The translations under genes were made by a program, and so were the position numbers. The notes beneath the pieces are model-generated. The model saw only the letters and a program-made list of their open reading frames with translations. It ran no database searches and had not been told where the DNA came from. A stretch of DNA of 64,000 nucleotides. Origin: Pseudogemmobacter lacusdianii (GTDB taxonomy: Bacteria > Pseudomonadota > Alphaproteobacteria > Rhodobacterales > Rhodobacteraceae). This document shows positions 1-64,000 of the stretch, one piece after another; positions within the stretch are counted from its first letter, which is position 1, and each line of letters starts with the position of its first letter. Location: positions 1 to 64,000 of the forward strand of contig NZ_JAVDBT010000012.1 in the NCBI RefSeq assembly GCF_030848395.1. The letters are read 5' to 3'.

Positions 1-314
1 CTGCTCCTTCTCTGGTTGGGCAGACTCTACATCACAGCGAGGGATCTTCCGGGGGGCAGGTCACAACCTCGCAACCGCAGCAGAGTGATTTCGGTCCGCA
101 ACCTTCAAATCACCGCCGAGTGCTTCAGTCAGTTGGGTCTTGTTACCGAAGTGTGATCGGAGATGCGCAGGTATAGCAAGCCGAGCCCAGTAACGACCGT
201 CTTTTTCTTTCCAATGACGCCGCTTCGCCGCCAATTTTCAATACCCCATTCTGGCACCAGAAAAGGCACTAGACCCTTAGAATCAAGAGGAATATTTGAG
301 ATCAAGGGGATAAA
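1..314. other. Left-edge stretch with no convincing gene
   Basis: This segment lies downstream of the 3' end of tRNA-Thr and is less GC-rich than the rest of the window. Two plus-strand frames are open from the left edge, ending at a TGA near 154 and a TAG near 174, so the tail of a gene entering from the left is possible. Neither translation resembles a family I recognise. A minus-strand frame runs into the tRNA and is not credible. No repeat or integrase fragment was recognised. Confidence 0.4.
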
Positions 315-389
<75 letters not shown>

Positions 390-499
390 GCCTTCGATGG
401 GGCCGATCTAGACGAAGCTTTCGGGGACCGCAACCCCTTTTTGCCGCTTTTTATTCGCTCCACTGGACCGCCCGCCCCCGCTGCGATATTCAGCCCTCT

Positions 500-670
500 A
501 TGCGCGATCCAGACCAGCCGCCCTCCACCGGAAAACCTCTGAAAAAGCCGGCTCCGCTGACCAAGGACGACCGGCTGAAGGCGGCGCTCAAGGCAAATAT
601 GGCGCGCCGCAAGGCGCAAGCGAAGGCGCGCGGCGATATGGCCCGCGACCAAAACAACAAGAACGAGTGA
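500..670 (+). CDS. Small basic hypothetical protein upstream of murA
   Basis: A 56-residue protein rich in Lys, Arg, Pro and Ala, starting at the ATG at 500 and ending 7 bp before murA. The frame is open further upstream, but that part runs through tRNA-Thr, so the internal ATG is taken as the start. The C-terminal half ([20 protein letters not shown]) looks like one charged helix. It has no signal peptide or membrane segment. Small basic genes of this kind are common just upstream of murA in Rhodobacteraceae, from general knowledge. Function is unknown; the tight spacing suggests co-transcription with murA. Confidence 0.7.
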
Positions 671-677
671 GGCAGGC

Positions 678-1946
678 ATGGATTCGATTCTGGTCAAGGG
701 CAACGGGCCGCTTAACGGGGTGATCCCGATCGCAGGGGCGAAAAACGCCTGTTTGGCGCTGATGCCAGCCACTTTGCTCTCGGAAGAGCCGCTGACTCTG
801 ACCAATGCGCCGCGGCTGTCCGACATCCGCACGATGACACAACTTCTCGAAAGCCTCGGCGTTGAGGTCTCAGCCCTGCAAGACGGCAAGGTCATCACCA
901 TGTCCTCGCATGGCCTGCTGAACCCGGTCGCCGATTATGACATCGTGCGCAAAATGCGTGCCTCGAACCTCGTGCTGGGGCCGCTTTTGGCGCGGCTTGG
1001 CCATGCTGTCGTCTCGCTGCCGGGCGGTTGCGCGATCGGCGCGCGCCCGATGGACATCCATATCGACGCGCTCACCGCCCTTGGGGCCGAGATTGAGCTG
1101 CGCGATGGCAACCTGCATGCGAAAACGCAAGGCGGGCTCAAAGGGGCGGTGCATGAGATGCGCTTTGCCTCGGTCGGGGCGACGGAAAACTTCGTCATGG
1201 CCGCCACTTTGGCCAAAGGCACTTCGGTACTGAAAAACGCCGCGCGCGAGCCGGAGATTGTCGATCTTATCCACTGCCTGCGCCGCATGGGCGCTGAGAT
1301 CGAGGGCGAAGGCACCTCCACCATCACCATCCAAGGCGTTGATCGCCTCAACGGCGCGACTCACCCCGTCGTCACCGACCGGATCGAGCTTGGCACCTAT
1401 ATGCTGGTCCCCGCCATTACAGGCGGTGAGATTGAATGCCTCGGCGGGCGGATCAACCTCGTCGGCGCGTTTTGCGAAAAGCTGGATGCAGCGGGGATCT
1501 CCGTCACGGAAACCGAGCGCGGCTTGAAAGTCACCCGCCGGAATGACCGCGTGAAAGCTGTCGATGTGGTGACCGAACCCTTCCCCGGCTTCCCGACCGA
1601 TCTGCAGGCGCAGATGATGGCGCTACTTTGCACGGCCGATGGCACATCTGTCTTGGAAGAAAAGATCTTCGAGAATCGCTTCATGCATGCGCCCGAGTTG
1701 ATGCGGATGGGCGCGAAGATCGAAGTGCAAGGCGGTCATGCCACCGTCACCGGGGTTGAGAAACTGCGCGGCGCGCGGGTCATGGCGACCGATCTGCGCG
1801 CCTCTGTCAGCCTTATCCTTGCCGCACTGGCGGCCGAGGGCGAAACTGTGGTGAGCCGGGTCTACCATCTTGATCGCGGCTATGAGCGGGTCGAAGAAAA
1901 GCTCTCGGCTTGCGGAGCCAAAATCGAACGGATCCGTTCTGAATAA
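678..1946 (+). CDS. murA: UDP-N-acetylglucosamine 1-carboxyvinyltransferase
   Basis: MurA catalyses the first committed step of peptidoglycan synthesis in the cytoplasm, transferring enolpyruvate from PEP to the 3'-OH of UDP-GlcNAc. The 422-residue length matches the family. K22-N23 of the substrate-binding AKNA motif is present. The fosfomycin-reactive catalytic cysteine is C118 in the loop [13 protein letters not shown], and R124-type and FPTDLQAQ motifs follow. It is a two-domain inside-out alpha/beta barrel. It begins 7 bp after the small basic gene and is followed after 25 bp by the DUF2948 gene, an arrangement conserved in alphaproteobacteria. The assignment is secure. Confidence 0.98.
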
Positions 1947-1971
1947 GGCGCAATAAAGGGGCGGTTCGCAG

Positions 1972-2448
1972 ATGGCAGACGCAAAGTTCAAAGACGGCGG
2001 TGAGGCGCCCTTGCGGCTTTTGGCGCAAGAGGCTGGCGATCTGCCGGTGCTCTCGGCCCTTTTGCAAGATGCTGTGCTGACCGGGGCGGATGTCACCTAT
2101 GACCGCCGCCGCCGCCGCTTTGTGGCGCTCCTCAACCGCTTCCGCTGGGAGGACCGTGAGGAAGCCGCCCGCGATTCGCGCCCCTTTGAGCGCGTGCGCA
2201 GCGTGCTTACCGTCGAAGACGTGCTCTCGGCGCAAGTCATGGGCATCGCGCCGGGGCAAAAGGACGAAGTGCTCTCGATCCTTTCGCTGACATGGGAGCC
2301 ACAAGAGGAAGGCAGCGGTCGGCTTACCCTCACCTTCGCGGGTGACGGCGCGCTGGCCTTGCAGCTGGAAGCGCTGGAGCTGCGGCTGGATGATGTGACC
2401 CGCCCCTATCTCGCCCCCTCGGGCCGCCAACCCGATCACGGGCTCTAA
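1972..2448 (+). CDS. DUF2948 family protein
   Basis: A 158-residue cytoplasmic protein of the DUF2948 family, whose members typically sit between murA and hisD in alphaproteobacteria. Visible traits are the segment DVTYDRRRRRFVALLNRFRW and a C-terminal strand-rich part ending in LRLDDVTRPYLAPSGRQPDH. It has no signal peptide, membrane helix or catalytic motif. It starts at an ATG 25 bp after murA, so it is probably in the same transcript. The molecular function is unknown. Confidence 0.85.
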   Translation: MADAKFKDGGEAPLRLLAQEAGDLPVLSALLQDAVLTGADVTYDRRRRRFVALLNRFRWEDREEAARDSRPFERVRSVLTVEDVLSAQVMGIAPGQKDEVLSILSLTWEPQEEGSGRLTLTFAGDGALALQLEALELRLDDVTRPYLAPSGRQPDHGL

Positions 2449-2450
2449 CC

Positions 2451-2478
2451 CCCCTTTCAGAGCTTAAATATTCCCGGA
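2451..2478 (+). repeat. Intergenic AAATAT-type repeat, single arm
   Basis: The segment CCTTTCAGAGCTTAAATATT followed by CCCGG closely matches the right arm of the palindrome at 6156-6180 (CCTCTTTCAGAACCAAAATA then TCCCG). It lies just after the DUF2948 stop codon. It belongs to a small dispersed family with the elements at 6121-6180, 44987-45035 and 52917-52968. Confidence 0.6.
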
Positions 2479-2562
2479 CGGAAGGCCTTGCGCGCAACGC
2501 AGGGCCGCAGGGGACGAAGCGCCCGAGCCGCCGCCCTCCCCGAAAGCCGCCAGCCCCGCAAA

Positions 2563-2591
2563 TTGACACTTCGCCCCCGCTCCCCTATCCC
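2563..2591 (+). promoter_or_regulatory. Candidate sigma-70 promoter of hisD
   Basis: A perfect -35 TTGACA (2563-2568) is followed after 17 bp by TATCCC (2586-2591). hisD starts at 2621 with a GGAGG Shine-Dalgarno at 2609-2613. The predicted leader is only about 20 nt. The -35 match and spacing make this one of the stronger promoter candidates in the window. Confidence 0.55.
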
Positions 2592-2620
2592 GCAGCCACG
2601 GGTTTGCCGGAGGACCGAAG

Positions 2621-3922
2621 ATGCCGCATTTCCTTGACAGCACGCAGCCGGATTTTGAGGCCGCCTTCACCGCCCTTCTGGGCATGAAGCGCGAAGAGGC
2701 CGAGGATGTGGATGCCATCGTCGCCGGTATCATCGCCGATGTGCGCGCCCGCGGCGATGCGGCGGTGCTTGAGCTGACCGCGCGCTTTGACCGGCTGACG
2801 TTGACCGCTGACACCCTCGCCTTCAGCCCGTCCGAAATGGCGGCTGAGGTGGCCAAAGTTTCTCCCACCGATCGCGAAGCCCTTAAACTCGCGGCCGAAC
2901 GCATCCGCGCTTATCACGAAAGGCAGCGCCCCGAGGACGCCAGCTGGACGGATGCCGCTGGTGCCACTTTGGGTTGGCGCTGGACCGCCGTTTCGGCGGC
3001 CGGGCTTTACGTCCCCGGCGGCACCGCCTCTTACCCCTCCTCGGTGCTGATGAACGCGATCCCGGCGAAAGTCGCCGGTGTCGAACGTTTGGTGATCTGC
3101 TGCCCCACGCCCGACGGTGCGGTGAACCCCTTGGTTTTGCTCGCAGCCCAACTGGCTGGCGTCGATACAGTCTACCGCATCGGCGGTGCCCAAGCCGTTG
3201 CAGCCCTGGCTTACGGCACCGAAACCATTGCGCCGGTTGATAAAATCACCGGCCCCGGCAATGCCTTCGTCGCCGCCGCCAAGCGGCGGGTCTTTGGTCG
3301 CGTCGGCATCGACATGATTGCAGGCCCTTCAGAAGTCCTTGTCATCGCAACCGGTGATCAAGATCCCGATTGGGTCGCCTTGGATCTGCTGTCGCAGGCC
3401 GAGCACGATATTTCCGCGCAAAGCATCCTGATCACCCCCGATGCCGCCTTCGGCCAAGCGGTCGAGGAAGCCATCAAACGCCACCTCACCACCCTGCCCC
3501 GCCGCGATATCGCGGGCCAAAGCTGGGCCGAGAATGGCGCCATCATCACCGTCCGCGATCTGGACGAGGCCGCAGCGCTTTCGAACCGCATCGCGCCTGA
3601 ACATCTTGAGATCCTGACCCCCGATCCCGAAGCGACCGCCGCCAAATGCCTCCATGCCGGCGCGATCTTCCTTGGCGCATTCACGCCCGAGGCGATCGGC
3701 GATTATGTCGGCGGGCCGAACCACGTCCTGCCCACCGCCCGCTCGGCCCGCTTCTCCTCGGGCCTCAACGTGCTGGATTTCATGAAGCGCACCACGATCT
3801 CGCGCATGACCCCGGAAGCGCTGAAAGCCATTGGCCCCGCTGCCGAGGCTTTGGCGGCATCGGAAGGCCTGCATGCCCACGGCCTCAGCGTCACGGCGCG
3901 GCTGGCCCGTCTCAACGGCTGA
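2621..3922 (+). CDS. hisD: Histidinol dehydrogenase
   Basis: HisD performs the last two steps of histidine synthesis, oxidising L-histidinol to L-histidine with two NAD+ in a zinc-dependent homodimer. The 433 residues match the family length. Recognisable motifs are the nucleotide-binding stretch [36 protein letters not shown], the zinc-ligand region [12 protein letters not shown], the catalytic APEHLE and the C-terminal GPNHVLPT. The ATG follows GGAGG with 7 nt spacing. A promoter candidate lies just upstream, and UPF0262 and a phosphatase-like gene follow. Confidence 0.98.
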
Positions 3923-3926
3923 GCAA

Positions 3927-3953
3927 GGCCGCGCAGTGCTCTTGTGCGCGGCC
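3927..3953 (+). terminator. Hairpin after hisD
   Basis: A perfect 9-bp inverted repeat, GGCCGCGCA (3927-3935) and TGCGCGGCC (3945-3953), encloses a 9-nt loop. No T-run follows, so it may be a pause site, an mRNA stabiliser or a partial terminator rather than a strong intrinsic terminator. Confidence 0.5.
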
Positions 3954-3994
3954 AGCGGCTCGGGCATCAAAGGTGCAGTGTTAAGGGAACAGTG

Positions 3995-4474
3995 ATGACC
4001 AACCGCCTTTGCCATATCGAGATCGATGAAAAGGGCCTTGCGCGCCCGACGCCGGAAATCGAGCAGGAACGCCGCGTCGCCATTTTCGATCTCTTGGAAG
4101 AGAACCGCTTCGGCCTGCCGCCCCGTGAGGGCCGCGAGATCCCCGCCGGCCCCTACCGGCTGCATCTGGCGATCCGCGAGGGCCGGTTGGTCTTTGGCAT
4201 CACCACCGAAGCCGAGACCCCTGCGGGCGAATTCCACCTTTCGCTTGGCCCTTTCCGCCAAGTGGTGAAGGACTATTTCCAGATCTGCGAAAGCTATTTT
4301 GAGGCGGTGAAGCGCTTGCCCCCCAGCCAGATCGAAGCGATCGATATGGCCCGGCGCGGCATCCACAATGAAGGCGCTTCGATCCTGCAAGAGCGCCTTT
4401 CCGGCAAGGCCGAGGTTGACCAAGACACCGCCCGCCGCCTTTTCACCCTTATCTGCGTCCTGCACTGGGGGTGA
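3995..4474 (+). CDS. UPF0262 family protein
   Basis: A 159-residue protein of the UPF0262 family, found in alphaproteobacteria in this hisD-linked position. Characteristic segments are FHLSLGPFRQVVKDYFQICE, PPSQIEAIDMARRGIHNEG and the C-terminal RRLFTLICVLHWG. It appears soluble and cytoplasmic. The start is the ATG at 3995, preceded by AGGGAA; an adjacent in-frame GTG at 3992 is an alternative. The stop overlaps the GTG start of the next gene (GTGA), which suggests translational coupling. Function is unknown. Confidence 0.9.
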   Translation: MTNRLCHIEIDEKGLARPTPEIEQERRVAIFDLLEENRFGLPPREGREIPAGPYRLHLAIREGRLVFGITTEAETPAGEFHLSLGPFRQVVKDYFQICESYFEAVKRLPPSQIEAIDMARRGIHNEGASILQERLSGKAEVDQDTARRLFTLICVLHWG

Positions 4475-4947
4475 TCTTGGGCGCTTTCCCCCAGTCTGTC
4501 CTTTTCTGCTGCGATCATAACGCTGTGCGCTCGCCAATGGCGGAGGGGCTGATGAAGTTGCTCTATGGCCAGCGCGCCTATGTGCAATCGGCGGGGGTCA
4601 AGAATGACATGGAGATTGACGGCTTTTCCATCGCCGTCTGCCAAGAGATCGGGGTCGAACTCAGCCGCCACCGCAGCCGCTCATTTGAGGAAATGCAGCA
4701 ATGGGGCGATGATCTGGGGCAATTTGACCTGATCGTGGCACTCTCTCCTGCCAGCCAACGCATGGCGCTAGAGCTGACCCGCTACCACCATCTTGAGGTG
4801 GAATATTGGCCGATCCTCGACCCAACCGGCCTTGGCGAGACCCGTGACGGCAAGCTTGCCGCCTATCGCCAAGCGCGCGAGCAGATCCGCACCCGGATGA
4901 TCGACCGCTTCGGCCCACCGACCGAAGATCTGCCCGCCAAGGACTAG
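4471..4947 (+). CDS. Low-molecular-weight protein-tyrosine-phosphatase-like protein
   Basis: A 158-residue member of the low-molecular-weight phosphatase/arsenate reductase superfamily. The N-terminal P-loop C-x5-R-S is present (CCDHNAVRS, nucleophile at about C14). The distal aspartate that acts as general acid is probably in the WPILDPTG segment. Substrates of this subgroup are not known, and it is not clearly ArsC. It starts at GTG overlapping the UPF0262 stop. The conserved pairing with UPF0262 suggests a shared role, which is inference. Confidence 0.85.
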   Translation: MILGAFPQSVLFCCDHNAVRSPMAEGLMKLLYGQRAYVQSAGVKNDMEIDGFSIAVCQEIGVELSRHRSRSFEEMQQWGDDLGQFDLIVALSPASQRMALELTRYHHLEVEYWPILDPTGLGETRDGKLAAYRQAREQIRTRMIDRFGPPTEDLPAKD

Positions 4948-5079
4948 CCCCCTTACCCGCGCCGCGCCATCAACCGGCGCCGTTGCGGCACGAAAGGTCG
5001 CAATCGGCCAAGTTTGCGTCCCCTCCGTGCTTGGCCTTGCGCAACAGCGCCTCTAGTCTGACCGCGCAAGACAAAGGAT

Positions 5080-5496
5080 ATGCCCATGGCCCGCGCCGAA
5101 ACCCTCGCCCTGATCCAACGCTATTACGAAGCCTTCAACGCCGGTGATACGGCGGGCATGCTGGCCTGCATCACCGATGACATCGAGCATCGGGTGAATG
5201 AAGGCGCGCATCGTCTGGGCAAAGAACTCTTCACCGAATTCTGCTCGCATATGGGCGTCAGCTACCGCGAAACCCTGAAAGATATGGTGTTTTTCGCCAA
5301 TGATGCGGGCGACCGTGCCGCTGCCGAATTTGTTGTGCATGGCGAATATCTCAAGACCGATCCCGGCCTGCCCGAGGCAAAAGGCCAGCGCTACATCCTG
5401 CCCGCAGGCGGCTTCTTCGACATCCGTGGCGACAAAATCGCCCGCATCACCACCTTCTACAACCTGAACGACTGGGTGGCGCAGGTCTCCAAATGA
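5080..5496 (+). CDS. SnoaL-like / ketosteroid-isomerase-related protein
   Basis: A 138-residue protein of the NTF2-like fold. It has the typical N-terminal helix LALIQRYYEAFNAGDTAGM, then alternating strands and the C-terminal FFDIRGDKIARITTFYN. Such proteins are small cone-shaped isomerases or hydrolases, but the substrate cannot be read from the sequence. The ATGs at 5080 and 5086 are both possible starts. Its stop overlaps the ATG of the acetyltransferase gene by 4 bp, so the two are translationally coupled. Confidence 0.8.
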   Translation: MPMARAETLALIQRYYEAFNAGDTAGMLACITDDIEHRVNEGAHRLGKELFTEFCSHMGVSYRETLKDMVFFANDAGDRAAAEFVVHGEYLKTDPGLPEAKGQRYILPAGGFFDIRGDKIARITTFYNLNDWVAQVSK

Positions 5497-6086
5497 TGGA
5501 CGAGGTCACTGTTCGTGCCCTGACCGGGGCGGATTTGGAACAGGCGCTGGACGGCGTTGCCGCCCTGCGCATCGCAGTCTTTCGCGATTGGCCCTATCTC
5601 TACGATGGCTCGCTCGATTACGAGCGGGCCTATCTGCAAACCTATCGCGACAGCCCCGGCGCTTTGCTGGTGGGCGCTTTCCACGGCGATCAATTGATCG
5701 GCGCTTCGACCTCGACCCCGATGGAAGACCATGCCGAGGCTTTTGCCGAGCCTTTAAAAGCCATTGGTCTGCCGGTCGAGACCATTCTTTACGGCGCGGA
5801 ATCGGTGCTTTTGCCCGCTTTCCGTGGCCAAGGCCTTGGCCACCGCTTCTTCGATCTGCGCGAAGAACATGCCCGCGCCCTCGGCCGCAGCCATGTTGCC
5901 TTTTGCTCGGTGATGCGCCCCGACAATCACCCGATGCGGCCCGCACATTTCCGCACCAATGACGCCTTCTGGCGCGGCCGCGGCTATACGCCTCTCGACG
6001 GTGTTTTTGCCGAATTCAGCTGGAAAGACACCAACGCTGCCGCCGAAAGCGCCAAGCCTTTGCAGTTCTGGATCCGCGAACTCTAA
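5493..6086 (+). CDS. GNAT family N-acetyltransferase
   Basis: A 197-residue single-domain GNAT protein. The acetyl-CoA-binding motif A is LLPAFRGQGLGHRFFDLRE, with the pyrophosphate loop RGQGLG. A C-terminal strand FWRGRGYTPLDGVFAEFSW follows. The acceptor substrate is unknown. The gene overlaps the SnoaL-like gene at ATGA. A strong palindrome at 6121-6180 follows the stop and probably ends the transcript. Confidence 0.85.
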   Translation: MMDEVTVRALTGADLEQALDGVAALRIAVFRDWPYLYDGSLDYERAYLQTYRDSPGALLVGAFHGDQLIGASTSTPMEDHAEAFAEPLKAIGLPVETILYGAESVLLPAFRGQGLGHRFFDLREEHARALGRSHVAFCSVMRPDNHPMRPAHFRTNDAFWRGRGYTPLDGVFAEFSWKDTNAAAESAKPLQFWIREL

Positions 6087-6120
6087 ACCCTCCCCTTTGC
6101 CCCGACTCCGGATGCCTCCG

Positions 6121-6180
6121 GCGGGGATATTTAAGTTCTGAAAGAGGCCTTAACCCCTCTTTCAGAACCAAAATATCCCG
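6121..6180 (+). repeat. Long intergenic palindrome (AAATAT family), probable terminator
   Basis: A perfect 12-bp inverted repeat, TTCTGAAAGAGG (6136-6147) and CCTCTTTCAGAA (6156-6167), encloses CCTTAACC. The arms extend imperfectly into GGGATATTTAAG on the left and CCAAAATATCCC on the right, nearly doubling the stem. It follows the acetyltransferase gene and precedes the infA promoter region. The right arm is repeated at 2451-2478. Confidence 0.7.
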
Positions 6181-6243
6181 AGAGTAAGTCGTCAGGCCGA
6201 GGGCGCAGAGCCCCCTTCCCCGTCCCACAAAGTCAATTTGCCC

Positions 6244-6272
6244 TTGAAACTTCAAGGTTTCGGGCGCATATG
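6244..6272 (+). promoter_or_regulatory. Candidate infA promoter
   Basis: TTGAAA (6244-6249) and CATATG (6267-6272) are separated by 17 bp, about 50 bp upstream of infA. The extended -35 CTTGAAA with a CATAT-type -10 also resembles alphaproteobacterial heat-shock sigma factor sites. CTTGAA-AC-TTCAAG is palindromic here. Confidence 0.35.
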
Positions 6273-6325
6273 CGCGGCAAGAAACGCCTGCGGCTCCCGC
6301 GGGCCCTACCCCTATTGGAGTGACC

Positions 6326-6544
6326 ATGGCCAAGGAAGACATTCTCGAATTCCCCGGTGTCGTTAAGGAACTTCTGCCCAATGCGACATTCAAGGTCGAA
6401 CTCGACAATGGCCATGAGTTGATTGCAACGATGGCCGGCAAGATGCGCAAGAACCGCATCCGGGTTCTGGCAGGCGACAAGGTGCAGGTGGAAATGACCC
6501 CCTACGACCTGTCGAAGGGCCGCATCAACTACCGTTTCAAGTAA
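6326..6544 (+). CDS. infA: Translation initiation factor IF-1
   Basis: A 72-residue protein with one S1-like OB fold, matching IF-1 over its full length: [13 protein letters not shown] at the start, [19 protein letters not shown] in the centre and [11 protein letters not shown] at the end. IF-1 binds the ribosomal A site during initiation. The ATG at 6326 gives the usual N-terminus; the GTG at 6320 is an unlikely alternative. maf follows after 6 bp. Confidence 0.98.
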
Positions 6545-6550
6545 GCCGTC

Positions 6551-7126
6551 TTGCGGCTTATTCTGGGCTCCGCATCGCCGCGCCGCAAGGAATTGCTGGC
6601 GCAAATCGGGATCACTCCCGATGCGATCTTGCCCCCCGATATAGATGAGGATCCCCGCAAGGGCGAGTTGCCCCGCCCCTATGCGGCGCGTCTGGCCCGC
6701 GAAAAGGCACTCGCCGTGCCTGCGGATCCTGAAGATCTGGTGCTTTGCGCCGATACCACTGTGGCGCTTGGCCGCCGCATCCTTGGCAAACCCGCCGATG
6801 CTGGCGAGGCTGCCGCTTTCCTCACACTGCTCGGCGGCCGTCGCCATGAGGTGATTACTGCCGTCGCTTTGCGGCGCGGCGATCGCATCTGGGCGCGCGA
6901 AAGCGTCTCGGTGGTGAAGATGAAGCGCCTCTCCGATGATGAGCTGAACGCCTATCTGCAATCTGGCGAATGGCAAGGCAAAGCCGGCGCATACGGCATC
7001 CAAGGCCTTGCCGGGGCCTTCCTGCCTTGGATCCAAGGCTCTTATTCCGGCATTATGGGCCTGCCTTTGGCCGAAACCTCAACCCTATTGCAGGCCGCAG
7101 GCTGGCCATTGTGGAGAAGCGCATGA
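6551..7126 (+). CDS. maf: Maf-like nucleoside triphosphate pyrophosphatase
   Basis: A 191-residue house-cleaning NTP pyrophosphatase that hydrolyses non-canonical or excess nucleotides. It shows the N-terminal signature [12 protein letters not shown], the catalytic aspartate segment [10 protein letters not shown], and [15 protein letters not shown] near the end. The start is TTG at 6551, only 6 bp after infA; the signature begins at residue 4, so nothing is missing. Its TGA overlaps the ATG of the RNase gene (ATGA), which suggests coupling. The exact base specificity cannot be read. Confidence 0.93.
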
Positions 7127-8151
7127 AGGGCCGCGTGCTGTGCCTTGACCAGATCGACGGTCGCCCTGCGGCGGCCTTGTTGGTCGACGGGCGTCTGGAA
7201 GAACTGACCATCGACCCCGAAGGTGATGAGGCGATCCCCGGCGCGATCTACCGCGCCATTGCCGACCGCCCGATGAAGGGCCTTGGCGGCATGTTCGTCA
7301 AACTCCCCTTCGGGCGCGGCTTTTTGCGCCAAACCGGCGGCATTGCCCCCGGTGGCCGGGTGCTGGTGCAAGTCTCGGGCCCGACCGAGCCCGGCAAAGC
7401 CACCCCCGTCACCACGCGACTTTTGTTCAAATCGCGCTTTGCCATCATCACCCCCGGCGCACCGGGCCTGAACATCAGCCGCCGCATCCGCGATGAGGCG
7501 TTGCGCGATGAGCTGCAGGCTTTGGCCGAAGAGGGCATGGCAGGCGCAGATGAGATGATGGGCCTCATTCTGCGCTCGGCCTGCGAAGAGGCGGAACCCG
7601 AGGCCGTAGCCGAAGATATCGCCGCGATGCGGGGTCTTGCCGAGGCGATCCTCAAAGATCTCGACGGTGGGCCTGAGCTGTTGCTCGACGGCCCTTCGGC
7701 GCATGATCTGGCTTGGCGCGACTGGCTCGACCCGGCCCCCGATGAGGTCGCCGAAGAGGGCAGCTTCGAAGATCATGCCGTCACGGATGAAATCGAATCG
7801 CTCCTCGCCACCCGCGTCGATCTTGGCGAAGGTCATATGATGATCGAGCCAACCCGCGCCTTGGTCGCGGTGGATGTGAACACCGGCAGCGACACTTCGC
7901 CCGCCGCCGCGCTGAAGGTGAACGTTGCCGCCGCGCGCGAATTGCCGCGCCAGCTGCGCCTGCGCGGCCTTGGCGGCCAAGTCGTGATCGATTTCGCCCC
8001 GATGCCCAAGCGCGAGCGTCACATCCTTGATCAGGTGATGAAAGCCGCTTTCAAAGGCGATGGTGAGACGAATCTGGCCGGCTGGACCACGCTGGGTCTG
8101 TTCGAGCTGACCCGCCGCCGCGACCGTCTCGCCTTGCGGGATCTTCTATGA
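7123..8151 (+). CDS. Short ribonuclease E/G family protein
   Basis: A 342-residue RNase E/G-type endoribonuclease, shorter than E. coli RNase G (489 residues). The DNase-I-like catalytic core is visible: the two metal-binding aspartates fall in [10 protein letters not shown] (D251) and [14 protein letters not shown] (D290). The RNase-H-like region precedes them. The N-terminal S1 part seems reduced. The protein ends about 50 residues after the second aspartate, with no CPxC zinc-link or tetramerisation domain. The start at the ATGA overlap with maf is preferred over upstream in-frame codons. It also overlaps yacG at its end. Confidence 0.88.
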
Positions 8152-8348
8152 GCGCGGGCTGCCCGATTTGCGGCAAAGAGACGGTACATGCCTACCGTCC
8201 CTTCTGCTCGCGCCGCTGCGCCGACATCGATTTGGGCCGTTGGCTGAACGAAAGCTACCGCGTTCCGGACGATGCGGCGGGCGAGGATGATATTTCTTCG
8301 GACGCTTTGCCCTTAGAAATAAGGCCCGAAGGAAAGAAGCCGCACTAG
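8148..8348 (+). CDS. yacG: DNA gyrase inhibitor YacG, zinc-binding
   Basis: A 66-residue treble-clef zinc protein. The four cysteine ligands are in CPICGK and [17 protein letters not shown], the hallmark of YacG, which binds GyrB and inhibits gyrase in E. coli. The C-terminal third is acidic and probably disordered. The ATG overlaps the RNase stop (ATGA). An intrinsic terminator starts inside the last codons and includes the stop codon. Confidence 0.93.
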
Positions 8349-8369
8349 CTTGTGAAATAGTGCTTTTTT
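8342..8369 (+). terminator. Intrinsic terminator of the infA-maf-RNase-yacG operon
   Basis: GCACTA (8342-8347) pairs with TAGTGC (8358-8363) across a 10-nt loop and is followed at once by six T residues. The left arm overlaps the yacG stop codon. Confidence 0.65.
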
Positions 8370-8373
8370 CCTC

Positions 8374-8402
8374 TGGACACCCCCGAACGCCTTGGCTATT
8401 AC
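8374..8402 (+). promoter_or_regulatory. Candidate promoter of tRNA-Phe
   Basis: TGGACA (8374-8379, five of six to TTGACA) and TATTAC (8397-8402) are 17 bp apart, ending 15 bp upstream of the mature tRNA 5' end. Confidence 0.6.
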
Positions 8403-8417
8403 GCCCACACCAAGCGT

Positions 8418-8493
8418 GCCCAGATAGCTCAGTTGGTAGAGCAGCGGATTGAAGATCCGCGTGTCCGCGGTTCGAATCCGTGTCTGGGCACCA
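8418..8493 (+). tRNA. tRNA-Phe (anticodon GAA)
   Basis: A complete 76-nt cloverleaf: acceptor GCCCAGA/TCTGGGC, D arm TAGCTCAGTTGGTAGAGC, anticodon loop ATTGAAGAT carrying GAA, T arm with GGTTCGAATCC, and encoded ACCA. It reads UUC/UUU. Confidence 0.97.
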
Positions 8494-8542
8494 CTTAACT
8501 CCCTGATAATAAAACAGTTAAGTGGTGCCGCCTTTCGGCGGT
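8490..8542 (+). terminator. Two hairpins after tRNA-Phe
   Basis: A perfect 11-bp inverted repeat, ACCACTTAACT (8490-8500) and AGTTAAGTGGT (8516-8526), uses the tRNA discriminator and CCA as part of its left arm. A second stem, CCGCC-TTTC-GGCGG (8528-8541), follows directly. There is no T-run; both probably act in 3'-end formation. The remaining stretch to 8792 has no gene I can support. Confidence 0.55.
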
Positions 8543-8687
8543 CAGTTCGCGTTTGAGCACCGTCTCTTCCCTCTAAGCCGCTTTGCTTGGCATGACATGC
8601 TCGCCACGCAAGCTGCGCAGGCGCACCGTATTCCCCCGATCACCGGCGACTTTAAGCCGATCCGCTTGTGGCCCCCTCGCCCATCCC

Positions 8688-8713
8688 GGAACCCCGCGTT
8701 CCGCCCCAGCGTT
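8688..8713 (+). promoter_or_regulatory. Candidate general-stress (EcfG-type) promoter
   Basis: GGAAC (8688-8692), 17 bp, then CGTT (8710-8713) matches the alphaproteobacterial EcfG sigma-factor consensus GGAAC-N16/17-CGTT. It lies 80 bp upstream of a DUF892 stress gene. The -35 is also the left arm of a small palindrome GGAAC-CCCGC-GTTCC, so an operator is an alternative. Confidence 0.4.
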
Positions 8714-8792
8714 TGGCTCTTGATGCTCTGTGCCCCGCGTTTGCGCCGCTCAGATTCGTCGCAATTCGCTTGGCCCCAAAAGGATGCCGCTG

Positions 8793-9278
8793 ATGAAAAC
8801 GCTCAAAGACGCCTTCGAACACACGCTGCAAGACATTTACTGGGCTGAGAAAGCCTTGGTCAAAGCGCTGCCCAAAGTCGCTCGCTCGGTCAATAATGGC
8901 GAGTTGAAACTGGCGGTTGAGGCACATCTTGAAGAAACCAAGGGCCATGTCGCCACGCTGGAAAAGGTCTTCGCTTCGGTCAAACTGAAGGCGAGCGGCG
9001 AGAAGTGCGACGCCATGGCGGGGCTGTTGAAAGAAACTGACGGGCTGATTGAAGAGGCCGAAGGCCACGCCTTGGATGTCACCCTGATCGCGGCGGCCCA
9101 AGCCGTCGAGCATTACGAGATTGCCCGCTATGGCACTTTGCGCGAATGGGCGAAGATCCTTGGCTATGATGAGGCGCATAAGCTCCTGACCTTGATCCTG
9201 GACGAAGAAAAGGCCGCCAATGCCAAGCTGACGGCTTTGGCCGTGACCGGTGTGAACGGGTCCGAGGCTTTGCGTTAA
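8793..9278 (+). CDS. YciE/YciF-like DUF892 ferritin-like protein
   Basis: A 161-residue, four-helix-bundle protein of the DUF892 (YciE/YciF) family of the ferritin-like superfamily. Members are induced by osmotic or general stress. The N-terminal LKDAFEHTLQDIYWAEKALV and the acidic/His positions in AHLEETKGH and AAQAVEHYEIARY are typical of the di-iron helices. The ATG at 8793 has AGG with 9 nt spacing; the ATG at 8784 is a poor alternative because the purine run touches it. It is preceded by an EcfG-type promoter candidate and converges on the DNA ligase gene. Confidence 0.87.
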   Translation: MKTLKDAFEHTLQDIYWAEKALVKALPKVARSVNNGELKLAVEAHLEETKGHVATLEKVFASVKLKASGEKCDAMAGLLKETDGLIEEAEGHALDVTLIAAAQAVEHYEIARYGTLREWAKILGYDEAHKLLTLILDEEKAANAKLTALAVTGVNGSEALR

Positions 9279-9302
9279 CGCCGCTCCGTTACACCGAATC
9301 GA

Positions 9303-10877
9303 TCAGCCCTCGACTTCTGCCGGGGGCAACATCGCTATCAAGCTCTGCAACTGGTCCGCCTCTGCGGCAGGTTTGTCCCAGCGAATGCGCGAGATGCGCG
9401 GAAACCGCATCGCCACGCCCGAGCGGTGCCGGCTGGACCGGTTCAGCCCTTCAAACGCCACCTCGACCACCAAAAGCGGCGCCAACTGCCGCACCGGGCC
9501 AAAGCGCTGCACGGTGTTCTTGCGCACAAAACGGTCAAGCTCTTGCAGCTCTTGGTCGGTGAAGCCGAAATAGGCTTTGCCCACCGGCACAAGGTCTGCC
9601 CCGTCCCAGACACCAAAGGTGAAGTCACTGTAAAAGCCCGATCTTTTGCCATGGCCACTTTGCGCATAAAGCAGCACCGCATCGACCAGCATCGGGTCGC
9701 GCTTCCACTTAAACCAAGGCCCGCGCAGCCGCCCCGCCAGATAGGGCGAATCGCGCCGCTTCAGCATCACCCCTTCGATCACCGCAGAAGGAGGCGCGGC
9801 GCGCAATGCCGCCAGCTCCTCCCAAGTGGTGAACCTTAAGAGCGGCGAGACATCGATCCTCGGCGATCGCAGTGGCAAATCCTCAAGCCGCGCGCGCCGA
9901 TCTGAAAGCGGCAGACTGCGCAGATCCTCGCCTTGCCACGTCAGCACGTCGTAGGCCCGCAGCGCCGCCGGATGGCTTTGCAGCATGGCTTTGGAAATGA
10001 CCTTCCGCCCGAGCCGCTTTTGCAGATCTGCGAAACTGGCCACTTGATCGCCGCGCCGCACCAAAAGCTCGCCGTCCAAAGAGCCCTCGAAATCAAGCGC
10101 GTCCAAAAGGTCGGGGAAGGCCCTGCCGATATCCTCGCCCGTGCGCGAGTAAAGCCGCCGCTCGCCGCCCTCGGCCACGGCTTGCACCCGGATGCCGTCC
10201 CATTTCCACTCGGCAAAGTAATCTTCGGGCGTCAGCGCTTGCAGATCCTCGGGCGTCACTGGCGTCGACAGCATCACCGGTCGGAAGGGTGCCAAGGCTG
10301 CCGCCTCGGGCCGCGCGCCGCCTGAAAGCCAGTCGAAAAGCGGCTGGAACGGCGGCACCAGCCCGTGCCAGATCTCTTCGATCTCCTCGACCGGGCGGCT
10401 GCCCAAAGCGGCCAGTGCGACCCGCGCCAGACGGGCCGAGACGCCAACGCGCAGATTGCCGGTGGCAAGCTTCAGGAAGGCCAACCGCTCGGGCGGATGC
10501 ATCTGGTCGAGCACCGTCGCAATCGCCCCCGGCAGCGCCAGTTTGCCGGTGCTTTGCAGCAAAGCCACCGCCTCACGCAAAGGCACATCGGCCAACGCGC
10601 CCTCAGGCTCGGGCCAGATCAACGCAATCGTCTCGGCCAGATCGCCGACGAAATCGTAGGAGAGCGCCAAAAGCTCGGCGTCCACCCGCTCACCCGTCAG
10701 CCGCCGCAACAGCGAGGGTGAGACCTGACGCAGTTCCAGCGTGCCGGTCAAAGCCGCCAGCGCCCAGCCTCGATCTGGGTCGGGTGTATCGCGGAAGTAA
10801 TGCGCCAGGATCGTCAGCTTGGCATTGCGCCCTGCGGTAAAAGCCAGCCGCTCCAAGAGGTTGGCAAAGGCTTTCAT
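9303..10877 (-). CDS. ATP-dependent DNA ligase (ligase-associated repair set)
   Basis: A 524-residue ATP-dependent DNA ligase. Residues 1 to about 200 form the N-terminal DNA-binding helical domain. The nucleotidyltransferase domain follows with motif I EWKWDGIR, the AMP-accepting lysine being K225. Later motifs include LDGELLVRRGD (motif III) and the C-terminal OB domain with VEVAFEGLNRSSRHR. It seals nicked DNA using ATP, in addition to the essential NAD ligase expected elsewhere. The start codon overlaps the stop of the exonuclease gene (ATGA). Helicase and phosphoesterase partners of the same set lie at 47540-50578. Confidence 0.93.
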   Translation of the reverse strand: MKAFANLLERLAFTAGRNAKLTILAHYFRDTPDPDRGWALAALTGTLELRQVSPSLLRRLTGERVDAELLALSYDFVGDLAETIALIWPEPEGALADVPLREAVALLQSTGKLALPGAIATVLDQMHPPERLAFLKLATGNLRVGVSARLARVALAALGSRPVEEIEEIWHGLVPPFQPLFDWLSGGARPEAAALAPFRPVMLSTPVTPEDLQALTPEDYFAEWKWDGIRVQAVAEGGERRLYSRTGEDIGRAFPDLLDALDFEGSLDGELLVRRGDQVASFADLQKRLGRKVISKAMLQSHPAALRAYDVLTWQGEDLRSLPLSDRRARLEDLPLRSPRIDVSPLLRFTTWEELAALRAAPPSAVIEGVMLKRRDSPYLAGRLRGPWFKWKRDPMLVDAVLLYAQSGHGKRSGFYSDFTFGVWDGADLVPVGKAYFGFTDQELQELDRFVRKNTVQRFGPVRQLAPLLVVEVAFEGLNRSSRHRSGVAMRFPRISRIRWDKPAAEADQLQSLIAMLPPAEVEG

Positions 10878-11869
10878 TCCGGCTCATCCCCATAACCAAC
10901 CAGCCGCAGGGGCCGCGCGGGCACCCCCTCCATCGCGCACCAGCGCATCAGCCCATCCTCGGCACCATGCGTGATCCAAACCTCCTGAGGGCTGAGCTCG
11001 CGGATTGTGGCGGTCAGCTGCGGCCAATCAACATGATCGCTGATCACCAAAGGCAGCTCCACGCCGCGCTGACGCGCGCGGGCGCGCACCGTCATCCACC
11101 CCGAGGCATAGCTGAGCACCGGATCGCGAAAGCGCTGCACCCAAGGGCTCGCAAAGGCCGAGGGCGGGGCAAGCACCAGCTGCGCGCCCTTGGCATCGGT
11201 GGCGGGAACAAGCGGGCCAAGATCAATGCCTTGCGCAATGTGATAGTCGCAAAGCCGCTGCAAAGCGCCGTGCAGAGCGATGGGTTCTTGATGCCCCGCC
11301 TGCCGCACCAGCGCGATCAGCCGCTGCGCCTTTCCAAGGGCATAGACCCCCACCAGATGCGGCCGCTCGGGAAATTCCGCCATGCTGGCCAGAAGCCGCC
11401 GCGCCTCGGCCAAAGGGTCGGGATGGCGGAAGACTGGCAGGCCAAAGGTCGCCTCGGTGATGAAAACATCGCAATCGACCGGCTCCCAAGGCAGGCAAAC
11501 CGGGTTGGGCGTGCGGCAATAATCGCCGGAGTTGAGGATGCGTGGCCCGTCATCCGGCGTGATCAGGATCTGTGCAGAGCCAAGGATATGGCCCGCTGGA
11601 TGGAAGCTGACGGTAACCTTGCCCAAGCGCAAAGGCCCTTCGGCCACCTGCTTTTGCGCGGTAAAATCCTCGCCATAGCGGATCGCCATGATCTCCAGCG
11701 TCTGGCGGGTGGCGAGCACCGCGCCATGACCGGGACGGGCGTGGTCCGAGTGTCCATGCGTGACCAAAGCGCGCGGCACCGGGGTAAGCGGGTCGATATA
11801 GAAATCGCCATCCGGGCAGTATAACCCGGAGTCCGTTGGGAAAAGGATCTGATCGGCCCGCCTCGCCAC
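10874..11869 (-). CDS. DNA ligase-associated DNA exonuclease (metallo-beta-lactamase fold)
   Basis: A 331-residue MBL/beta-CASP-type nuclease of the ligase-associated exonuclease family. The metal-binding signature THGHSDHARPGH is near residue 40, followed by FHPAGHILGSAQ and ITEATFGLP. The probable start is GTG at 11869, preceded by GAGGGGGGAAAC. Upstream in-frame sequence (to 11914) has no better Shine-Dalgarno. It is coupled to the ligase gene by a 4-bp overlap. In Pseudomonas putida the corresponding Exo, Lig, Lhr and MPE proteins form one repair cluster. Confidence 0.92.
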   Translation of the reverse strand: MARRADQILFPTDSGLYCPDGDFYIDPLTPVPRALVTHGHSDHARPGHGAVLATRQTLEIMAIRYGEDFTAQKQVAEGPLRLGKVTVSFHPAGHILGSAQILITPDDGPRILNSGDYCRTPNPVCLPWEPVDCDVFITEATFGLPVFRHPDPLAEARRLLASMAEFPERPHLVGVYALGKAQRLIALVRQAGHQEPIALHGALQRLCDYHIAQGIDLGPLVPATDAKGAQLVLAPPSAFASPWVQRFRDPVLSYASGWMTVRARARQRGVELPLVISDHVDWPQLTATIRELSPQEVWITHGAEDGLMRWCAMEGVPARPLRLVGYGDEPE

Positions 11870-11970
11870 GTTTCCCCCCTCTGCCAAGCCGAACCTGTCC
11901 CGGGCTTTAGGCAACAGCTCAGCCCACCCAAGGGTTCCCCCATGCCGGTAGGAAAGCGCTTTAGCCCGCC

Positions 11971-12756
11971 TTAACCTGCGGCTTGCGCATTCGCTTGCCG
12001 CATCGCCAAGGCCTTATCAGTGGCCGCCGACAGCGCCGCCGCAACAGCCGCAGAGAAGCCCTTCGCCTCGGCCGTCTCAAGCCCGGCGCAGGTCGTGCCG
12101 CGATAATCGATGAAGGTCTGCACCAAGGCCGGAGCCTCCGCCACCTTGCCCTCCAACAGCCGGGCCGAGGCGCAGACCGTTGCCTCAACCGCGCGCGCCG
12201 CCACATCCGGCGCCACGCCACGCTCGGCCAAGAAGGCCAGCATCGCTTGTGCCAAAAGGGCAGGATAGGCGGGACCCGAGCCCGAAAGCGCCGTCATCAC
12301 CTCCAGCTGAGCCTCCTCGGGCAGCTCTTCTTGGCTGCCAATCGCGCCCAGAACCCGCGCCGCGGCGGCGCGATCTTCGGCAGTGACCCCAGCCCCTGCC
12401 ACCCAAGGCGAATAACTCGCCCCGATCTCAGCCGAGGCATTGGGCATCGCGCGCAGGACACGCCCGCCGCATTGCGCCAAGGTGGAAAGTCCAACACCGG
12501 CCATGAAGGAAATCACTAGTTTTCCCGGCGCTTGCAGTTGCAACCCCGCCCAATCCTCGGGCCGGACCGAGACGACAATCACATCCGATTGCGCCACGAG
12601 ATCGGCAAGATCGTTGGCCCACACCACCGCGCGACCACCGTAATCTTGCGGTCCGCGGCGGTTCAGCAAAATCACCTCAGCCAGTTTTTTATCAACCAAG
12701 CTGCGCCCCAAGGCGCCGCCCAACCAGCCGGTGCCGCCAATGATTCCAACCCGCAT
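11971..12756 (-). CDS. proC: Pyrroline-5-carboxylate reductase
   Basis: A 261-residue NAD(P)H-dependent reductase for the last step of proline synthesis. It has the N-terminal Rossmann motif GIIGGTGWLG, the mid segment VVSVRPEDW, RAMPNASAEIG and the C-terminal helical dimer domain with TALSGSGPAY and YRGTTCAGLETAE. The family signature TxxPGGTT appears as YRGTTCAGL, slightly degenerate. A second ProC elsewhere in the genome cannot be excluded. It has no tight operon partner. Confidence 0.88.
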   Translation of the reverse strand: MRVGIIGGTGWLGGALGRSLVDKKLAEVILLNRRGPQDYGGRAVVWANDLADLVAQSDVIVVSVRPEDWAGLQLQAPGKLVISFMAGVGLSTLAQCGGRVLRAMPNASAEIGASYSPWVAGAGVTAEDRAAAARVLGAIGSQEELPEEAQLEVMTALSGSGPAYPALLAQAMLAFLAERGVAPDVAARAVEATVCASARLLEGKVAEAPALVQTFIDYRGTTCAGLETAEAKGFSAAVAAALSAATDKALAMRQANAQAAG

Positions 12757-12799
12757 CGCATTGTTTCCTTAGTGGTTCTTCACGCAGCCTGACCTAAGG

Positions 12800-13543
12800 T
12801 CAGACATTGGTCCAGCCGCCATCAATCACATGCGCATGGCCGGTGGTGAACGCCGATTCATCCGAAGCAAGATAGACCACCAGATGCGCAATCTCCTCTG
12901 GCAGGGCGAGGCGCCCCATCGGCTGGCGCGCGATGAAAGCCGCACGCGCTTTGTCGTAATCACCCGTGGCGCGCAGCCGCTCTTCAAGGCTTGGGCTGTC
13001 CACCGTGCCGGGGCAAATCGCATTGCAGCGGATCCCTTGGGTGGCAAAATCCGCCGCAATCGCCTTGGTGAGGCCGATCACCCCGGCTTTGGTCACACCG
13101 TAAACGAAGCGGTCCGGCGCGGCGATGATCGAGCTTACGGCCGAGGCCATATTGACGATGGACCCGCCACCTTTGGCGATCATCCCCGGAAGGAAGGCTT
13201 TGCACATTCGGAACATCGAGCTGACGTTGACGTCCATCGAAAAGGCCCAATCCTCGTCCGAACAGTCCAGAATCGAACCATTGGCAACAAAGCCTGCGCA
13301 GTTGAAAAGCACGTCCGTTCGCGGCAGTTCGGCGGCAAGGCGCTGCACCGCAACGCTGTCGCGCACATTCAGATGTCGGGTCTCGATGCCCTGTTCGGCC
13401 AGTTCCCCCAAAGTGCGAGAGTTGATATCGGTGGCGATCACCTGCGCGCCCTCGGCCTGCATCGCCAAAGCCGAGGCCCGACCGATGCCCTGCCCCGCCG
13501 CCGTCACCACACAAATTTTGTCCTGCAACCGGCCTGCCATCAA
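12800..13543 (-). CDS. SDR-family dehydrogenase, BDH2/DHRS6-like
   Basis: A 247-residue classical short-chain dehydrogenase. The cofactor motif is TAAGQGIGRAS, the Asp after strand 2 (IATDIN) favours NAD, and the catalytic serine-Tyr-Lys set is in MASAVSS and YGVTKAG. The sequence along its length (FNCAGFV, SILDCSDEDWAFSM, CPGTVDSPSLEER, IDGGW) resembles type 2 3-hydroxybutyrate dehydrogenase and 2-keto-3-deoxy-L-fuconate dehydrogenase. The substrate is therefore either a hydroxy acid or a keto-deoxy sugar acid; neighbours do not decide it. It is separated from proC by 43 bp. Confidence 0.85.
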   Translation of the reverse strand: MMAGRLQDKICVVTAAGQGIGRASALAMQAEGAQVIATDINSRTLGELAEQGIETRHLNVRDSVAVQRLAAELPRTDVLFNCAGFVANGSILDCSDEDWAFSMDVNVSSMFRMCKAFLPGMIAKGGGSIVNMASAVSSIIAAPDRFVYGVTKAGVIGLTKAIAADFATQGIRCNAICPGTVDSPSLEERLRATGDYDKARAAFIARQPMGRLALPEEIAHLVVYLASDESAFTTGHAHVIDGGWTNV

Positions 13544-13693
13544 TCTCTCCTTAACAATCTGGACCTAGCCTAAGCGGGCCCCGCCTCTCTTGCCAATGGT
13601 TGCGGGCAAGTCCTGTCGCTCGGTGCTTGCCCCGGCCCGCCTGCCCGTGCCAGTTTCACTCCGAACCGCCATATTGTGGCGGGCGGAGGCGCT

Positions 13694-14797
13694 ATGTCGA
13701 TCACCTTGGCCGCAAGCGGCATCACCCTGCAATTCTCCGCGCAAGGCGGGGTCATCCACCCGCTTGAAGTCACGGATCAAGGCCAGATCATCGCACCTTT
13801 GCATGCCGCCCCTTGGGCCGAGAAAGATGTTCCGACGGATGCTCCGCCGCATCAGGCTTGGCTGCGCGGGGATTTTCTAGCCGCTCCGATGGGTGCTGGC
13901 CCGGATGGTCTGCATGGTTTGGCGGCCAATGGCCCTTGGCAGGTCCTGCCCACGCAATCAGGCCAGCTGCGCGCATTGCTGCAAGGCCAGATCATGGGCG
14001 CCTCGGTGATCAAGGAGCTTTCGGTCAGCGACGATCATCCCTTCCTTTATCAGCGCCACCTCTTCATCGGCGGTTCTGGCAGCCTACCGGTCGCCAATCA
14101 CGCGATGGTCTCAGTGCCACAAGGCGCCAAGCTTTCCTTCTCGCGCAAGCGCTGGTTTGAAACCCTTTGCGCACCATTGGAACCCGATCCTGCGCGCGGT
14201 CGCTCGGCGTTGGCCTATCCCAAGCGCCACGAAGACCCGACCGAATTTCCCGGCAAAGACGGCCCGGTCAACCTTCACAGCTACCCTTGGGGCGCGGCGC
14301 ATGAGGATTTCGTCGCAGCAGTGGAAGAGCCAAGCTCGGCCTTGGGTTGGACGGCGGTGGTGCGCCCGGCTGAGGGCGATCTTTTCTTATCGCTGAAAAA
14401 CCCGATGGCCCTGCCGATGACCATGCTTTGGCATTCCAACGGCGGCCGCGATTATGCGCCCTGGAACGGCCGCCATCACGGCTGCCTTGGTGTCGAAGAG
14501 GGCGCGGCACTGCCCAATCTGGGGCTTTCGAGCCAAGAGACGCCCGATCCTTTGGCCGCCGCTGGCCAGCCCGGCCTTCTGCAGCTTGAACCGGCAGGCA
14601 CGGTTGACCTGCGCCATGTAATCGGCGCGATCCACTGGCCTTCGGGTCAGGCGGTGGCGGCGGTGCGGCTTGAGGGCGACGAGCTCACCGTCACTGGCGA
14701 CTGGGGCGCCGAGCGCCGCCTGCCCTTCCGCGGCGCATGGCTGCGCCTCAACCCGGCCCAAACCACTGCGAAGCCCGCACGCGACTGGGATTTCTAG
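13694..14797 (+). CDS. Uncharacterised protein, possibly mutarotase-like
   Basis: A 367-residue soluble protein that I cannot assign firmly. The pattern of strands and segments such as PPHQAWLRGDF, GLHGLAANGPWQVL, PFLYQRHLFIGG and WNGRHHGCLGVEEG is reminiscent of the beta-sandwich of aldose 1-epimerase-like proteins, with histidines that could be catalytic. There is no signal peptide. The ATG at 13694 is preceded by GGAGG with 4 nt spacing, preferred over the upstream GTG at 13676. It converges with galE, ending 4 bp away, which fits a sugar-linked role; that is inference. Confidence 0.6.
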   Translation: MSITLAASGITLQFSAQGGVIHPLEVTDQGQIIAPLHAAPWAEKDVPTDAPPHQAWLRGDFLAAPMGAGPDGLHGLAANGPWQVLPTQSGQLRALLQGQIMGASVIKELSVSDDHPFLYQRHLFIGGSGSLPVANHAMVSVPQGAKLSFSRKRWFETLCAPLEPDPARGRSALAYPKRHEDPTEFPGKDGPVNLHSYPWGAAHEDFVAAVEEPSSALGWTAVVRPAEGDLFLSLKNPMALPMTMLWHSNGGRDYAPWNGRHHGCLGVEEGAALPNLGLSSQETPDPLAAAGQPGLLQLEPAGTVDLRHVIGAIHWPSGQAVAAVRLEGDELTVTGDWGAERRLPFRGAWLRLNPAQTTAKPARDWDF

Positions 14798-14801
14798 CCG
14801 C

Positions 14802-15785
14802 TTATCGCTGATAACCGGGCTTTTGCGCCCAAGCCCAAGCATCGCCGATCATCTGGCGCAAGGAGGAATGCTGCGGCTCCCAGCCCAGCTCCTCAACCGC
14901 GCGGCGAGAACCCGAGACCAGTGCCGCCGCATCGCCAGCGCGCCGCGCGCCCATCACCACCGGCACCTCTCGATTGGTCACCGCGCGCGAGGCGGCAATC
15001 ACCTCTTTCACCGTGAACCCCGTGCCCGAGCCAAGGCAGAACACCCGATCCTCCTTGCCCTCCAAAAGCCAGCGCAGCCCCAAGACATGCGCCTGCGCAA
15101 GGTCCGTCACATGCACATAGTCGCGCAGACAGGTGCCGTCGCGAGTGGGGTAATCCTCGCCAAAAACCGTCAACGCAGGGCGTTTGCCCGCCACCGCCTC
15201 CAGCATCAGCGGGATCAAATGCGTCTCGGGTTGGTGCTGCTCGCCCAGCTCCCCCTCGGGATCGGCGCCCGCCACGTTGAAATAGCGAAAAATCACCCGG
15301 CGCAGCCCATGCGAAGCGCCAAAATCGCCCAACACCTCTTCGATCGCGCGTTTTGAGCCGCCATAGGCGTTGATGGGTCGCTGCGGTGTGTCCTCATCCA
15401 GCACCACACCATCTTGATCGCCATAGGTGGCACAGGTTGAGGAGAAGACGACATTTTTCACGCCATGCGCCACGGCCGATTCGATCAAGTTCAGCGCGCC
15501 GCCCAAATTGACCCGCCAATAGCGGCCGGGATCTTGCATCGATTCTCCGACCAAGGACAAAGCCGCGAAATGCATCACCGCCACCGGCCGGTGCTTTTCC
15601 ATTGCAGCATCAATCGCAGCCCGGTCCAGCAGATCGCCACGTTCCAACGGACCAAACCGCACAGCTTCGGCCCAGCCGGTCGACAGGTTATCAAAGGCAA
15701 CCGGCGTAAAACCGGCTCGGGCCAAGGCCTTACAGGCGTGACTGCCGATGTAACCGGCGCCGCCCGTTACCAAAACTGTCGTCAT
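14802..15785 (-). CDS. galE: UDP-glucose 4-epimerase
   Basis: A 327-residue extended SDR that interconverts UDP-glucose and UDP-galactose with bound NAD. The motifs are TGGAGYIG at residues 7-14, FSSTCATYG, the catalytic YGGSKRAIE (Y141, K145), FRYFNVAGADP and the C-terminal RAGDAAALVSGSRRA. It stands at the left border of the cell-surface region and probably supplies UDP-galactose for polysaccharide or lipopolysaccharide assembly. Its 5' end faces the secreted-protein gene at 15974 across an AT-rich 188-bp gap. Confidence 0.95.
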   Translation of the reverse strand: MTTVLVTGGAGYIGSHACKALARAGFTPVAFDNLSTGWAEAVRFGPLERGDLLDRAAIDAAMEKHRPVAVMHFAALSLVGESMQDPGRYWRVNLGGALNLIESAVAHGVKNVVFSSTCATYGDQDGVVLDEDTPQRPINAYGGSKRAIEEVLGDFGASHGLRRVIFRYFNVAGADPEGELGEQHQPETHLIPLMLEAVAGKRPALTVFGEDYPTRDGTCLRDYVHVTDLAQAHVLGLRWLLEGKEDRVFCLGSGTGFTVKEVIAASRAVTNREVPVVMGARRAGDAAALVSGSRRAVEELGWEPQHSSLRQMIGDAWAWAQKPGYQR

Positions 15786-15973
15786 ACCGCCCTGCCCTCG
15801 TCGCCCTACTTATACCGTTTGTCCGCTGCCAGCCTCCGGCTTGCAAGGGAAAGCCGAAGCATGGAATACACGCAGCATTAAGCAATTCATACTTTAGGGC
15901 TTGATATTATCTTTAGTATGTATCACCCTTTCCTAAGGGCCTCACACCCTCTGTTCCAGCTGGAGGTAACGAG

Positions 15974-16447
15974 TTGCAGGTTTGCTCTTTTCGGGGTGCC
16001 AGGCGCCTGAAGCTCAGGCGTCTGGTCCTCGTAATGACAGTTGCTTTGCCGCTGGTGACGCCTTGGCAAGGCACCGCGCAAGCCGGCGCACCAGTGATCG
16101 CCTACCGTTGCTCTGCGTCTCAACAGCTTGCGCCCGAAGCCTATACGCCTGTCTGCACCGCATTTTTGCAACATTTGCGGCAACGCTATCCCCAGTGGGT
16201 CTTCGCGCCCCAATCGACAAATGCCGCGTCTCCTGCCGAGCCCACCCTGACCGCCGAGCTGCACATCGCCGCTGCCCAGCGCAATTCGACCATCATTCAA
16301 CTGGTCTGGAGCGATGCTCAGGGACAACGCCACCCCGGCGAAGTGCATTCCGTTTCCAGCATGGATCGCAGCCTCAACGCGTCAATGCAAAGTTCACTTT
16401 ATGAGCGTTCAATCGCGCTGACGCCGGTGCCCATCCCAACAAAGTAA
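15974..16447 (+). CDS. Secreted hypothetical protein upstream of the RTX protease
   Basis: A 157-residue protein with a signal peptide: a basic n-region (RGARRLKLRR), a hydrophobic core LVLVMTVALPLV and a probable cleavage after AQA. The mature part has two cysteines (YRCSAS, PVCTAF), likely a disulfide, and no known domain. The start is TTG at 15974 with GGAGG at 7 nt; an ATG at 16034 would cut into the signal peptide. It sits 18 bp before the metalloprotease gene and is probably co-transcribed. A role as periplasmic inhibitor or helper is possible but unproven. Confidence 0.7.
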   Translation: MQVCSFRGARRLKLRRLVLVMTVALPLVTPWQGTAQAGAPVIAYRCSASQQLAPEAYTPVCTAFLQHLRQRYPQWVFAPQSTNAASPAEPTLTAELHIAAAQRNSTIIQLVWSDAQGQRHPGEVHSVSSMDRSLNASMQSSLYERSIALTPVPIPTK

Positions 16448-16465
16448 GAGAGAAAGGGCCTTGTG

Positions 16466-18862
16466 ATGACGTATAAGCCAGCTGCCACCCCCTTGGCCCC
16501 TGATGCGCCCAAAGCCTCTCCTGCGCTGAACACAGCCCAACCCGAAACAGACCGCAGCCAGATTGGCACCACCGCGACCGCCCCCACGGCCAGCCATGCC
16601 ATGGCGCCTTATACGTTGGATCAGGTGGCGGCCTATCTGACCCACAGCTATTGGGGCCTCGACGGTGGGCAAGCGCGCTCTTTCACGCTCGATGGCAGCC
16701 GCACGATCACCTATGACGCCAGCCGGTTGACCCCGGCCGCACGCAATATAGCGGAATATGCCTTGGCCAGCTGGGCAAGCGCCACCGGTATCACCTTTGT
16801 CGATGTCGGCGTGACCCCCACCTTATTCACCGAAACCACCGATGTTGGGGCGACCACAGGCTCCGCCACCACGATCGGTACCAATACAATCGTCTCCGCC
16901 GGCATCGGCGCGGTCGGCGATGTCGACCTTTACCGCGTCACGCTCACGGCAGGGCAAACCTATTCCATTTCAATGACGCATACTGCGGGCAGCCAGACCG
17001 ATTCCTATCTGCGGGTGCTGAACGCCTCGGGCACCGAGCTGCGCTTTGCTGACAGCCAAGAAAGCCGGCGCGCCGGGGAATATATCACCTTCACCGCCCC
17101 CACCAGCGGCACCTATTTCGTCGAAGCCTCAAGCTTTAACGAGTATCTCAGGGGCGGATATGAGCTGTCGATCCAGCCCGTCGCCCAAATCACCTTCAAC
17201 GATGCAGATTCGCTTGGCGCCTATTCCATGTCCGAGATGACCGGCACCCGCCTGCTGCGCTCGCTGGTCAACATCCCCGACACTTGGGATGCGCATAATT
17301 TGAACGGCTATATGCTGCAAACCTACATCCATGAGATTGGCCATGCTTTGGGCCTGGGCCATGCTGGTCCTTATGATGGCGGGGCGACATGGGGCACCCA
17401 TAACGCCTACGACAATGACAGCTGGTCAACCACGGTGATGTCCTATTTTAACCAAGAGGATAACCCGCTGGACCCCGCCGGCTTGGCCTATCTTGCCACT
17501 ATCATGCCAGCTGATGTGATCGCCATTCAAAGCCTTTATGGCACCGGCCCCGGCCATCAGATGGGTGCCACCGTTTGGGGCCCCGGAGGCAACCACAGCC
17601 ACGCGCCTTTCCAGACCCTGCTCAATATGTGGGGCGGACGAACCCCGGCTGATTCCAGCATCTATAACGGCGAACCTTTGGCCTTTATGATCTACGACAG
17701 CGGCGGACAGGACACGCTGAATGTCTCGGCCTTCAGCCAAGACCAGATCATCGACATGAACCCGTTGGCGCGGTCAAACATTGGCGGGCTGATCGGAAAT
17801 GTGGTGATCGCGCGCGGCACCACACTGGAGCATGTCACCTCAGGCGCGGGCAATGACCGGATCACCGGCAATGAGCTGGCCAATCTGATCGCCGCCGGGG
17901 CGGGCCATGACACGCTTTACGGTGGCGCCGGCAATGATGCCTTGGGCGGCGGCACAGGCATTGATGTTATGTATGGCGGCTTGGGAAATGACATCTTCTA
18001 TATCGATGTCATCGAGGATCAGGCGATCGAGTTGCCGGGCCAAGGCAGCTCGGACAATATTTATACGATCCTTGGTACCTACTCACTGATGGAGCTGCCC
18101 AATATCGAGTTCCTGACCGGGATCTCGCCCACTTTGGGCCACACGCTGATTGGTAACAATATCAACAACATCATTGCCGGAAATCACCGCGCCGATCAGA
18201 TCTACGGCGGTCTGGGCAATGACACGCTCTATGGGTTGGACGGCAACGACCACCTCTATGGTGACGCCGGGATCGACTATATGTTTGGCGGTCTCGGCGA
18301 TGATACTTTCTATATCGACAGCCACCTCGAAACCATTGTCGAGCTGGCGGGCGAAGGCACTGACACAGTGGTCAGCAGCGCGCCGGCATTCAGCCTGAAT
18401 TGGTTTGCCAATCTTGAGCATTTGACCGGGGCGCTGAACACTGGGCAACTGCTGGTCGGCAATGCGGTGGGCAACCGGATCACTGGCGGGGCGGGCAATG
18501 ATGTGCTGATGGGCTCCTTCGGCAAAGACACATTGATCGGCGGTGCTGGGGCCGATCAGTTTGAGTTCAACACGGCCCTCGGCATCAATAATGTCGATAC
18601 GATTGTCGATTTTTCGCCCGCCGATGACACGATTGCCATCGACAATGTCATCTTCCTCGCCCTGACAAAGACCGGGCCACTGGCGGCCAATCAATTTGTC
18701 ACCGGCACCGCCGCCACGGCTGCGACGCATCGGATCATCCACGATGCGAATACGGGTCAGATCTTCTACGACCGCGATGGCACAGGCGCAGCAGCGAAGG
18801 TGCTCTTTGCCACAGTGACCCCCGGCCTCGCCCTGACCGCAGCCGATTTCTTGGTGACCTGA
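16466..18862 (+). CDS. Serralysin-like RTX metalloprotease with an inserted PPC-type domain
   Basis: A 798-residue secreted zinc protease (GTG at 16463 is an alternative start). The zinc motif HEIGHALGLGH is near residues 289-299 and the Met-turn VMSYF near 325, as in M10B peptidases. Residues about 125-240 look like a bacterial pre-peptidase C-terminal (PPC) sandwich (GDVDLYRVTLTAGQTYSISM), placed between two strands of the catalytic domain. From about residue 470 there are calcium-binding RTX nonapeptides (GGAGNDALGGGTG, GGLGNDTLYGLDGND, GGAGNDVLMGSFG). There is no Sec signal, so type I export through the C-terminus is expected; no transporter gene is in the window. Confidence 0.88.
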   Translation: MTYKPAATPLAPDAPKASPALNTAQPETDRSQIGTTATAPTASHAMAPYTLDQVAAYLTHSYWGLDGGQARSFTLDGSRTITYDASRLTPAARNIAEYALASWASATGITFVDVGVTPTLFTETTDVGATTGSATTIGTNTIVSAGIGAVGDVDLYRVTLTAGQTYSISMTHTAGSQTDSYLRVLNASGTELRFADSQESRRAGEYITFTAPTSGTYFVEASSFNEYLRGGYELSIQPVAQITFNDADSLGAYSMSEMTGTRLLRSLVNIPDTWDAHNLNGYMLQTYIHEIGHALGLGHAGPYDGGATWGTHNAYDNDSWSTTVMSYFNQEDNPLDPAGLAYLATIMPADVIAIQSLYGTGPGHQMGATVWGPGGNHSHAPFQTLLNMWGGRTPADSSIYNGEPLAFMIYDSGGQDTLNVSAFSQDQIIDMNPLARSNIGGLIGNVVIARGTTLEHVTSGAGNDRITGNELANLIAAGAGHDTLYGGAGNDALGGGTGIDVMYGGLGNDIFYIDVIEDQAIELPGQGSSDNIYTILGTYSLMELPNIEFLTGISPTLGHTLIGNNINNIIAGNHRADQIYGGLGNDTLYGLDGNDHLYGDAGIDYMFGGLGDDTFYIDSHLETIVELAGEGTDTVVSSAPAFSLNWFANLEHLTGALNTGQLLVGNAVGNRITGGAGNDVLMGSFGKDTLIGGAGADQFEFNTALGINNVDTIVDFSPADDTIAIDNVIFLALTKTGPLAANQFVTGTAATAATHRIIHDANTGQIFYDRDGTGAAAKVLFATVTPGLALTAADFLVT

Positions 18863-18958
18863 GGCCTGCCCCAGCTTTGCTCCGCGTAAAGCCGCGGGCC
18901 TATGCACATAGCATGCCGCTCTCTATACTGGCGCTTCCGCTTCAGGGTAGGGCCAGCC

Positions 18959-19888
18959 GTGACTTCAATTGTCATCCTAATGGCCGTGTACAACGGCGCC
19001 CGCTTTTTGCAAGCCCAGCTCGACAGTATCGCGTCGCAAAGCCATCAAGACTGGCGGCTCTTGGCCTCGGACGATGGCTCGACCGATGCCTCGCCAGACC
19101 TATTGCAAGCCTTCGCGGCCAAGTGGCCTGCGGGGCAAGTCACCCTTTTGCGCGGCCCGCATTCTGGCGCCGTGGCTAATTTCCGCTTCCTGATCCAGCA
19201 AGCGGCCCAACACGGCGCGGGCGTGCGCGCCTCCTTAGCCTTTTGCGATCAAGATGATGTCTGGCAGAGCAACCATTTGGCGCAAAAGCTGGACCTGGCC
19301 CCGGCAACCCCCCGCCCGATCCTTGCCGGCGGCCGAATGGTCTATGTCGATGCCGCGCTCCAACCCCTAGGTCTTAGTCCCTTGCCGCAACGCGCTCCGG
19401 ATTTCGGCAATGCGCTGGTGCAAAATGTGCTCAGCGGCAATACGATGCTGATGAACCCCGCCGCAGCCGCCCTTCTCATCGCGGCCGAGGCCGAGGCGGG
19501 CCCCTTCGTTCTGCATGATTGGTGGGCCTATCAGCTCCTCAGCGGCGCCGGAGCTCAGATTGCCTTCGATCCCGAGCCAACGGTGCTTTATCGCCAACAT
19601 GGCAGCAATTTGGTGGGCGCAAACAGCGGGATCGCCGCCCTGCCCCAAAGGTTAAGACGCCACCTCAGCGGCGCCCATGCGCGATGGCACCGGCTGAATG
19701 CCAGCGCCCTAGCCGCCTCCGCACATCGGCTTGAGAGGCAGAACAGGTTGAAACTACAGGCGTTTCAGCAAGCCCAGATGTCACGGGGCCTGCAACGTCT
19801 ACGCCTTCTGCAGCAGGCGGGGGTCTGGCACCAATCGCGCAAAGCCACTTTGGCCTTCTGGATATCGGCCCTTCTGGGCCTGTCGTAA
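18959..19888 (+). CDS. Family 2 glycosyltransferase (paralogue A)
   Basis: A 309-residue cytoplasmic GT2. The GT-A fold is shown by IVILMAVYNGARFL, SDDGSTDAS, and the acidic FCDQDDVW that stands in for DxD. The motif HDWWAYQLLSGAGAQ is followed by LYRQHGSNLVG. It starts at GTG 18959, with an AGGG Shine-Dalgarno; the frame is open upstream but without a good start. It is a clear paralogue of the protein at 39811-40725. The acceptor and donor are unknown; it is probably involved in surface glycan synthesis. Confidence 0.85.
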   Translation: MTSIVILMAVYNGARFLQAQLDSIASQSHQDWRLLASDDGSTDASPDLLQAFAAKWPAGQVTLLRGPHSGAVANFRFLIQQAAQHGAGVRASLAFCDQDDVWQSNHLAQKLDLAPATPRPILAGGRMVYVDAALQPLGLSPLPQRAPDFGNALVQNVLSGNTMLMNPAAAALLIAAEAEAGPFVLHDWWAYQLLSGAGAQIAFDPEPTVLYRQHGSNLVGANSGIAALPQRLRRHLSGAHARWHRLNASALAASAHRLERQNRLKLQAFQQAQMSRGLQRLRLLQQAGVWHQSRKATLAFWISALLGLS

Positions 19889-19890
19889 TC

Positions 19891-20808
19891 CTATTTCGTC
19901 GCGTGGAACATCGGCAGGGCTCCACCGAGATACCCCCCCTCCCACGACCAATAAAAAAGACAACGGGCATCGCGGAAGCCAGCCAAGCGCAGCTCGTCCA
20001 GAATGTCCCAACCAAAGTGATAAAAGCACAGCACCCCGTCGCGCGACAGCGGATCGCCGTGATATTCGGGTTCCAGCAGATGCTCGATGCCGCCCCCGTC
20101 TTTCAAGCGCGCCCTCACCAAAGTTTGCGGCAGATCGGCGCGAAAGGGGAAGGTCGCCAAGAGATGCCCGCCGGGCTTCAGCACCCGAAACATCTCACGC
20201 AAGCCAGCGCGGTAATCGGGCACATGCTCCATCACCTCAAAAGTGCCTATGATATCAAAGCTTTCATCCGCAAAGCTTAGCGCGGTCACATCCTCATGCC
20301 GCAAGCCTGCGCCATTGCGCCCCCCGGACAACGTCCCGTCTTGCAGATATTCGCTGCCGACAAGACCTTTGCACAAGGGTTGCAACAAGCCAAAGAGCGG
20401 CGTCGTCTGTTCGGTTAGGTAACAGGCTGAGTTGGCATTCAGCCCGCAACTGGCAAAAAGGTAATGCATCGCGCCGCGCAGCCGCGGGTTCAAAGCGCAA
20501 TGGCCACAGACCAACCGCTCGCGCCAAACCGGCTCACGCGAGCCATCATCATGGGTGTAATAGATTGCCCAATCGCAGCTGAACTCCGTATCCAAGCCGC
20601 AAAGATCGCAATGGCCGGGGTAGCGCACCGGATCACCGCCGCTGCGGCCAAGCTCCATCTCACGCGCACGACGCTGCATGAATTCGGGCCCCAATTCGGC
20701 CGATGCCTCTTGGAAGTCGGCATAGGTACGGAAGGACAGCGCCTTAAGTGCGGGCAAAGACCCCGCCCCGGATTGCGAAAGGAATTCAAGCCTTTGGCTA
20801 ACGCCCAT
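19891..20808 (-). CDS. Class I SAM-dependent methyltransferase with zinc-knuckle segment
   Basis: A 305-residue protein. Residues 60-110 contain two cysteine pairs (HCDLCG and VCGHC) likely to bind zinc. The following Rossmann-type methyltransferase core has ADESFDIIGTFEVMEHVPD and a FRVLKPGGHLLATFPF segment typical of methyltransferase type 11. The ATG at 20808 overlaps the 3' end of the sulfotransferase gene by 11 bp, so both are probably in one transcript. An upstream in-frame ATG at 20874 would overlap more deeply. The substrate may be the same glycan. Confidence 0.82.
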   Translation of the reverse strand: MGVSQRLEFLSQSGAGSLPALKALSFRTYADFQEASAELGPEFMQRRAREMELGRSGGDPVRYPGHCDLCGLDTEFSCDWAIYYTHDDGSREPVWRERLVCGHCALNPRLRGAMHYLFASCGLNANSACYLTEQTTPLFGLLQPLCKGLVGSEYLQDGTLSGGRNGAGLRHEDVTALSFADESFDIIGTFEVMEHVPDYRAGLREMFRVLKPGGHLLATFPFRADLPQTLVRARLKDGGGIEHLLEPEYHGDPLSRDGVLCFYHFGWDILDELRLAGFRDARCLFYWSWEGGYLGGALPMFHATK

Positions 20809-23233
20809 CGCCGGACCTTTCTTGAACTTGGCGATTGAATGCCGCGACCAATTGCGAAATCTCGTTCTCGCCAAACCCGACAGTCAGCCCGCCGTTCGAG
20901 CAGAGATCCCCGCCCATCGAGGCCCGAGCAATCCGCGCGCCGCCCGCTTCGACTCTGAGCTTGAAACCGCGGGTCTGGCCCTCGAAGGGGCGGATCAGCC
21001 GAGGCAGAACCCCCAACGCATCCTTCGTGAAGTCTGCTGCTTGATATTGGCGCCGCAAATCTCCCCCCAAATCGACGGTCAGCACAGCTTCGGGATCCAG
21101 CGCCGCCTCGATCACGATCCAGCCGTCCTTCACCCAAGGCGAATAATGCCGAATGTTGCTACCGCTTAGGCTACTGCCCGCCGCCATCATCACCTGCCGC
21201 GCAGGTGCGGGCAGCCCCTCCTCCTGCACCTCCACCAGCCTCGCGTTGCCTTCCACGCTCCAACCCTCAAGCCCCAAGCGGAAGCTGCAATTCGAGATGA
21301 TATCGGTCATGTAATCGACGAAACTCCAGGTGGCGTAGCCCACAGTTCGCGCATCAAACCAATCGACCATCATGCCCAAAAATCTTTTGATTTCCGAAGC
21401 TTCCAACGGTTCAAACTGGCTGAACACCTTCTCACGCATCACAAAATTGAACTGATCGACAAAGGCTTTGCTGAAAGGCGCCACCTGCCGCGTGTGCATA
21501 TGGGCCCGCTCCATCCCCTCGACCGCCTGTTCCGCAGTCCGAGGCGTCGGGCCAATCATCATATAAGTGCCGAAATAGGTGCCAAGCACATCCGTGTCTG
21601 GCTCAATCATCTGTTTGTGGTGGATATAGGGATGCATGGTGCCAGTGGCGTCATAGACCGGAGTGTGATCGACACGAACCTCCAAGGTCACCGGCGGAAA
21701 AACCTTCTTTATCATATACATGAACTCGACATAGCAGTCGTCGATATGCTCAAGATATCCAATCAGATCGGGGTCTTTCAGATCTGGTATCCCCTTGGCG
21801 CCCCCCCGGTAGCCGATCTCTTTCGCCATCAGCGCTTTGCGTTCAGGCGGCTCCTTGGTGGCCAGATTGATCGGGTTTGAGATCAGATCTTCCCAAGTGG
21901 TGAACCCCATCAAGAACAACGGGTCATCCTTCACCATCTGCCAAAGCTCGGCCAAAATAGTCAGGTAGTTTTGCTGGATTGGGCCCGGAGAGATCAGCGA
22001 GAACAGGTGATGCCCCCGATGCTCATCCACCGGATATCCCTCCCAGCCGTAGCCGATCCGATAGGCATAGGTCAGGCCCATGCTGCGGATCCGGCCCAGA
22101 AGAAAGGTCAAGTCCTTCAAAAACTGCGCATAATCCGCCGGGCGCTTGCGCTTCAACAGCTCAAGCCCGGCAGGGATCAGAAGAATAACCGTGTTGTAAC
22201 CATTATCGCGCAGCGCGTGCAGCAGCCGGTCTGCCAATTCGGGGCGAAAACTGTCCCAGACATTCACCGGCCAAGCATCGCCATAATAATAGCTCCCGCG
22301 GATCTTCGTGATCCCAGCGCGCTGCAAGCGTTGGCTGATGAGCTCTCGGTGGCTCAGTGCGCTCTGCTCCGTTTCGGCCGGCAAATACTGACCGCCCCAC
22401 ATCAACTTCGCATAATCAGCTGCTTCGTCCTTCTTCCGCGCAGACCGCGCCCCCTTTTCCACCACCGCCGAGGCAGAAAAGCGTTGAGCGTTCTTGCGAA
22501 AATGCGCCACGGCTTGATGATAAAGCTGTGTATCCACCCCATGCGCGTCATAAAGGATCGCCAACTCTTTGCGCGACAGTTGCGAGCGATCAAAGAGCTT
22601 GCGGAACTTGCCGCTGTCGCGCAGCCGCGGCAAGTTTGCCAGATCACAGCTTATGTTGAACTGGTCGCGGAAAAGCTCCATCCCCTCTGAGAAGAGCTCG
22701 GTCACGCCGACAAAGGCAAAATCATCTAAGCTTCGCCCGCTAAAGTAGCGAGACTGCTCATCTTGGATGAACTTTAACTTGGCGAAGGTTAAGAAATCCA
22801 TCTGACCGTAATGCACATGCCGCCAAAGCATGTGATCGGGAAACCGATAGTTCGACCAAAAATTGTACCATGAAATCAACCGGTCAATTGGGTCGCGCAT
22901 CCAAGTGACATATGTGGCATCCCCCACATCGGCATATTTCTCCAGCCGAAAATGCCCATGTATGCAAAATGCATCACCGCCGCCGATCAGCCGGTTCACC
23001 TCTTCACGCGGCAGATCATAATCCAAAACCAGCCGGGCGCCGAACTCCTGCCCCAGAACGGTTTGAAACGTCGTACCGCCGGTCTTTGGAATATGCACAG
23101 AAAACATGCGCTGCTGAGGCTCCCAGTATGCGGCAATATTACGGGCCAAAGCCCGAGAACGGCGCTCAACCATTCGCCCCGCAGTGCGGATCTTTCTCAG
23201 TCCGACCTTCGCGCCTTGCGTAGAAATGACCAT
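20798..23233 (-). CDS. Sulfotransferase fused to a TIM-barrel/CBM-like C-terminus
   Basis: An 811-residue protein. Residues about 43-260 are a PAPS-dependent sulfotransferase: the 5'-phosphosulfate loop HIPKTGGTTF (48-57) and the 3'-phosphate site MRDPIDRLISWYNF (112-125). Residues about 300-650 look like a (beta/alpha)8 glycoside-hydrolase-type barrel (ITKIRGSYYYGDAWPVN, MGFTTWEDL with E448, GYATWSFVDYM). Residues about 648-790 resemble a carbohydrate-binding jelly roll (NCSFRLGLEGWSVEGN). There is no signal peptide, so the barrel would face the cytoplasm or act before export. The fusion is unusual; the C-terminal assignment is by pattern only. The sulfotransferase part is firm. Confidence 0.75.
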   Translation of the reverse strand: MVISTQGAKVGLRKIRTAGRMVERRSRALARNIAAYWEPQQRMFSVHIPKTGGTTFQTVLGQEFGARLVLDYDLPREEVNRLIGGGDAFCIHGHFRLEKYADVGDATYVTWMRDPIDRLISWYNFWSNYRFPDHMLWRHVHYGQMDFLTFAKLKFIQDEQSRYFSGRSLDDFAFVGVTELFSEGMELFRDQFNISCDLANLPRLRDSGKFRKLFDRSQLSRKELAILYDAHGVDTQLYHQAVAHFRKNAQRFSASAVVEKGARSARKKDEAADYAKLMWGGQYLPAETEQSALSHRELISQRLQRAGITKIRGSYYYGDAWPVNVWDSFRPELADRLLHALRDNGYNTVILLIPAGLELLKRKRPADYAQFLKDLTFLLGRIRSMGLTYAYRIGYGWEGYPVDEHRGHHLFSLISPGPIQQNYLTILAELWQMVKDDPLFLMGFTTWEDLISNPINLATKEPPERKALMAKEIGYRGGAKGIPDLKDPDLIGYLEHIDDCYVEFMYMIKKVFPPVTLEVRVDHTPVYDATGTMHPYIHHKQMIEPDTDVLGTYFGTYMMIGPTPRTAEQAVEGMERAHMHTRQVAPFSKAFVDQFNFVMREKVFSQFEPLEASEIKRFLGMMVDWFDARTVGYATWSFVDYMTDIISNCSFRLGLEGWSVEGNARLVEVQEEGLPAPARQVMMAAGSSLSGSNIRHYSPWVKDGWIVIEAALDPEAVLTVDLGGDLRRQYQAADFTKDALGVLPRLIRPFEGQTRGFKLRVEAGGARIARASMGGDLCSNGGLTVGFGENEISQLVAAFNRQVQERSGDGR

Positions 23234-23308
23234 TAGATTCTTTCAATATTTAAGTCATCACACGGAGAATATGCGCAAGGGGGCTGGCATCCTGACACAT
23301 GCGCAGCC

Positions 23309-23986
23309 TTAAACCCTTTTAAGATAACCTTCTGGATTCCAAGTGACATTATGGCCGAATGTGTCACACCGGTTTCGATCTACTTTATAGTCATCTCCCC
23401 GCTCGGCCAAAAACACTTGCAGCGCCGCCAGCGGCCCACCGTCATATTCATCGGCCCAGCCCAGCTCAACAAGGCTGCCATCCTCGACAATCAAATAGTC
23501 ACCGGACTGCATCGCCTGATCAACAAAGCGCAGCACTGCCAACACATGGCCAGCCATATGAGAGGCATCATCAATCACCAAAAGAGGTTTAGGCAAGGCC
23601 CGCAAATCGGCCAGCCCGATATGGGCCGCAGGATCTGCAACATCGCAGAATCCAAAAACAATCCGTGAATCCTCCAGATCATTAACCGGAGAAATATCCA
23701 GCGAATAAATCTTAAAATCTTCCACACCGAATGCCGTTAACTGATCGGCAAACCATAGGGCGCTTCCGCCGCGGTTAGACCCAAACTCCAAGACAGTCCG
23801 CGGTCTCAATTCCCACAGAATCTGGCCGTAAATGGCAAGATCCATTGGACATTTCCAAGTTGGCCGCCCCCGATAGCTCCATGACATGATGCCCTTTTGC
23901 ATCCCGACGATCACGGGGCGGGGCAATGCCATTTCACCAAAGACCTGTTGCAAGACCATTGAGCGATCCGATAATAAATTTGCCAA
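23309..23986 (-). CDS. CmcI-type methyltransferase/hydroxylase
   Basis: A 225-residue class I methyltransferase fold of the CmcI (cephalosporin hydroxylase / rhamnosyl O-methyltransferase) family. The SAM motif is TVLEFGSNRGGSALWFAD, with IYSLDIS after strand 2 and the acidic LLVIDDASHMAGHV. In mycobacteria relatives methylate rhamnose on glycolipids, so a sugar O-methyltransferase is likely. TTG at 23986 has AAAGGA too close; ATG at 23959 is the alternative. It precedes the sulfotransferase gene on the same strand after a 75-bp gap. Confidence 0.83.
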   Translation of the reverse strand: MANLLSDRSMVLQQVFGEMALPRPVIVGMQKGIMSWSYRGRPTWKCPMDLAIYGQILWELRPRTVLEFGSNRGGSALWFADQLTAFGVEDFKIYSLDISPVNDLEDSRIVFGFCDVADPAAHIGLADLRALPKPLLVIDDASHMAGHVLAVLRFVDQAMQSGDYLIVEDGSLVELGWADEYDGGPLAALQVFLAERGDDYKVDRNRCDTFGHNVTWNPEGYLKRV

Positions 23987-24089
23987 ATCCTTTGCTACCC
24001 CAGCACAGCCATGCTTTCAATCTTAGACTGATGGATAGCTAAAAGTTGCGGCAATTACCTATTATCAAAACTTTAACAAAGGGATAAAT

Positions 24090-24830
24090 ATGTCCGCCGC
24101 AAAGCTGTACGTTGATTTACTGATCCGCACGATTGCCAACACCATTTACGGTGACCGGCCACAGGACCCTTGGTCTGACGCCAGTTATAATGAGAGCATT
24201 CGCAGCGAAGGCCGTGATTGGCCATCGCAAGCGCATTCGATGGTTGGGGTGAAACGGCTTGAAAACCTGCGTATGCTGACCGAGCGAGCGCTCGCTCGTG
24301 GAATTCCTGGAGATCTGATTGAGACCGGCGTCTGGCGCGGCGGAGCTTGCATTCTGATGCGTGGGATTCTCGCTGCACATGGGGTGAAAGACCGGAAAGT
24401 GGTGGTGGCGGACAGCTTTGACGGCCTGCCACCTCCCAACCCAAAGAGTTTCCCGCAGGACCGCGATGACACCCACCACACCTTCCGCCAGCTCGCCATT
24501 CCCCTTGAGCAGGTGAAGACCAACTTCGCAGCTTATGACCTTTTAGACGCGCAGGTAGAGTTTCTGAAAGGATGGTTCCGCGACACGCTGCCCGGGCAAA
24601 GGGGACGAAAATGGGCGCTCATCCGGTTGGATGGGGATATGTATGAATCAACACTGAACGGCCTAGAAAACCTTTATGATAGCCTCTCGCCCGGAGGCTT
24701 TATCATTGTTGATGACTACGGTGCGATTGCCGCTTGCCGCCAGGCGGTGGATGAGTTTCGCGCCAAGCACCACATTGACGCGCCAATGACCAGCGTAGAT
24801 TGGACCGGGATCTGGTGGCAAAAACCGTAG
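24090..24830 (+). CDS. TylF/MycF-type O-methyltransferase
   Basis: A 246-residue member of the macrocin O-methyltransferase (TylF) family. The SAM-binding motif is GDLIETGVWRGGACILMR, followed by VVADSFDGLPPPN, and the metal-binding aspartates are in IRLDGDMYEST and FIIVDDYG. Such enzymes methylate sugar hydroxyls. It is transcribed divergently from the CmcI-type gene across a 103-bp AT-rich gap and converges with the next TylF-like gene after 21 bp. The target is probably a sugar in the local glycan. Confidence 0.88.
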   Translation: MSAAKLYVDLLIRTIANTIYGDRPQDPWSDASYNESIRSEGRDWPSQAHSMVGVKRLENLRMLTERALARGIPGDLIETGVWRGGACILMRGILAAHGVKDRKVVVADSFDGLPPPNPKSFPQDRDDTHHTFRQLAIPLEQVKTNFAAYDLLDAQVEFLKGWFRDTLPGQRGRKWALIRLDGDMYESTLNGLENLYDSLSPGGFIIVDDYGAIAACRQAVDEFRAKHHIDAPMTSVDWTGIWWQKP

Positions 24831-24851
24831 GAGCACCCGCAATCTAAACCC

Positions 24852-25610
24852 TTATAAAACCGAAACTTTCGGATCCAGATTGCGATAAACCAGATGCGGA
24901 TAGGCCTGCTCGGCAAAGCGACCATCGCGCTGGATCAACAGCTCTTCGACCGCCTCCATTGCGCCAATGCAGCTGCCATAAAGCGCATCATCAAAGACCC
25001 AATAGCCACCCGGGACCATCGTCGAACGCGTGCAATCATAGCTGTATTTTACCGCAGAGTAGATATCGCAATCCACATGGTTCAAGCGAATCGCCCCGAT
25101 CTCAGGCTGCATAGAGGGCCAGCTGTCCTCAAAAAGTCCCTTCACCAGCGTCAGATTATCTGCAAGCCCGTGTTTATCGGCCAACCGCTGGATTTCGTCC
25201 ATATTGGCATCCGAAAAATCCCCCTTGCGGTGGGCATCGCGCGCCGCGTCAGTCTCTGGCATGCCTTCAAATGTGTCAAAAGCGAACACTTTGGTTTGCG
25301 GAAACAGCTCTTTACAAACCTTCGCCATGAAAAGCGCACTCCCACCGCGATAAGAGCCAAACTCAACAATATGACCGGGGGGCAAATCCCCAATAAAGAA
25401 CCGCAACAGGATGAAAATGTTCATCCTATTGTGCTCTGAGACGACCGATCGATCTCCCCCCGCCGCCAGAGCTGCACGGTAAAGCGAATCGCGCCGAACC
25501 TGCTCAGCCAAGTTGCTGAATTGCAGCCCCCACCCCCGCTGATACGCTGCCCGCATATTGCGCCCTCGATGCAATTCAGGCGCGCTCGTCAGCTCTGGCA
25601 AGATGATCAT
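24852..25610 (-). CDS. TylF-like class I methyltransferase
   Basis: A 252-residue methyltransferase. The motif HIVEFGSYRGGSALFMAK, the second-strand FAFDTFEGMPET and the metal-type acidic LNHVDCDIYSAVKYS and YWVFDDALYG mark it as TylF-like. It has no signal peptide. It faces the methyltransferase gene at 25785 across a 174-bp AT-rich gap that holds probable promoters. It is a different member of the family from its convergent neighbour, so the two may methylate different hydroxyls. Confidence 0.85.
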   Translation of the reverse strand: MIILPELTSAPELHRGRNMRAAYQRGWGLQFSNLAEQVRRDSLYRAALAAGGDRSVVSEHNRMNIFILLRFFIGDLPPGHIVEFGSYRGGSALFMAKVCKELFPQTKVFAFDTFEGMPETDAARDAHRKGDFSDANMDEIQRLADKHGLADNLTLVKGLFEDSWPSMQPEIGAIRLNHVDCDIYSAVKYSYDCTRSTMVPGGYWVFDDALYGSCIGAMEAVEELLIQRDGRFAEQAYPHLVYRNLDPKVSVL

Positions 25611-25638
25611 TCAAATGCACCCCATCCGCTCAACGAAC

Positions 25639-25668
25639 TTGATAAAACTACTTAGAGTTGTTTAGATA
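25639..25668 (+). promoter_or_regulatory. Candidate promoter in the divergent gap
   Basis: TTGATA (25639-25644) and TAGATA (25663-25668) are separated by 18 bp, reading towards the methyltransferase-heptose operon that begins at 25785. The 5' leader would be over 100 nt. The spacer is AT-rich, unlike the coding DNA around it. Confidence 0.3.
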
Positions 25669-25784
25669 TGCAACGAGATCCAAACATACAATGACCCGAA
25701 CGATTAAAGCCGCAACCTCAAAGCCGCCGCAGCGCCGATAGTTTAGAGTGAAATTAAAATTAACTATTACCCATCGAGGGACTT

Positions 25785-26519
25785 ATGAAAGAGTGCAGCA
25801 AATCAATTGCGCGTCGCCTCTCCGACTCTCGTTTTGCAAGGCAGTACTTTAAGGGGAACGGCGTCGATATCGGCGGCGCTCCCGATCCTCTTGTTCTGTA
25901 TCAAGAATTCTTCCCACTGATGACCTCAGTCCGCACTTGGGACCTTGATGACGGCGATGCGCAATTCATGGCCGGCGTCACCGATGACACCTTTGACTTC
26001 GTTTTCTCCAGCCATTGCCTTGAACATTTACACGACCCACTCGAAGGACTGACCCATTGGCTGCGGGTGACCAAACCCGGCGGCTATGTGATCTTCGCCT
26101 TGCCCGAAGAAGATCTTTACGAACAAGGCACCTTCCCCTCGACCTTCAATCGCGACCACAAAAACACCTTCACCATTGCCAAGGCGCGTTCCTGGTCGGA
26201 CCGCTCGATCAACATCCTCGACATGCTGCGCGCCCTGCCCGTCACCGCCGCCGTCGAAAAGGTCGAGCTTTTGGACGAGACCTATCGTTACGATCTCCCA
26301 CGCTATGACCAGACCATGACCCCAGTCGGCGAAAGCGGGATCGAGGTGGTCATTCGCAAACGTTCAGCCGCCGAGGTGGCTCAAGGCGCGCGCCAACGCA
26401 GCGCCACCCAGCCAAGCCGCGAAATGCGGCTCCATCTCAACCAATATCGCGACGACCAAACGACCATTCGTGCCTCGAATCCTGACAATCCGCCCTTCCG
26501 CAACGATCAAGACCTGTGA
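25785..26519 (+). CDS. Class I SAM-dependent methyltransferase (type 11-like)
   Basis: A 244-residue protein with the N-terminal motif GNGVDIGGAPDPL, the WDLDDGDAQFM second strand and the core DDTFDFVFSSHCLEHLHDP, LRVTKPGGYVIFALPEED. It is the first gene of the run that continues with hddA, gmhA and hddC-gmhB, 30 bp before hddA, so it is likely in that operon. A role in methylating the heptose or its carrier is an inference from position. The C-terminal 40 residues are polar and probably disordered. Confidence 0.83.
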   Translation: MKECSKSIARRLSDSRFARQYFKGNGVDIGGAPDPLVLYQEFFPLMTSVRTWDLDDGDAQFMAGVTDDTFDFVFSSHCLEHLHDPLEGLTHWLRVTKPGGYVIFALPEEDLYEQGTFPSTFNRDHKNTFTIAKARSWSDRSINILDMLRALPVTAAVEKVELLDETYRYDLPRYDQTMTPVGESGIEVVIRKRSAAEVAQGARQRSATQPSREMRLHLNQYRDDQTTIRASNPDNPPFRNDQDL

Positions 26520-26549
26520 TCTGCAGGGCAGCTCTGGGACGAAGAAACC

Positions 26550-27593
26550 ATGCGCGAAAGTTTCAACAAGGTGCGGGCCAAGGCCCCCCTGCGGCTTGGT
26601 CTGGCGGGTGGTGGCACCGATGTTGCGCCCTATTCAGATGCCTTTGGCGGCATGGTGTTGAACGCCACCGTCTCGCTTTACGCCTATTGCACGGTCACAC
26701 CGCGCAGCGATGGGCTTGTCTCGCTCGAGGCATTGGACATTGATAAATCCTTCCAATGCCCCGCACAGCCTTCGTTGCCGCTCGGCCATGAACTGGCATT
26801 GGTCGCGCAGGCCTATAACCGCATTGTCAGCGATTTTTGCAACGGCCAGCCTTTTGCTGTGACGATACGGACCCATGCCGATGTGCCGCCCGGTTCGGGT
26901 TTGGGCTCATCCTCCACGATGGTCGTGGCCGTGGTCACAGCCCTTTGCGAATACCTGCGCGTGCCTTTGGGTGAATATGAAACCGCACGCTTGGCCTTCA
27001 ACATTGAGCGGCAGGATCTTGGCCTTTCGGGGGGCAAACAGGACCAATATGCCGCCACCTTTGGCGGCTTCAACTTAATGGAATTTTACGCCGCTGACCG
27101 GGTGATCATCAATCCTCTGCGACTGCGGCCTTGGATCATCTCGGAATTGGAAGCCGGGCTTATCCTATACTTCTCAGGCCGCTCCCGCGCCTCCGCCGCG
27201 ATCATCGAAGAGCAGGTGCACAATGTGAAAACCGGGCAAAGCCGCTCGATCGAGGCGATGCACCGGCTGAAAGATCAGGCCCGCCAGATGAAAGAGGCGC
27301 TGCTCTTGGGCGATTTCGCCGGTTTTGGTGAGGTGCTGCGCGACGGTTGGACCGCAAAGCGCGATATGGCCGCCAATATCTCGACGGCCGAGATCGAACA
27401 GGTGCTGGATGCGGCGATTGCGACCGGGGCCCATGGCGGCAAGATATCGGGCGCAGGCGGCGGCGGCTTCGTGATGATCTCGGTACCGCCCGAGCGCAAG
27501 CCCGGCGTGCTCAAGGCACTTGGCAGCTTCCGCGGCAATCTCTTCAACTGTCATTTCACACAAGAAGGGGCGCAGGCTTGGACAGTGCTGTAG
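26550..27593 (+). CDS. hddA: D-glycero-alpha-D-manno-heptose-7-phosphate kinase
   Basis: A 347-residue GHMP-family kinase that phosphorylates heptose 7-phosphate at C1 to the 1,7-bisphosphate. The GHMP signature PPGSGLGSSSTMVVAV is present, the N-terminal APLRLGLAGGGTDV is typical of HddA, and motif 3 is KISGAGGGGFVMI. It overlaps gmhA by 16 bp. Together with gmhA and hddC-gmhB it gives a complete GDP-heptose route. That route is the alpha (GDP) branch rather than the ADP-L,D-heptose branch for lipopolysaccharide core. Confidence 0.95.
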   Translation: MRESFNKVRAKAPLRLGLAGGGTDVAPYSDAFGGMVLNATVSLYAYCTVTPRSDGLVSLEALDIDKSFQCPAQPSLPLGHELALVAQAYNRIVSDFCNGQPFAVTIRTHADVPPGSGLGSSSTMVVAVVTALCEYLRVPLGEYETARLAFNIERQDLGLSGGKQDQYAATFGGFNLMEFYAADRVIINPLRLRPWIISELEAGLILYFSGRSRASAAIIEEQVHNVKTGQSRSIEAMHRLKDQARQMKEALLLGDFAGFGEVLRDGWTAKRDMAANISTAEIEQVLDAAIATGAHGGKISGAGGGGFVMISVPPERKPGVLKALGSFRGNLFNCHFTQEGAQAWTVL

Positions 27594-28177
27594 CCAATTT
27601 TATCGAATCTGAGCTTGCGGCAACCAAAGGGGTTTTGGCCCAACTCTATGCCCAGACAGACTACCGCAACATTTTGGCGCAGGTGGCCGAGCTCTACATT
27701 GATCGGTTGCGCGCGGGCGGCACTTTGCTGTTTTGCGGCAATGGCGGCTCGGCGGCCGATGCCCAGCATATCGCAGGCGAATTCGTCAGCCGCTTCCACT
27801 TTGACCGCCCCGGACTGGCGGCCATCGCGCTTTCCACCGACACCTCGATCCTGACCGCGATCGGCAATGACTACGGCTATGATCGCATCTTCGCCCGACA
27901 GGTCCAGGCCTTGGGCCGACGCGGCGATGTCCTGACAGTGCTGTCCACATCCGGCAATTCTCCCAATGTGATCAAAGCCATCACTGCCGCGCGAGACGGC
28001 GGCCTAACTGTCGTCGGGCTGGGCGGCGGCAACGGGGGTGCAATGGCAGAGCTTTGCGATCACCTCTTGCTCGCCCCCTCTGCCGTCACGCCCCGTATCC
28101 AAGAATGCCATCTGGCCAGCTACCATCTGCTCTGCGCCTTGGTCGAGGCGCGGATGTTTGGCGCGCTGCAAGGATGA
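27578..28177 (+). CDS. gmhA: Phosphoheptose isomerase (sedoheptulose 7-phosphate isomerase)
   Basis: A 199-residue SIS-domain enzyme that converts sedoheptulose 7-phosphate to D-glycero-D-manno-heptose 7-phosphate, the first step of heptose synthesis. The sugar-phosphate motif FCGNGGSAADAQHIAGEF and LSTSGNSPNVI are diagnostic, and ITPRIQECHL-type residues (TPRIQECHLASYH) hold the zinc and catalytic glutamate/histidine. The start is TTG at 27578, inside the end of hddA, with GAAGGGG about 9 nt upstream. It overlaps the next gene at ATGA. Confidence 0.95.
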   Translation: MDSAVANFIESELAATKGVLAQLYAQTDYRNILAQVAELYIDRLRAGGTLLFCGNGGSAADAQHIAGEFVSRFHFDRPGLAAIALSTDTSILTAIGNDYGYDRIFARQVQALGRRGDVLTVLSTSGNSPNVIKAITAARDGGLTVVGLGGGNGGAMAELCDHLLLAPSAVTPRIQECHLASYHLLCALVEARMFGALQG

Positions 28178-29454
28178 CGCATCCCCTCTATGTCAGGCAA
28201 GCAGTGGTGCTTGTTGGCGGCCTCGGCACGCGGCTCGGGCCTTTGACAGCCGAGACGCCAAAACCGCTGTTGCCCGTCGCCGGGCGGCCGTTCCTTGATT
28301 GGCTGATCTCCTGGCTGGCGCAGGCCGGTGTTGAGGAGATCATCCTTTCCACCGGATATCTTGCAGAAACCTTTGCGCCTTTCCTTGCACAGGGCCGCAA
28401 GTCTGGCCGCTGGCATACCCCCGAGGGCTTTGCTGTCACCCTCCGCGAAAGCCGCGAGGAGACCCCGCTTGGCACCGCCGGTGCGCTTGGCCTGTTGCGG
28501 GGCCAACTCGACCCTCAGCTGTTCTTGGTGAATGGCGACAGCTTCTTTGCCTGCGATCCGGTTGCCATTGCCACCGCAGCCACGGCCTTACCACGCGGCC
28601 ATGCGCTTTTGACCACGCGCCTCGTCCCCGACACCGGCCGTTTCGGCCGGGTCGAAAGCGACGCTTCAGGCCGCATCACCCGCTTTGCCGAAAAGGGCAT
28701 CTCCGGCCCCGGCATGATCCATGCCGGCATCGCTGTGCTCTCCCACGCGGTGCTGGACCGCATCCCCCCCGGCCCCAGTTCGCTTGAGAACGATATCTAC
28801 CCGGCATTGGCGGCCGAGGGCCTCCTACATGCCAAGCCGCAGCAAGGATACTTCATCGATATCGGCCTGCCGCAGACCTACGCGCAAGCGCAGACCGACC
28901 TGCCAAAGGCGCTGCGCCGCCCCGCGGTGTTCTTTGACCGTGACGATGTGCTGAACCGCGACGACGACGGCTATGCACACCGAAGCGACGCGCTGCAACT
29001 CATGCCCGGCGCGGCCCGCGCCGTAGCGCTCGCCCGCCAGCGCGGCTTTCGCACCGTTGTGGTGACCAACCAATCCGGCATTGCGCGTGGCCTTTACGAT
29101 GAACCCACCATGCGCCGCTTCCACCAAGCCCTGAATGCACAGGTGCGGGCCGAGGCTGGGGGTTGGATTGACGCCTTCTACCATTGCCCCTTTCACCCCG
29201 ATGCCCCTTTGCCCGCCTATCGCGCCGCCAACCATCCAGACCGAAAACCCAATCCAGGCATGATTTTACGCGCCGCCGCGGATCTTTTCATTGACCTGCC
29301 CGGCTCGCTGCTGGTTGGCGATAAAGACAGCGATATCGCGGCGGCCAATGCCACCGGCATCACCGGCCTTCTTCACCAATCCGGAGATCTGGCCGAGAGG
29401 CTGGCCGAAGCACTCGACCGGCTCAGCCCCTCTGCAAGCGGAGGGGCTGAATGA
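28174..29454 (+). CDS. Fused heptose-1-phosphate guanylyltransferase and heptose-bisphosphate phosphatase
   Basis: A 426-residue fusion. Residues 1-245 are a sugar-nucleotidyltransferase of the HddC type (LVGGLGTRLGPLTAETPKPL, FLVNGDSFFACD). Residues 249-426 are a HAD-IIIA phosphatase of the GmhB type (FFDRDDVLNRDDDGY with D255/D257, VVTNQSGIARG, LLVGDKDSDIAAA). The zinc loop of GmhB is degenerate: CPFHPDAPLP lacks the second cysteine pair. Together the halves remove the 7-phosphate and make GDP-heptose. ATGA overlaps at both ends show tight coupling with gmhA and the giant glycosyltransferase. Confidence 0.9.
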   Translation: MTHPLYVRQAVVLVGGLGTRLGPLTAETPKPLLPVAGRPFLDWLISWLAQAGVEEIILSTGYLAETFAPFLAQGRKSGRWHTPEGFAVTLRESREETPLGTAGALGLLRGQLDPQLFLVNGDSFFACDPVAIATAATALPRGHALLTTRLVPDTGRFGRVESDASGRITRFAEKGISGPGMIHAGIAVLSHAVLDRIPPGPSSLENDIYPALAAEGLLHAKPQQGYFIDIGLPQTYAQAQTDLPKALRRPAVFFDRDDVLNRDDDGYAHRSDALQLMPGAARAVALARQRGFRTVVVTNQSGIARGLYDEPTMRRFHQALNAQVRAEAGGWIDAFYHCPFHPDAPLPAYRAANHPDRKPNPGMILRAAADLFIDLPGSLLVGDKDSDIAAANATGITGLLHQSGDLAERLAEALDRLSPSASGGAE

Positions 29455-32400
29455 GCAAAGGCACCGGCCCCACCTCTGCCTCCTCCCCCGCCTCCAACCT
29501 TCACGAGCGCGTGCTCGCCGCGGCATTCGCGGCCAACACCGCGTATCTGACCGATGTGGTCAGCTGGCATGCGCATGTGCCCTTTGCCCATGCGCTGATT
29601 GATCTGCTGACCCCTGCCTTGGTGGTCGAGCTTGGCGTGCATCAGGGCGACTCGCTTCTCTCCATCGCCGCCGCACTTCAGCACTTTGGCCAAGCGGGAA
29701 AGGTCACCGGCATCGACACTTGGGAAGGGGACGACCATGCCGGCAGCTACGACGGCAATGCCGTATTCCAAGGCGTCCAAGCGCGCGCCGCCGCCCTTGC
29801 CCCGCGTGTCACCCTCCTGCGCGCCACCTTTGACAAGGCCCTTCCCACCTTCGCCGATGGCTCCGTCGATCTTTTGCACATCGACGGTCTGCACACCTAT
29901 GACGCCGTTCGCCATGACTTCGAAAGCTGGCGCCCCAAACTTTCCCCGCGCAGCGTGGTCATGCTCCACGACACCGCCGTGCGCAGCGACGATTTCGGCG
30001 TCTACCGGTTATGGGAGGAGATCGCGCATCTCGGCCCCTCATATAACTTCAGCTTTGGCAACGGCTTAGGCGTGCTGGCCTTGGGCGCCAAAGTGCCAGC
30101 CGATGTGCTCCATCTTCTCGACCTGCTCGCCCATGACCAACGCCTCACCGATACCCTCACCGCGATTGGTGAGGCGTTGGAGGGCCGCTCGATGCGCCGC
30201 GCCCTCTTGGCTCGGACCAAGGGCCTTGAGACCGAGCTTGACGCGATGCGCAAGGTCGCGAGCGATGAGATTTCCCGGCTGAACAGCGAACACACCGCCC
30301 TCACCCAGCGCGCCGCCCAGCGCTTTACCGGGCTTGAGGCTGAACGCGACGCGGCCCTTCAGGCCCAACAACGCCTGCAAGACGAGCTTGACGCGCTCAC
30401 CGCCCGCAACCGCGTGGACGCAGCCGAGTTCGCACAAGAGCACGCCCGGCTCGAAGCCTTGATCGAAGCCGACCGATGCGCCGCCCGCATTGAAATCGAC
30501 CGGCTCAACCGCGCCTATGCGGTCCTGCAGCGCGACAGCCAAGCCGCTTTGCAGGCGGCCCGACTCAAAAGCCGCGCGCTGCGCGCCGTCAAATCCGTGG
30601 GGCGACCGCTTTTTCACGCGCTCCCCCTCTCCCGCCAAACCAAGCAGCGGCTGCGCTTGTCACTGATCGCCAAGCACGGCGCGGCGCTGGAACTTGTGCC
30701 AAGCAAAGCGCCGCAATTGGCCAGCCAAACCCAAGTCGCACTGCGCCCCTTGGCCGAGGATCTTCTGGCACTGGCCCGCGCCGCAACCGGCGTGCCAGAA
30801 AACCTGCCGGCCCGCAGCGCCTCTCTCATCATCCCGGTCTTTAACCAGATCGACTACACCCTGCGCTGCATCGAGGCGATCCAGCGCAACACCACCGAAA
30901 TCGAATATGAGATCATCGTCGTCGATGACGGCTCGACCGATGCCACCCAATCCCTCCTCTCGGGCCGCGCCGACATCACCTATCTGCGCAATGCCGAGAA
31001 TCTTGGCTTCATCGGCTCGTGCAATGCCGGGCTGGCCCGCGCCCGGAACACCTATGTCTGCTATCTCAACAACGACACCGAAGTCGCCCCGCTCTGGCTT
31101 TCCGCCCTTATCGACAGCTTCGAGCTGCATCCCGGCATCGGCATGGCAGGCGCGCAACTGATCTACCCGGATGGCCGGCTGCAAGAGGCCGGCGGCATCA
31201 TCTGGGATGACTTTTCTGGCTGGAATTGGGGCCGCCTCCAAGACCCCGAGGCCGCGCCTTTCACCTATGCAAGACAGGCCGATTACTGCTCGGGTGCCGC
31301 GATCTTGCTGCCAAGGGCGCTTGCGCAGGCTCTGGGCGGCTTTGACCCAAGTTTCGCCCCCGCCTATGGCGAGGACAGCGATCTGGCCTTTCGCTTGCGC
31401 GCCATCGGGCTTGCCACGCTTTACCAGCCGCTCTCGCGCGTGGTGCATTACGAAGGCATCACCTCGGGCACCGATACCAGCACCGGCGTGAAGGCCTATC
31501 AGCTCATCAATGCCGAAAAGCTGAAGGCGCGTTGGGCGCATGTGCTGCCGCATCAAGGCGCCAATGGCGTCGATGCCGTCAGCGCCGTCGATCGCGGCCG
31601 GATCGGCCGGATCTTAGTGCTCGACCAAATCACGCCCGAGCCGGACAAAGACGCAGGCTCCATCACCGCGCTTGAGCTGATGCTGGCCTTGCGCGACTTG
31701 GGCTATAAGGTTTCGTTCATCCCCTGCTCCAACTTCACCTATATCCCACGCTACACGGAGCTTCTGGGCGGTCTCGGCATCGAAAGCCTGCTCTATCCGG
31801 CGGCCAAATCGGTCGAGGATCACCTGCGCCAAGCCGGTGACAGCTATGACGCCGTGGTGATTTTCCGGGTCAATACCGCGACCGATCACCTCGCCGCGAT
31901 CCAGCGCCATGCCCCGCGCGCCAAGGTGATCTTCCACAATTCGGACCTGCATTTTCTGCGCGAAGAACGCGCCCTTGGCGTCGCCAACCCCAATGTGGCC
32001 GAACGCAACCTCTCGCCCGCCGCCACCAAGAAGCGCGAATTGTCGGTCATCGCCCGCGCCAATGTCACCATCGTTCATTCGCAATTCGAGGCCGCATTGC
32101 TGGCCGAATATGTGCCGCAAGTTCCCGTCGTGGTCTTCCCTTGGGTCTATGAGCCGCGCGGCCCCGGAGCCGATTTCGCCGCGCGCCAAGATGTGGTTTT
32201 CCTTGGCGGATACCGCCATTACCCCAATGTCGATGCGGTTCTGCATTACGCCCAAAACATCGCGCCATTGATCGCGGCTGAACTGCCGCAACTCCGCTTC
32301 CGTGCCATCGGCTCACATGCCCCGCCCGAGATGCAGGCCCTCGCCTCGGACCAGCTGGTGATCGAGGGCTTTGTTGCCGATCTTGCCCCGGCGCTGTCGC

Positions 32401-33245
32401 AAGCGCGGGTGATGTTGGTGCCGCTGCGCTATGGCGCGGGGCTCAAAGGCAAAATCATCACGGCGATGGCGCATGGGCTGCCAGTGGTGACCACCAGCAT
32501 CGGGGCCGAGGGTATGGGCTTGCAGCATGGCGAGAACGTTCTGATCGCCGACAGCCCCGATGAGATCGCCAAAGCACTGGTCTCGCTTTACACCGATCAG
32601 GCTTTGTGGACGCGCCTTTCGCAAGCCGGGTTGGCCTTCGTCGCCGCCACCACTTCGCGCGCGCAAGGGGCGCGGATCACCCGCCGCATCTTGCAGCACG
32701 CCGGCCTGCCAGCGCTGCCGCTGGCAACGCCGCCCAAGCCGCAGCTGCAGCACCTCATGCCCGCCGGCACACCGCCCGCCTTGCACGCGCCGCCAGCCTT
32801 GGCCCATGCCGCTCGCTCCGCTCTTGGCCTGCCCCCGCAGGCCGAGCTCTGCCTCTGGCTGCCGCCCGATATCGCCGCTACATCTTTGTGGCAGAGCACC
32901 GAACCCGGCCTGACCGTGGCACCCATTGGCACAACCACCACGGCCGCCACGGTTCTGCTCGTCGATACCTTTGACGATCCCGCGCTTGCCACGGCCTTGG
33001 CCCTGCTCCCGCCGTCCCCGCAGCTGAGCGCGATCCTCTTCCTGCCGCCCAAGCTCACGCCGCTGGCCACCGGCTACGACGTCACCCATGCCCTTTCGCA
33101 AAAGCCGTTGGCCGAAGGCTCTGCCCGCACGCCGGTGCATCTGCGCCATGCCGAAGCGATCGCAGCCATGCAGCGCCCCTTCGTCTGGCTCGCTGACCGC
33201 AGCCTGACCGGCTTCCCCGGCCTTACCCTTTTGCGTTTTGCCTAA
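29451..33245 (+). CDS. Methyltransferase-coiled coil-GT2-GT4 multidomain protein
   Basis: A 1264-residue protein. Residues about 50-215 are a class I methyltransferase (VVELGVHQGDSLLSIA, HIDGLHTYDAVRHDFESW). Residues 255-370 form a charged coiled coil. Residues 455-690 are a GT2 domain (ASLIIPVFNQIDYT, VVDDGSTDATQ at about 491, YLNNDTEV, GEDSDLAFRLR). Residues 717-1085 are a GT4 domain (ILVLDQITPEPDKDAGS, PLRYGAGLKGKIITAMAHGL). A Pro/Ala-rich tail follows to 1264. It has no membrane helix. It could elongate and cap or methylate a heptose-containing chain. It starts at ATGA overlapping hddC-gmhB. Confidence 0.9.
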   Translation: MSKGTGPTSASSPASNLHERVLAAAFAANTAYLTDVVSWHAHVPFAHALIDLLTPALVVELGVHQGDSLLSIAAALQHFGQAGKVTGIDTWEGDDHAGSYDGNAVFQGVQARAAALAPRVTLLRATFDKALPTFADGSVDLLHIDGLHTYDAVRHDFESWRPKLSPRSVVMLHDTAVRSDDFGVYRLWEEIAHLGPSYNFSFGNGLGVLALGAKVPADVLHLLDLLAHDQRLTDTLTAIGEALEGRSMRRALLARTKGLETELDAMRKVASDEISRLNSEHTALTQRAAQRFTGLEAERDAALQAQQRLQDELDALTARNRVDAAEFAQEHARLEALIEADRCAARIEIDRLNRAYAVLQRDSQAALQAARLKSRALRAVKSVGRPLFHALPLSRQTKQRLRLSLIAKHGAALELVPSKAPQLASQTQVALRPLAEDLLALARAATGVPENLPARSASLIIPVFNQIDYTLRCIEAIQRNTTEIEYEIIVVDDGSTDATQSLLSGRADITYLRNAENLGFIGSCNAGLARARNTYVCYLNNDTEVAPLWLSALIDSFELHPGIGMAGAQLIYPDGRLQEAGGIIWDDFSGWNWGRLQDPEAAPFTYARQADYCSGAAILLPRALAQALGGFDPSFAPAYGEDSDLAFRLRAIGLATLYQPLSRVVHYEGITSGTDTSTGVKAYQLINAEKLKARWAHVLPHQGANGVDAVSAVDRGRIGRILVLDQITPEPDKDAGSITALELMLALRDLGYKVSFIPCSNFTYIPRYTELLGGLGIESLLYPAAKSVEDHLRQAGDSYDAVVIFRVNTATDHLAAIQRHAPRAKVIFHNSDLHFLREERALGVANPNVAERNLSPAATKKRELSVIARANVTIVHSQFEAALLAEYVPQVPVVVFPWVYEPRGPGADFAARQDVVFLGGYRHYPNVDAVLHYAQNIAPLIAAELPQLRFRAIGSHAPPEMQALASDQLVIEGFVADLAPALSQARVMLVPLRYGAGLKGKIITAMAHGLPVVTTSIGAEGMGLQHGENVLIADSPDEIAKALVSLYTDQALWTRLSQAGLAFVAATTSRAQGARITRRILQHAGLPALPLATPPKPQLQHLMPAGTPPALHAPPALAHAARSALGLPPQAELCLWLPPDIAATSLWQSTEPGLTVAPIGTTTTAATVLLVDTFDDPALATALALLPPSPQLSAILFLPPKLTPLATGYDVTHALSQKPLAEGSARTPVHLRHAEAIAAMQRPFVWLADRSLTGFPGLTLLRFA

Positions 33246-33254
33246 GCTGCACCC

Positions 33255-34073
33255 TCACGCCTCATAAAGCAGCGTCTTGATGCTGCCACTCAGCAAAAAC
33301 AGCCCCGTCAAAATCATCCCAAGCGACACGCCGACGACATAGGACACCATGACATAATGGTCGTCATAAGTCGGATAAAACCCGCTGCGCATCAGCCCCA
33401 CGACATGGATCAAAGGGTTATACCAAAGCCATTCACGCAACGCCGCCGGCAAGGCGTCATACATGAAGAACGCTCCCGATATGATGAAAAGCGGCCGGCT
33501 GATGATCGCCCAAGCCACATGCCAAATGTGCCAGCGCAGGAAAAGATATGAGTTCAGCACCCCCACGCCCAGCGCAAAAAGCGCGGTCAGCGCCAGACTC
33601 ATCGCCACATGCGGCACATCAACCACCGCGCGGGTGTCATAAAGCGCAAGAATGCCAACCATCACCAAATAAAAGACAAACAGCTCGGTAAATAGGTTCA
33701 CTGCGAAGCGCGCAATCAGCGCATCAACAAAGGTCACCGCCGGATAAGCCAAAAGCGGCTTTGAAAATAAAATCGCCGTACTGACCCGATTTGAAATCGT
33801 GGTGAACATGAAAAAGGGCAAAGTTCCAGTGGCATAAAAAAGCTCAAAACTGGTTCCAAGTGGCGGCTTTGCAAAGAGAAATGAAAAGGCATAGGTCAGG
33901 ATCGCCACACCCGCCACCGGCTCTAGCACGGCCCAAGCATAACCCCCCGGCGACTTGCCGTAAGTCGTCGTCATCTCCCGCAACATCAGCGCCGCAATCG
34001 CTCTAAAACTGGCGAAACGGCGCTTTGCTTGGGTCGCGATTGGCGTTTGGGCAGGGGCGAGGCGCGTGTTCAT
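33255..34073 (-). CDS. Polysaccharide export ABC transporter permease (KpsM-like)
   Basis: A 272-residue integral membrane protein with about six helices. It belongs to the ABC-2 permease group of capsule exporters; the segments MLREMTTTYGKSPGGYAW, LEPVAGVAILTYAFSFL and WYNPLIHVVGLMRSGF are typical of KpsM/BexB/CtrC. It pairs with the ATPase at 35598 to move a lipid-linked polysaccharide across the inner membrane. The ATG at 34073 has AGGG with 5 nt spacing; the ATG at 34103 is the alternative. It is transcribed divergently from kpsE-kpsT and converges with the giant glycosyltransferase gene. Confidence 0.9.
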   Translation of the reverse strand: MNTRLAPAQTPIATQAKRRFASFRAIAALMLREMTTTYGKSPGGYAWAVLEPVAGVAILTYAFSFLFAKPPLGTSFELFYATGTLPFFMFTTISNRVSTAILFSKPLLAYPAVTFVDALIARFAVNLFTELFVFYLVMVGILALYDTRAVVDVPHVAMSLALTALFALGVGVLNSYLFLRWHIWHVAWAIISRPLFIISGAFFMYDALPAALREWLWYNPLIHVVGLMRSGFYPTYDDHYVMVSYVVGVSLGMILTGLFLLSGSIKTLLYEA

Positions 34074-34259
34074 AATTGCCCTCACTGGCTCGGGGGCTGA
34101 CATCGCATTAAAAAACAGAAATCCAGATACGTTCCAAGTCTTTTCGTTTTATCTGCAAAGGACCGCAAAGCGGCGCTCAGCTCGTAATTATTTCTAGCCA
34201 ACAGGAGGTTTCACCAATAACAATTGGCCTGCAGTGATTGAGAAAGCGAGTATCATTCA

Positions 34260-35585
34260 TTGACCAATAACATCCCCTCGCCTTCAGATCCAAATTCACC
34301 CGCCCCCGCAGCCCCTCAGCCGCCTGCTGCAACAGGCACGCCTGCCCCTTCGACGCCTGCCCCGTCGACGCCCGCCGCTGCGGCGCAGCCACCCGCTCAG
34401 CCCGCTTTGACCGTGGTGCCTGCGGTGCGTCCAACCTCTCCCGATGCGGAAGCTGGCAGCTTAGACATGACCACTGCCGGACCCAGCCGGCTAAGGGCAC
34501 GGCACATCGGGCTGTTGATCTCTTTTCTCCTTTTCGTCGCTCTGCCGCTTATGGCCTCGGCTTGGTATCTGTGGGTCAGAGCCGCCGACCAATATGCCTC
34601 GACTTTGGGCTTTTCAGTTCACCAAGAGAATGGCGCTTCGGCAATTTCCTTGCTCAGCGGGTTCAGCAGCTTCTCGGGCTCCAGTTCAACCGACACAGAC
34701 ATCATTCACAGCTACATCAACAGCCAACAGCTTGTGACCGAGATTGATGCCGCCATTGATCTGCGCAGGGTCTGGAGCCGCCCCGCAGGCGATGTCATCT
34801 ACCGTTTCGATCCCAGCGGCACGACCGAAGATCTACTCGATTACTGGCGCGAGATGGTGAATGTCTATTACGACAGCACCACCCGCCTGATCGAGGTCCG
34901 CGTCCTCGCCTTCGACCCGGTCGAGGCGCAGCAGATCTCGACACTGATCTTCGAGAAATCCACCTTGATGATCAATGAACTCAACGCGATCGCCGTCGAA
35001 GACACGCTGCGCTACTCCCGAGATGAGTTGAACCGCAGCCATGAGACGGTGATCAAATCGCGCCAAGCCGTCACCGCTTTTCGCGATAAATATCAAATTG
35101 TTGACCCAGAGTCCGATCTGACTTTGCAAGCCGCACTTATTGGAGAGCTGCAACAACAGCTGACCCAAGCGGTGATCGATCTCGATGTGCTGCGCGATGG
35201 TGCCTTGCCCAGCGATCCACGCCTTGCCCCGCTTGAACGGCGCGTGCGGGTGATCGAAGAGCGGCTCAAATCCGAACGGGCCAAGTTTGGCCTCTCCAGC
35301 ACCACCGGCGGGCTCTATCCCGATATGATGGCCGATTACGAACGGCTGGCCGCGGACCGCGAATTCGCCGAGGCCTCATATCTGGCGGCTCGTGCAGGTT
35401 ATGAGGTGGCTCAGGCCGATGCTGTGCGCAAAAGCCGCTACCTTGCCGCGCATGTGCTGCCGACACTTGCCGAAAGCTCACGCTATCCCGACCGCCCCGT
35501 CACCCTTGCCGCGATTGGGGTGTTTCTTTTCATGATCTGGTCCATCGGCGCGCTGCTTTACTATTCGCTGCGTGATCGGCGCTAA
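34260..35585 (+). CDS. Capsule export inner-membrane protein (KpsE/BexC/CtrB-like)
   Basis: A 441-residue polysaccharide co-polymerase-type protein. Residues 1-75 are rich in Pro, Ala and Thr and probably disordered. Membrane helices lie at about 83-105 and 412-435. The periplasmic part has Wzz/KpsE features (YASTLGFSVHQENG, FDPVEAQQISTLIFEKS) and a long helical hairpin at 240-330. It bridges the ABC transporter to an outer-membrane exporter, which is not in the window. The start is TTG at 34260 with a weak Shine-Dalgarno; the ATG at 34467 would drop the Pro-rich part. Confidence 0.87.
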   Translation: MTNNIPSPSDPNSPAPAAPQPPAATGTPAPSTPAPSTPAAAAQPPAQPALTVVPAVRPTSPDAEAGSLDMTTAGPSRLRARHIGLLISFLLFVALPLMASAWYLWVRAADQYASTLGFSVHQENGASAISLLSGFSSFSGSSSTDTDIIHSYINSQQLVTEIDAAIDLRRVWSRPAGDVIYRFDPSGTTEDLLDYWREMVNVYYDSTTRLIEVRVLAFDPVEAQQISTLIFEKSTLMINELNAIAVEDTLRYSRDELNRSHETVIKSRQAVTAFRDKYQIVDPESDLTLQAALIGELQQQLTQAVIDLDVLRDGALPSDPRLAPLERRVRVIEERLKSERAKFGLSSTTGGLYPDMMADYERLAADREFAEASYLAARAGYEVAQADAVRKSRYLAAHVLPTLAESSRYPDRPVTLAAIGVFLFMIWSIGALLYYSLRDRR

Positions 35586-35597
35586 GGGGCTTTGGCG

Positions 35598-36257
35598 ATG
35601 ATCCGTCTCGTCAATCTTTCCAAGACCTTCACCATGAATGGCGTGTCAAAGACCGTTGTCGATAATGTCACCGCGACCCTGCCCGCGCGCACCTCGATTG
35701 GGCTTTTGGGCCGCAATGGTGCTGGCAAATCAACCTTGCTGAAGATCATCGCCGGCACCCAAGCCCCAAGCTCGGGCCGGGTGCATGTTGGCGGCACCAT
35801 CTCATGGCCGGTGGGCTTTGCCGGCAGCTTTCATCTCGATATGACCGGGGCGCAAAACACCCGCTTTGTCGCCCGGATCTACGGCGTCGACAGCGACGAG
35901 CTGGTCGCTTTCACCGAGGAGTTCGCCGAGCTCGGCGGCCATTTCCGCCTGCCGCTGCGCACTTATTCCTCAGGCATGATGTCGCGGCTGGCCTTTGGCG
36001 TCTCGATGGGCATCGCCTTTGACACCTATCTGGTGGATGAGATCACCGCCGTCGGCGACGCCGCATTCCGCACGAAATCCAATGCGCTTTTCCGCGAAAG
36101 GATGCGCAACGCGGGGGCGATCGTGGTCAACCATGCGATGCCGGTGATCCGCGAGCTTTGCACCAAAGTGATGGTGCTTGAAGACGGCCAACTGCTCTTT
36201 TTCGACGATGTCGAAGAGGGCATCGCGCATCACAACCGCAACATGCGCGTGGCCTAA
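35598..36257 (+). CDS. Polysaccharide export ABC transporter ATP-binding protein (KpsT-like)
   Basis: A 219-residue ATPase: Walker A GLLGRNGAGKST, a signature YSSGMMSRLAFG in place of the classical LSGGQ, and Walker B TYLVDEITAVGD, as in KpsT/BexA/CtrD. The central IYGVDSDELVAF segment is also characteristic. It powers export of capsule-like glycan with the permease at 33255. AAGGGG lies about 8 nt before the ATG at 35598, which is preferred over the TTG at 35592. It follows kpsE by 12 bp and converges with the RTX gene 16 bp away. Confidence 0.93.
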   Translation: MIRLVNLSKTFTMNGVSKTVVDNVTATLPARTSIGLLGRNGAGKSTLLKIIAGTQAPSSGRVHVGGTISWPVGFAGSFHLDMTGAQNTRFVARIYGVDSDELVAFTEEFAELGGHFRLPLRTYSSGMMSRLAFGVSMGIAFDTYLVDEITAVGDAAFRTKSNALFRERMRNAGAIVVNHAMPVIRELCTKVMVLEDGQLLFFDDVEEGIAHHNRNMRVA

Positions 36258-36273
36258 AGCCCGCCCCGGCCGG

Positions 36274-39200
36274 TCAAATCAGCACCATTCTATCCAGCAA
36301 AAGATCCGCATCCGAAATGCCGTGAATGGTCAGACTGTGGCCATCGCTGAACATCAGCCGCACCGCATGCGCCGCCGGCATCTCACGCGCGGTTGCAACC
36401 AAATCCTGCACCGAGCTTACCCCGCTTGGCAGCGCCGTTCGCGCAATCTGGATCCGGTCTTCGCCGGGCGCGAAATCGGCAATCACATCATGACCGGCGT
36501 GATAGATGAACGTATCCGCCCCGGCCTGCCCGTAATAAACATCATTGCCGTCATCGCCTTGCAACGTGTCATTGCCGGCCCCACCCAAAAGCACATCATC
36601 GCCGCCGCGGCCCAGAATGCGGTCATTCCCGGTCAAACCGTCAATCTGGTTCGCCGTTTCATCGCCCAGCAAAACGTCATTGTAAAACGACCCCGCCAGC
36701 ACCTCGATCGAGTGGAAAACATCGCCCGCCGCATCGCCCGAGGTGCTTTGCACCTGCAACATATCGGCGCGCACCGGCCCCGGCGCATCCCAGTAAAACA
36801 CCATATCCCAGCCATCGCCGCCGTATAACCAATCCGCGCCCGCCCCGCCCGAAAGGCTGTCATTGCCCGCGCCGCCAAAAAGCGAGTCATTGCCGCCGCG
36901 CCCGTAAAGCGCATCATTGCCGGGCAGGCCGTCCAGCCAATTGGCGTTGTGATCGCCCAAGAGGTAATCGTTGTAAAACGTGCCCGCCATCATCTCGACC
37001 AAATTGAACTGGTCATTGGCGGCATCGCCAAAAGTGGCAACAATCGTCAGCATATCGGCACGCACCGGCCCCGGCGCATCCCAGTAAAACGCCAGATCCA
37101 TGCCCGCGCCGCCATAGATAATATCGGCCCCGCCGCCGCCCGACATGCTGTCATTGCCCGCGCCACCGACCAAAATGTCATTGCCGCCGCGCCCGTACAG
37201 CACATCATCCCCATCCAGCCCGTCCAAGCGGTCCGCCCCGTGAGTGCCCAACAACTGATCGTTAAAGTTCGACCCGGCCAACTGCTCGATCGAGGAAAAC
37301 TGATCCGCCTCGGCATCGCCGCTGGTGGCCACAATGGTCAACATATCGGCGCGCACCCCCGCGGTCGCATCCCAATAATAGGCCATATCCCAGCCATTTC
37401 CGCCGTAAATTATGTCCGCCCCGCTGCCGCCCGAAAGCGTGTCATCGCCATCATCGCCTTGTAAAATATCATTGCCAGCGCCGCCGATCAGGTGATCGCC
37501 CCCCGAAAGACCGATCAGGTGATTGGCCTCATCATCGCCGATCATCACATCGCGGTGCAGCGTTCCCGCGATCCGCTCAATCCCCTCATAACTGTCGCGA
37601 TAGGCCTCGCCCGTCGAGGTGTCGGGCTGCGTCATATCGATCCGCAACCCCACCGGCGAACTCCAGTAAATCACCAGATCATTGCCAGCCCCGCCGTAAA
37701 AGGCATCGCCCCCCGCGCCGCCCTCCAGCGTGTCATGCCCCTCACCGCCATAGATCTGATCATCGCCACCGCGACCCGAGATCATATCCGCGCCATCGCC
37801 GCCATAAAGCGTATTGGCTGCGTTATCGCCGGTCAGCGTGTCATTGAACCCTGTGCCGGTGATCCCCTCGATGCCGCGAAACTCCACCCGGTCGCGACTG
37901 CCCACGCGCGCCAGCCCGGCCAGCATATCAATCGAAGCCGCAGCCGCGCTGCCGCTGAAATCCAGCATATCCTCGCCGCCGAACCCGTCGATCGTGTCAT
38001 TCCCACCCGAGATCATCAGCAGGTCATCATCCTCGGTGCCATTGACCCGCTCGCTGGCGGCAGTGCCGGTGATCGCCTGCTGGCGCAGGGTAAAAGCCGC
38101 CGGAATATGCCATAGCGCAAAGGTTCCGGCGGTGATCAGCCCCGTCGCGCTCAGGGGCTGACCATTGGCCGAGCGCAGCTCAAGCTCTTGCTCTAAATAG
38201 GTAATCCGCGCGCCATTCGCGGTCGCGGTGATCCGCAGCGCCGAGACATCATAGATCCGCCCCCAAGCCGAGAAATCGATCCTGTCGATCCCCGGCTGAA
38301 AATCGGTGATGATGTTCAACTGCCCATCAGTGCTCAGAACGAAGATATCGGCCCCGCCGCCGCCCGTCATCGTATCGGCTCCGGGCCCATCGATCAGCAC
38401 ATCATCGCCCGCACCGCCGTTCAACAGATCGGCCCCGTCGCCACCCGATAAAAGATCATCCCCCCCGGTGCCCTGCAGCGTGTCGGCCCCCGCCCCCCCC
38501 ATCCGCACCGCGCCGATAGCGGCCAGATCCAGCGTCAAGCGCGTGATCCCGGCCGCCTCGCTCGCCACAAAAATCTCGACCCGCGCGCCGATCACTTGCG
38601 CGTTGATCGCGGTGATCCCGTCCATGCTTGTGGCATCCGTATCCAGGATTTGCGCCAGATGGATCAGCCGACCGCCGGGCAAAATCTCAAGCAGATCAAC
38701 GCCTTTATCGCCTCCGCCCAGCACCACAAAGCTGCGCCCGGCATAGGTGAAGCTGTCAAAAGCCTGCACCGCTTGAAACCTTGTCTCTAGCGTGTCGCCG
38801 ATATGATCGCGCACCAGCATCGCGCCATCCTGCGCCACCTCGATCACCGTAAAACTATGCGAGGCCCCAGCGGCCACCAAAAGGTAAGTCACGCCATGCG
38901 CCACCACGGCGCCCAAAGCCGAAGGCGCATTGATGCCCAGCCCAAGCTCCGCCCCGATCGAGCTGGTCTGCGACAGCCGCCCATCCGCACCGATCCGCAT
39001 AAGATCAATCCGGTCTTCCGCGATCATCGCCGCCGCCAAATAGGTCACGCCACCGACGCTGATCTGCTGCAATTGCGCAAGGTTCAGCCCCTGCTGCGTC
39101 TCGGCCAAAAGCTGGGTCTGCAAATGTTGCAACGCGCCATCAGCTAGCAAATGATAGCCCGTGACCGCGCCACTGTTGGTAAGCCCGGTATAGATATAGC

Positions 39201-39615
39201 TCTGCCCCCCGATCGTGACCGCCTCAAGTGCCGAGACCACGCCCACCGGCCCGCCCGGCGGCAAAAGCACCCGGCCAATCGGGTCTGTGTCGCTGGCCAA
39301 ATAGGTCAGCAATGAGGGCTGATCGCTGCCCGTCACCAGCAATCTCTTCGCGCCGCCCAACGACATCAGCGCCAAACTTGGCGGCGCGGGAAGCGCAGAA
39401 CTGACCGTCACGCCTTGCTGATCGACCAGTTGCATCGCGCCGGTGATGTCAAAACTTGTCACCCCCCCGCCCGAGCGGTTGGCCGCGTAAAGCAAGCGCC
39501 GCCCGCCCTCTTCGCTCACCAGAAAATCTGTAATCCCCGCAATCATATGCGCAGGTGCCGAGGTGAAAACCTCGGACAATTCAAACCGAAACGCCACGAA
39601 AACCCCCAACTTCAC
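36274..39615 (-). CDS. Giant RTX calcium-binding protein with beta-propeller-like N-terminus
   Basis: A protein of about 1113 residues (GTG at 39615; GTG at 39597 is equally possible). The first ~380 residues look like repeated propeller-type blades (GGAKRLLVTGSDQPSLLTYL, GVTYLAAAMIAEDRIDLMRI). The rest is glycine/aspartate-rich RTX repeats (GGAGADTLQGTGGDDLLSGG), including four tandem 97-residue units. It ends in an acidic C-terminal segment likely to be the type I secretion signal. It is probably an exported calcium-binding surface or matrix protein. It lies between kpsT and the second GT2, so a role in holding the polysaccharide is plausible but unproven. Confidence 0.82.
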   Translation of the reverse strand: MKLGVFVAFRFELSEVFTSAPAHMIAGITDFLVSEEGGRRLLYAANRSGGGVTSFDITGAMQLVDQQGVTVSSALPAPPSLALMSLGGAKRLLVTGSDQPSLLTYLASDTDPIGRVLLPPGGPVGVVSALEAVTIGGQSYIYTGLTNSGAVTGYHLLADGALQHLQTQLLAETQQGLNLAQLQQISVGGVTYLAAAMIAEDRIDLMRIGADGRLSQTSSIGAELGLGINAPSALGAVVAHGVTYLLVAAGASHSFTVIEVAQDGAMLVRDHIGDTLETRFQAVQAFDSFTYAGRSFVVLGGGDKGVDLLEILPGGRLIHLAQILDTDATSMDGITAINAQVIGARVEIFVASEAAGITRLTLDLAAIGAVRMGGAGADTLQGTGGDDLLSGGDGADLLNGGAGDDVLIDGPGADTMTGGGGADIFVLSTDGQLNIITDFQPGIDRIDFSAWGRIYDVSALRITATANGARITYLEQELELRSANGQPLSATGLITAGTFALWHIPAAFTLRQQAITGTAASERVNGTEDDDLLMISGGNDTIDGFGGEDMLDFSGSAAAASIDMLAGLARVGSRDRVEFRGIEGITGTGFNDTLTGDNAANTLYGGDGADMISGRGGDDQIYGGEGHDTLEGGAGGDAFYGGAGNDLVIYWSSPVGLRIDMTQPDTSTGEAYRDSYEGIERIAGTLHRDVMIGDDEANHLIGLSGGDHLIGGAGNDILQGDDGDDTLSGGSGADIIYGGNGWDMAYYWDATAGVRADMLTIVATSGDAEADQFSSIEQLAGSNFNDQLLGTHGADRLDGLDGDDVLYGRGGNDILVGGAGNDSMSGGGGADIIYGGAGMDLAFYWDAPGPVRADMLTIVATFGDAANDQFNLVEMMAGTFYNDYLLGDHNANWLDGLPGNDALYGRGGNDSLFGGAGNDSLSGGAGADWLYGGDGWDMVFYWDAPGPVRADMLQVQSTSGDAAGDVFHSIEVLAGSFYNDVLLGDETANQIDGLTGNDRILGRGGDDVLLGGAGNDTLQGDDGNDVYYGQAGADTFIYHAGHDVIADFAPGEDRIQIARTALPSGVSSVQDLVATAREMPAAHAVRLMFSDGHSLTIHGISDADLLLDRMVLI
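36508..37671 (-). repeat. Four tandem 291-bp (97-residue) coding repeats
   Basis: The units run 37381-37671, 37090-37380, 36799-37089 and 36508-36798 in coding order. A shared stretch, for example GCACCGGCCCCGGCGCATCC on the plus strand, recurs at exactly 291 bp (36771 and 37062). Each unit is a YWDA-PVRADM module followed by four to five RTX nonapeptides. The first unit has diverged most (YWSSPVGLRIDM). Confidence 0.85.
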
Positions 39616-39810
39616 AGCACCACATCCCGCTCTCTCTCTGCGTGCAAAGACGTGCCGCAGCGGGCAGGAAGCGCGGCAGAACCGCGGCAATTGCCTGCAA
39701 TTCACCTTGAATGTCGGGCATTTTCCGACGGGCTGGCGTGGTGAGGCTTGCGCGAAAAGCCGACGCCGCCCATGCTGCGCAAAGGGCCTTGGCACAAGCG
39801 GTGGTTGGGG

Positions 39811-40725
39811 ATGCACAAAGCGGCGGCCGAGGAGATCACCATTGTGATGGCCACCCGCAACGGAGCGGCGCATCTGCCGGCGCAATTGGCCAGCATCGCC
39901 GCGCAAAGCCACCGCAATTGGCGGCTTTTCGTCTCGGATGATGGCTCGAGTGATGCGACCTTAACGCTTTTGCAAGATTTCGCCCGTAACCATCCGGTGC
40001 AACTGATCCAAGGCCCGCAACAAGGTGCGGCGGCCAATTTTCTCTCGGCACTTTGCCATCCTGACCTGCCGCGCGGCCCCATAGCCTTGGCAGATCAAGA
40101 TGACATTTGGCTCAAAGGCAAATTGGCGCGCGGCTTGCGGCGGCTTCACAGCGCCACAGGCCCGGCGCTTTACGCCGCCGAAAGCCTTTTGGCCGATGAA
40201 GCCGGCAAGCCCTTTCGCCGCAGCCATTCCGGCCGCGCCCAGCCCAGCTTTGCCGCATCCTTGGTGCAAAACCTCTTTGCTGGCCATACGATGATGTTCA
40301 ACGCCGCGACCCTCGACCTTCTGCGCCATGCCGGAGCGCCACAGGGCATCGCCTTTCACGATTGGTGGATCTACCAACTCAGCGCCGGGGCCGGCGCGCG
40401 GCTGATCCTCGACCCGCTGCCCACCGCACTCTACCGCCAGCACAGCAGCAACGCCCTTGGTGCCACCGGGCGCAGACAAGCCTTGTCGCGACTTAACCGG
40501 GTTTTAACCCAACAATGGCGGTCCGAGATCGAAGCCCATGCCCTTGCCCTGCAGGGGCAAAGCCCCCTTCTCACCCCCCAGGCGCAAGGTGTTTTGGAAG
40601 CCTTCCTCGCCATGCCCAAAAGCGGCTGGCGCCGGGTGCAAAGCTTCCAAAACCTTGGCGCAAAACGCAGCTCCCCCAGCGGCCAAGCGCTGATGCTGGG
40701 CGCCGCTTTCGCGGGGCTGCTTTAG
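39811..40725 (+). CDS. Family 2 glycosyltransferase (paralogue B)
   Basis: A 304-residue GT2 closely related to the protein at 18959-19888: IVMATRNGAAHLP, SDDGSSDATL, LADQDDIWL, FHDWWIYQLSAGAGARL and LYRQHSSNALG occur in the same order and spacing. The start is uncertain: ATG 39811 is given; the frame is open back to 39748. It is divergent from the RTX gene and converges with ugd, overlapping it by 3 bp. It probably adds a sugar to the surface glycan. Confidence 0.85.
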   Translation: MHKAAAEEITIVMATRNGAAHLPAQLASIAAQSHRNWRLFVSDDGSSDATLTLLQDFARNHPVQLIQGPQQGAAANFLSALCHPDLPRGPIALADQDDIWLKGKLARGLRRLHSATGPALYAAESLLADEAGKPFRRSHSGRAQPSFAASLVQNLFAGHTMMFNAATLDLLRHAGAPQGIAFHDWWIYQLSAGAGARLILDPLPTALYRQHSSNALGATGRRQALSRLNRVLTQQWRSEIEAHALALQGQSPLLTPQAQGVLEAFLAMPKSGWRRVQSFQNLGAKRSSPSGQALMLGAAFAGLL

Positions 40726-42026
40726 CGCCCCACCCCGACATAATGGCTAAATCCCGCTGACAGAACCTCGTCCCGGTCATAGATATTGCGCAGATCGGCC
40801 ATCTTAGGCTGCGCCATCTTGCGTGCCATCCGTTGCAGATCCAAGGCGCGGAACTCGTTCCACTCGGTCAAAAGCACAACCAAATCCGCACCTTGCGCCG
40901 CCTGATAGGGATTATCGGACCATTTCACGCCGGGCAGCAAAGCTTGCCCCTCGTGCTGGCCTTGCGGATCGCAAAGCCGCACCCTAGCCCCCGCCCCCAC
41001 CAAAGCCGGCACAATCGTCAGGCTCGGCGCATCCCGCATATCGTCGGTATTGGGCTTGAACGTCACCCCCAGCACCGCAATCACCTTGTCGCGCAGCACG
41101 CCGTCACAAAGATCCTCAATGCGTAGGATCATCCGCCGTTTTACCTCATCATTCACCTTGATGACGGTTTCCACGATCTGCATCGGCACCGCATGCTCTT
41201 GGCCAATCCGCGCCAAGGCCTTGGTATCTTTGGGAAAACACGACCCGCCATAGCCCGGCCCGGCATGAAGGAACTTATTGCCGATCCGCCCATCCATGCC
41301 GATCCCCTTGGCGACCGATTTGATATCCGCCCCCACCCGCTCGCACAAAGCGGCGATCTCATTGATGAAGGTGATCTTGGTCGCAAGGAAAGCATTGGCC
41401 GCATATTTGATCATCTCGGCCGATTCAAGCCCGGTATAAACCACCGGAAACTCACGCAAGAAGAGCGGCCGATAGACCTCGGCCATCACCTTTTGCGCCC
41501 GCTCACTTTCGACCCCCACGACCACGCGGTCGGGGCGCATGAAGTCGTCAATCGCCGCCCCCTCGCGCAAAAACTCGGGATTCGAGGCCACATCAAACGC
41601 CGCCTCAGGGCTCACAGCCCGCAGCACCTCGGCCACTTTGCGATTGGTGCCAACCGGCACGGTGGATTTCGTCACCACGACCGCATAGCCTGTCAAAGCT
41701 TTGCCAATTTCTTCAGCCGCCGCCATCACATAGCTCAGGTCGGCATGGCCATCGCCGCGCCGCGTCGGCGTGCCAACGGCAATGAAAACCGCCCCTGCGC
41801 CATCGACGGCCTCGGCAAGATCGGTGGTGAAACTCAGCCGCCCAGCGGCGACGTTCTTGGCCAGCAAAGCCTCAAGCCCCGGCTCGTAGATCGGCACTTC
41901 ACCCGCGTGCAGCCGCGCAATCTTGCCCGGATCTTTGTCGACGCAGATCACCTCATGGCCAAAGTCCGAGAAGCACACGCCCGAGACAAGTCCGACATAG
42001 CCGGTGCCAACCATAACAATTTTCAT
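40722..42026 (-). CDS. ugd: UDP-glucose 6-dehydrogenase
   Basis: A 434-residue NAD-dependent dehydrogenase that oxidises UDP-glucose to UDP-glucuronate in two steps. It shows the N-terminal VMVGTGYVGLVSGVCF, TKSTVPVGTN, the catalytic cysteine in GYGGSCFPKDTKAL, and VTFKPNTDDMRDAPS. It supplies an acidic sugar donor for capsule. Its 3' end overlaps that of the GT2 gene. A 122-bp gap separates it from the DUF2793 gene. Confidence 0.96.
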   Translation of the reverse strand: MKIVMVGTGYVGLVSGVCFSDFGHEVICVDKDPGKIARLHAGEVPIYEPGLEALLAKNVAAGRLSFTTDLAEAVDGAGAVFIAVGTPTRRGDGHADLSYVMAAAEEIGKALTGYAVVVTKSTVPVGTNRKVAEVLRAVSPEAAFDVASNPEFLREGAAIDDFMRPDRVVVGVESERAQKVMAEVYRPLFLREFPVVYTGLESAEMIKYAANAFLATKITFINEIAALCERVGADIKSVAKGIGMDGRIGNKFLHAGPGYGGSCFPKDTKALARIGQEHAVPMQIVETVIKVNDEVKRRMILRIEDLCDGVLRDKVIAVLGVTFKPNTDDMRDAPSLTIVPALVGAGARVRLCDPQGQHEGQALLPGVKWSDNPYQAAQGADLVVLLTEWNEFRALDLQRMARKMAQPKMADLRNIYDRDEVLSAGFSHYVGVGR

Positions 42027-42148
42027 GCGCCGATCCCCCGTGGCTGCCCCTTTTTCCGAGGCCAGCGACCGGCAGACCTAAGCACCAGCGGCACGGTTGT
42101 GTCAAATAGCGCTCCTGTAAATTATGTCCCAGATTGGTTTACACGCGC

Positions 42149-43267
42149 TTAAAACCAACGCCCAACCGCTTGAATGCGCAGGTTGAGCGCGCCCGATTTG
42201 CTGACCGCCGCCAAAGCCCGCAGCACCGCTGCACTCGCCCCCGGCGCGCCCTGCGTGACCAGCCAGCAATCACCGTCATCCACCGCGCCACTGACCACAG
42301 GGGCTGCGGCAAAGGCAGCCGGATAGCTCCAAGTCACATCCGCAGAGCGGAAAAGCCCGGCCAAAGCGGTGCTGGCATGCGCCAGCGAAAGCGCCGCAAG
42401 GCTGCAAATCTGCGTGCCATCGGCAAAGCGCACATAGTCACCATTGGCACCTGTCCCGCGCTCAATCACCGCGCCGGTCGGCGCCCCGCTGCTTTGCGAA
42501 ACCGGGCCCAAAAGATTGGCGCGTCCGTAGATCACCGTCCCCGCCGCCGCCCCCAATCCGTAATCGCCAACCTTCAGCACCCGCCCCGCAGTGGCATCCG
42601 CGGCACTTTGCGTCACCGCCGTGCCCACCAGCGGCAGATCCATCCGCACCCCAGCGACCGAGGCCTCAAGCGCCGTCACAAAGCTGCTGCCATCCGCGCT
42701 CACCTTGATCGAGAAAGCATCCGAGCCCGCCGTCCCCATCTCGGCCCGACCTGAAAAACCGGTCTGAAACAACAGGCTCGCCGTATCGCCCGCTGCGGCC
42801 TTGTTCAACTTCAGCTGATGCCCGGCACCGGCATGGTTCAAAAGCGTCGCCGGGGCCGAGAGTGCCAGCCGGTTGGTGGCATCCGGACTGGCCGAGATCC
42901 CAAGCTCTCGGACTTGCAAGGGCAGCTCTGAAACACCCTTCCAGTCGAACCCGTCAAAGACCACCGCTTGGCCCTCGGCCAGCACCTGCGCCTGCCAGCC
43001 GTTAAGGGCTGGGTAGAACTGCCAGCCCTCGGCTGTCATCACCGCAATCTGGCGGTCCTTCCCGGCCCAATCCAGCGTCGCGCCGACCGCCACGATATGA
43101 CGGTCCCCGGACACAGGCAGCGCCGGCGGCACCGTCAAATCGCGGTTCAAAACCACCAGTTGCACCAAAGCGTCCAGCGCCAGCAGCGCCTCATTATGGG
43201 TCACATGCTTTTGCGCCTGACTGGGCAGCATCAGCGGCAGGCGCAGAATATCGGTCTCGTCAGCCAT
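42149..43267 (-). CDS. DUF2793 family protein
   Basis: A 372-residue protein with an N-terminal DUF2793 domain (LRLPLMLPSQAQKHVTHNEA, LDALVQLVVLNRDL, WQFYPALNGWQAQV) and a beta-rich C-terminal part. There is no signal peptide or membrane helix. DUF2793 occurs in phage tail and spike proteins; as far as I recall it is also found in Rhodobacter gene-transfer-agent head-spike proteins that bind capsule. No other phage gene is nearby, so it is a stand-alone copy. Its place at the edge of a capsule-like locus makes a glycan-binding role attractive, but this is inference. Confidence 0.78.
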   Translation of the reverse strand: MADETDILRLPLMLPSQAQKHVTHNEALLALDALVQLVVLNRDLTVPPALPVSGDRHIVAVGATLDWAGKDRQIAVMTAEGWQFYPALNGWQAQVLAEGQAVVFDGFDWKGVSELPLQVRELGISASPDATNRLALSAPATLLNHAGAGHQLKLNKAAAGDTASLLFQTGFSGRAEMGTAGSDAFSIKVSADGSSFVTALEASVAGVRMDLPLVGTAVTQSAADATAGRVLKVGDYGLGAAAGTVIYGRANLLGPVSQSSGAPTGAVIERGTGANGDYVRFADGTQICSLAALSLAHASTALAGLFRSADVTWSYPAAFAAAPVVSGAVDDGDCWLVTQGAPGASAAVLRALAAVSKSGALNLRIQAVGRWF

Positions 43268-43343
43268 AAGGCCACCTCCGCAGGAACGCTTGTTCGGCGT
43301 GACCCTAAGCGGCGGCTCTCAACGCAAAGTTACCACAGCGTTC

Positions 43344-44276
43344 TCAGCTCTCCACCGCTGCCGCCGCCGCCAAGGCTTCCGCCTTCGCCCGTCCCTCTTT
43401 GCGCGCCTCGATCCAAGTGTTGAGGCACAAAACCCCAATAATCACCGCCGCACCGGCCAGCACCCAAGGGTCCACCGCCTCGCCAAAGGCCAAGGCCCCC
43501 AAAGCCGCCGACCAAACGATTTGCAGAAAGTTCACCGGCTGCGTCACCGTTAAGGGTGCGGCAACAAAGGCTTTTGTCATCGCATAATGCGCCAGCGTGC
43601 CCAAGGCAGCTACGCCCGCCAGCACGGCCAATTGCTCTGCGCTCACCGGCACCCAGACCGCAGCCGCCAGCGGCATCAGCCCAAAAGTGACCGAGATCGA
43701 CATCACCGCAACCACGACCGCCGCCGGCACCTCCAAGGCCAAACGGCGCGCGATCACATAGCTCATCGCGAAAAAGGTCGTTGCGGCCAGCTGCGACAGA
43801 TGCCCCTCACTGATCTCGCGAAAGCCCGGCCGCAGCACCAAAAGCGCGCCCAGCATCGCCGCGAGAACCACCATAACCTGCCGCAGCCCCAGCCGATCGC
43901 CCAGCAAGATCCCCGCCACAAGCATCACCATGACCGGGTTCAAAAAGCCGATCGCCGAAATTTCCGCCACCGGCACCCGCGCCATGGCATGAAACCAGCA
44001 GACCACCGCCGCCACATGCAGCAAAGCCCGCCAGCCAAACATCCGCCAAAGCCGGGCCGAGATCTGCATCGCCCAAATCTTCGGCACCATCGGCAGAAAG
44101 AAGATCGCCCCAAAGGCAAAACGAATGAACGAAGATTGCGCCGCCGGCAAGCCGGTGCCGAGATACTTCACCCCGCCATTCACCCCGACAAAACAAAGGC
44201 TTGCGACCAGCATCCAAGCAATACCCAGCAAAGGCCTGCGCCGCTCCACTGCCGCACTCGCGGCTTTATCAGACAT
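43344..44276 (-). CDS. EamA/DMT-family transporter
   Basis: A 310-residue inner-membrane protein with ten predicted helices in two EamA repeats (LGIAWMLVASLCFVGVNGGV first; VTFGLMPLAAAVWVPV later). Members export or import small metabolites; the substrate cannot be read. It is followed upstream by the LysE-type gene after 21 bp on the same strand. The C-terminus is Ala/Glu-rich. Confidence 0.88.
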   Translation of the reverse strand: MSDKAASAAVERRRPLLGIAWMLVASLCFVGVNGGVKYLGTGLPAAQSSFIRFAFGAIFFLPMVPKIWAMQISARLWRMFGWRALLHVAAVVCWFHAMARVPVAEISAIGFLNPVMVMLVAGILLGDRLGLRQVMVVLAAMLGALLVLRPGFREISEGHLSQLAATTFFAMSYVIARRLALEVPAAVVVAVMSISVTFGLMPLAAAVWVPVSAEQLAVLAGVAALGTLAHYAMTKAFVAAPLTVTQPVNFLQIVWSAALGALAFGEAVDPWVLAGAAVIIGVLCLNTWIEARKEGRAKAEALAAAAAVES

Positions 44277-44297
44277 TTTTGTTCCCTAAACCCGCGC

Positions 44298-44900
44298 TCA
44301 CGAAAAGACCAAAGCCGCCGCGATGCTCCACATCAAAAGCCCGACCCCGATCTCAAGCCAAACCCAAGCCTTCGCCTGCGCGAAAATCGGCGCCAGCAAG
44401 CGCGCGCCATAACCCAAAGCGGTGAAAAAGCACACACTTGCCGTCATCGCACCCGCGGCAAAGCCCATAGCCCGCCCCGGATATTGCGCCGCGACCGAGC
44501 CGAGAAGCACCACCGTGTCCAAATAGACATGCGGATTGGCCCAAGTCAGCAGCAAGGCCGTCGCCACCACCTGCCCCCGCGCCGCCGCCGGCGCAGCCGA
44601 GGGCAACAAAGCCGCCCCCCCCCGCGCAGCCGCGGCAAAGCGCAACGCCCCGTAAACCACCAAAAACGCAACGCCCCCCCACCGCATCGTCTCTGCCAGC
44701 CAAGGCGCCATCGCCGAAAGCGCGCCAAAGCCCGAAACCCCGGCGGCAATCAAAAGCGCGTCCGAGCCCGCACAGATCGCGACCACAAGCCCGACATGCT
44801 CCCGCCGCAACCCCTGACGCAGCACGAAAGCATTCTGCGCCCCAATCGCGAGGATCAGGCTCAAACCGGTGAAAAACCCCGCAAAAACCGCTTCAGTCAT
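44298..44900 (-). CDS. LysE/ArgO family amino-acid exporter
   Basis: A 200-residue membrane protein with five to six helices. The N-terminal FFTGLSLILAIGAQNAFVLR and TWANPHVYLDTVVLLG are typical of LysE/ArgO, which exports basic amino acids by proton motive force. The ATG at 44900 is chosen; the frame is open to 44945 but the upstream extension is not family-like. It is 21 bp before the DMT gene, so probably in one operon. Confidence 0.92.
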   Translation of the reverse strand: MTEAVFAGFFTGLSLILAIGAQNAFVLRQGLRREHVGLVVAICAGSDALLIAAGVSGFGALSAMAPWLAETMRWGGVAFLVVYGALRFAAAARGGAALLPSAAPAAARGQVVATALLLTWANPHVYLDTVVLLGSVAAQYPGRAMGFAAGAMTASVCFFTALGYGARLLAPIFAQAKAWVWLEIGVGLLMWSIAAALVFS

Positions 44901-44986
44901 CGAATTCCCCCGCCTGCACGGCACGTCCCTGCATGGCCCACTCAACCCTGCACCTCACGCCAATGCAAACCCAAAAACTCTGCAAT

Positions 44987-45035
44987 TTCATCTTGATAAA
45001 AATACTCTCTGGGGGTCCGGGGGGCGAAGCACCCC
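44987..45035 (+). repeat. Intergenic AAATACTC-type repeat
   Basis: TTTCATCTTGATAAAAATAC then TCTCTGGGGGTCCGGGGGG, with a partner CCCCCGG, resembles the element at 52917-52968 (CTTCATCTTGACCTAAATAC). It lies between the LysE gene and yebC. No gene is within 44901-45106. Confidence 0.55.
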
Positions 45036-45045
45036 CGGCAACGGC

Positions 45046-45081
45046 CAAAAAAAGCCCCCGGCAGAAACTCTGTCGGGGGCT
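45046..45081 (-). terminator. Intrinsic terminator of yebC
   Basis: On the minus strand a 13-bp stem (AGCCCCCGACAGA with TCTGCCGGGGGCT, one G-U pair) with a 3-nt loop is followed by a run of T residues. On the plus strand this is 45053-45065 and 45069-45081, with the A-run at 45047-45053. It lies 26 bp past the yebC stop. Confidence 0.85.
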
Positions 45082-45106
45082 AAATGCAGATCAACCGGCC
45101 AAGCGC

Positions 45107-45847
45107 TTAAAGCTGCGCCGCGACCTCATCGGGCACATCGAAGTTATGGGTCACGGTCTGCACGTCATCATCTTCTTCCAGCACATCGATCAGCTTCATC
45201 AGCTTGATCGCCGTGTCCAGATCCACCTCGGTGCGGACCTGAGGCCGCCAGACCAGCTTCGACTCCGTCGACTCGCCGATCGCCGCCTCCAAAGCCTCGG
45301 AGACCGCCGACAGTTCCTCGATCTTGCAATAGATCCAGTGACCGTCGTCATCGGTCTCCACATCATCCGCTCCGGCCTCGATTGCGGCCATCATCACATC
45401 ATCGGCCGAACCTGCCGAGAGCGGATAAGAGATTTCACCCAGACGATCAAAACCGTGGCTGACCGAGCCGGTCTGCCCCATATTGCCGCCCGCTTTCGAA
45501 AAATAGCTGCGCACATTCGAGGCGGTGCGGTTCAGGTTATCCGTCAAAGCCTCGACGATAATGGCAATGCCACCCGCGCCGTAGCCCTCATAGCGGATCT
45601 CGCTGTAATCCGCCGCATCGCCCATTTGCGATTTCTTAATCGCGCGGTCGATCACGTCTTTGGGCATGGATTGCGCCTTGGCAGCCTTCACTGCCAGTCG
45701 CAGCCGAGGGTTCTTATCGGGATCAGGATCGCCCATCTTCGCGGCGACGGTGATTTCCTTCGCCAGTTTCGAAAACATCTTTGAACGGATGGCATCCTGC
45801 TTGCCCTTGCGGTGCTGGATATTCGCCCATTTCGAATGGCCTGCCAT
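45107..45847 (-). CDS. yebC: YebC/PmpR family regulatory protein
   Basis: A 246-residue YebC/TACO1-family protein: [19 protein letters not shown] at the N-terminus, [20 protein letters not shown] in the centre, and an acidic C-terminal domain. Members bind DNA as regulators, and recent work links the family to translation of proline-rich stretches. The N-terminus is intact. A strong terminator follows. Confidence 0.96.
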
Positions 45848-45969
45848 GGCCCGACCCCCTGCAATTACTGCGATGGGACCGCATACACTGCCCGCCCCGG
45901 CAAGGGCAACCCCGCCGATGCGGCCTCTTTACGCCGAAATCGCGCGATTTTTCATAGGGCCGCGCGCCC

Positions 45970-46317
45970 CTAGCGCTCGGGGAAGCGGTAGATCTGATCG
46001 GTGCCGCCCGGCCCGGTGATCACCACTTCAGCCATCGGCGCCAGAACCGCACTTGCCCCCAAGGCCAGCACAACGCCCTCGACCAATTGACGCAAGACGT
46101 TCGGATTGTCCGCAACGGTCACCGCATAGCCATAGCCTTGGCCGCAAGCCTCCATGCGCCCCACCGGTGCCTGGCGCCAATCCACCCAGCAGCGGGTGCC
46201 ATTGGTCAAAGTCAGCGTCAAAGCCTCCTGGCTCAGCTTCACCGAGCGAAGCCCCGGCGATGCCACGGGCGCCGCACATGCCGCCAGCAGCAAGACCATC
46301 GGCAATAGGCGTCTCAT
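45970..46317 (-). CDS. Small predicted lipoprotein
   Basis: A 115-residue protein with a lipoprotein signal: MRRLLPMVLLLAAC with the acylated cysteine at C14. The mature part has two more cysteines (TRCWVDWR, EACGQGYG), probably a disulfide. The ATG at 46317 is preferred; ATG at 46323 adds two residues. The family is not recognised. It is 122 bp downstream of yebC's start on the same strand. Confidence 0.7.
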   Translation of the reverse strand: MRRLLPMVLLLAACAAPVASPGLRSVKLSQEALTLTLTNGTRCWVDWRQAPVGRMEACGQGYGYAVTVADNPNVLRQLVEGVVLALGASAVLAPMAEVVITGPGGTDQIYRFPER

Positions 46318-46406
46318 CGGCACATTCCTTCAACGTTCGGCGCAGGTTTAGGCACGAAAACCAAAGCCAGTCTCACATCAAGCGCAGTTGCAGACACTCG
46401 CCGCGC

Positions 46407-47228
46407 TTACGTCGCCGCAGGGCCAGACTGTTGCAACCGCCCGCCTTGCCGCACCATCTCAACCCGCAGTGCAAGGCCCGTCTTGTCATCGGTCTCGACA
46501 TAGACCCCCGACAAGGTTGCCTCACCGCCGGCGGGCTCAAACCGCGCCTTGGACATACCGGTCACAAAGCGCCGCATCGGCTCCATCTTCTCCATACCGA
46601 TCACGGAATCATAATCGCCGCACATACCCGCATCGGTCAAATACGCCGTTCCGCCCTTTAGGATCTGCGCATCGCCCGTCGGCACATGGGTATGGGTACC
46701 GACCACAAGGCTGGCCTGCCCATCGCACCAATGCCCCATACCCATCTTCTCCGAGGTTGCCTCGGCATGAACATCGATGATTGCCGCATGAACGGCCGTG
46801 CCAAGACGATGTGACTTCAACACCGGCTCGATCGCGCTGAACGGGTCATCAAAGGGCTGCTTCATGAAGACCCGGCCCAGAACCTGCGCCACCAGAACCT
46901 TGCGCCCACCGGGCGCGTCGAAAACCCGCGCGCCCTTGCCCGGGGCGAGTTTCGAATAGTTCACCGGTCGCAAGATACGGGGCTCTGCCTCAAGCAGGGG
47001 CACGATATCCTTTTGGTCAAAGGCATGATCGCCCAAGGTCACCACATCGGCACCCGCCGCCAACAGGCCCTTGGCATGTTCGGCCGAAAGCCCCATGCCG
47101 CCCGTGGCATTCTCGCCATTGACCACCACAAAGTCGAGGCCCCAAGCCTCACGCAGAGCAGGCAAACGAGCAGCCACGGCCGAGCGGCCGGTTTTGCCCA
47201 TCACATCGCCAAGAAATAGAAGCCTCAT
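46407..47228 (-). CDS. YmdB-type metallophosphoesterase
   Basis: A 273-residue protein of the YmdB/TIGR00282 family, which hydrolyses cyclic nucleotides and related phosphodiesters. Dimetal ligands are in LFLGDVMGKTGR, NGENATGG, GDHAFDQ and VVGTHTHVPTGD. It lies divergently upstream of the DNA helicase gene. The substrate in this organism is unknown. Confidence 0.9.
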   Translation of the reverse strand: MRLLFLGDVMGKTGRSAVAARLPALREAWGLDFVVVNGENATGGMGLSAEHAKGLLAAGADVVTLGDHAFDQKDIVPLLEAEPRILRPVNYSKLAPGKGARVFDAPGGRKVLVAQVLGRVFMKQPFDDPFSAIEPVLKSHRLGTAVHAAIIDVHAEATSEKMGMGHWCDGQASLVVGTHTHVPTGDAQILKGGTAYLTDAGMCGDYDSVIGMEKMEPMRRFVTGMSKARFEPAGGEATLSGVYVETDDKTGLALRVEMVRQGGRLQQSGPAAT

Positions 47229-47539
47229 TCCCTCCGATTAGGCCGCTCAACGGTTTGCCGCAAGACCTCTTGGCACCGTCGCGCAGCAAGTTGCGTGTAA
47301 GTTTTGTTTTGCCGTTGCGTGCCACGCCTCCTTTCATGTGCTGATGGGGGCAGGTTAGCCGGCCTTTGTAAAGAAAAGGTTAAGATCTGCGGCTTTCTCT
47401 GATGCCATACGTTTTCCATACGCGCGCCATATCTAAGCCAGACGTAAAACAGACCGCGTTTTGCAGCAATTTCAGCAGATAAATGCTGCGGGCGCAGGCA
47501 GACATTGCATTTGCCCGACCAGCACCTAACTTTTGTATT
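47229..47539. other. Divergent intergenic region between the YmdB and helicase genes
   Basis: A 311-bp gap, lower in GC than its neighbours, that must contain both promoters. I see no firm promoter, but a direct repeat CCATACG-TTTT-CCATACG (47405-47422, 11-bp period) could be an operator. No small gene, RNA or SOS box (GTTC-N7-GTTC) was found by eye. Confidence 0.5.
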
Positions 47540-49927
47540 ATGAGCCCCCTCCCGCCCCTTCTGTCTCGCTGGTTCGCCGCAAAAGGTTGGGAGTTGCAAC
47601 CGCATCAGCAAACGATGCTTGCCAGCGCCGATCGCCCTTCGACGTTGCTTATCGCCCCGACAGGGGGCGGCAAGACACTTGCAGGATTTCTACCAAGCCT
47701 TTGTGAATTGGGCGAAAATCCCCCAGCCGGCTTGCACACACTCTACATCTCCCCCTTGAAAGCATTAACGGCAGACATCCGCCGCAACCTGCGCAGGCCG
47801 ATCGAAGGCGCCGGGCTTGCGATCCGGGTCGAGGACCGGACCAGCGACACCGCCGCCACCGCGCGCAAACGCCAACGCGTCGATCCGCCCCACATCCTAC
47901 TCACCACGCCTGAGAGCCTTGCCCTCCTGCTAAGCTACGAAGATTCCTCAAAGATATTTGCAGGCCTGCAACGCGTCATCGTGGATGAGATCCACGCTTT
48001 GGCCGAATCGAAGCGCGGCGATCAACTCAGCTTACTGCTCACCCGCCTGCAAAGCCTTGCCCCCAGCCTACGTCGAGTCGGCCTCTCCGCAACTGTGGAA
48101 GATCCCCCCGCCCTTGCCCGCTTCTTGGGCTGCAACACCCAAATTCTAAACGCAGATCCTGGGCCTGATCCTGACATTTCCATGCTTGAGACGCCACAAG
48201 CCCCCCCTTGGGCCGGTGCAGGTGGTCGTTACGCCATTCCGGAAATTCTGAACCTAATCAAAGCACACCGCACCACACTTATCTTTCACAATACCCGCGC
48301 TCAGGCCGAGCTCTTCTTTCACGCTTTGTGGTTATCGAACATCGACACGTTGCCGATCGGCATCCACCACGGCTCCCTCTCGCGCGAGCAGCGCGAGCGG
48401 GTCGAAGCCGCGATGGTGGCCGGTGAACTGCGCGCCGTCGTCTGCACCGGCTCGCTCGACCTGGGCATAGACTGGGGCGACGTCGATTTGGTGGTCCAAG
48501 TCGGAGCCCCCAAAAACGTCAAACGCCTCGTGCAGCGCATCGGCCGCGCCAATCACCGCTACAACACCCCATCAAAGGCGTTTATTGTACCCGCCAATCG
48601 CTTTGAAGTGATTGAATGCAAAGCAGCTTTAGATGCGGTAAAAGCCCACAATCTTGATGGCGAACCGCGCGGTGCCGGCCCCCTCGACGTGCTCTGTCAG
48701 CACATTCTGATACACGCCTGCGCCGGTGCTTTCGACGCAGTAGCGCTTTATGAGCAGGTGATTACAGCCGGACCTTATCGCCACTTGTTGTGGGATGATT
48801 TTCTCAAAGCGCTCGATTTTGTGGCAAACGGAGGCTACGCGCTCCGCGCCTATGATCGCTGGCAGAGGTTGAAGCAGACCAATGGCCTATGGCACTTGCG
48901 CGATCCTAGAAGTGCTGCCCTGATCCGGCAAAACCTTGGCACAATTGTTGACACCGAGATGCTGAAGGTCCGGTTCCGCAGTCGAGGCCAAGCCCTAGGT
49001 GAGATTGAAGAAAGCTTCGCTTCCTCTCTCACCCCCGGTGATACTTTCCTCTTTGCTGGGCAGATCGTTCGCTATGAGGGGCTGAATGAGATGACGGTGG
49101 AGGTGAGCCGGTCGACCGCGACCGACCCTAAAGTCGCGGTCTATGGGGGCTCTAAGTTTTCGACATCCACCCTGCTCGCCGACAGAATTTTACAAATATT
49201 ACAGCAAGCTAGCTGGCCAGATTTGCCGCAACACACCGCGGACTGGCTCCGGCTTCAGGCAGAAGTGTCGCGCCTTCCCAATCGTGACACGCTTCTCCTA
49301 GAGTCCTTCCCTCATGATGGACGCGAGCATCTGTGCATCTACGGCTTCGCCGGCCGCAACGCTCAGCAGACGCTTGGACTGCTTGTGACAAAACAGATGG
49401 AGAATCAGGGCCTTAACCCCTTAGGCTTCGTCGCCACAGATTATGCAACCCTGATCTGGGGCCTAAGCCCCGTGACCGATCACGCGCCGCTTTTCGCCGC
49501 TAAAACCCTCCGGGAAGGTTTGGAAAACTGGTTACAATCCAATGCGTTGATGAAGCGGACCTTCCGCGCAGTTGCACTGGTCGCAGGCCTCACTGAACGC
49601 AGCAATCAAGGACGCCGCAAAACCGGGCGACAAGCCACCTTCTCCTCGGACATCCTTTACGACACCCTCCGCCGCTACGACCCCGAACATTTGCTTTTGC
49701 AAGTGACGCGGGACGAGGCGATGCGCGGCCTGATCGACTTCTCCCGCATCGAAGAGATGCTCACCCGCGTCCAAGGGCGCATAGAATTGCGCCGCCTCCC
49801 CCGCGTCACGCCGCTTGCGGCACCGCTTTTCCTTGAGCCAGGCAAAATTCCAATCCAAGGTCAGGCGCGCGAAAAACTTGCAGATTCGGCAGCTGAAGCG
49901 CTGATGAAAGCCGCGGGACTTGAATAA
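47540..49927 (+). CDS. Ligase-associated Lhr-type DEXH helicase
   Basis: A 795-residue superfamily 2 DNA helicase of the Lhr-core group. It has motif I IAPTGGGKTLAGF, motif Ia YISPLKALTADI, motif II VDEIHALAESKRG, VGLSATVEDP, and motif VI QRIGRANHRY. The C-terminal Lhr domains follow. It unwinds DNA-RNA or DNA ends in repair. It lies 3 bp before the phosphoesterase gene and forms a pair with it. Codon use looks more AT-rich than the neighbouring genes. Start is ATG 47540; an upstream in-frame ATG at 47483 is less likely. Confidence 0.93.
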   Translation: MSPLPPLLSRWFAAKGWELQPHQQTMLASADRPSTLLIAPTGGGKTLAGFLPSLCELGENPPAGLHTLYISPLKALTADIRRNLRRPIEGAGLAIRVEDRTSDTAATARKRQRVDPPHILLTTPESLALLLSYEDSSKIFAGLQRVIVDEIHALAESKRGDQLSLLLTRLQSLAPSLRRVGLSATVEDPPALARFLGCNTQILNADPGPDPDISMLETPQAPPWAGAGGRYAIPEILNLIKAHRTTLIFHNTRAQAELFFHALWLSNIDTLPIGIHHGSLSREQRERVEAAMVAGELRAVVCTGSLDLGIDWGDVDLVVQVGAPKNVKRLVQRIGRANHRYNTPSKAFIVPANRFEVIECKAALDAVKAHNLDGEPRGAGPLDVLCQHILIHACAGAFDAVALYEQVITAGPYRHLLWDDFLKALDFVANGGYALRAYDRWQRLKQTNGLWHLRDPRSAALIRQNLGTIVDTEMLKVRFRSRGQALGEIEESFASSLTPGDTFLFAGQIVRYEGLNEMTVEVSRSTATDPKVAVYGGSKFSTSTLLADRILQILQQASWPDLPQHTADWLRLQAEVSRLPNRDTLLLESFPHDGREHLCIYGFAGRNAQQTLGLLVTKQMENQGLNPLGFVATDYATLIWGLSPVTDHAPLFAAKTLREGLENWLQSNALMKRTFRAVALVAGLTERSNQGRRKTGRQATFSSDILYDTLRRYDPEHLLLQVTRDEAMRGLIDFSRIEEMLTRVQGRIELRRLPRVTPLAAPLFLEPGKIPIQGQAREKLADSAAEALMKAAGLE

Positions 49928-49930
49928 ATC

Positions 49931-50578
49931 ATGCATTTTGGCCTGACGCTTGGTTCTGAGAACCTTCATGCGCTTCCATCAGGCGCGCTCTATTGGCCTG
50001 CCCAAAAGCTTCTGGTGGTGAGCGACCTGCATCTTGGTAAATCCCACCGCCTTGCTCGGCGTGCGGGCCAATTGCTGCCACCCTATGAAAGCCGCGCAAC
50101 GCTGCAAAAGCTTGATGCTGACATCGCTGCCCTACGCCCTGCGACCGTTGTCTGTCTTGGCGACAGCTTTGATGATCTGGAGAGCGCCGATAGTCTCGAC
50201 AGCGCCGACAGCTTGTTGTTGGCTCAAGCGATGGCTGGTCGCGAGTGGATCTGGGTCGAGGGGAACCACGACCCCGGCCCCTTAGATCTGGGCGGCACGC
50301 ATCGGGCAGAGCTGAAGATCAGCGGGCTTAGTTTAAGGCACATCGCCAACCCGTCAGAACGTTATGAAATTTCAGGGCATTTTCACCCAAAGGCCCGCCT
50401 TGCGGGCCAGGCAAAGCCCTGCTTCCTCGTCGATGATCAACGGCTGATCATGCCCGCTTATGGCGCCTATACCGGGGGACTTTGGACCGAAAGCCCCGCA
50501 CTGACCAGCCTGATGCAGCCTCGCGCACTCGCCATTTTGACAGGCACAAAAGCCCGGGCGATCCCGATGCCGCGCTAA
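49931..50578 (+). CDS. pdeM: Ligase-associated DNA damage response phosphoesterase (PdeM-like)
   Basis: A 215-residue metallophosphoesterase: DLHLGKSHRLARRAGQLLPP, CLGDSFDDLES, WVEGNHDPG and EISGHFHPKARL supply the dimetal site. It belongs to the ligase-associated set of phosphoesterases (MPE). The ATG is 3 bp after the helicase stop. Together with the exonuclease-ligase pair at 9303-11869 it completes the four-gene repair module, though split. Confidence 0.93.
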   Translation: MHFGLTLGSENLHALPSGALYWPAQKLLVVSDLHLGKSHRLARRAGQLLPPYESRATLQKLDADIAALRPATVVCLGDSFDDLESADSLDSADSLLLAQAMAGREWIWVEGNHDPGPLDLGGTHRAELKISGLSLRHIANPSERYEISGHFHPKARLAGQAKPCFLVDDQRLIMPAYGAYTGGLWTESPALTSLMQPRALAILTGTKARAIPMPR

Positions 50579-50599
50579 GGCGGCACCGGGAGTTTTATC

Positions 50600-51490
50600 T
50601 CAAGCAGTCAGACCTTTAGGCTCTTCCAGACCATTGGCACGGCAGCAGGCCGTCAAGGTATTGGCCAAAAGGCAAGCGATGGTCATCGGCCCCACACCAC
50701 CCGGAACCGGGGTAATCGCACCGGCAACCGCGGCGGCGCTTTCGTAATGCACGTCGCCCACCAGCTTGTTCTTGCCGTCGCGTTCGATCCGGTTGATGCC
50801 GACATCGATCACCGTAGCGCCCGGCTTGACCATGTCGCCCGTCACCATCTCAGGCCGGCCCACCGCCGCCACCAAGATATCGGCGCGCTTGCAGACCTCG
50901 GCCAAGTCCTTGGTGCGCGAATGCGCGATTGTCACCGTGCAGCTGTCGCCCAGCAAAAGCTGTGCCATCGGTTTGCCGACGATGTTCGAGCGGCCCACCA
51001 CGACAGCATTCAGGCCCGCCAAAGAGCCATGGTGATCGCGCAGCATCATCAGGCAGCCCAACGGCGTGCAAGGAACCATCGACTTCTGGCCAGTGCCCAA
51101 AAGGCCAACGTTCGAAATGTGGAATCCGTCCACATCCTTCGCAGGCGCAATCCGGTTGATCACCAGTTCAGAGTTTAGATGAGCAGGCAGCGGCAACTGC
51201 ACCAAAATGCCATGAACTTTTGGATCAGCGTTCAACTGGTCGATCAAGGCCAAGAGCTCGGCCTCGCCGGTCGATGCATCCAAGCGATGTTCGAAAGATG
51301 CCATTCCGACCTCGATGGTCGAGGCGTGCTTGTTCTTCACATAGACCTTCGAGGCAGGATCCTCGCCCACCAAGACCACCGCCAACCCCGGCTGGATGCC
51401 GTTTTGCTCGGCCAGCCGCGCCACATGTTCGGTCACTTGCGCGCGGACTTTTGCCGCAAAAGCCTTACCGTCGATCACCTTCGCCGTCAT
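50600..51490 (-). CDS. folD: Bifunctional methylene-THF dehydrogenase/cyclohydrolase
   Basis: A 296-residue FolD of canonical type: catalytic Tyr-Lys in [10 protein letters not shown] (Y50, K54), [27 protein letters not shown] and the C-terminal [13 protein letters not shown]. It interconverts 5,10-methylene-THF, 5,10-methenyl-THF and 10-formyl-THF. It lies 12 bp downstream of a second FolD-like gene. Confidence 0.95.
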
Positions 51491-51502
51491 TTCATCGCTC
51501 CT

Positions 51503-52381
51503 TCAGCCGACCGCCGTAAAAGCGGCGCGATAATGGTCCATCTGCATCCGTGTCGCCAAAACGGCGTTGTTCATTAGGGTCGCCACCGTCACCGGCCCAA
51601 CTCCACCGGGCACCGGCGTGATCCAGCCAGCCACCTCCGCGCAGCTGGCGAAATCGGCGTCCCCCACCGTCTTTCCCTCGACGCGGTTGATACCGATGTC
51701 GATCAGCGCCGCGCCGGGCTTCAGCATCTCGCCGCGCACCAAACCGGGCTTGCCGACGGCGACAAAGACCGCATCCGCAGCACGCGAATGCACCGCCACC
51801 TGCCGGGTCATATGGTGGCAAACCGTCACAGTCGCCCCAAGGCCCATCATCAAGAAGGCAATAGGCTTACCAACGATCTCGGAATGACCGATGACACAGA
51901 CGTTCAGCCCCTCCATCTGCAGCGGCAGGGTTTTCAAGATCTCGACCGCCGCCACCGCCGTGCAGGGGCCCAACACCAGATCGTTATAGACGATATTACC
52001 GATGGAAGAGGGGTGCATCCCTTCGACATCCTTCAAAGGATGCACAATTTTCTGCAAAGCTTTCACGGGGATATGCGCGGGCAGCGGACGCTGGATGATG
52101 ATACCATTGACCCGAGGGTCGGCATTCAGCCCCTGCAACACGCCGATCAACTGCTCAAGCGAGGTGCTTTCAGGGTAGTTGCGCGCCTCAAAGGCAACAC
52201 CAGCCGCATCGGCCTGCTTTTGCTGGTTGCGCACATAAAGCTCGGCCGCGGCGACATCGCCCACAGAAACCGAAACCAGTCGAGGCGCCCACCCCGCCGC
52301 CGCCAGCGTCGCCGCCTCGGCTTTGGTCTCATTGCGCATCCGCTCAGCAATCGCCTTGCCGTCAATCAGCGTAGCCGTCAT
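51503..52381 (-). CDS. FolD-like protein with altered catalytic site
   Basis: A 292-residue FolD homologue. Family motifs are kept ([44 protein letters not shown]), but the catalytic Lys is replaced: ELYVRNQQKQ gives Gln at the K54 position. QLPLP becomes QRPLP and DVDGFH becomes DVEGMH. From work on the family, the Lys is needed for cyclohydrolase activity, so this copy may be a dehydrogenase only, or have another substrate. It lies directly upstream of canonical folD, downstream of fhs. Confidence 0.88.
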   Translation of the reverse strand: MTATLIDGKAIAERMRNETKAEAATLAAAGWAPRLVSVSVGDVAAAELYVRNQQKQADAAGVAFEARNYPESTSLEQLIGVLQGLNADPRVNGIIIQRPLPAHIPVKALQKIVHPLKDVEGMHPSSIGNIVYNDLVLGPCTAVAAVEILKTLPLQMEGLNVCVIGHSEIVGKPIAFLMMGLGATVTVCHHMTRQVAVHSRAADAVFVAVGKPGLVRGEMLKPGAALIDIGINRVEGKTVGDADFASCAEVAGWITPVPGGVGPVTVATLMNNAVLATRMQMDHYRAAFTAVG

Positions 52382-52544
52382 TCGCTATTTTCTTTCCGAT
52401 GCGCAGGTCGTGAAACTCCCAACGCGATCTTCACAAGCCATCTTTCGAAAAGACAGCGCGGAGGTTGCTCAGAAAGGGGTTTTTCTGCCCCTCTTCTCGA
52501 AGACATCCCGAAGTCAGACGCAAATCCGGCGGCACGCAGCAGCT

Positions 52545-52856
52545 TTAGGTTTTGCGCAAGGAATCAGGCCCAAGATGGGTTTCCTCGCGGGCGATCGACC
52601 AATCGATCAGCCGGCGCCACAGCTTTTCCACCAGATCCGGCGGCAGGCCGTAGTTTTCGGCATGGCGGCGAACATTCTCGACCACCTGCTCGACCCGAGA
52701 GTCAATGCGCGCCGGAAGATCGACATCCGCTTTGATCTGCGCGGCGCGGTCGATGAAACTCGCCCGCTCCGCCAGTAGCCGCACCAACGTATCGTCCAAC
52801 CGGTCAATCTCGGCCCTCAACTCGGCCATATTGCTGCAGTCTTCGGGTTTGCGCAT
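52545..52856 (-). CDS. Chorismate mutase
   Basis: A 103-residue AroQ-type all-helical enzyme that converts chorismate to prephenate. The pattern AELRAEIDRLDDTLVRLLAERA, IKADVDLPARIDSRVEQV and LWRRLIDWSIAREE is typical. The ATG at 52856 is preceded by AGGGGGCAAGAAG. The upstream frame to 52967 passes through the repeat hairpin and is not used. It lies between fhs and the folD pair. Confidence 0.93.
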   Translation of the reverse strand: MRKPEDCSNMAELRAEIDRLDDTLVRLLAERASFIDRAAQIKADVDLPARIDSRVEQVVENVRRHAENYGLPPDLVEKLWRRLIDWSIAREETHLGPDSLRKT

Positions 52857-52916
52857 CTTCTTGCCCCCTGAAAAAGTCGGCTTCTGCTTAGAACAGCCGC
52901 CCCTCCCCGGAAAGCC

Positions 52917-52968
52917 TTCATCTTGACCTAAATACTCCGGGGGGTGCGGGGGGCTGGCCCCCCGCACC
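52917..52968 (-). repeat. AAATACTC-type repeat with hairpin after fhs
   Basis: CTTCATCTTGACCTAAATAC followed by TCCGG is joined to an 11-bp perfect stem, GGTGCGGGGGG (52943-52953) and CCCCCCGCACC (52958-52968), with loop CTGG. A run of T residues (52969-52973) lies on the plus strand, but the only upstream gene, fhs, is on the minus strand. It probably ends or attenuates fhs. Confidence 0.6.
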
Positions 52969-52979
52969 TTTTTCCAGAG

Positions 52980-54656
52980 TTAGAACAGGCCCTCAACATG
53001 GCCTGCGTCGTTCAGACGGATCACTTCAGCCGAAGGAACCTTCGGCAGACCCGGCATGGTCATAATCTCACCGCAGATCGCGACGATGAAGCCCGCACCA
53101 GCCGAGAGACGCACTTCGCGCACTGGGATGGTGTGGCCTTCAGGCGCGCCACGCAGGTTCGGATCGGTCGAGAAGGAGTATTGGGTCTTCGCCATGCAGA
53201 CCGGCAGATTGCCGTAGCCAGCGGCTTCCCAAGCCTTCAGCTGATCGCGCACCGACTTGTCGGCAATGACTTCGCCTGCGTGATAGATGCGCTTGGCGAT
53301 GGTCTCGATCTTTTGGAAGAGCGGCATCTCGTCGGGGTAGATCGGCGAGAAGTTCGACACGCCGGATTCTGCCAGTTTCACAACGGCATTGGCCAGATCT
53401 TCGATGCCTTCCGAGCCTTTAGCCCAGTGTTTGCAGAGGATCGCCTCGGCGCCTTGCTCGGCGACATAGGCTTTCACCGCTTCCACTTCGGCATCGGTGT
53501 CGCTGTAGAAGTGGTTGATCGCAACCACGACCGGCACGCCGAAGGACTTCACGTTGGCAATGTGACGGCCCAAGTTCGGGCAGCCTTTTTGCACGGCTGC
53601 CACGTTCTCGGTGCCGAGATCCGCCTTCGCCACGCCGCCGTTCATCTTCATCGCACGCACGGTTGCGACGATCACAGCCGCCGAGGGCTTCAGACCAGCT
53701 TTGCGGCACTTGATGTCGAAGAACTTCTCGGCACCAAGGTCAGCACCGAAGCCAGCCTCGGTCACAACATATTCGCCCAGTTTCAGCGCGGTTTTGGTCG
53801 CGATAACCGAGTTGCAGCCGTGTGCGATGTTGGCGAAGGGGCCACCGTGGACGAAGGCCGGGTTGTTCTCCAGCGTTTGCACCAGGTTCGGCTGCATCGC
53901 GTCTTTCAGAAGAACGGTCATTGCACCGTCTGCTTTGATGTCGCGGCAGTAGATGGCTTTCTTGTCGCGGGTATAGGCGACGACGATGTCACCGAGACGC
54001 TTTTGCAGGTCTTCCAGATCGGTCGCGAGGCAGAGGATCGCCATGACTTCCGAAGCCACGGTGATGTCAAAGCCGGTTTGACGCGGGAAACCGTTCGACA
54101 CGCCACCGAGGTTGACCACGGTGTCACGCAAAGCGCGGTCGTTCATGTCCATAACGCGGCGCCACACCACACGGCGGGCGTCGATTTGCAGATCATTGCC
54201 CCAGTAGATGTGGTTGTCGATCATCGCCGACAGGAGGTTGTGCGCCGAGGTGATGGCGTGGAAGTCACCCGTGAAATGCAGGTTCATCTCTTCCATCGGC
54301 ACGACTTGTGCCATGCCGCCGCCCGCAGCGCCGCCCTTCATCCCGAAGTTCGGGCCAAGCGAGGCCTCGCGGATACAGATCACGGCTTTTTTGCCGATGC
54401 GGTTCAGGCCATCGCCCAGACCCACGGTGGTGGTGGTCTTGCCTTCGCCAGCCGGCGTCGGGTTGATCGCGGTCACCAAGATCAGCTTGCCATCTTCTTT
54501 GGCCGAGAGCGACTTGATGAAGTCTTGGCTGACCTTTGCCTTGTCATGGCCGTAAGGCAGCAAATGCTCGGCCGGGATCCCCAGCTTCGCACCGATCTCC
54601 ATGATCGGCTTCTTCTTCGCTTCCCGCGCAATCTCGATGTCGGTTTTGAACGCCAT
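52980..54656 (-). CDS. fhs: Formate-tetrahydrofolate ligase
   Basis: A 558-residue enzyme forming 10-formyl-THF from formate, THF and ATP. The P-loop [18 protein letters not shown] is at about 67-84, with [15 protein letters not shown] and [13 protein letters not shown] following. The ATG at 54656 gives the usual length; a longer frame to 54794 is spurious. The neighbouring folD genes share the one-carbon route. Confidence 0.97.
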
Positions 54657-54830
54657 TCCCAGTCTCCCACGAGCGGCCGGCAGGCCGGAATTTCTATTAG
54701 CGACGTGATACCGGGCCAATGGGCAAAGATTGGAGCCGTTTGCGACGTGAAAGACGCAAAATTCGCCAGCGCAGGTTTCCGATGGGAAACCCAATGCACC
54801 TTGCGCTGACGTTGCGTCGTTTTCGAGCGC

Positions 54831-55445
54831 TTAACGGGCCAATCCACGCGCTGCGTCGAGCTGCGACCAAGCGCGTTGATCGGGCACATGCAGCCGCATC
54901 ACATCGCCCAGACGCAAGAGGCCCTCGCGCTCGACCCAAGCGGTGAAGCCGCGCTTGTCTTTGGCAGCGGTCTTAAAGGCTTTGCCTTTGCCGCCCGTGG
55001 CCTTGGCGATGGTCACCGCAGGCTCTTGGCAGGGGTGGTTGATCATATCGACGACCAAAGTCACCCCATCCGGCCCCTGCAAGCGGCTCGAGGGCGGCAG
55101 ATGCGTCAGATCCGGGATCCCCTCCAGCACCAGCGAGGCCCCGACCCAAGCATAGTCAAAGGGCTCAAGCGCCAGTTGAGCCGCGACCTCGGCCATCTCC
55201 TCGGCGCTGACAACGCAAAGCTGGCGGGTGTTGCGGATTATAGTGCCGCGCGGGTGCTGCGATTTCACCCGCGAGCATGAGGGCCGCGTCTCTCCGCCGT
55301 GGCTTTCGCGCGCATAGCCCGCAAAGGTCAGCGGCATCTCGGTGACCGGCTCGGAGGTGATCACCAGATCCTCCACCGGCACCACCTGCGTGCCCAGCCA
55401 AACGATGCGGGCGGTGAAATCGGTGGGTTTCAAAGCAATTGCCAT
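54831..55445 (-). CDS. MOSC domain protein
   Basis: A 204-residue protein of the MOSC (molybdenum cofactor sulfurase C-terminal) family. A conserved cysteine occurs in NHPCQEPA, and other fold segments are MPLTFAGYARESHGG and KDKRGFTAWVEREG. MOSC proteins bind sulfur or molybdopterin; the exact role is not known. It is 19 bp downstream of the methyltransferase gene on the same strand. Confidence 0.82.
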   Translation of the reverse strand: MAIALKPTDFTARIVWLGTQVVPVEDLVITSEPVTEMPLTFAGYARESHGGETRPSCSRVKSQHPRGTIIRNTRQLCVVSAEEMAEVAAQLALEPFDYAWVGASLVLEGIPDLTHLPPSSRLQGPDGVTLVVDMINHPCQEPAVTIAKATGGKGKAFKTAAKDKRGFTAWVEREGLLRLGDVMRLHVPDQRAWSQLDAARGLAR

Positions 55446-55464
55446 AGATCGAATCCTTTGCGCA

Positions 55465-56235
55465 TCAAGCCTTGGTCAGGACGATAAACATCCGCCGGAA
55501 CGGAAAAAGGGCCGCACCATCCTTGCGCAAAGGATAGGCGCCGTCCAAGGCCTTGTCGTAGGCTGCGGTAAAGGCCTGCGCCTCACTTGCAGTCATCTGC
55601 TCCAAAAACGGCCGCATCGCGGTTGAGGCTGTGAAGCCGCGCACGGGATGGCCCTCGGCCGCAGGCTCCAGCTTTTGTAGATATTCCGTCTGCCAGATCG
55701 AGAGCTCACCCAAGGGGTGCAACAGATCCCAATAGGTCTCCGGCGCGGCAACGGGCGGCGTAAAGCCAGCGAAATCAAAGCGGTCGGGGAACATGGCCAT
55801 CGCCAGATCGCGCAACAGCTGATGCGAGGGGGCAAGGTAGTTTACCGGCATCTGCACCGCCAATGTGCCACCTTTAGCCAAGACGCCCACCAATCGCGGC
55901 AAAAGCCCCGCGTGATCGCCCAGCCATTGCAGCGCCGCGTTGGTAAAGATCAGCGCTGGTGCAGCCTCTGGCACCCATGTCGCAATATCCGCCTCGACCC
56001 GCGCATCATAGCCTTGCGCCTTGGCCAGCATCGCGGGCGAGGCATCCACGCCGATCAGCTGCCGCCCGGCAAAGCGCATCGCCAAGGCCGCCGCCGCCGC
56101 GCCATCGCCGCAGCCAAGATCGACCACATCGCCCGGCGGCAGGTCAGGCACTTGCGCCAAAAGGTCCAAAGCGGGGCGCAACCGCAGGCCGCGAAAGGCG
56201 GCATAGGCGGCAGGGTTCCAATCGGTCACAGCCAT
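55465..56235 (-). CDS. Trans-aconitate 2-methyltransferase-like protein
   Basis: A 256-residue class I methyltransferase: DVVDLGCGDGAAAAAL, GVDASPAMLAKA, PALIFTNAALQWLGDH and GTLAVQMPVN resemble Tam, which methylates trans-aconitate. The ATG at 56235 overlaps corA's end by 10 bp; the ATG at 56244 is a close alternative. The substrate is only a family-level guess. Confidence 0.83.
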   Translation of the reverse strand: MAVTDWNPAAYAAFRGLRLRPALDLLAQVPDLPPGDVVDLGCGDGAAAAALAMRFAGRQLIGVDASPAMLAKAQGYDARVEADIATWVPEAAPALIFTNAALQWLGDHAGLLPRLVGVLAKGGTLAVQMPVNYLAPSHQLLRDLAMAMFPDRFDFAGFTPPVAAPETYWDLLHPLGELSIWQTEYLQKLEPAAEGHPVRGFTASTAMRPFLEQMTASEAQAFTAAYDKALDGAYPLRKDGAALFPFRRMFIVLTKA

Positions 56236-57212
56236 TTCTTCCATCTGAACAAAAGGTAAGGCAGCAAGGCCGAGAGCACCATCGCCCCCAAAGCCGCCGG
56301 ATAGCCCCAGCGCCATTCAAGCTCGGGCATGAAGGCGAAGTTCATCCCATAGATGCTGGCGATCAAAGTGGGCGGCAGGAAGACGAAAGCCACGACCGAG
56401 AAAATCTTAATCACATCGGCTTGGCGGATGTTGATGACCCCCAAAGTCGCGTTCAGCTGAAAATCGATCTTGCGCTCTTGCCGGGTCGAGGCGTCCAGCA
56501 ACGACCGCACATCCCGCGTCAGCGTCTTCAGCCGTGCCCTTTCGGCCCCATGCTCAAAACTTGGGCCGACCAATCCCATAAAGCCCGTCACCCGCGCCAA
56601 GGTCTGCAGGCTCTCATTCAGCTTGCCATTCAAATCCTCGGCCTTGCCGATCCGTTGCATCAAGCTCGACAGCACCTCCATCCGTCCCGAGGGGCGATGC
56701 GCGGCAAAGATCGCGCGGGTGGTGGCTTCAAGTCGGCGGCTTTGATCTTCAAGAAGGTCGGCCAGACGGTCGACGATGGTCTCCATCAGCGCCATCATCG
56801 TGGTGATGCCGTCCAGGCAACCCAGCTCATGGCCCAACGCCCGTTCGGCAAAAGCGGCAAGGGCGGGGGGCTCGTGGTAGCGCACCGTTACCAACCGCGC
56901 ACGGGTGACGATACAAGTGACTGGCCCAAGATAGGCGGGATGGCCCTCTGCCTGTTCCAACACATGCACCGTCAGATATTGCGCACCATGGGCGGTATAA
57001 GCGCCAGAGGAATATTCAATCTCCTCCATATCTTCGCGACTGGGGACAAGGATCTCTAAAGCCGCTTCGATCAGCTGTTCTTCGGAAGGGATTGGGCTGA
57101 CCAAATCGATCCAGACCACATCCGCCAAAGGTTCAAGCGCAGCAGATGGCGCGTCCGCCGCCAGCTTTTCCGCCACCAAACGCCCACCGGCTTCGCGATA
57201 TATTGTGATCAT
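56226..57212 (-). CDS. corA: CorA-type magnesium/divalent cation transporter
   Basis: A 328-residue transporter: a large soluble N-terminal domain and two C-terminal helices with the GMN filter motif in SIYGMNFAFMPEL. It forms a pentameric channel for Mg2+ or other divalent metals. It is 3' of ftsH, separated by a strong terminator on the same strand. Confidence 0.93.
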   Translation of the reverse strand: MITIYREAGGRLVAEKLAADAPSAALEPLADVVWIDLVSPIPSEEQLIEAALEILVPSREDMEEIEYSSGAYTAHGAQYLTVHVLEQAEGHPAYLGPVTCIVTRARLVTVRYHEPPALAAFAERALGHELGCLDGITTMMALMETIVDRLADLLEDQSRRLEATTRAIFAAHRPSGRMEVLSSLMQRIGKAEDLNGKLNESLQTLARVTGFMGLVGPSFEHGAERARLKTLTRDVRSLLDASTRQERKIDFQLNATLGVINIRQADVIKIFSVVAFVFLPPTLIASIYGMNFAFMPELEWRWGYPAALGAMVLSALLPYLLFRWKKWL

Positions 57213-57260
57213 ACTTGTCCCCTGCCCCGGTCCCTGCGGCTGATGGATCTGCCCCTAAAA

Positions 57261-57290
57261 GCGCAAAAGGCCCCGCAGATGCGGGGCCTT
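57261..57290 (-). terminator. Intrinsic terminator of ftsH
   Basis: An 8-bp GC-rich stem, GGCCCCGC (57269-57276) and GCGGGGCC (57281-57288), with loop AGAT. On the minus strand it is followed by TTTTGCGCTTTT. It ends the ftsH transcript before corA. Confidence 0.85.
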
Positions 57291-57301
57291 TCATAATGCC
57301 G

Positions 57302-59224
57302 TCAGAGCGGTGCGGGTTCCGGATCCGGCTTGCTTTTCGGCGCGCGCGGCTTGCGGGTCTTAGGGATCGCCACCAAGCTGGACGAGCCACCATCCGAAGG
57401 CGCGGGAGGCGTGCCAGCATCACCATCCTCGCCCAGACGCTCACCCGCGATCACGCGGCGGATCTCATCGCCGGTCAGGGTCTCATATTCCAAAAGCCCC
57501 TTGGCCAGCCGCTCCCAATCTTCCTGACGCTCGGTCAGGATGCGGAAGGCGCTGTCATAGCCCTCATCGATCATGCGCTTTACTTCGCGCTCGATCAGGC
57601 CCTTGGTTTCGGCCGAGACCGAGAAACCGCCGGTATTGCCGCTATAGCCTTCATGCGCTTCGGAATAGTCAATGTTGCCAACGACTTCCGACATGCCCCA
57701 GCGCAACACCATCGCCCGCGCCAAGGCCGAGGCTTGCTGGATATCGCCCGAAGGGCCGTTCGAGACCGCATCGGGGCCGTATTTCAAGATCTCCGCCGCT
57801 TTGCCCGCCATCGTCATGGCGATGCGCTGCTCGCATTGATCCTTGTGCCAGTTCAAACGGTCCATCTCGGGCAGGCTCATCACCATGCCAAGCGCACCGC
57901 CGCGCGGGATGATCGTGGCTTTGTAGACCGGGTCGCATTTCGGCAGGGTCATGCCAACGATGGCATGGCCAGCCTCATGATAGGCGGTCATTTCCTTTTG
58001 TTCCGGCGTCAGCACCATCGAGCGGCGCTCTGCCCCCATCATCACCTTGTCTTTGGCATTCTCGAAATCGACCATGGTGACGAAGCGACGGCCCACGCGA
58101 GCGGCCATCAATGCGGCCTCATTCACAAGGTTCATCAGGTCAGCACCCGAAAAGCCCGGCGAGCCGCGCGCGATGGTGCGCAGATCGACATCCGGCCCCA
58201 GCGGCACTTTGCGCGCATGCACCGAAAGGATCTTCTCGCGGCCCTTGATATCGGGGTTCGGCACATGGATCTGGCGGTCAAACCGGCCCGGACGCAAAAG
58301 CGCAGGGTCCAGCACATCCTTGCGGTTGGTGGCCGCGATGATGATCACGCCTTCATTGGCCTCAAACCCGTCCATCTCAACGAGCAACTGGTTCAGCGTC
58401 TGCTCACGCTCATCATTACCGCCGCCGATGCCAACGCCACGCGCGCGGCCCACAGCGTCGATCTCGTCGATAAAGACGATGCAGGGCGCATTCTTCTTGG
58501 CTTGCTCAAACATATCGCGGACGCGGGAAGCCCCCACACCAACGAACATCTCAACAAAGTCCGAGCCCGAGATGGTGAAGAAGGGCACGCCTGCCTCACC
58601 GGCAATGGCGCGTGCCAGAAGGGTTTTACCCGTGCCCGGAGGGCCAACCAGCAAAGCGCCTTTCGGGATTTTACCGCCGAGGCGGCTGAATTTCTGCGGG
58701 TTGCGCAGGAATTCGACAATTTCTTCCAGCTCTTCCTTGGCTTCATCGATGCCGGCAACATCGTCAAAGGTCACACGGCCGTTCTTCTCGGTCAGAAGCT
58801 TGGCTTTGGACTTGCCAAAGCCCATCGCCCCGCCTTTGCCGCCGCCTTGCATGCGGTTCATGAAGAAGATCCACACGCCGATCAGCAAAAGCAGCGGCAG
58901 GTAGATCGAGAGGACCGACATGAAGCCGGATTCTTCTTGTGGCGTCGCCTTGACGTCGATGCCTTTGGCGATCAGCCGGTCCGTGACCACCTCTCCCTCG
59001 GGCTTGATGGCCACAAGGTTGGCACCATCCTTGGCCTTAATCTCGACCCGCTCGCCATCTAAGGTGACCGATTGCACCCGGTCACTGTCGACCATCTGCA
59101 CAAAGTCTGAGTAGCTGATGCTGCGCGAAGACATCGACGATTGCCCGCCGGAGAACAGCTGGAACAGCATAAGGATGAGAAGCAGCAGGACGCCCCAGAA
59201 GGCAAAGTTCCGTGCATTGTTCAC
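57302..59224 (-). CDS. ftsH: ATP-dependent zinc metalloprotease FtsH
   Basis: A 640-residue membrane-anchored AAA+ protease. It has an N-terminal helix ([15 protein letters not shown]), a periplasmic domain, a second helix ([17 protein letters not shown]), Walker A GPPGTGKT, Walker [12 protein letters not shown], second-region RPGRFDRQI and the zinc site HEAGH. GTG at 59224 gives the family-like start NNARNFAFW and has GGGAG at 7 nt; the GTG at 59254 is less likely. It degrades membrane and regulatory proteins. Confidence 0.97.
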
Positions 59225-59277
59225 GAATGGACTCCCGTAACCGCCACTTGCCACCGGTTGTGGCAGGGCTTTGCCCC

Positions 59278-59305
59278 AAGATAATCATCTGAGGCCTAGG
59301 TTCAA
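59278..59305 (-). promoter_or_regulatory. Candidate ftsH promoter
   Basis: On the minus strand, TTGAAC (59300-59305) and TATCTT (59278-59283) are 16 bp apart, about 55 bp upstream of the ftsH start. It overlaps the 3' end of tilS. Confidence 0.35.
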
Positions 59306-60456
59306 TGCGATAAGAGCCAAGCTTTGAAGGAAGGCGCGCATTCTGCCGAAGCCAAGCCGAAGCCCGCGCAAGGGGCGGCGATCAGTCGATCCCCCTGCCA
59401 AAGCGCGGGTGTCAGTTCCAGCACATGGCGCGGCAAGCCGCAGCCGCGCCAATTTTCCAACTGTCGCAGGCCCTCGGCTCCCAGCAGGGCGGCCTCCCCC
59501 TGCCCTGTCAGTCTCCAGCGGCGGAGGTCCGCATGCCGCGGCTCAACCGTCAGCCAGCTATTCTTAAGACGACATCCGGCCAAAGTCGCCGCTCTGCCGT
59601 CTTGGACTGCGGCGATGAACCGCGCCAAATCCGCCGCGCGGGGGGGGTAGTCCGCGCCGCTCAGCCACAGAATCATCGCCTGCGCCAAACGGCGCGCGAT
59701 CTCTTCGGGCAAAGCGGCGAAAGCACCGGGGTCCAGATGCAGCGCCCCGGCGCGCTCGTCGCAGACCCGCGTCGCAGCCTCGAGCACCGCCGCATCTAAA
59801 GCCTGCCGTGCGCGGGCTAGATGCGCCGCCGATTCCGCCAGCCTCGCCGGGGTCAGCCCCAAAGGTGCAAGCCCCGCCAAGAGCTTACGGGTGCGGGCGC
59901 GCAGGAAGCGGTCGTTGCTGTTGCTGGGATCCTCGACCCAAGGCAGGCCATGGCTGCTGAGCCAATCTCGCAACTCGTCCCGAGTCAGCCTCAGCATCGG
60001 GCGCGCCCATGTCACCGCCCCCTGTTGCCAGCTTGGCCGCAAGCCGCAAAGCCCGTCGATCCCGGCAGCCCGGGTCAGCCCCATCAGCAAAGTCTCGGCC
60101 TGATCATCGGCCGTATGGCCCAGCACCACCGTGCTCAGGCCCTGCGCGAGCGTCCAATCATGGATCAAGTCGCGGCGGGCGCGGCGGGCGGCATCCATCA
60201 GATTGCCAGTCTTGGGATGATCCTCCCAGCGCAAAACCTGATGCGGCACGCCCCAATCGCGGCACCAGCCGCCGACCATCGCCGCCTCATCGGCGCTTTC
60301 AGCGCGCAAGCCATGGTCCACGGTGACGGCCTGCACCTGATGCCCCGCCTCTCGCAGCATATGCAAAAGGGCGACGGAATCTCCGCCGCCCGATAGCGCC
60401 ACTGCAATGCTCTGCGCCTCTGGCCGATCCAGCCGAGCTTGCAGGCTTACGGACAC
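59302..60456 (-). CDS. tilS: tRNA(Ile)-lysidine synthase
   Basis: A 384-residue ATP-pyrophosphatase that modifies C34 of tRNA-Ile (CAU) to lysidine. The PP-loop is ALSGGGDSVALLH, with VDHGLRAES, LGHTADDQAETLLM and the C-terminal TilS domain. The start is GTG 60456, overlapping cpoB by 10 bp, with AGGGG upstream. A longer frame to 60540 exists. Confidence 0.95.
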   Translation of the reverse strand: MSVSLQARLDRPEAQSIAVALSGGGDSVALLHMLREAGHQVQAVTVDHGLRAESADEAAMVGGWCRDWGVPHQVLRWEDHPKTGNLMDAARRARRDLIHDWTLAQGLSTVVLGHTADDQAETLLMGLTRAAGIDGLCGLRPSWQQGAVTWARPMLRLTRDELRDWLSSHGLPWVEDPSNSNDRFLRARTRKLLAGLAPLGLTPARLAESAAHLARARQALDAAVLEAATRVCDERAGALHLDPGAFAALPEEIARRLAQAMILWLSGADYPPRAADLARFIAAVQDGRAATLAGCRLKNSWLTVEPRHADLRRWRLTGQGEAALLGAEGLRQLENWRGCGLPRHVLELTPALWQGDRLIAAPCAGFGLASAECAPSFKAWLLSH

Positions 60457-61274
60457 CCCAACCCCTGCATGGCCATTGGCGCCTGCGAGGCCGCCGCACT
60501 GCCAGGATATTGCAAGGTCACCTCGGCCATGGTCACGCAAGCTTCCGGCGTTTGACCCAAAGCGCCCAAGGCCTGCCCCAGCTTCAAAAGCGAATCGGCG
60601 GCGAAGCGGCCCTGCGGATCGCCCGAATAAGCCTCAAGATAGGCGCGGGCGGCATTCGCCGTCTCGCCCAGTTGGGACAAAGCCTCACCGCGCAAGAAAT
60701 AGGCCTCTTGGCTTAAGGGGCCGCCAGGAAAGGATTGCGTAAAGGTCTCAAGGAGCGTTGCAGCCCCGCGAAAGTCACCCTGACCGAGCACCTCCTTGGC
60801 CCGGTCAAAATCCGCCTGTTCGCCCATTGCAAGCTCGGGCCCGCCAGTGGAGGCGGCTGGTTGAGACGAAGCCGCCGGAGCAGCCGCGCCAGCGCCGCCG
60901 CCCAAAGGCGTGGTGGCTGGCATGTTCATCGGATCACAGCCCGGTGTCGCCTCGCACAAACGAAACTCAATATCACCGATGCGGTTGCTGCCATCGCTGA
61001 CAACCCGGTTCACCCGCAGCTCGATTTCCTCGGCCCGCGCAGTCAGACGCGACAGCTCGGCCTCGATGGCATCCATGCGCTGCAAAGCATCTCCGCCGCC
61101 GACAGAGGCCATGCTGCCGGTGGTGGAAAGCTCAGCCCGCAGCGAATTGAAATCCGCCGCCAACTGGCCCAACTGAACCTTGATATCGGCCAGGGTATCC
61201 GCCCCGGCCGATGTCGCGATGGGCGCTGCCAAAGACAGCGCCATCAGCGGGAAGATAAAGCGCAGGCGCGCCAT
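60447..61274 (-). CDS. cpoB: Tol-Pal system coordinator CpoB (YbgF)
   Basis: A 275-residue periplasmic protein: signal peptide (FIFPLMALSLAAPIATSAGA), an N-terminal coiled coil (LRAELSTT, IEAELSRLTARAEEIELRV) and C-terminal TPR repeats (FDRAKEVLGQGDFRGA, YFLRGEALSQLGETANAA). It links Tol-Pal with peptidoglycan synthesis. It follows pal by 1 bp. Confidence 0.93.
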   Translation of the reverse strand: MARLRFIFPLMALSLAAPIATSAGADTLADIKVQLGQLAADFNSLRAELSTTGSMASVGGGDALQRMDAIEAELSRLTARAEEIELRVNRVVSDGSNRIGDIEFRLCEATPGCDPMNMPATTPLGGGAGAAAPAASSQPAASTGGPELAMGEQADFDRAKEVLGQGDFRGAATLLETFTQSFPGGPLSQEAYFLRGEALSQLGETANAARAYLEAYSGDPQGRFAADSLLKLGQALGALGQTPEACVTMAEVTLQYPGSAAASQAPMAMQGLGCP

Positions 61275-61275
61275 C

Positions 61276-61809
61276 TTAGACCCCCGAGCCGACCGACAAC
61301 ACCGTCACAGCACGGCGGTTCCGGGTGTAGCAGGATTCCTCCGAGCAGACCTCAATCGGGCGCTCTTTGCCGTAGGAGATGGTCTTCATCCGGCCACCAT
61401 TCACGCCTTGGCTGATCAGGAACTGCTGCACCGAAGCGGCGCGGCGGGCGCCCAGTGCCAAGTTATACTCGCGCGTGCCCTTCTCGTCGGCATGGCCTTC
61501 GATGATCACGGCATAACCGGGGTTTTGGTTCAGCCAATTGGCTTGGCCCATCAGGATGGTGCGGCCTTCGGGCGAGACGGTGGACTGGTCGTTGCCAAAG
61601 AGCACGCGGTCGCCAACCGATTGGTTGAAATAGGCAATCGAACTCGGGTCGTTCGGATCCCCAAGCCCGGTGGTGTCGATATAGCCACCGCCCGCACCGC
61701 CGGCACCGCCAGCGCCACCAGCACCGCCCGAGCCATAGCGGTCAGGATTTTGGCAGGCGGCCAAAGCCAGCACCGACATGATCAACAAGCCCTTGGGAAT
61801 GAACGTCAT
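61276..61809 (-). CDS. pal: Peptidoglycan-associated lipoprotein
   Basis: A 177-residue outer-membrane lipoprotein: lipobox LALAAC with C19, and a C-terminal OmpA-like domain (VIIEGHADEKGTREYNLALG, GKERPIEVCSEESCYTRNRR). It binds peptidoglycan and TolB. A Gly/Ala-rich linker (GGAGGAGGAGGAGGG) is longer and more regular than usual. The ATG at 61809 is chosen; longer frames upstream are open. Confidence 0.95.
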   Translation of the reverse strand: MTFIPKGLLIMSVLALAACQNPDRYGSGGAGGAGGAGGAGGGYIDTTGLGDPNDPSSIAYFNQSVGDRVLFGNDQSTVSPEGRTILMGQANWLNQNPGYAVIIEGHADEKGTREYNLALGARRAASVQQFLISQGVNGGRMKTISYGKERPIEVCSEESCYTRNRRAVTVLSVGSGV

Positions 61810-61878
61810 CGCTTCTCTGTCCTTCAATTTGGCGCGGACCGGCATCTGCACGTCCGGGTTTCCCGCTTCTATCAGTTT

Positions 61879-61903
61879 TGCGCCGGTTTGGGAATCCGGC
61901 GCA
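61879..61903 (-). terminator. Hairpin between tolB and pal
   Basis: An 8-bp perfect stem (TGCGCCGG and CCGGCGCA) with a 9-nt loop lies 7 bp after the tolB stop. It has no T-run on the minus strand, so partial termination or mRNA stabilisation is likely. Confidence 0.5.
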
Positions 61904-61909
61904 GAATTA

Positions 61910-63241
61910 TCACGGCAGCAGTGGCGACCATGCCGGATCGCTGGCCGGACCATCGGTCGAGATCTGCTTGAGGTTGCGCCCCGAGATGTCCACCGACCAC
62001 AGGCCCGCTTGGCCGCCGTCGCCGCTGGTTTCCCGGGTGAACATGATCACCCGGCCATTGGGTGCCCAAGTCGGACCCTCGTCAAGGAACGAAGCGGTGA
62101 GCAGACGCTCTTCGCTGCCATCGGTGCGCATCACGCCAATGTGGAAGCGACCCTTGTTTTGCTTGGTAAAGGCCACAAGGTCGCCGCGCGGGCTCCAGAC
62201 CGGGGTGCCATAGCGCCCCTCGCCGCCCGAGATCCGACGGCCCTCGCCGCCCGAAGCCGGCATGATATAGATCTGCGGCGCGCCGGAGCGGTCGCTTTCA
62301 AAGACGATCTGGCTGCCATCGGGGCTGAACGAAGGTGCAGTCTCGATCGAGGGCGAGTTGGTCAGCTGAGTAAGCCCACCGCTGCGCAGGTTCATCGAAT
62401 AGATGTCGGTGTTGCCGCCACGCTCAAGGCTGAAGACCACGGTGCCACCATCGGGCGAGAAGCGCGGGGCAAAGGTCATGGTGCCGGGCTGCTCGCCCAA
62501 GGTTTGACGCTTCAAGCTGCCCACATCCATCAAGGTGATGCGCGGGAAGCCGGTCTCATAGCTGGTGTAAAGGATACGGTCGCCCGCGGGCGAGAAGCGC
62601 GGAGCCAGCACGATCGCAGCGCTGTCGGTCAGATATTGCACATTGGCGCCATCGTAATCCATCACCGCCAGGCGCTTGGCTCGTGCGTTCTTCGGACCCG
62701 ACTCCGAGACGAAGACCACACGGCTGTCGAAATAACCGCCCTCGCCGGTGATCTTCGAATAGACCACGTCCGAGACCTTATGCGCCATGCGGCGCCAGCC
62801 GTCGGTGGTGCCGGCAAATTGCAGCGCCGCCCCTTCGATGACCGAACCATTGACCACGTCAAAGGCGCGGAACTTGACCGTCACACGCCCGCCCGAGGCC
62901 GAGACAGCGCCGGTGACCAGCACGCGGGCATTGACCGCGCGCCAATCTTCAAAGGCGATGCCGCCGTCAAAGCTGCCGATGCGGCTGATATGGGCCTCTT
63001 GCGGGATCTCACGGAAGAGCCCGGTGCCAGCAAGGTCAGCGGCCACAACGCGGCTCAGGTTGCGCGCCAGATCACCGGCGCCCCCCTCGTCCACGAAGAC
63101 CGGGACCGCGACGGGCATCGGGTCGATCACGGCCTGATCGATGACGATGCGCAGCGGCTCTTGCGCCATAGCGGGCAGCGTGGCCAAGGGGCCCATCGCC
63201 AATGCCAGCAGCGCAGGAAGTATGCGGATGGACGGTTTCAT
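61910..63241 (-). CDS. tolB: Tol-Pal system beta-propeller protein TolB
   Basis: A 443-residue periplasmic protein: signal peptide ([20 protein letters not shown]), an N-terminal alpha/beta domain and a six-bladed propeller with repeats like [31 protein letters not shown] and [17 protein letters not shown]. It connects Pal with TolA and is involved in outer-membrane constriction. ATG 63241 is chosen over the longer frame to 63277. Confidence 0.96.
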
Positions 63242-63375
63242 CTGCCTCGTGCTCCGTTTCTTGTTGCCTTGTCCCACATTACTTTACTCCCAGACGAGCA
63301 AAGGGTTGCGGGGAAATCCGTGGATCAAGCGACCCATTGTTGAAATTTCTGCGATACGCACCCAAGGCATGCGGC

Positions 63376-64000
63376 TCATCTGAACCTCATCCCATTGGGA
63401 TCGAAGACGAAATCCACCACTTTCCAAGTTTCATACTTGTCGGGCGGGAAAGGAATGCCGCCCTCACGCCCCGCGCGAATGATCGCGCTGCGGGCGGCGG
63501 AAAAGGCGGTATCTGTGGCGGCTTGGCTGGGGCCGTCACTGCTGACCAGCTGAATGTCGGTGGGCTTGCCGGTCTGATCGAAGGTCACACGCACCACAAT
63601 CGTCGTGCGCAGGGTATCGGTCGAGACCGCGCCAAGGCTCCATTTGCCGCCGATCGCCGCACGCACATCGCCAATCTCGCCTGCCGACATCGGCGGGCCG
63701 CTGGTCGAAGGTGCATTCGACGCGGCAGCAGCAGCCGCAGCGGCGGCTTCGGCTTGCCGTGCAGCTTCTGCGGCGCGCTCTTCGGCTTCCGCCTCTGCCA
63801 AGGCCGCGGCAATCGCATCATCGGCGGCCGAAGTGTCTTCGGCGGGCGTCTCAACCGGGGTTTCGACGGGCGTTTCCACCGGTGCCGGACGGTTCGGCTT
63901 GGCCTTCGGGCGGGGCGAGCTGGCCATGCCCAAAGGCTCATCCTGCTCTTCAGTCGCCTCAGTCTCAATAATATCGCCAGTCTCTTCGGCCACGGCCTCG
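63376..64000 (-). CDS. tolA: TolA-like energy-transducing protein, 5' end outside the window
   Basis: At least 208 residues are visible; the frame is open to the right edge, so the N-terminus and its membrane helix are missing. The visible part has a Pro/Thr/Val repeat (VETPVETPVETP), an Ala/Glu-rich helix (AEAEAEERAAEAARQAEA) and a C-terminal TolA/TonB-type domain (VRVTFDQTGKPTDIQLVSSD). It lies 135 bp upstream of tolB in transcription order, as expected for tol-pal. Confidence 0.85.
   Translation of the reverse strand, partial: EAVAEETGDIIETEATEEQDEPLGMASSPRPKAKPNRPAPVETPVETPVETPAEDTSAADDAIAAALAEAEAEERAAEAARQAEAAAAAAAAASNAPSTSGPPMSAGEIGDVRAAIGGKWSLGAVSTDTLRTTIVVRVTFDQTGKPTDIQLVSSDGPSQAATDTAFSAARSAIIRAGREGGIPFPPDKYETWKVVDFVFDPNGMRFR

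Follow-up and report, generated by a model that had tools for sequence, protein, structure and literature searches.

The question raised by this locus is what a single bacterial polypeptide may do when a sulfotransferase and a barrel resembling those of glycoside hydrolases are joined in it. The window, which is the whole 64,000-nucleotide stretch of Pseudogemmobacter lacusdianii DNA analysed, carries an uninterrupted minus-strand ORF of 811 residues (20798..23233) encoding a sulfotransferase, a predicted glycoside hydrolase (GH)-like barrel and a C-terminal domain, and all of the motifs quoted in an earlier note on this DNA (HIPKTGGTTF, MRDPIDRLISWYNF, GFTTWEDL, GYATWSFVDYM and NCSFRLGLEGW) are present in its translation. 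A chance ORF is ruled out, as two relatives align with the protein nearly end to end (∼760 residues at 34% identity), and this is therefore a real gene. Both relatives start at the equivalent of Met43, so residues 1–42 are either an extension confined to the window protein or the result of a mis-called start. No signal peptide was visible when the N-terminus was inspected by eye. An AlphaFold model of the whole protein from its single sequence reached a pLDDT of 36 and was set aside.

The fusion is conserved in three bacteria, since full-length versions were found, in all searches, in the window, on a Pseudodesulfovibrio plasmid and in a Nitrospinota MAG. All three barrels found carry the sulfotransferase, and the searches returned no separate, unfused barrel. 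A phage or widespread plasmid origin was rejected, as the phage collection gave no match, viral contigs gave no confirmed match, and only 1 of 72,556 plasmid records holds the fusion. Residues 270–811 match no Pfam or NCBIfam family which, alongside the three fused proteins from the searches, agrees with the earlier note, in which no established family of this architecture was known. No sulfotransferase-barrel fusion is described in the titles and abstract openings that searches of the open PMC library listed, a coverage that makes this weak evidence of absence, and a term search of the text of a review of polysaccharide sulfotransferases (PMC11625862) did not return fusion, fused, bifunctional or glycoside hydrolase.

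The N-terminal part had been called a PAPS sulfotransferase, and this assignment holds for residues 43–255 (22469..23107, minus strand), with a Pfam match over the cut-off, motifs conserved in the homologues and a profile match to HS2ST. The Pfam match, to Sulfotransfer_2 (PF03567) on residues 38–140, is a marginal pass (22.2 bits, cut-off 22); one relative scores below the cut-off (L017, 20.3 bits) and the other has no match (L018). A domain profile built from the three homologues matches HS2ST 4ndz with a whole-sequence E of 0.0033 and a best single stretch i-E of 0.051. The best E in a PHROGs search was 0.11, to a sulfotransferase family. Within HIPKTGGTTF (residues 47–56; 23066..23095, minus strand), which is taken here to be the 5′-phosphosulfate loop, H47, P49, K50, T51, G52, G53 and F56 are invariant across the three homologues, as are R113, P115, I116, R118, L119, S121, Y123 and F125 within MRDPIDRLISWYNF (residues 112–125; 22859..22900, minus strand), which aligns with RDPIERLVSYYYF of HS2ST and is presumably the 3′-phosphate-binding motif. 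HGHF (residues 92–95; 22949..22960, minus strand) aligns with the HGH motif of HS2ST, in which His142 of that enzyme presumably sits. The PKTGG loop, HGH and RDP..R motif occur in all three homologues, except that L018 has RNP for RDP, and from these sequence features the N-terminal domain is predicted to perform sulfotransfer. The domain thus shares the PKTGG loop, HGH and RDPI..R motif with HS2ST, which is a Golgi membrane protein with His142 as its putative catalytic base (PMC6094399), whereas the window protein comes from a bacterium and has a barrel attached. Both matches to APS kinase over the cut-off in the organism's own genome are partial and interrupted by contig ends.

For residues 299–648 (21290..22339, minus strand), a (beta/alpha)8 barrel is moderately supported by a weak model, fold matches and the clustering of invariant residues. 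The model, an AlphaFold prediction from two sequences, is weak (pLDDT 60, pTM 0.61), with strands and helices alternating. Glycoside hydrolases make up 45 of the 50 PDB fold matches listed by Foldseek, several being chains of one and the same protein, and all five of the listed matches with E ≤ 0.001; the remaining five of the 50 are lyases or an isomerase. The TM-scores of the 50 listed matches do not exceed 0.44, with an rmsd of 6.7 to 16.4 Å, and a viral structure library gave nothing at E ≤ 0.001. Of the 30 positions after the six modelled strand ends, 11 carry an invariant polar or aromatic residue, vs 46 of 357 overall, and when the pattern was shifted circularly through all 357 offsets, 11 of 30 was reached at the true position alone; clustering of this kind resembles that of a barrel active site. 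The three homologues share 13 of the 24 Asp and 6 of the 7 Trp residues in the barrel, and the identity of the relatives to the window protein is similar for the barrel (36–38%) and the sulfotransferase (33–38%).

In clan GH-A, the acid/base is a Glu after strand 4, usually as Asn-Glu, and the nucleophile is a Glu after strand 7. The window barrel has W447-E448-D449 (21887..21895, minus strand) after the modelled strand 440–446, invariant in all three homologues, and Glu448 is a candidate acid/base on the basis of the model, although it is preceded by the equally invariant Trp447. Asp593 (21455..21457, minus strand), rather than Glu, follows strand 7 in all three proteins and may occupy the nucleophile position of the clan, the modelled strand (590–592) and its surroundings having a pLDDT under 50. 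Trp636 (21326..21328, minus strand), also invariant and modelled at a pLDDT under 50, would follow strand 8 and may correspond to the Trp of the clan. The barrel as modelled resembles clan GH-A (GH42, GH1, GH5, GH35) in its best fold matches and would share with it a Glu after strand 4 and a Trp after strand 8, but differs in having no family or profile match, Trp-Glu for Asn-Glu, Asp after strand 7 and a place in a biosynthesis locus.

Sequence comparison is less favourable to a link with known families. With hhalign, the shallow three-row barrel alignment showed no tie to GH5, GH42 or WbsX stretches (probability ≤ 0.9%), whereas GH42 and GH5 detected each other (95.9%, E 5.9e-9), which is evidence against close kinship with clan GH-A. 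The comparison used 11 PF14307 (WbsX), 14 GH42 and 6 GH5 stretches, leaving out two fragments (L035, L036) and L055, which scored below the cut-off. Membership of WbsX was rejected, there being no PF14307 profile match in the window protein or in the organism's own genome and no hhalign tie. Searches of PDB sequences gave no match for the whole fused protein; with the barrel profile they gave three rows at chance level, the best having E 0.12. The barrel that the earlier note placed at residues 300–650 is moderately supported by the weak model, the fold matches and the post-strand invariants, but no link in sequence joins it to GH5, GH42 or WbsX.

In the C-terminal domain (residues 649–811; 20801..21289, minus strand), 33 of 163 residues are invariant in all three homologues. 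The carbohydrate-binding (CBM-like) character proposed for it was not confirmed by any profile search of the three homologous domains, for which Pfam gave no CBM match and one chance-level row. The C-terminal query also gave five further weak matches to families, over 55 to 85 residues and with E 1.5e-4 to 0.0088, which were judged to be chance.

The surrounding genes make it likely that the window locus is a capsule gene cluster. A methyltransferase gene (19891..20808, minus strand; PF08241, at 49 bits when the longer ORF 19891–20874 was scanned) has an ATG overlapping the end of the fused gene, and a CmcI/rhamnosyl O-methyltransferase-like gene lies upstream of the fused gene on the same strand (23309..23986, minus; PF04989, 91.4 bits). 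These are accompanied by two TylF-type O-methyltransferase genes (24090..24830, plus, PF05711 at 330.9 bits; 24852..25610, minus, identified by Pfam and comparison, with 52% identity to one in the MAG locus) and by a methyltransferase gene with 57% identity to another in the MAG locus (25785..26519, plus; Pfam and comparison). On the plus strand follow an HddA-like GHMP kinase (heptose 7-phosphate kinase; 26550..27593), over the cut-off for PF00288 and under the 600-bit cut-off for its best NCBIfam model (NF049969, 384 bits); a GmhA-like SIS-domain isomerase (27347..28177), matching PF13580 (102.7 bits) from about residue 107 of an ORF whose true start is probably further in, and just below the cut-off for TIGR00441 (206.2 bits, cut-off 209.45); and an HddC/GmhB-like fusion of a nucleotidyltransferase and a HAD phosphatase (28054..29454), over the cut-offs for PF00483 and PF13242, for which the NCBIfam models mannose-1-phosphate guanylyltransferase (the best, 140 bits) and HddC (95 bits) both fall below the cut-off. 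A fusion of methyltransferase, GT2 and GT4 (29451..33245, plus; Pfam and comparison) has 35% identity to its P. profundus counterpart. The Kps-like exporter genes of the window locus comprise a KpsM-like ABC-2 permease (33255..34103, minus; PF01061 over the cut-off at 33 bits, NF050053 below it at 85.6 bits), a KpsE-like export protein (34260..35585, plus; TIGR01010 at 192.7 bits, below the cut-off of 437.5, and no Pfam match) and a polysaccharide-export-type ABC ATPase, KpsT-like by position (35592..36257, plus; PF00005, with the TagH and Wzt models the best in NCBIfam, below the cut-off). HddA-like kinase and HddC-like nucleotidyltransferase genes are present in all three fusion loci, as are methyltransferase genes beside the fusion, the heptose and exporter assignments being mostly under NCBIfam cut-offs.

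The reading given slightly better than even weight here is that the fused protein works in the cytosol as an enzyme sulfating a capsule glycan, with the barrel binding or processing the same glycan. Within an ABC-transporter-dependent capsule locus, the HS2ST-like domain would take sulfate from PAPS and place it on a hydroxyl of the nascent glycan, probably heptose-containing and O-methylated, one His of H92-G-H94 serving as the putative base. The barrel cleft would hold the glycan being sulfated and would probably also trim, transglycosylate or remodel it through Glu448 and either Asp593, the acid after strand 7, or one nearby, before the finished chain leaves by the Kps-type exporter. We infer the glycan substrate, the cytosolic place and barrel catalysis. 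The sulfotransferase step is favoured because PF03567 exceeds its cut-off and the HGH and RDPI motifs align with HS2ST, the barrel because the listed fold matches are mostly glycoside hydrolases and invariants cluster after strand ends, and the coupling of the two because all three barrels are fused and both domains are similarly conserved. The pathway is favoured because of the HddA-/HddC-like and methyltransferase genes in all three loci, the exporter genes in the window, and a congener's separate sulfotransferase (L002:1498-2205) adjoining KpsE-like and ABC ATPase genes. That protein has a related N-domain (26%) with HGHF kept, but is without the barrel. Sulfotransferases are also reported from a Vibrio capsule locus (PMC11641403), and WbdD of Escherichia coli O9a is described as a multi-domain kinase-methyltransferase that modifies an ABC-exported glycan and regulates chain length (PMC3482155). 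The fused protein would likewise be a multi-domain modifier of such a glycan, although the domains differ and the window protein shows no sign of chain-length control.

This explanation is weakened because the Glu after strand 4 is preceded by Trp where Asn is usual, and because strand 7 is followed by Asp. That Asp, the absence of a visible signal peptide and the location beside synthesis genes would also suit a barrel without catalytic activity, a scaffold that binds the glycan and holds the polymer in place for the sulfotransferase. Such a scaffold is possible though doubtful, given the clustering of invariant acids and aromatics after strand ends and the many invariant Asp and Trp residues, but a binding cleft could also account for both. 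A cytosolic hydrolase next to glycan-building enzymes also needs explaining. Another alternative is a barrel that makes or transfers glycosidic bonds, a glycosyltransferase or transglycosidase that extends or caps the chain, with sulfation following on the same polypeptide. PF14307, another family (Pfam name glycosyltransferase WbsX) that is presumably also a barrel, offers a functional parallel only, being present in 13 of the 120 genomes from the window's family and attached to the rhamnan synthesis domain RgpF in the single Pfam-scanned protein showing it (L032). This bond-making role is unlikely, as no nucleotide-sugar site was identified in the barrel and the 11 PF14307 stretches gave no hhalign match.

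The explanation of a sulfating enzyme with a glycan-processing barrel is weakened further because the barrel model is weak and its TM-scores low, because profile comparison does not link the barrel with GH5, GH42 or WbsX, and because the heptose and exporter assignments are mostly sub-cut-off and both strong APS kinase matches partial. The low TM-scores, high rmsd, lyase or isomerase matches, empty viral search and want of a tie to families that detect each other would also fit a barrel unrelated to glycoside hydrolases and with another role, the Foldseek ranking then reflecting the generic barrel likeness of a poor model. This is improbable in view of the predominance of glycoside hydrolases among the listed matches and the polysaccharide-locus setting of all three fusions.

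Since neither Pfam nor NCBIfam has a model for the barrel, it may represent a new family of carbohydrate-active proteins. A bolder and rather unlikely extension is that it founds a new GH-like family acting in the cytosol on nascent capsule glycan, with the link to the sulfotransferase coupling sulfation with the cutting or capping of the chain, or with control of its length, prior to export, and that the pair spreads between phyla in mobile heptose-capsule cassettes. The question calls for no more than a single protein and a single deletion strain. The sulfotransferase-barrel arrangement, found here in three bacteria, is a candidate two-step glycan-tailoring machine, and were the barrel active, a single polypeptide would sulfate capsule glycan and also process it before export, joining two steps that are normally studied separately.

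The fused gene (20798-23233, minus strand) encodes 811 residues, and its product contains all of the motifs that the earlier note had quoted from it. Its stop codon overlaps the start codon (ATG, 20808) of a methyltransferase gene, and a CmcI-like methyltransferase gene lies immediately upstream on the same strand, so that the three genes probably form one operon. The equivalent of Met43 is the start residue in both full-length relatives.

The N-terminus had been read as a sulfotransferase, and this is borne out: Pfam Sulfotransfer_2 matches residues 38-140 just over its cut-off (22.2 bits against 22), the match being weaker in the two relatives (20.3 bits in one, none in the other). A profile of this domain, built from three rows, found heparan sulfate 2-O-sulfotransferase (HS2ST, 4ndz) with a whole-sequence E of 0.0033 and a best single-stretch i-E of 0.051, with cytosolic sulfotransferases ranking after it (E 0.013 and above). 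The HGH and RDPIERLVSYYYF of HS2ST aligned with window residues 92-94 and RDPIDRLISWYNF, and the relative from a Nitrospinota MAG has RNP in place of RDP. We take this HGH to include His142 of HS2ST. In a published account His142 is called the putative catalytic base, efficient sulfation being lost in H142A (PMC6094399). The MAG locus also encodes a second Sulfotransfer_2 protein upstream of its fused gene (L018:237-1718, 493 aa), with ∼250 residues beyond the Pfam match.

With the threshold set at E ≤ 10, residues 270-811 gave no Pfam or NCBIfam match; most weak rows are already removed by HMMER filters at this setting. AlphaFold2 modelled residues 299-658, together with one relative, at a pLDDT of 60 and pTM of 0.61, with strands at 348-354, 388-394, 440-446, 515-518, 590-592, and 630-633, helices mostly between them, and an additional strand pair (523-527 and 533-537). 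Strand 1 is unformed and strand 6 is a bridge only, the places of both being guessed from sequence, and pLDDT falls under 50 at residues 591-607 and 631-658. Foldseek against the PDB returned 1440 matches with E ≤ 10; glycoside hydrolases (GHs) make up all five with E ≤ 0.001 and 45 of the 50 matches listed, several rows being chains of one protein, and the other five are lyases or an isomerase. With TM-scores of at most 0.44 and rmsd of 6.7 to 16.4 Å, this is support for a GH-like barrel fold rather than proof of it. In a viral structure library there was no match with E ≤ 0.001, the best row being a beta-galactosidase (1.7e-3).

Invariant residues, shared by all three homologues, were tallied over the five positions beginning at each modelled strand end, a span picked after the alignment had been inspected. 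Polar or aromatic invariants occupy 11 of 30 strand-end positions against 46 of 357 overall, matched by the true position alone among 357 circular shifts; with the two guessed strands included the count is 16 of 40, again equalled by the true position only. Invariants of any kind (18/30 against 104/357) were reached by 5 shifts, and invariant Asp or Glu (5/30 against 18/357) by 12. On the model, such clustering is what the active site or a binding cleft of a barrel would show. Clan GH-A enzymes have their acid/base at the place that Glu448 would occupy and usually a Glu nucleophile at the place modelled for Asp593, with Trp636 predicted to follow strand 8.

The barrel may be catalytic, as the invariant residues resembling an active site would suggest; Asp593, the biosynthetic gene setting and the lack of a profile tie count against this. 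When the three-row barrel alignment was compared by hhalign with 11 WbsX (PF14307), 14 GH42, and 6 GH5 stretches, all taken from genomes within the window's family, no tie was found (probabilities of 0.10, 0.37, and 0.92%, respectively), whereas GH42 and GH5 matched each other at 95.9% and halves of each family at 99.85% or more. Either the barrel is more distant from GH5 and GH42 than those two are from each other, or the three-row alignment is too shallow to reveal a link. The barrel fold proposed previously is moderately supported, by a weak model (pLDDT 60) and GH-dominated matches. A member of the window's family encodes an RgpF and WbsX fusion (L032:358-2583). The C-terminal domain (residues 649-811), a candidate CBM by the previous description, matched no CBM profile; it is 30-31% identical to its relatives, with 33 of 163 residues invariant.

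The window, the MAG locus, and the locus on Pseudodesulfovibrio profundus plasmid paDPRO all contain methyltransferases, an HddA-like kinase (384 bits in the window, 415 and 374 in the other two loci; the cut-off is 600), and a nucleotidyltransferase resembling HddC but below cut-off. HddC is the best model for the latter in the plasmid and MAG loci, while in the window mannose-1-phosphate guanylyltransferase scores higher (140 bits against 95, both below cut-off). The window additionally carries a GmhA-like gene as well as a phosphatase domain, so that its sugar-activation genes suggest GDP-heptose as product. The nucleotidyltransferase and HAD phosphatase are fused in one ORF (28054-29454), which probably belongs to the heptose pathway. 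The best three blastp identities of window neighbours are 57, 52, and 51% to the MAG locus, and 45% (kinase), 43% (nucleotidyltransferase), and 35% (glycosyltransferase) to the plasmid locus. The plasmid locus encodes a 1209-residue protein with methyltransferase, bactofilin, GT2, and GT4 domains (L017:4838-8467); bactofilin had no match in its window homologue (29451-33245).

Candidate export genes in the window are one KpsM-like and one KpsE-like gene (below cut-off), together with an ABC ATPase of the export type; the plasmid encodes a Capsule_synth protein. RTX-repeat proteins with M10-type C-terminal matches (16463-18862 and 36274-39912) flank the capsule-like locus, the first also having a PPC domain. 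In a congener (G005), a stand-alone sulfotransferase that keeps HGHF (L002:1498-2205) is 26% identical to the N-domain and adjoins an ABC ATPase gene and a KpsE-like gene 51% identical to that of the window. PAPS supply in the window's own genome is likely: it has two APS kinase matches over cut-off, each partial and cut at a contig end (end of C6, start of C5), possibly where a repeat interrupted assembly.

Each of the three copies found is a fusion, with no stand-alone barrel among them. A scan of genomes of 84,980 species by degenerate patterns, which relatives lacking those patterns would escape, matched 45 stretches and confirmed one, the Nitrospinota MAG, whose assignment may possibly reflect a binning error of the contig; a plasmid collection yielded only paDPRO. 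When 394 genomes from the window's family were searched, a long match occurred in its own genome only, with short weak matches in five others, and matches were likewise confined to that genome among 398 of its phylum and to the MAG among 24 of the MAG's phylum. From the barrel onward, the copy in the MAG and that on the plasmid share 49% identity even though their assigned phyla differ, which points to horizontal transfer. The same IS3 transposase protein, WP_097010279.1, is encoded at either side of the paDPRO polysaccharide cluster (L017 record 66-1228 and 18802-19964), an arrangement resembling that of a composite transposon.

To our knowledge no sulfotransferase-GH barrel fusion has been described, searches of the open PMC library listed none, and the existing annotation of the plasmid homologue gives a sulfotransferase domain only. 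The parts are of known kinds, and as far as tested the architecture and barrel family are new. Most likely, the fused protein would be a cytosolic one that acts on the chain of the capsule ahead of ABC export, its first domain sulfating the chain while the barrel would hold, and probably process, that same chain.
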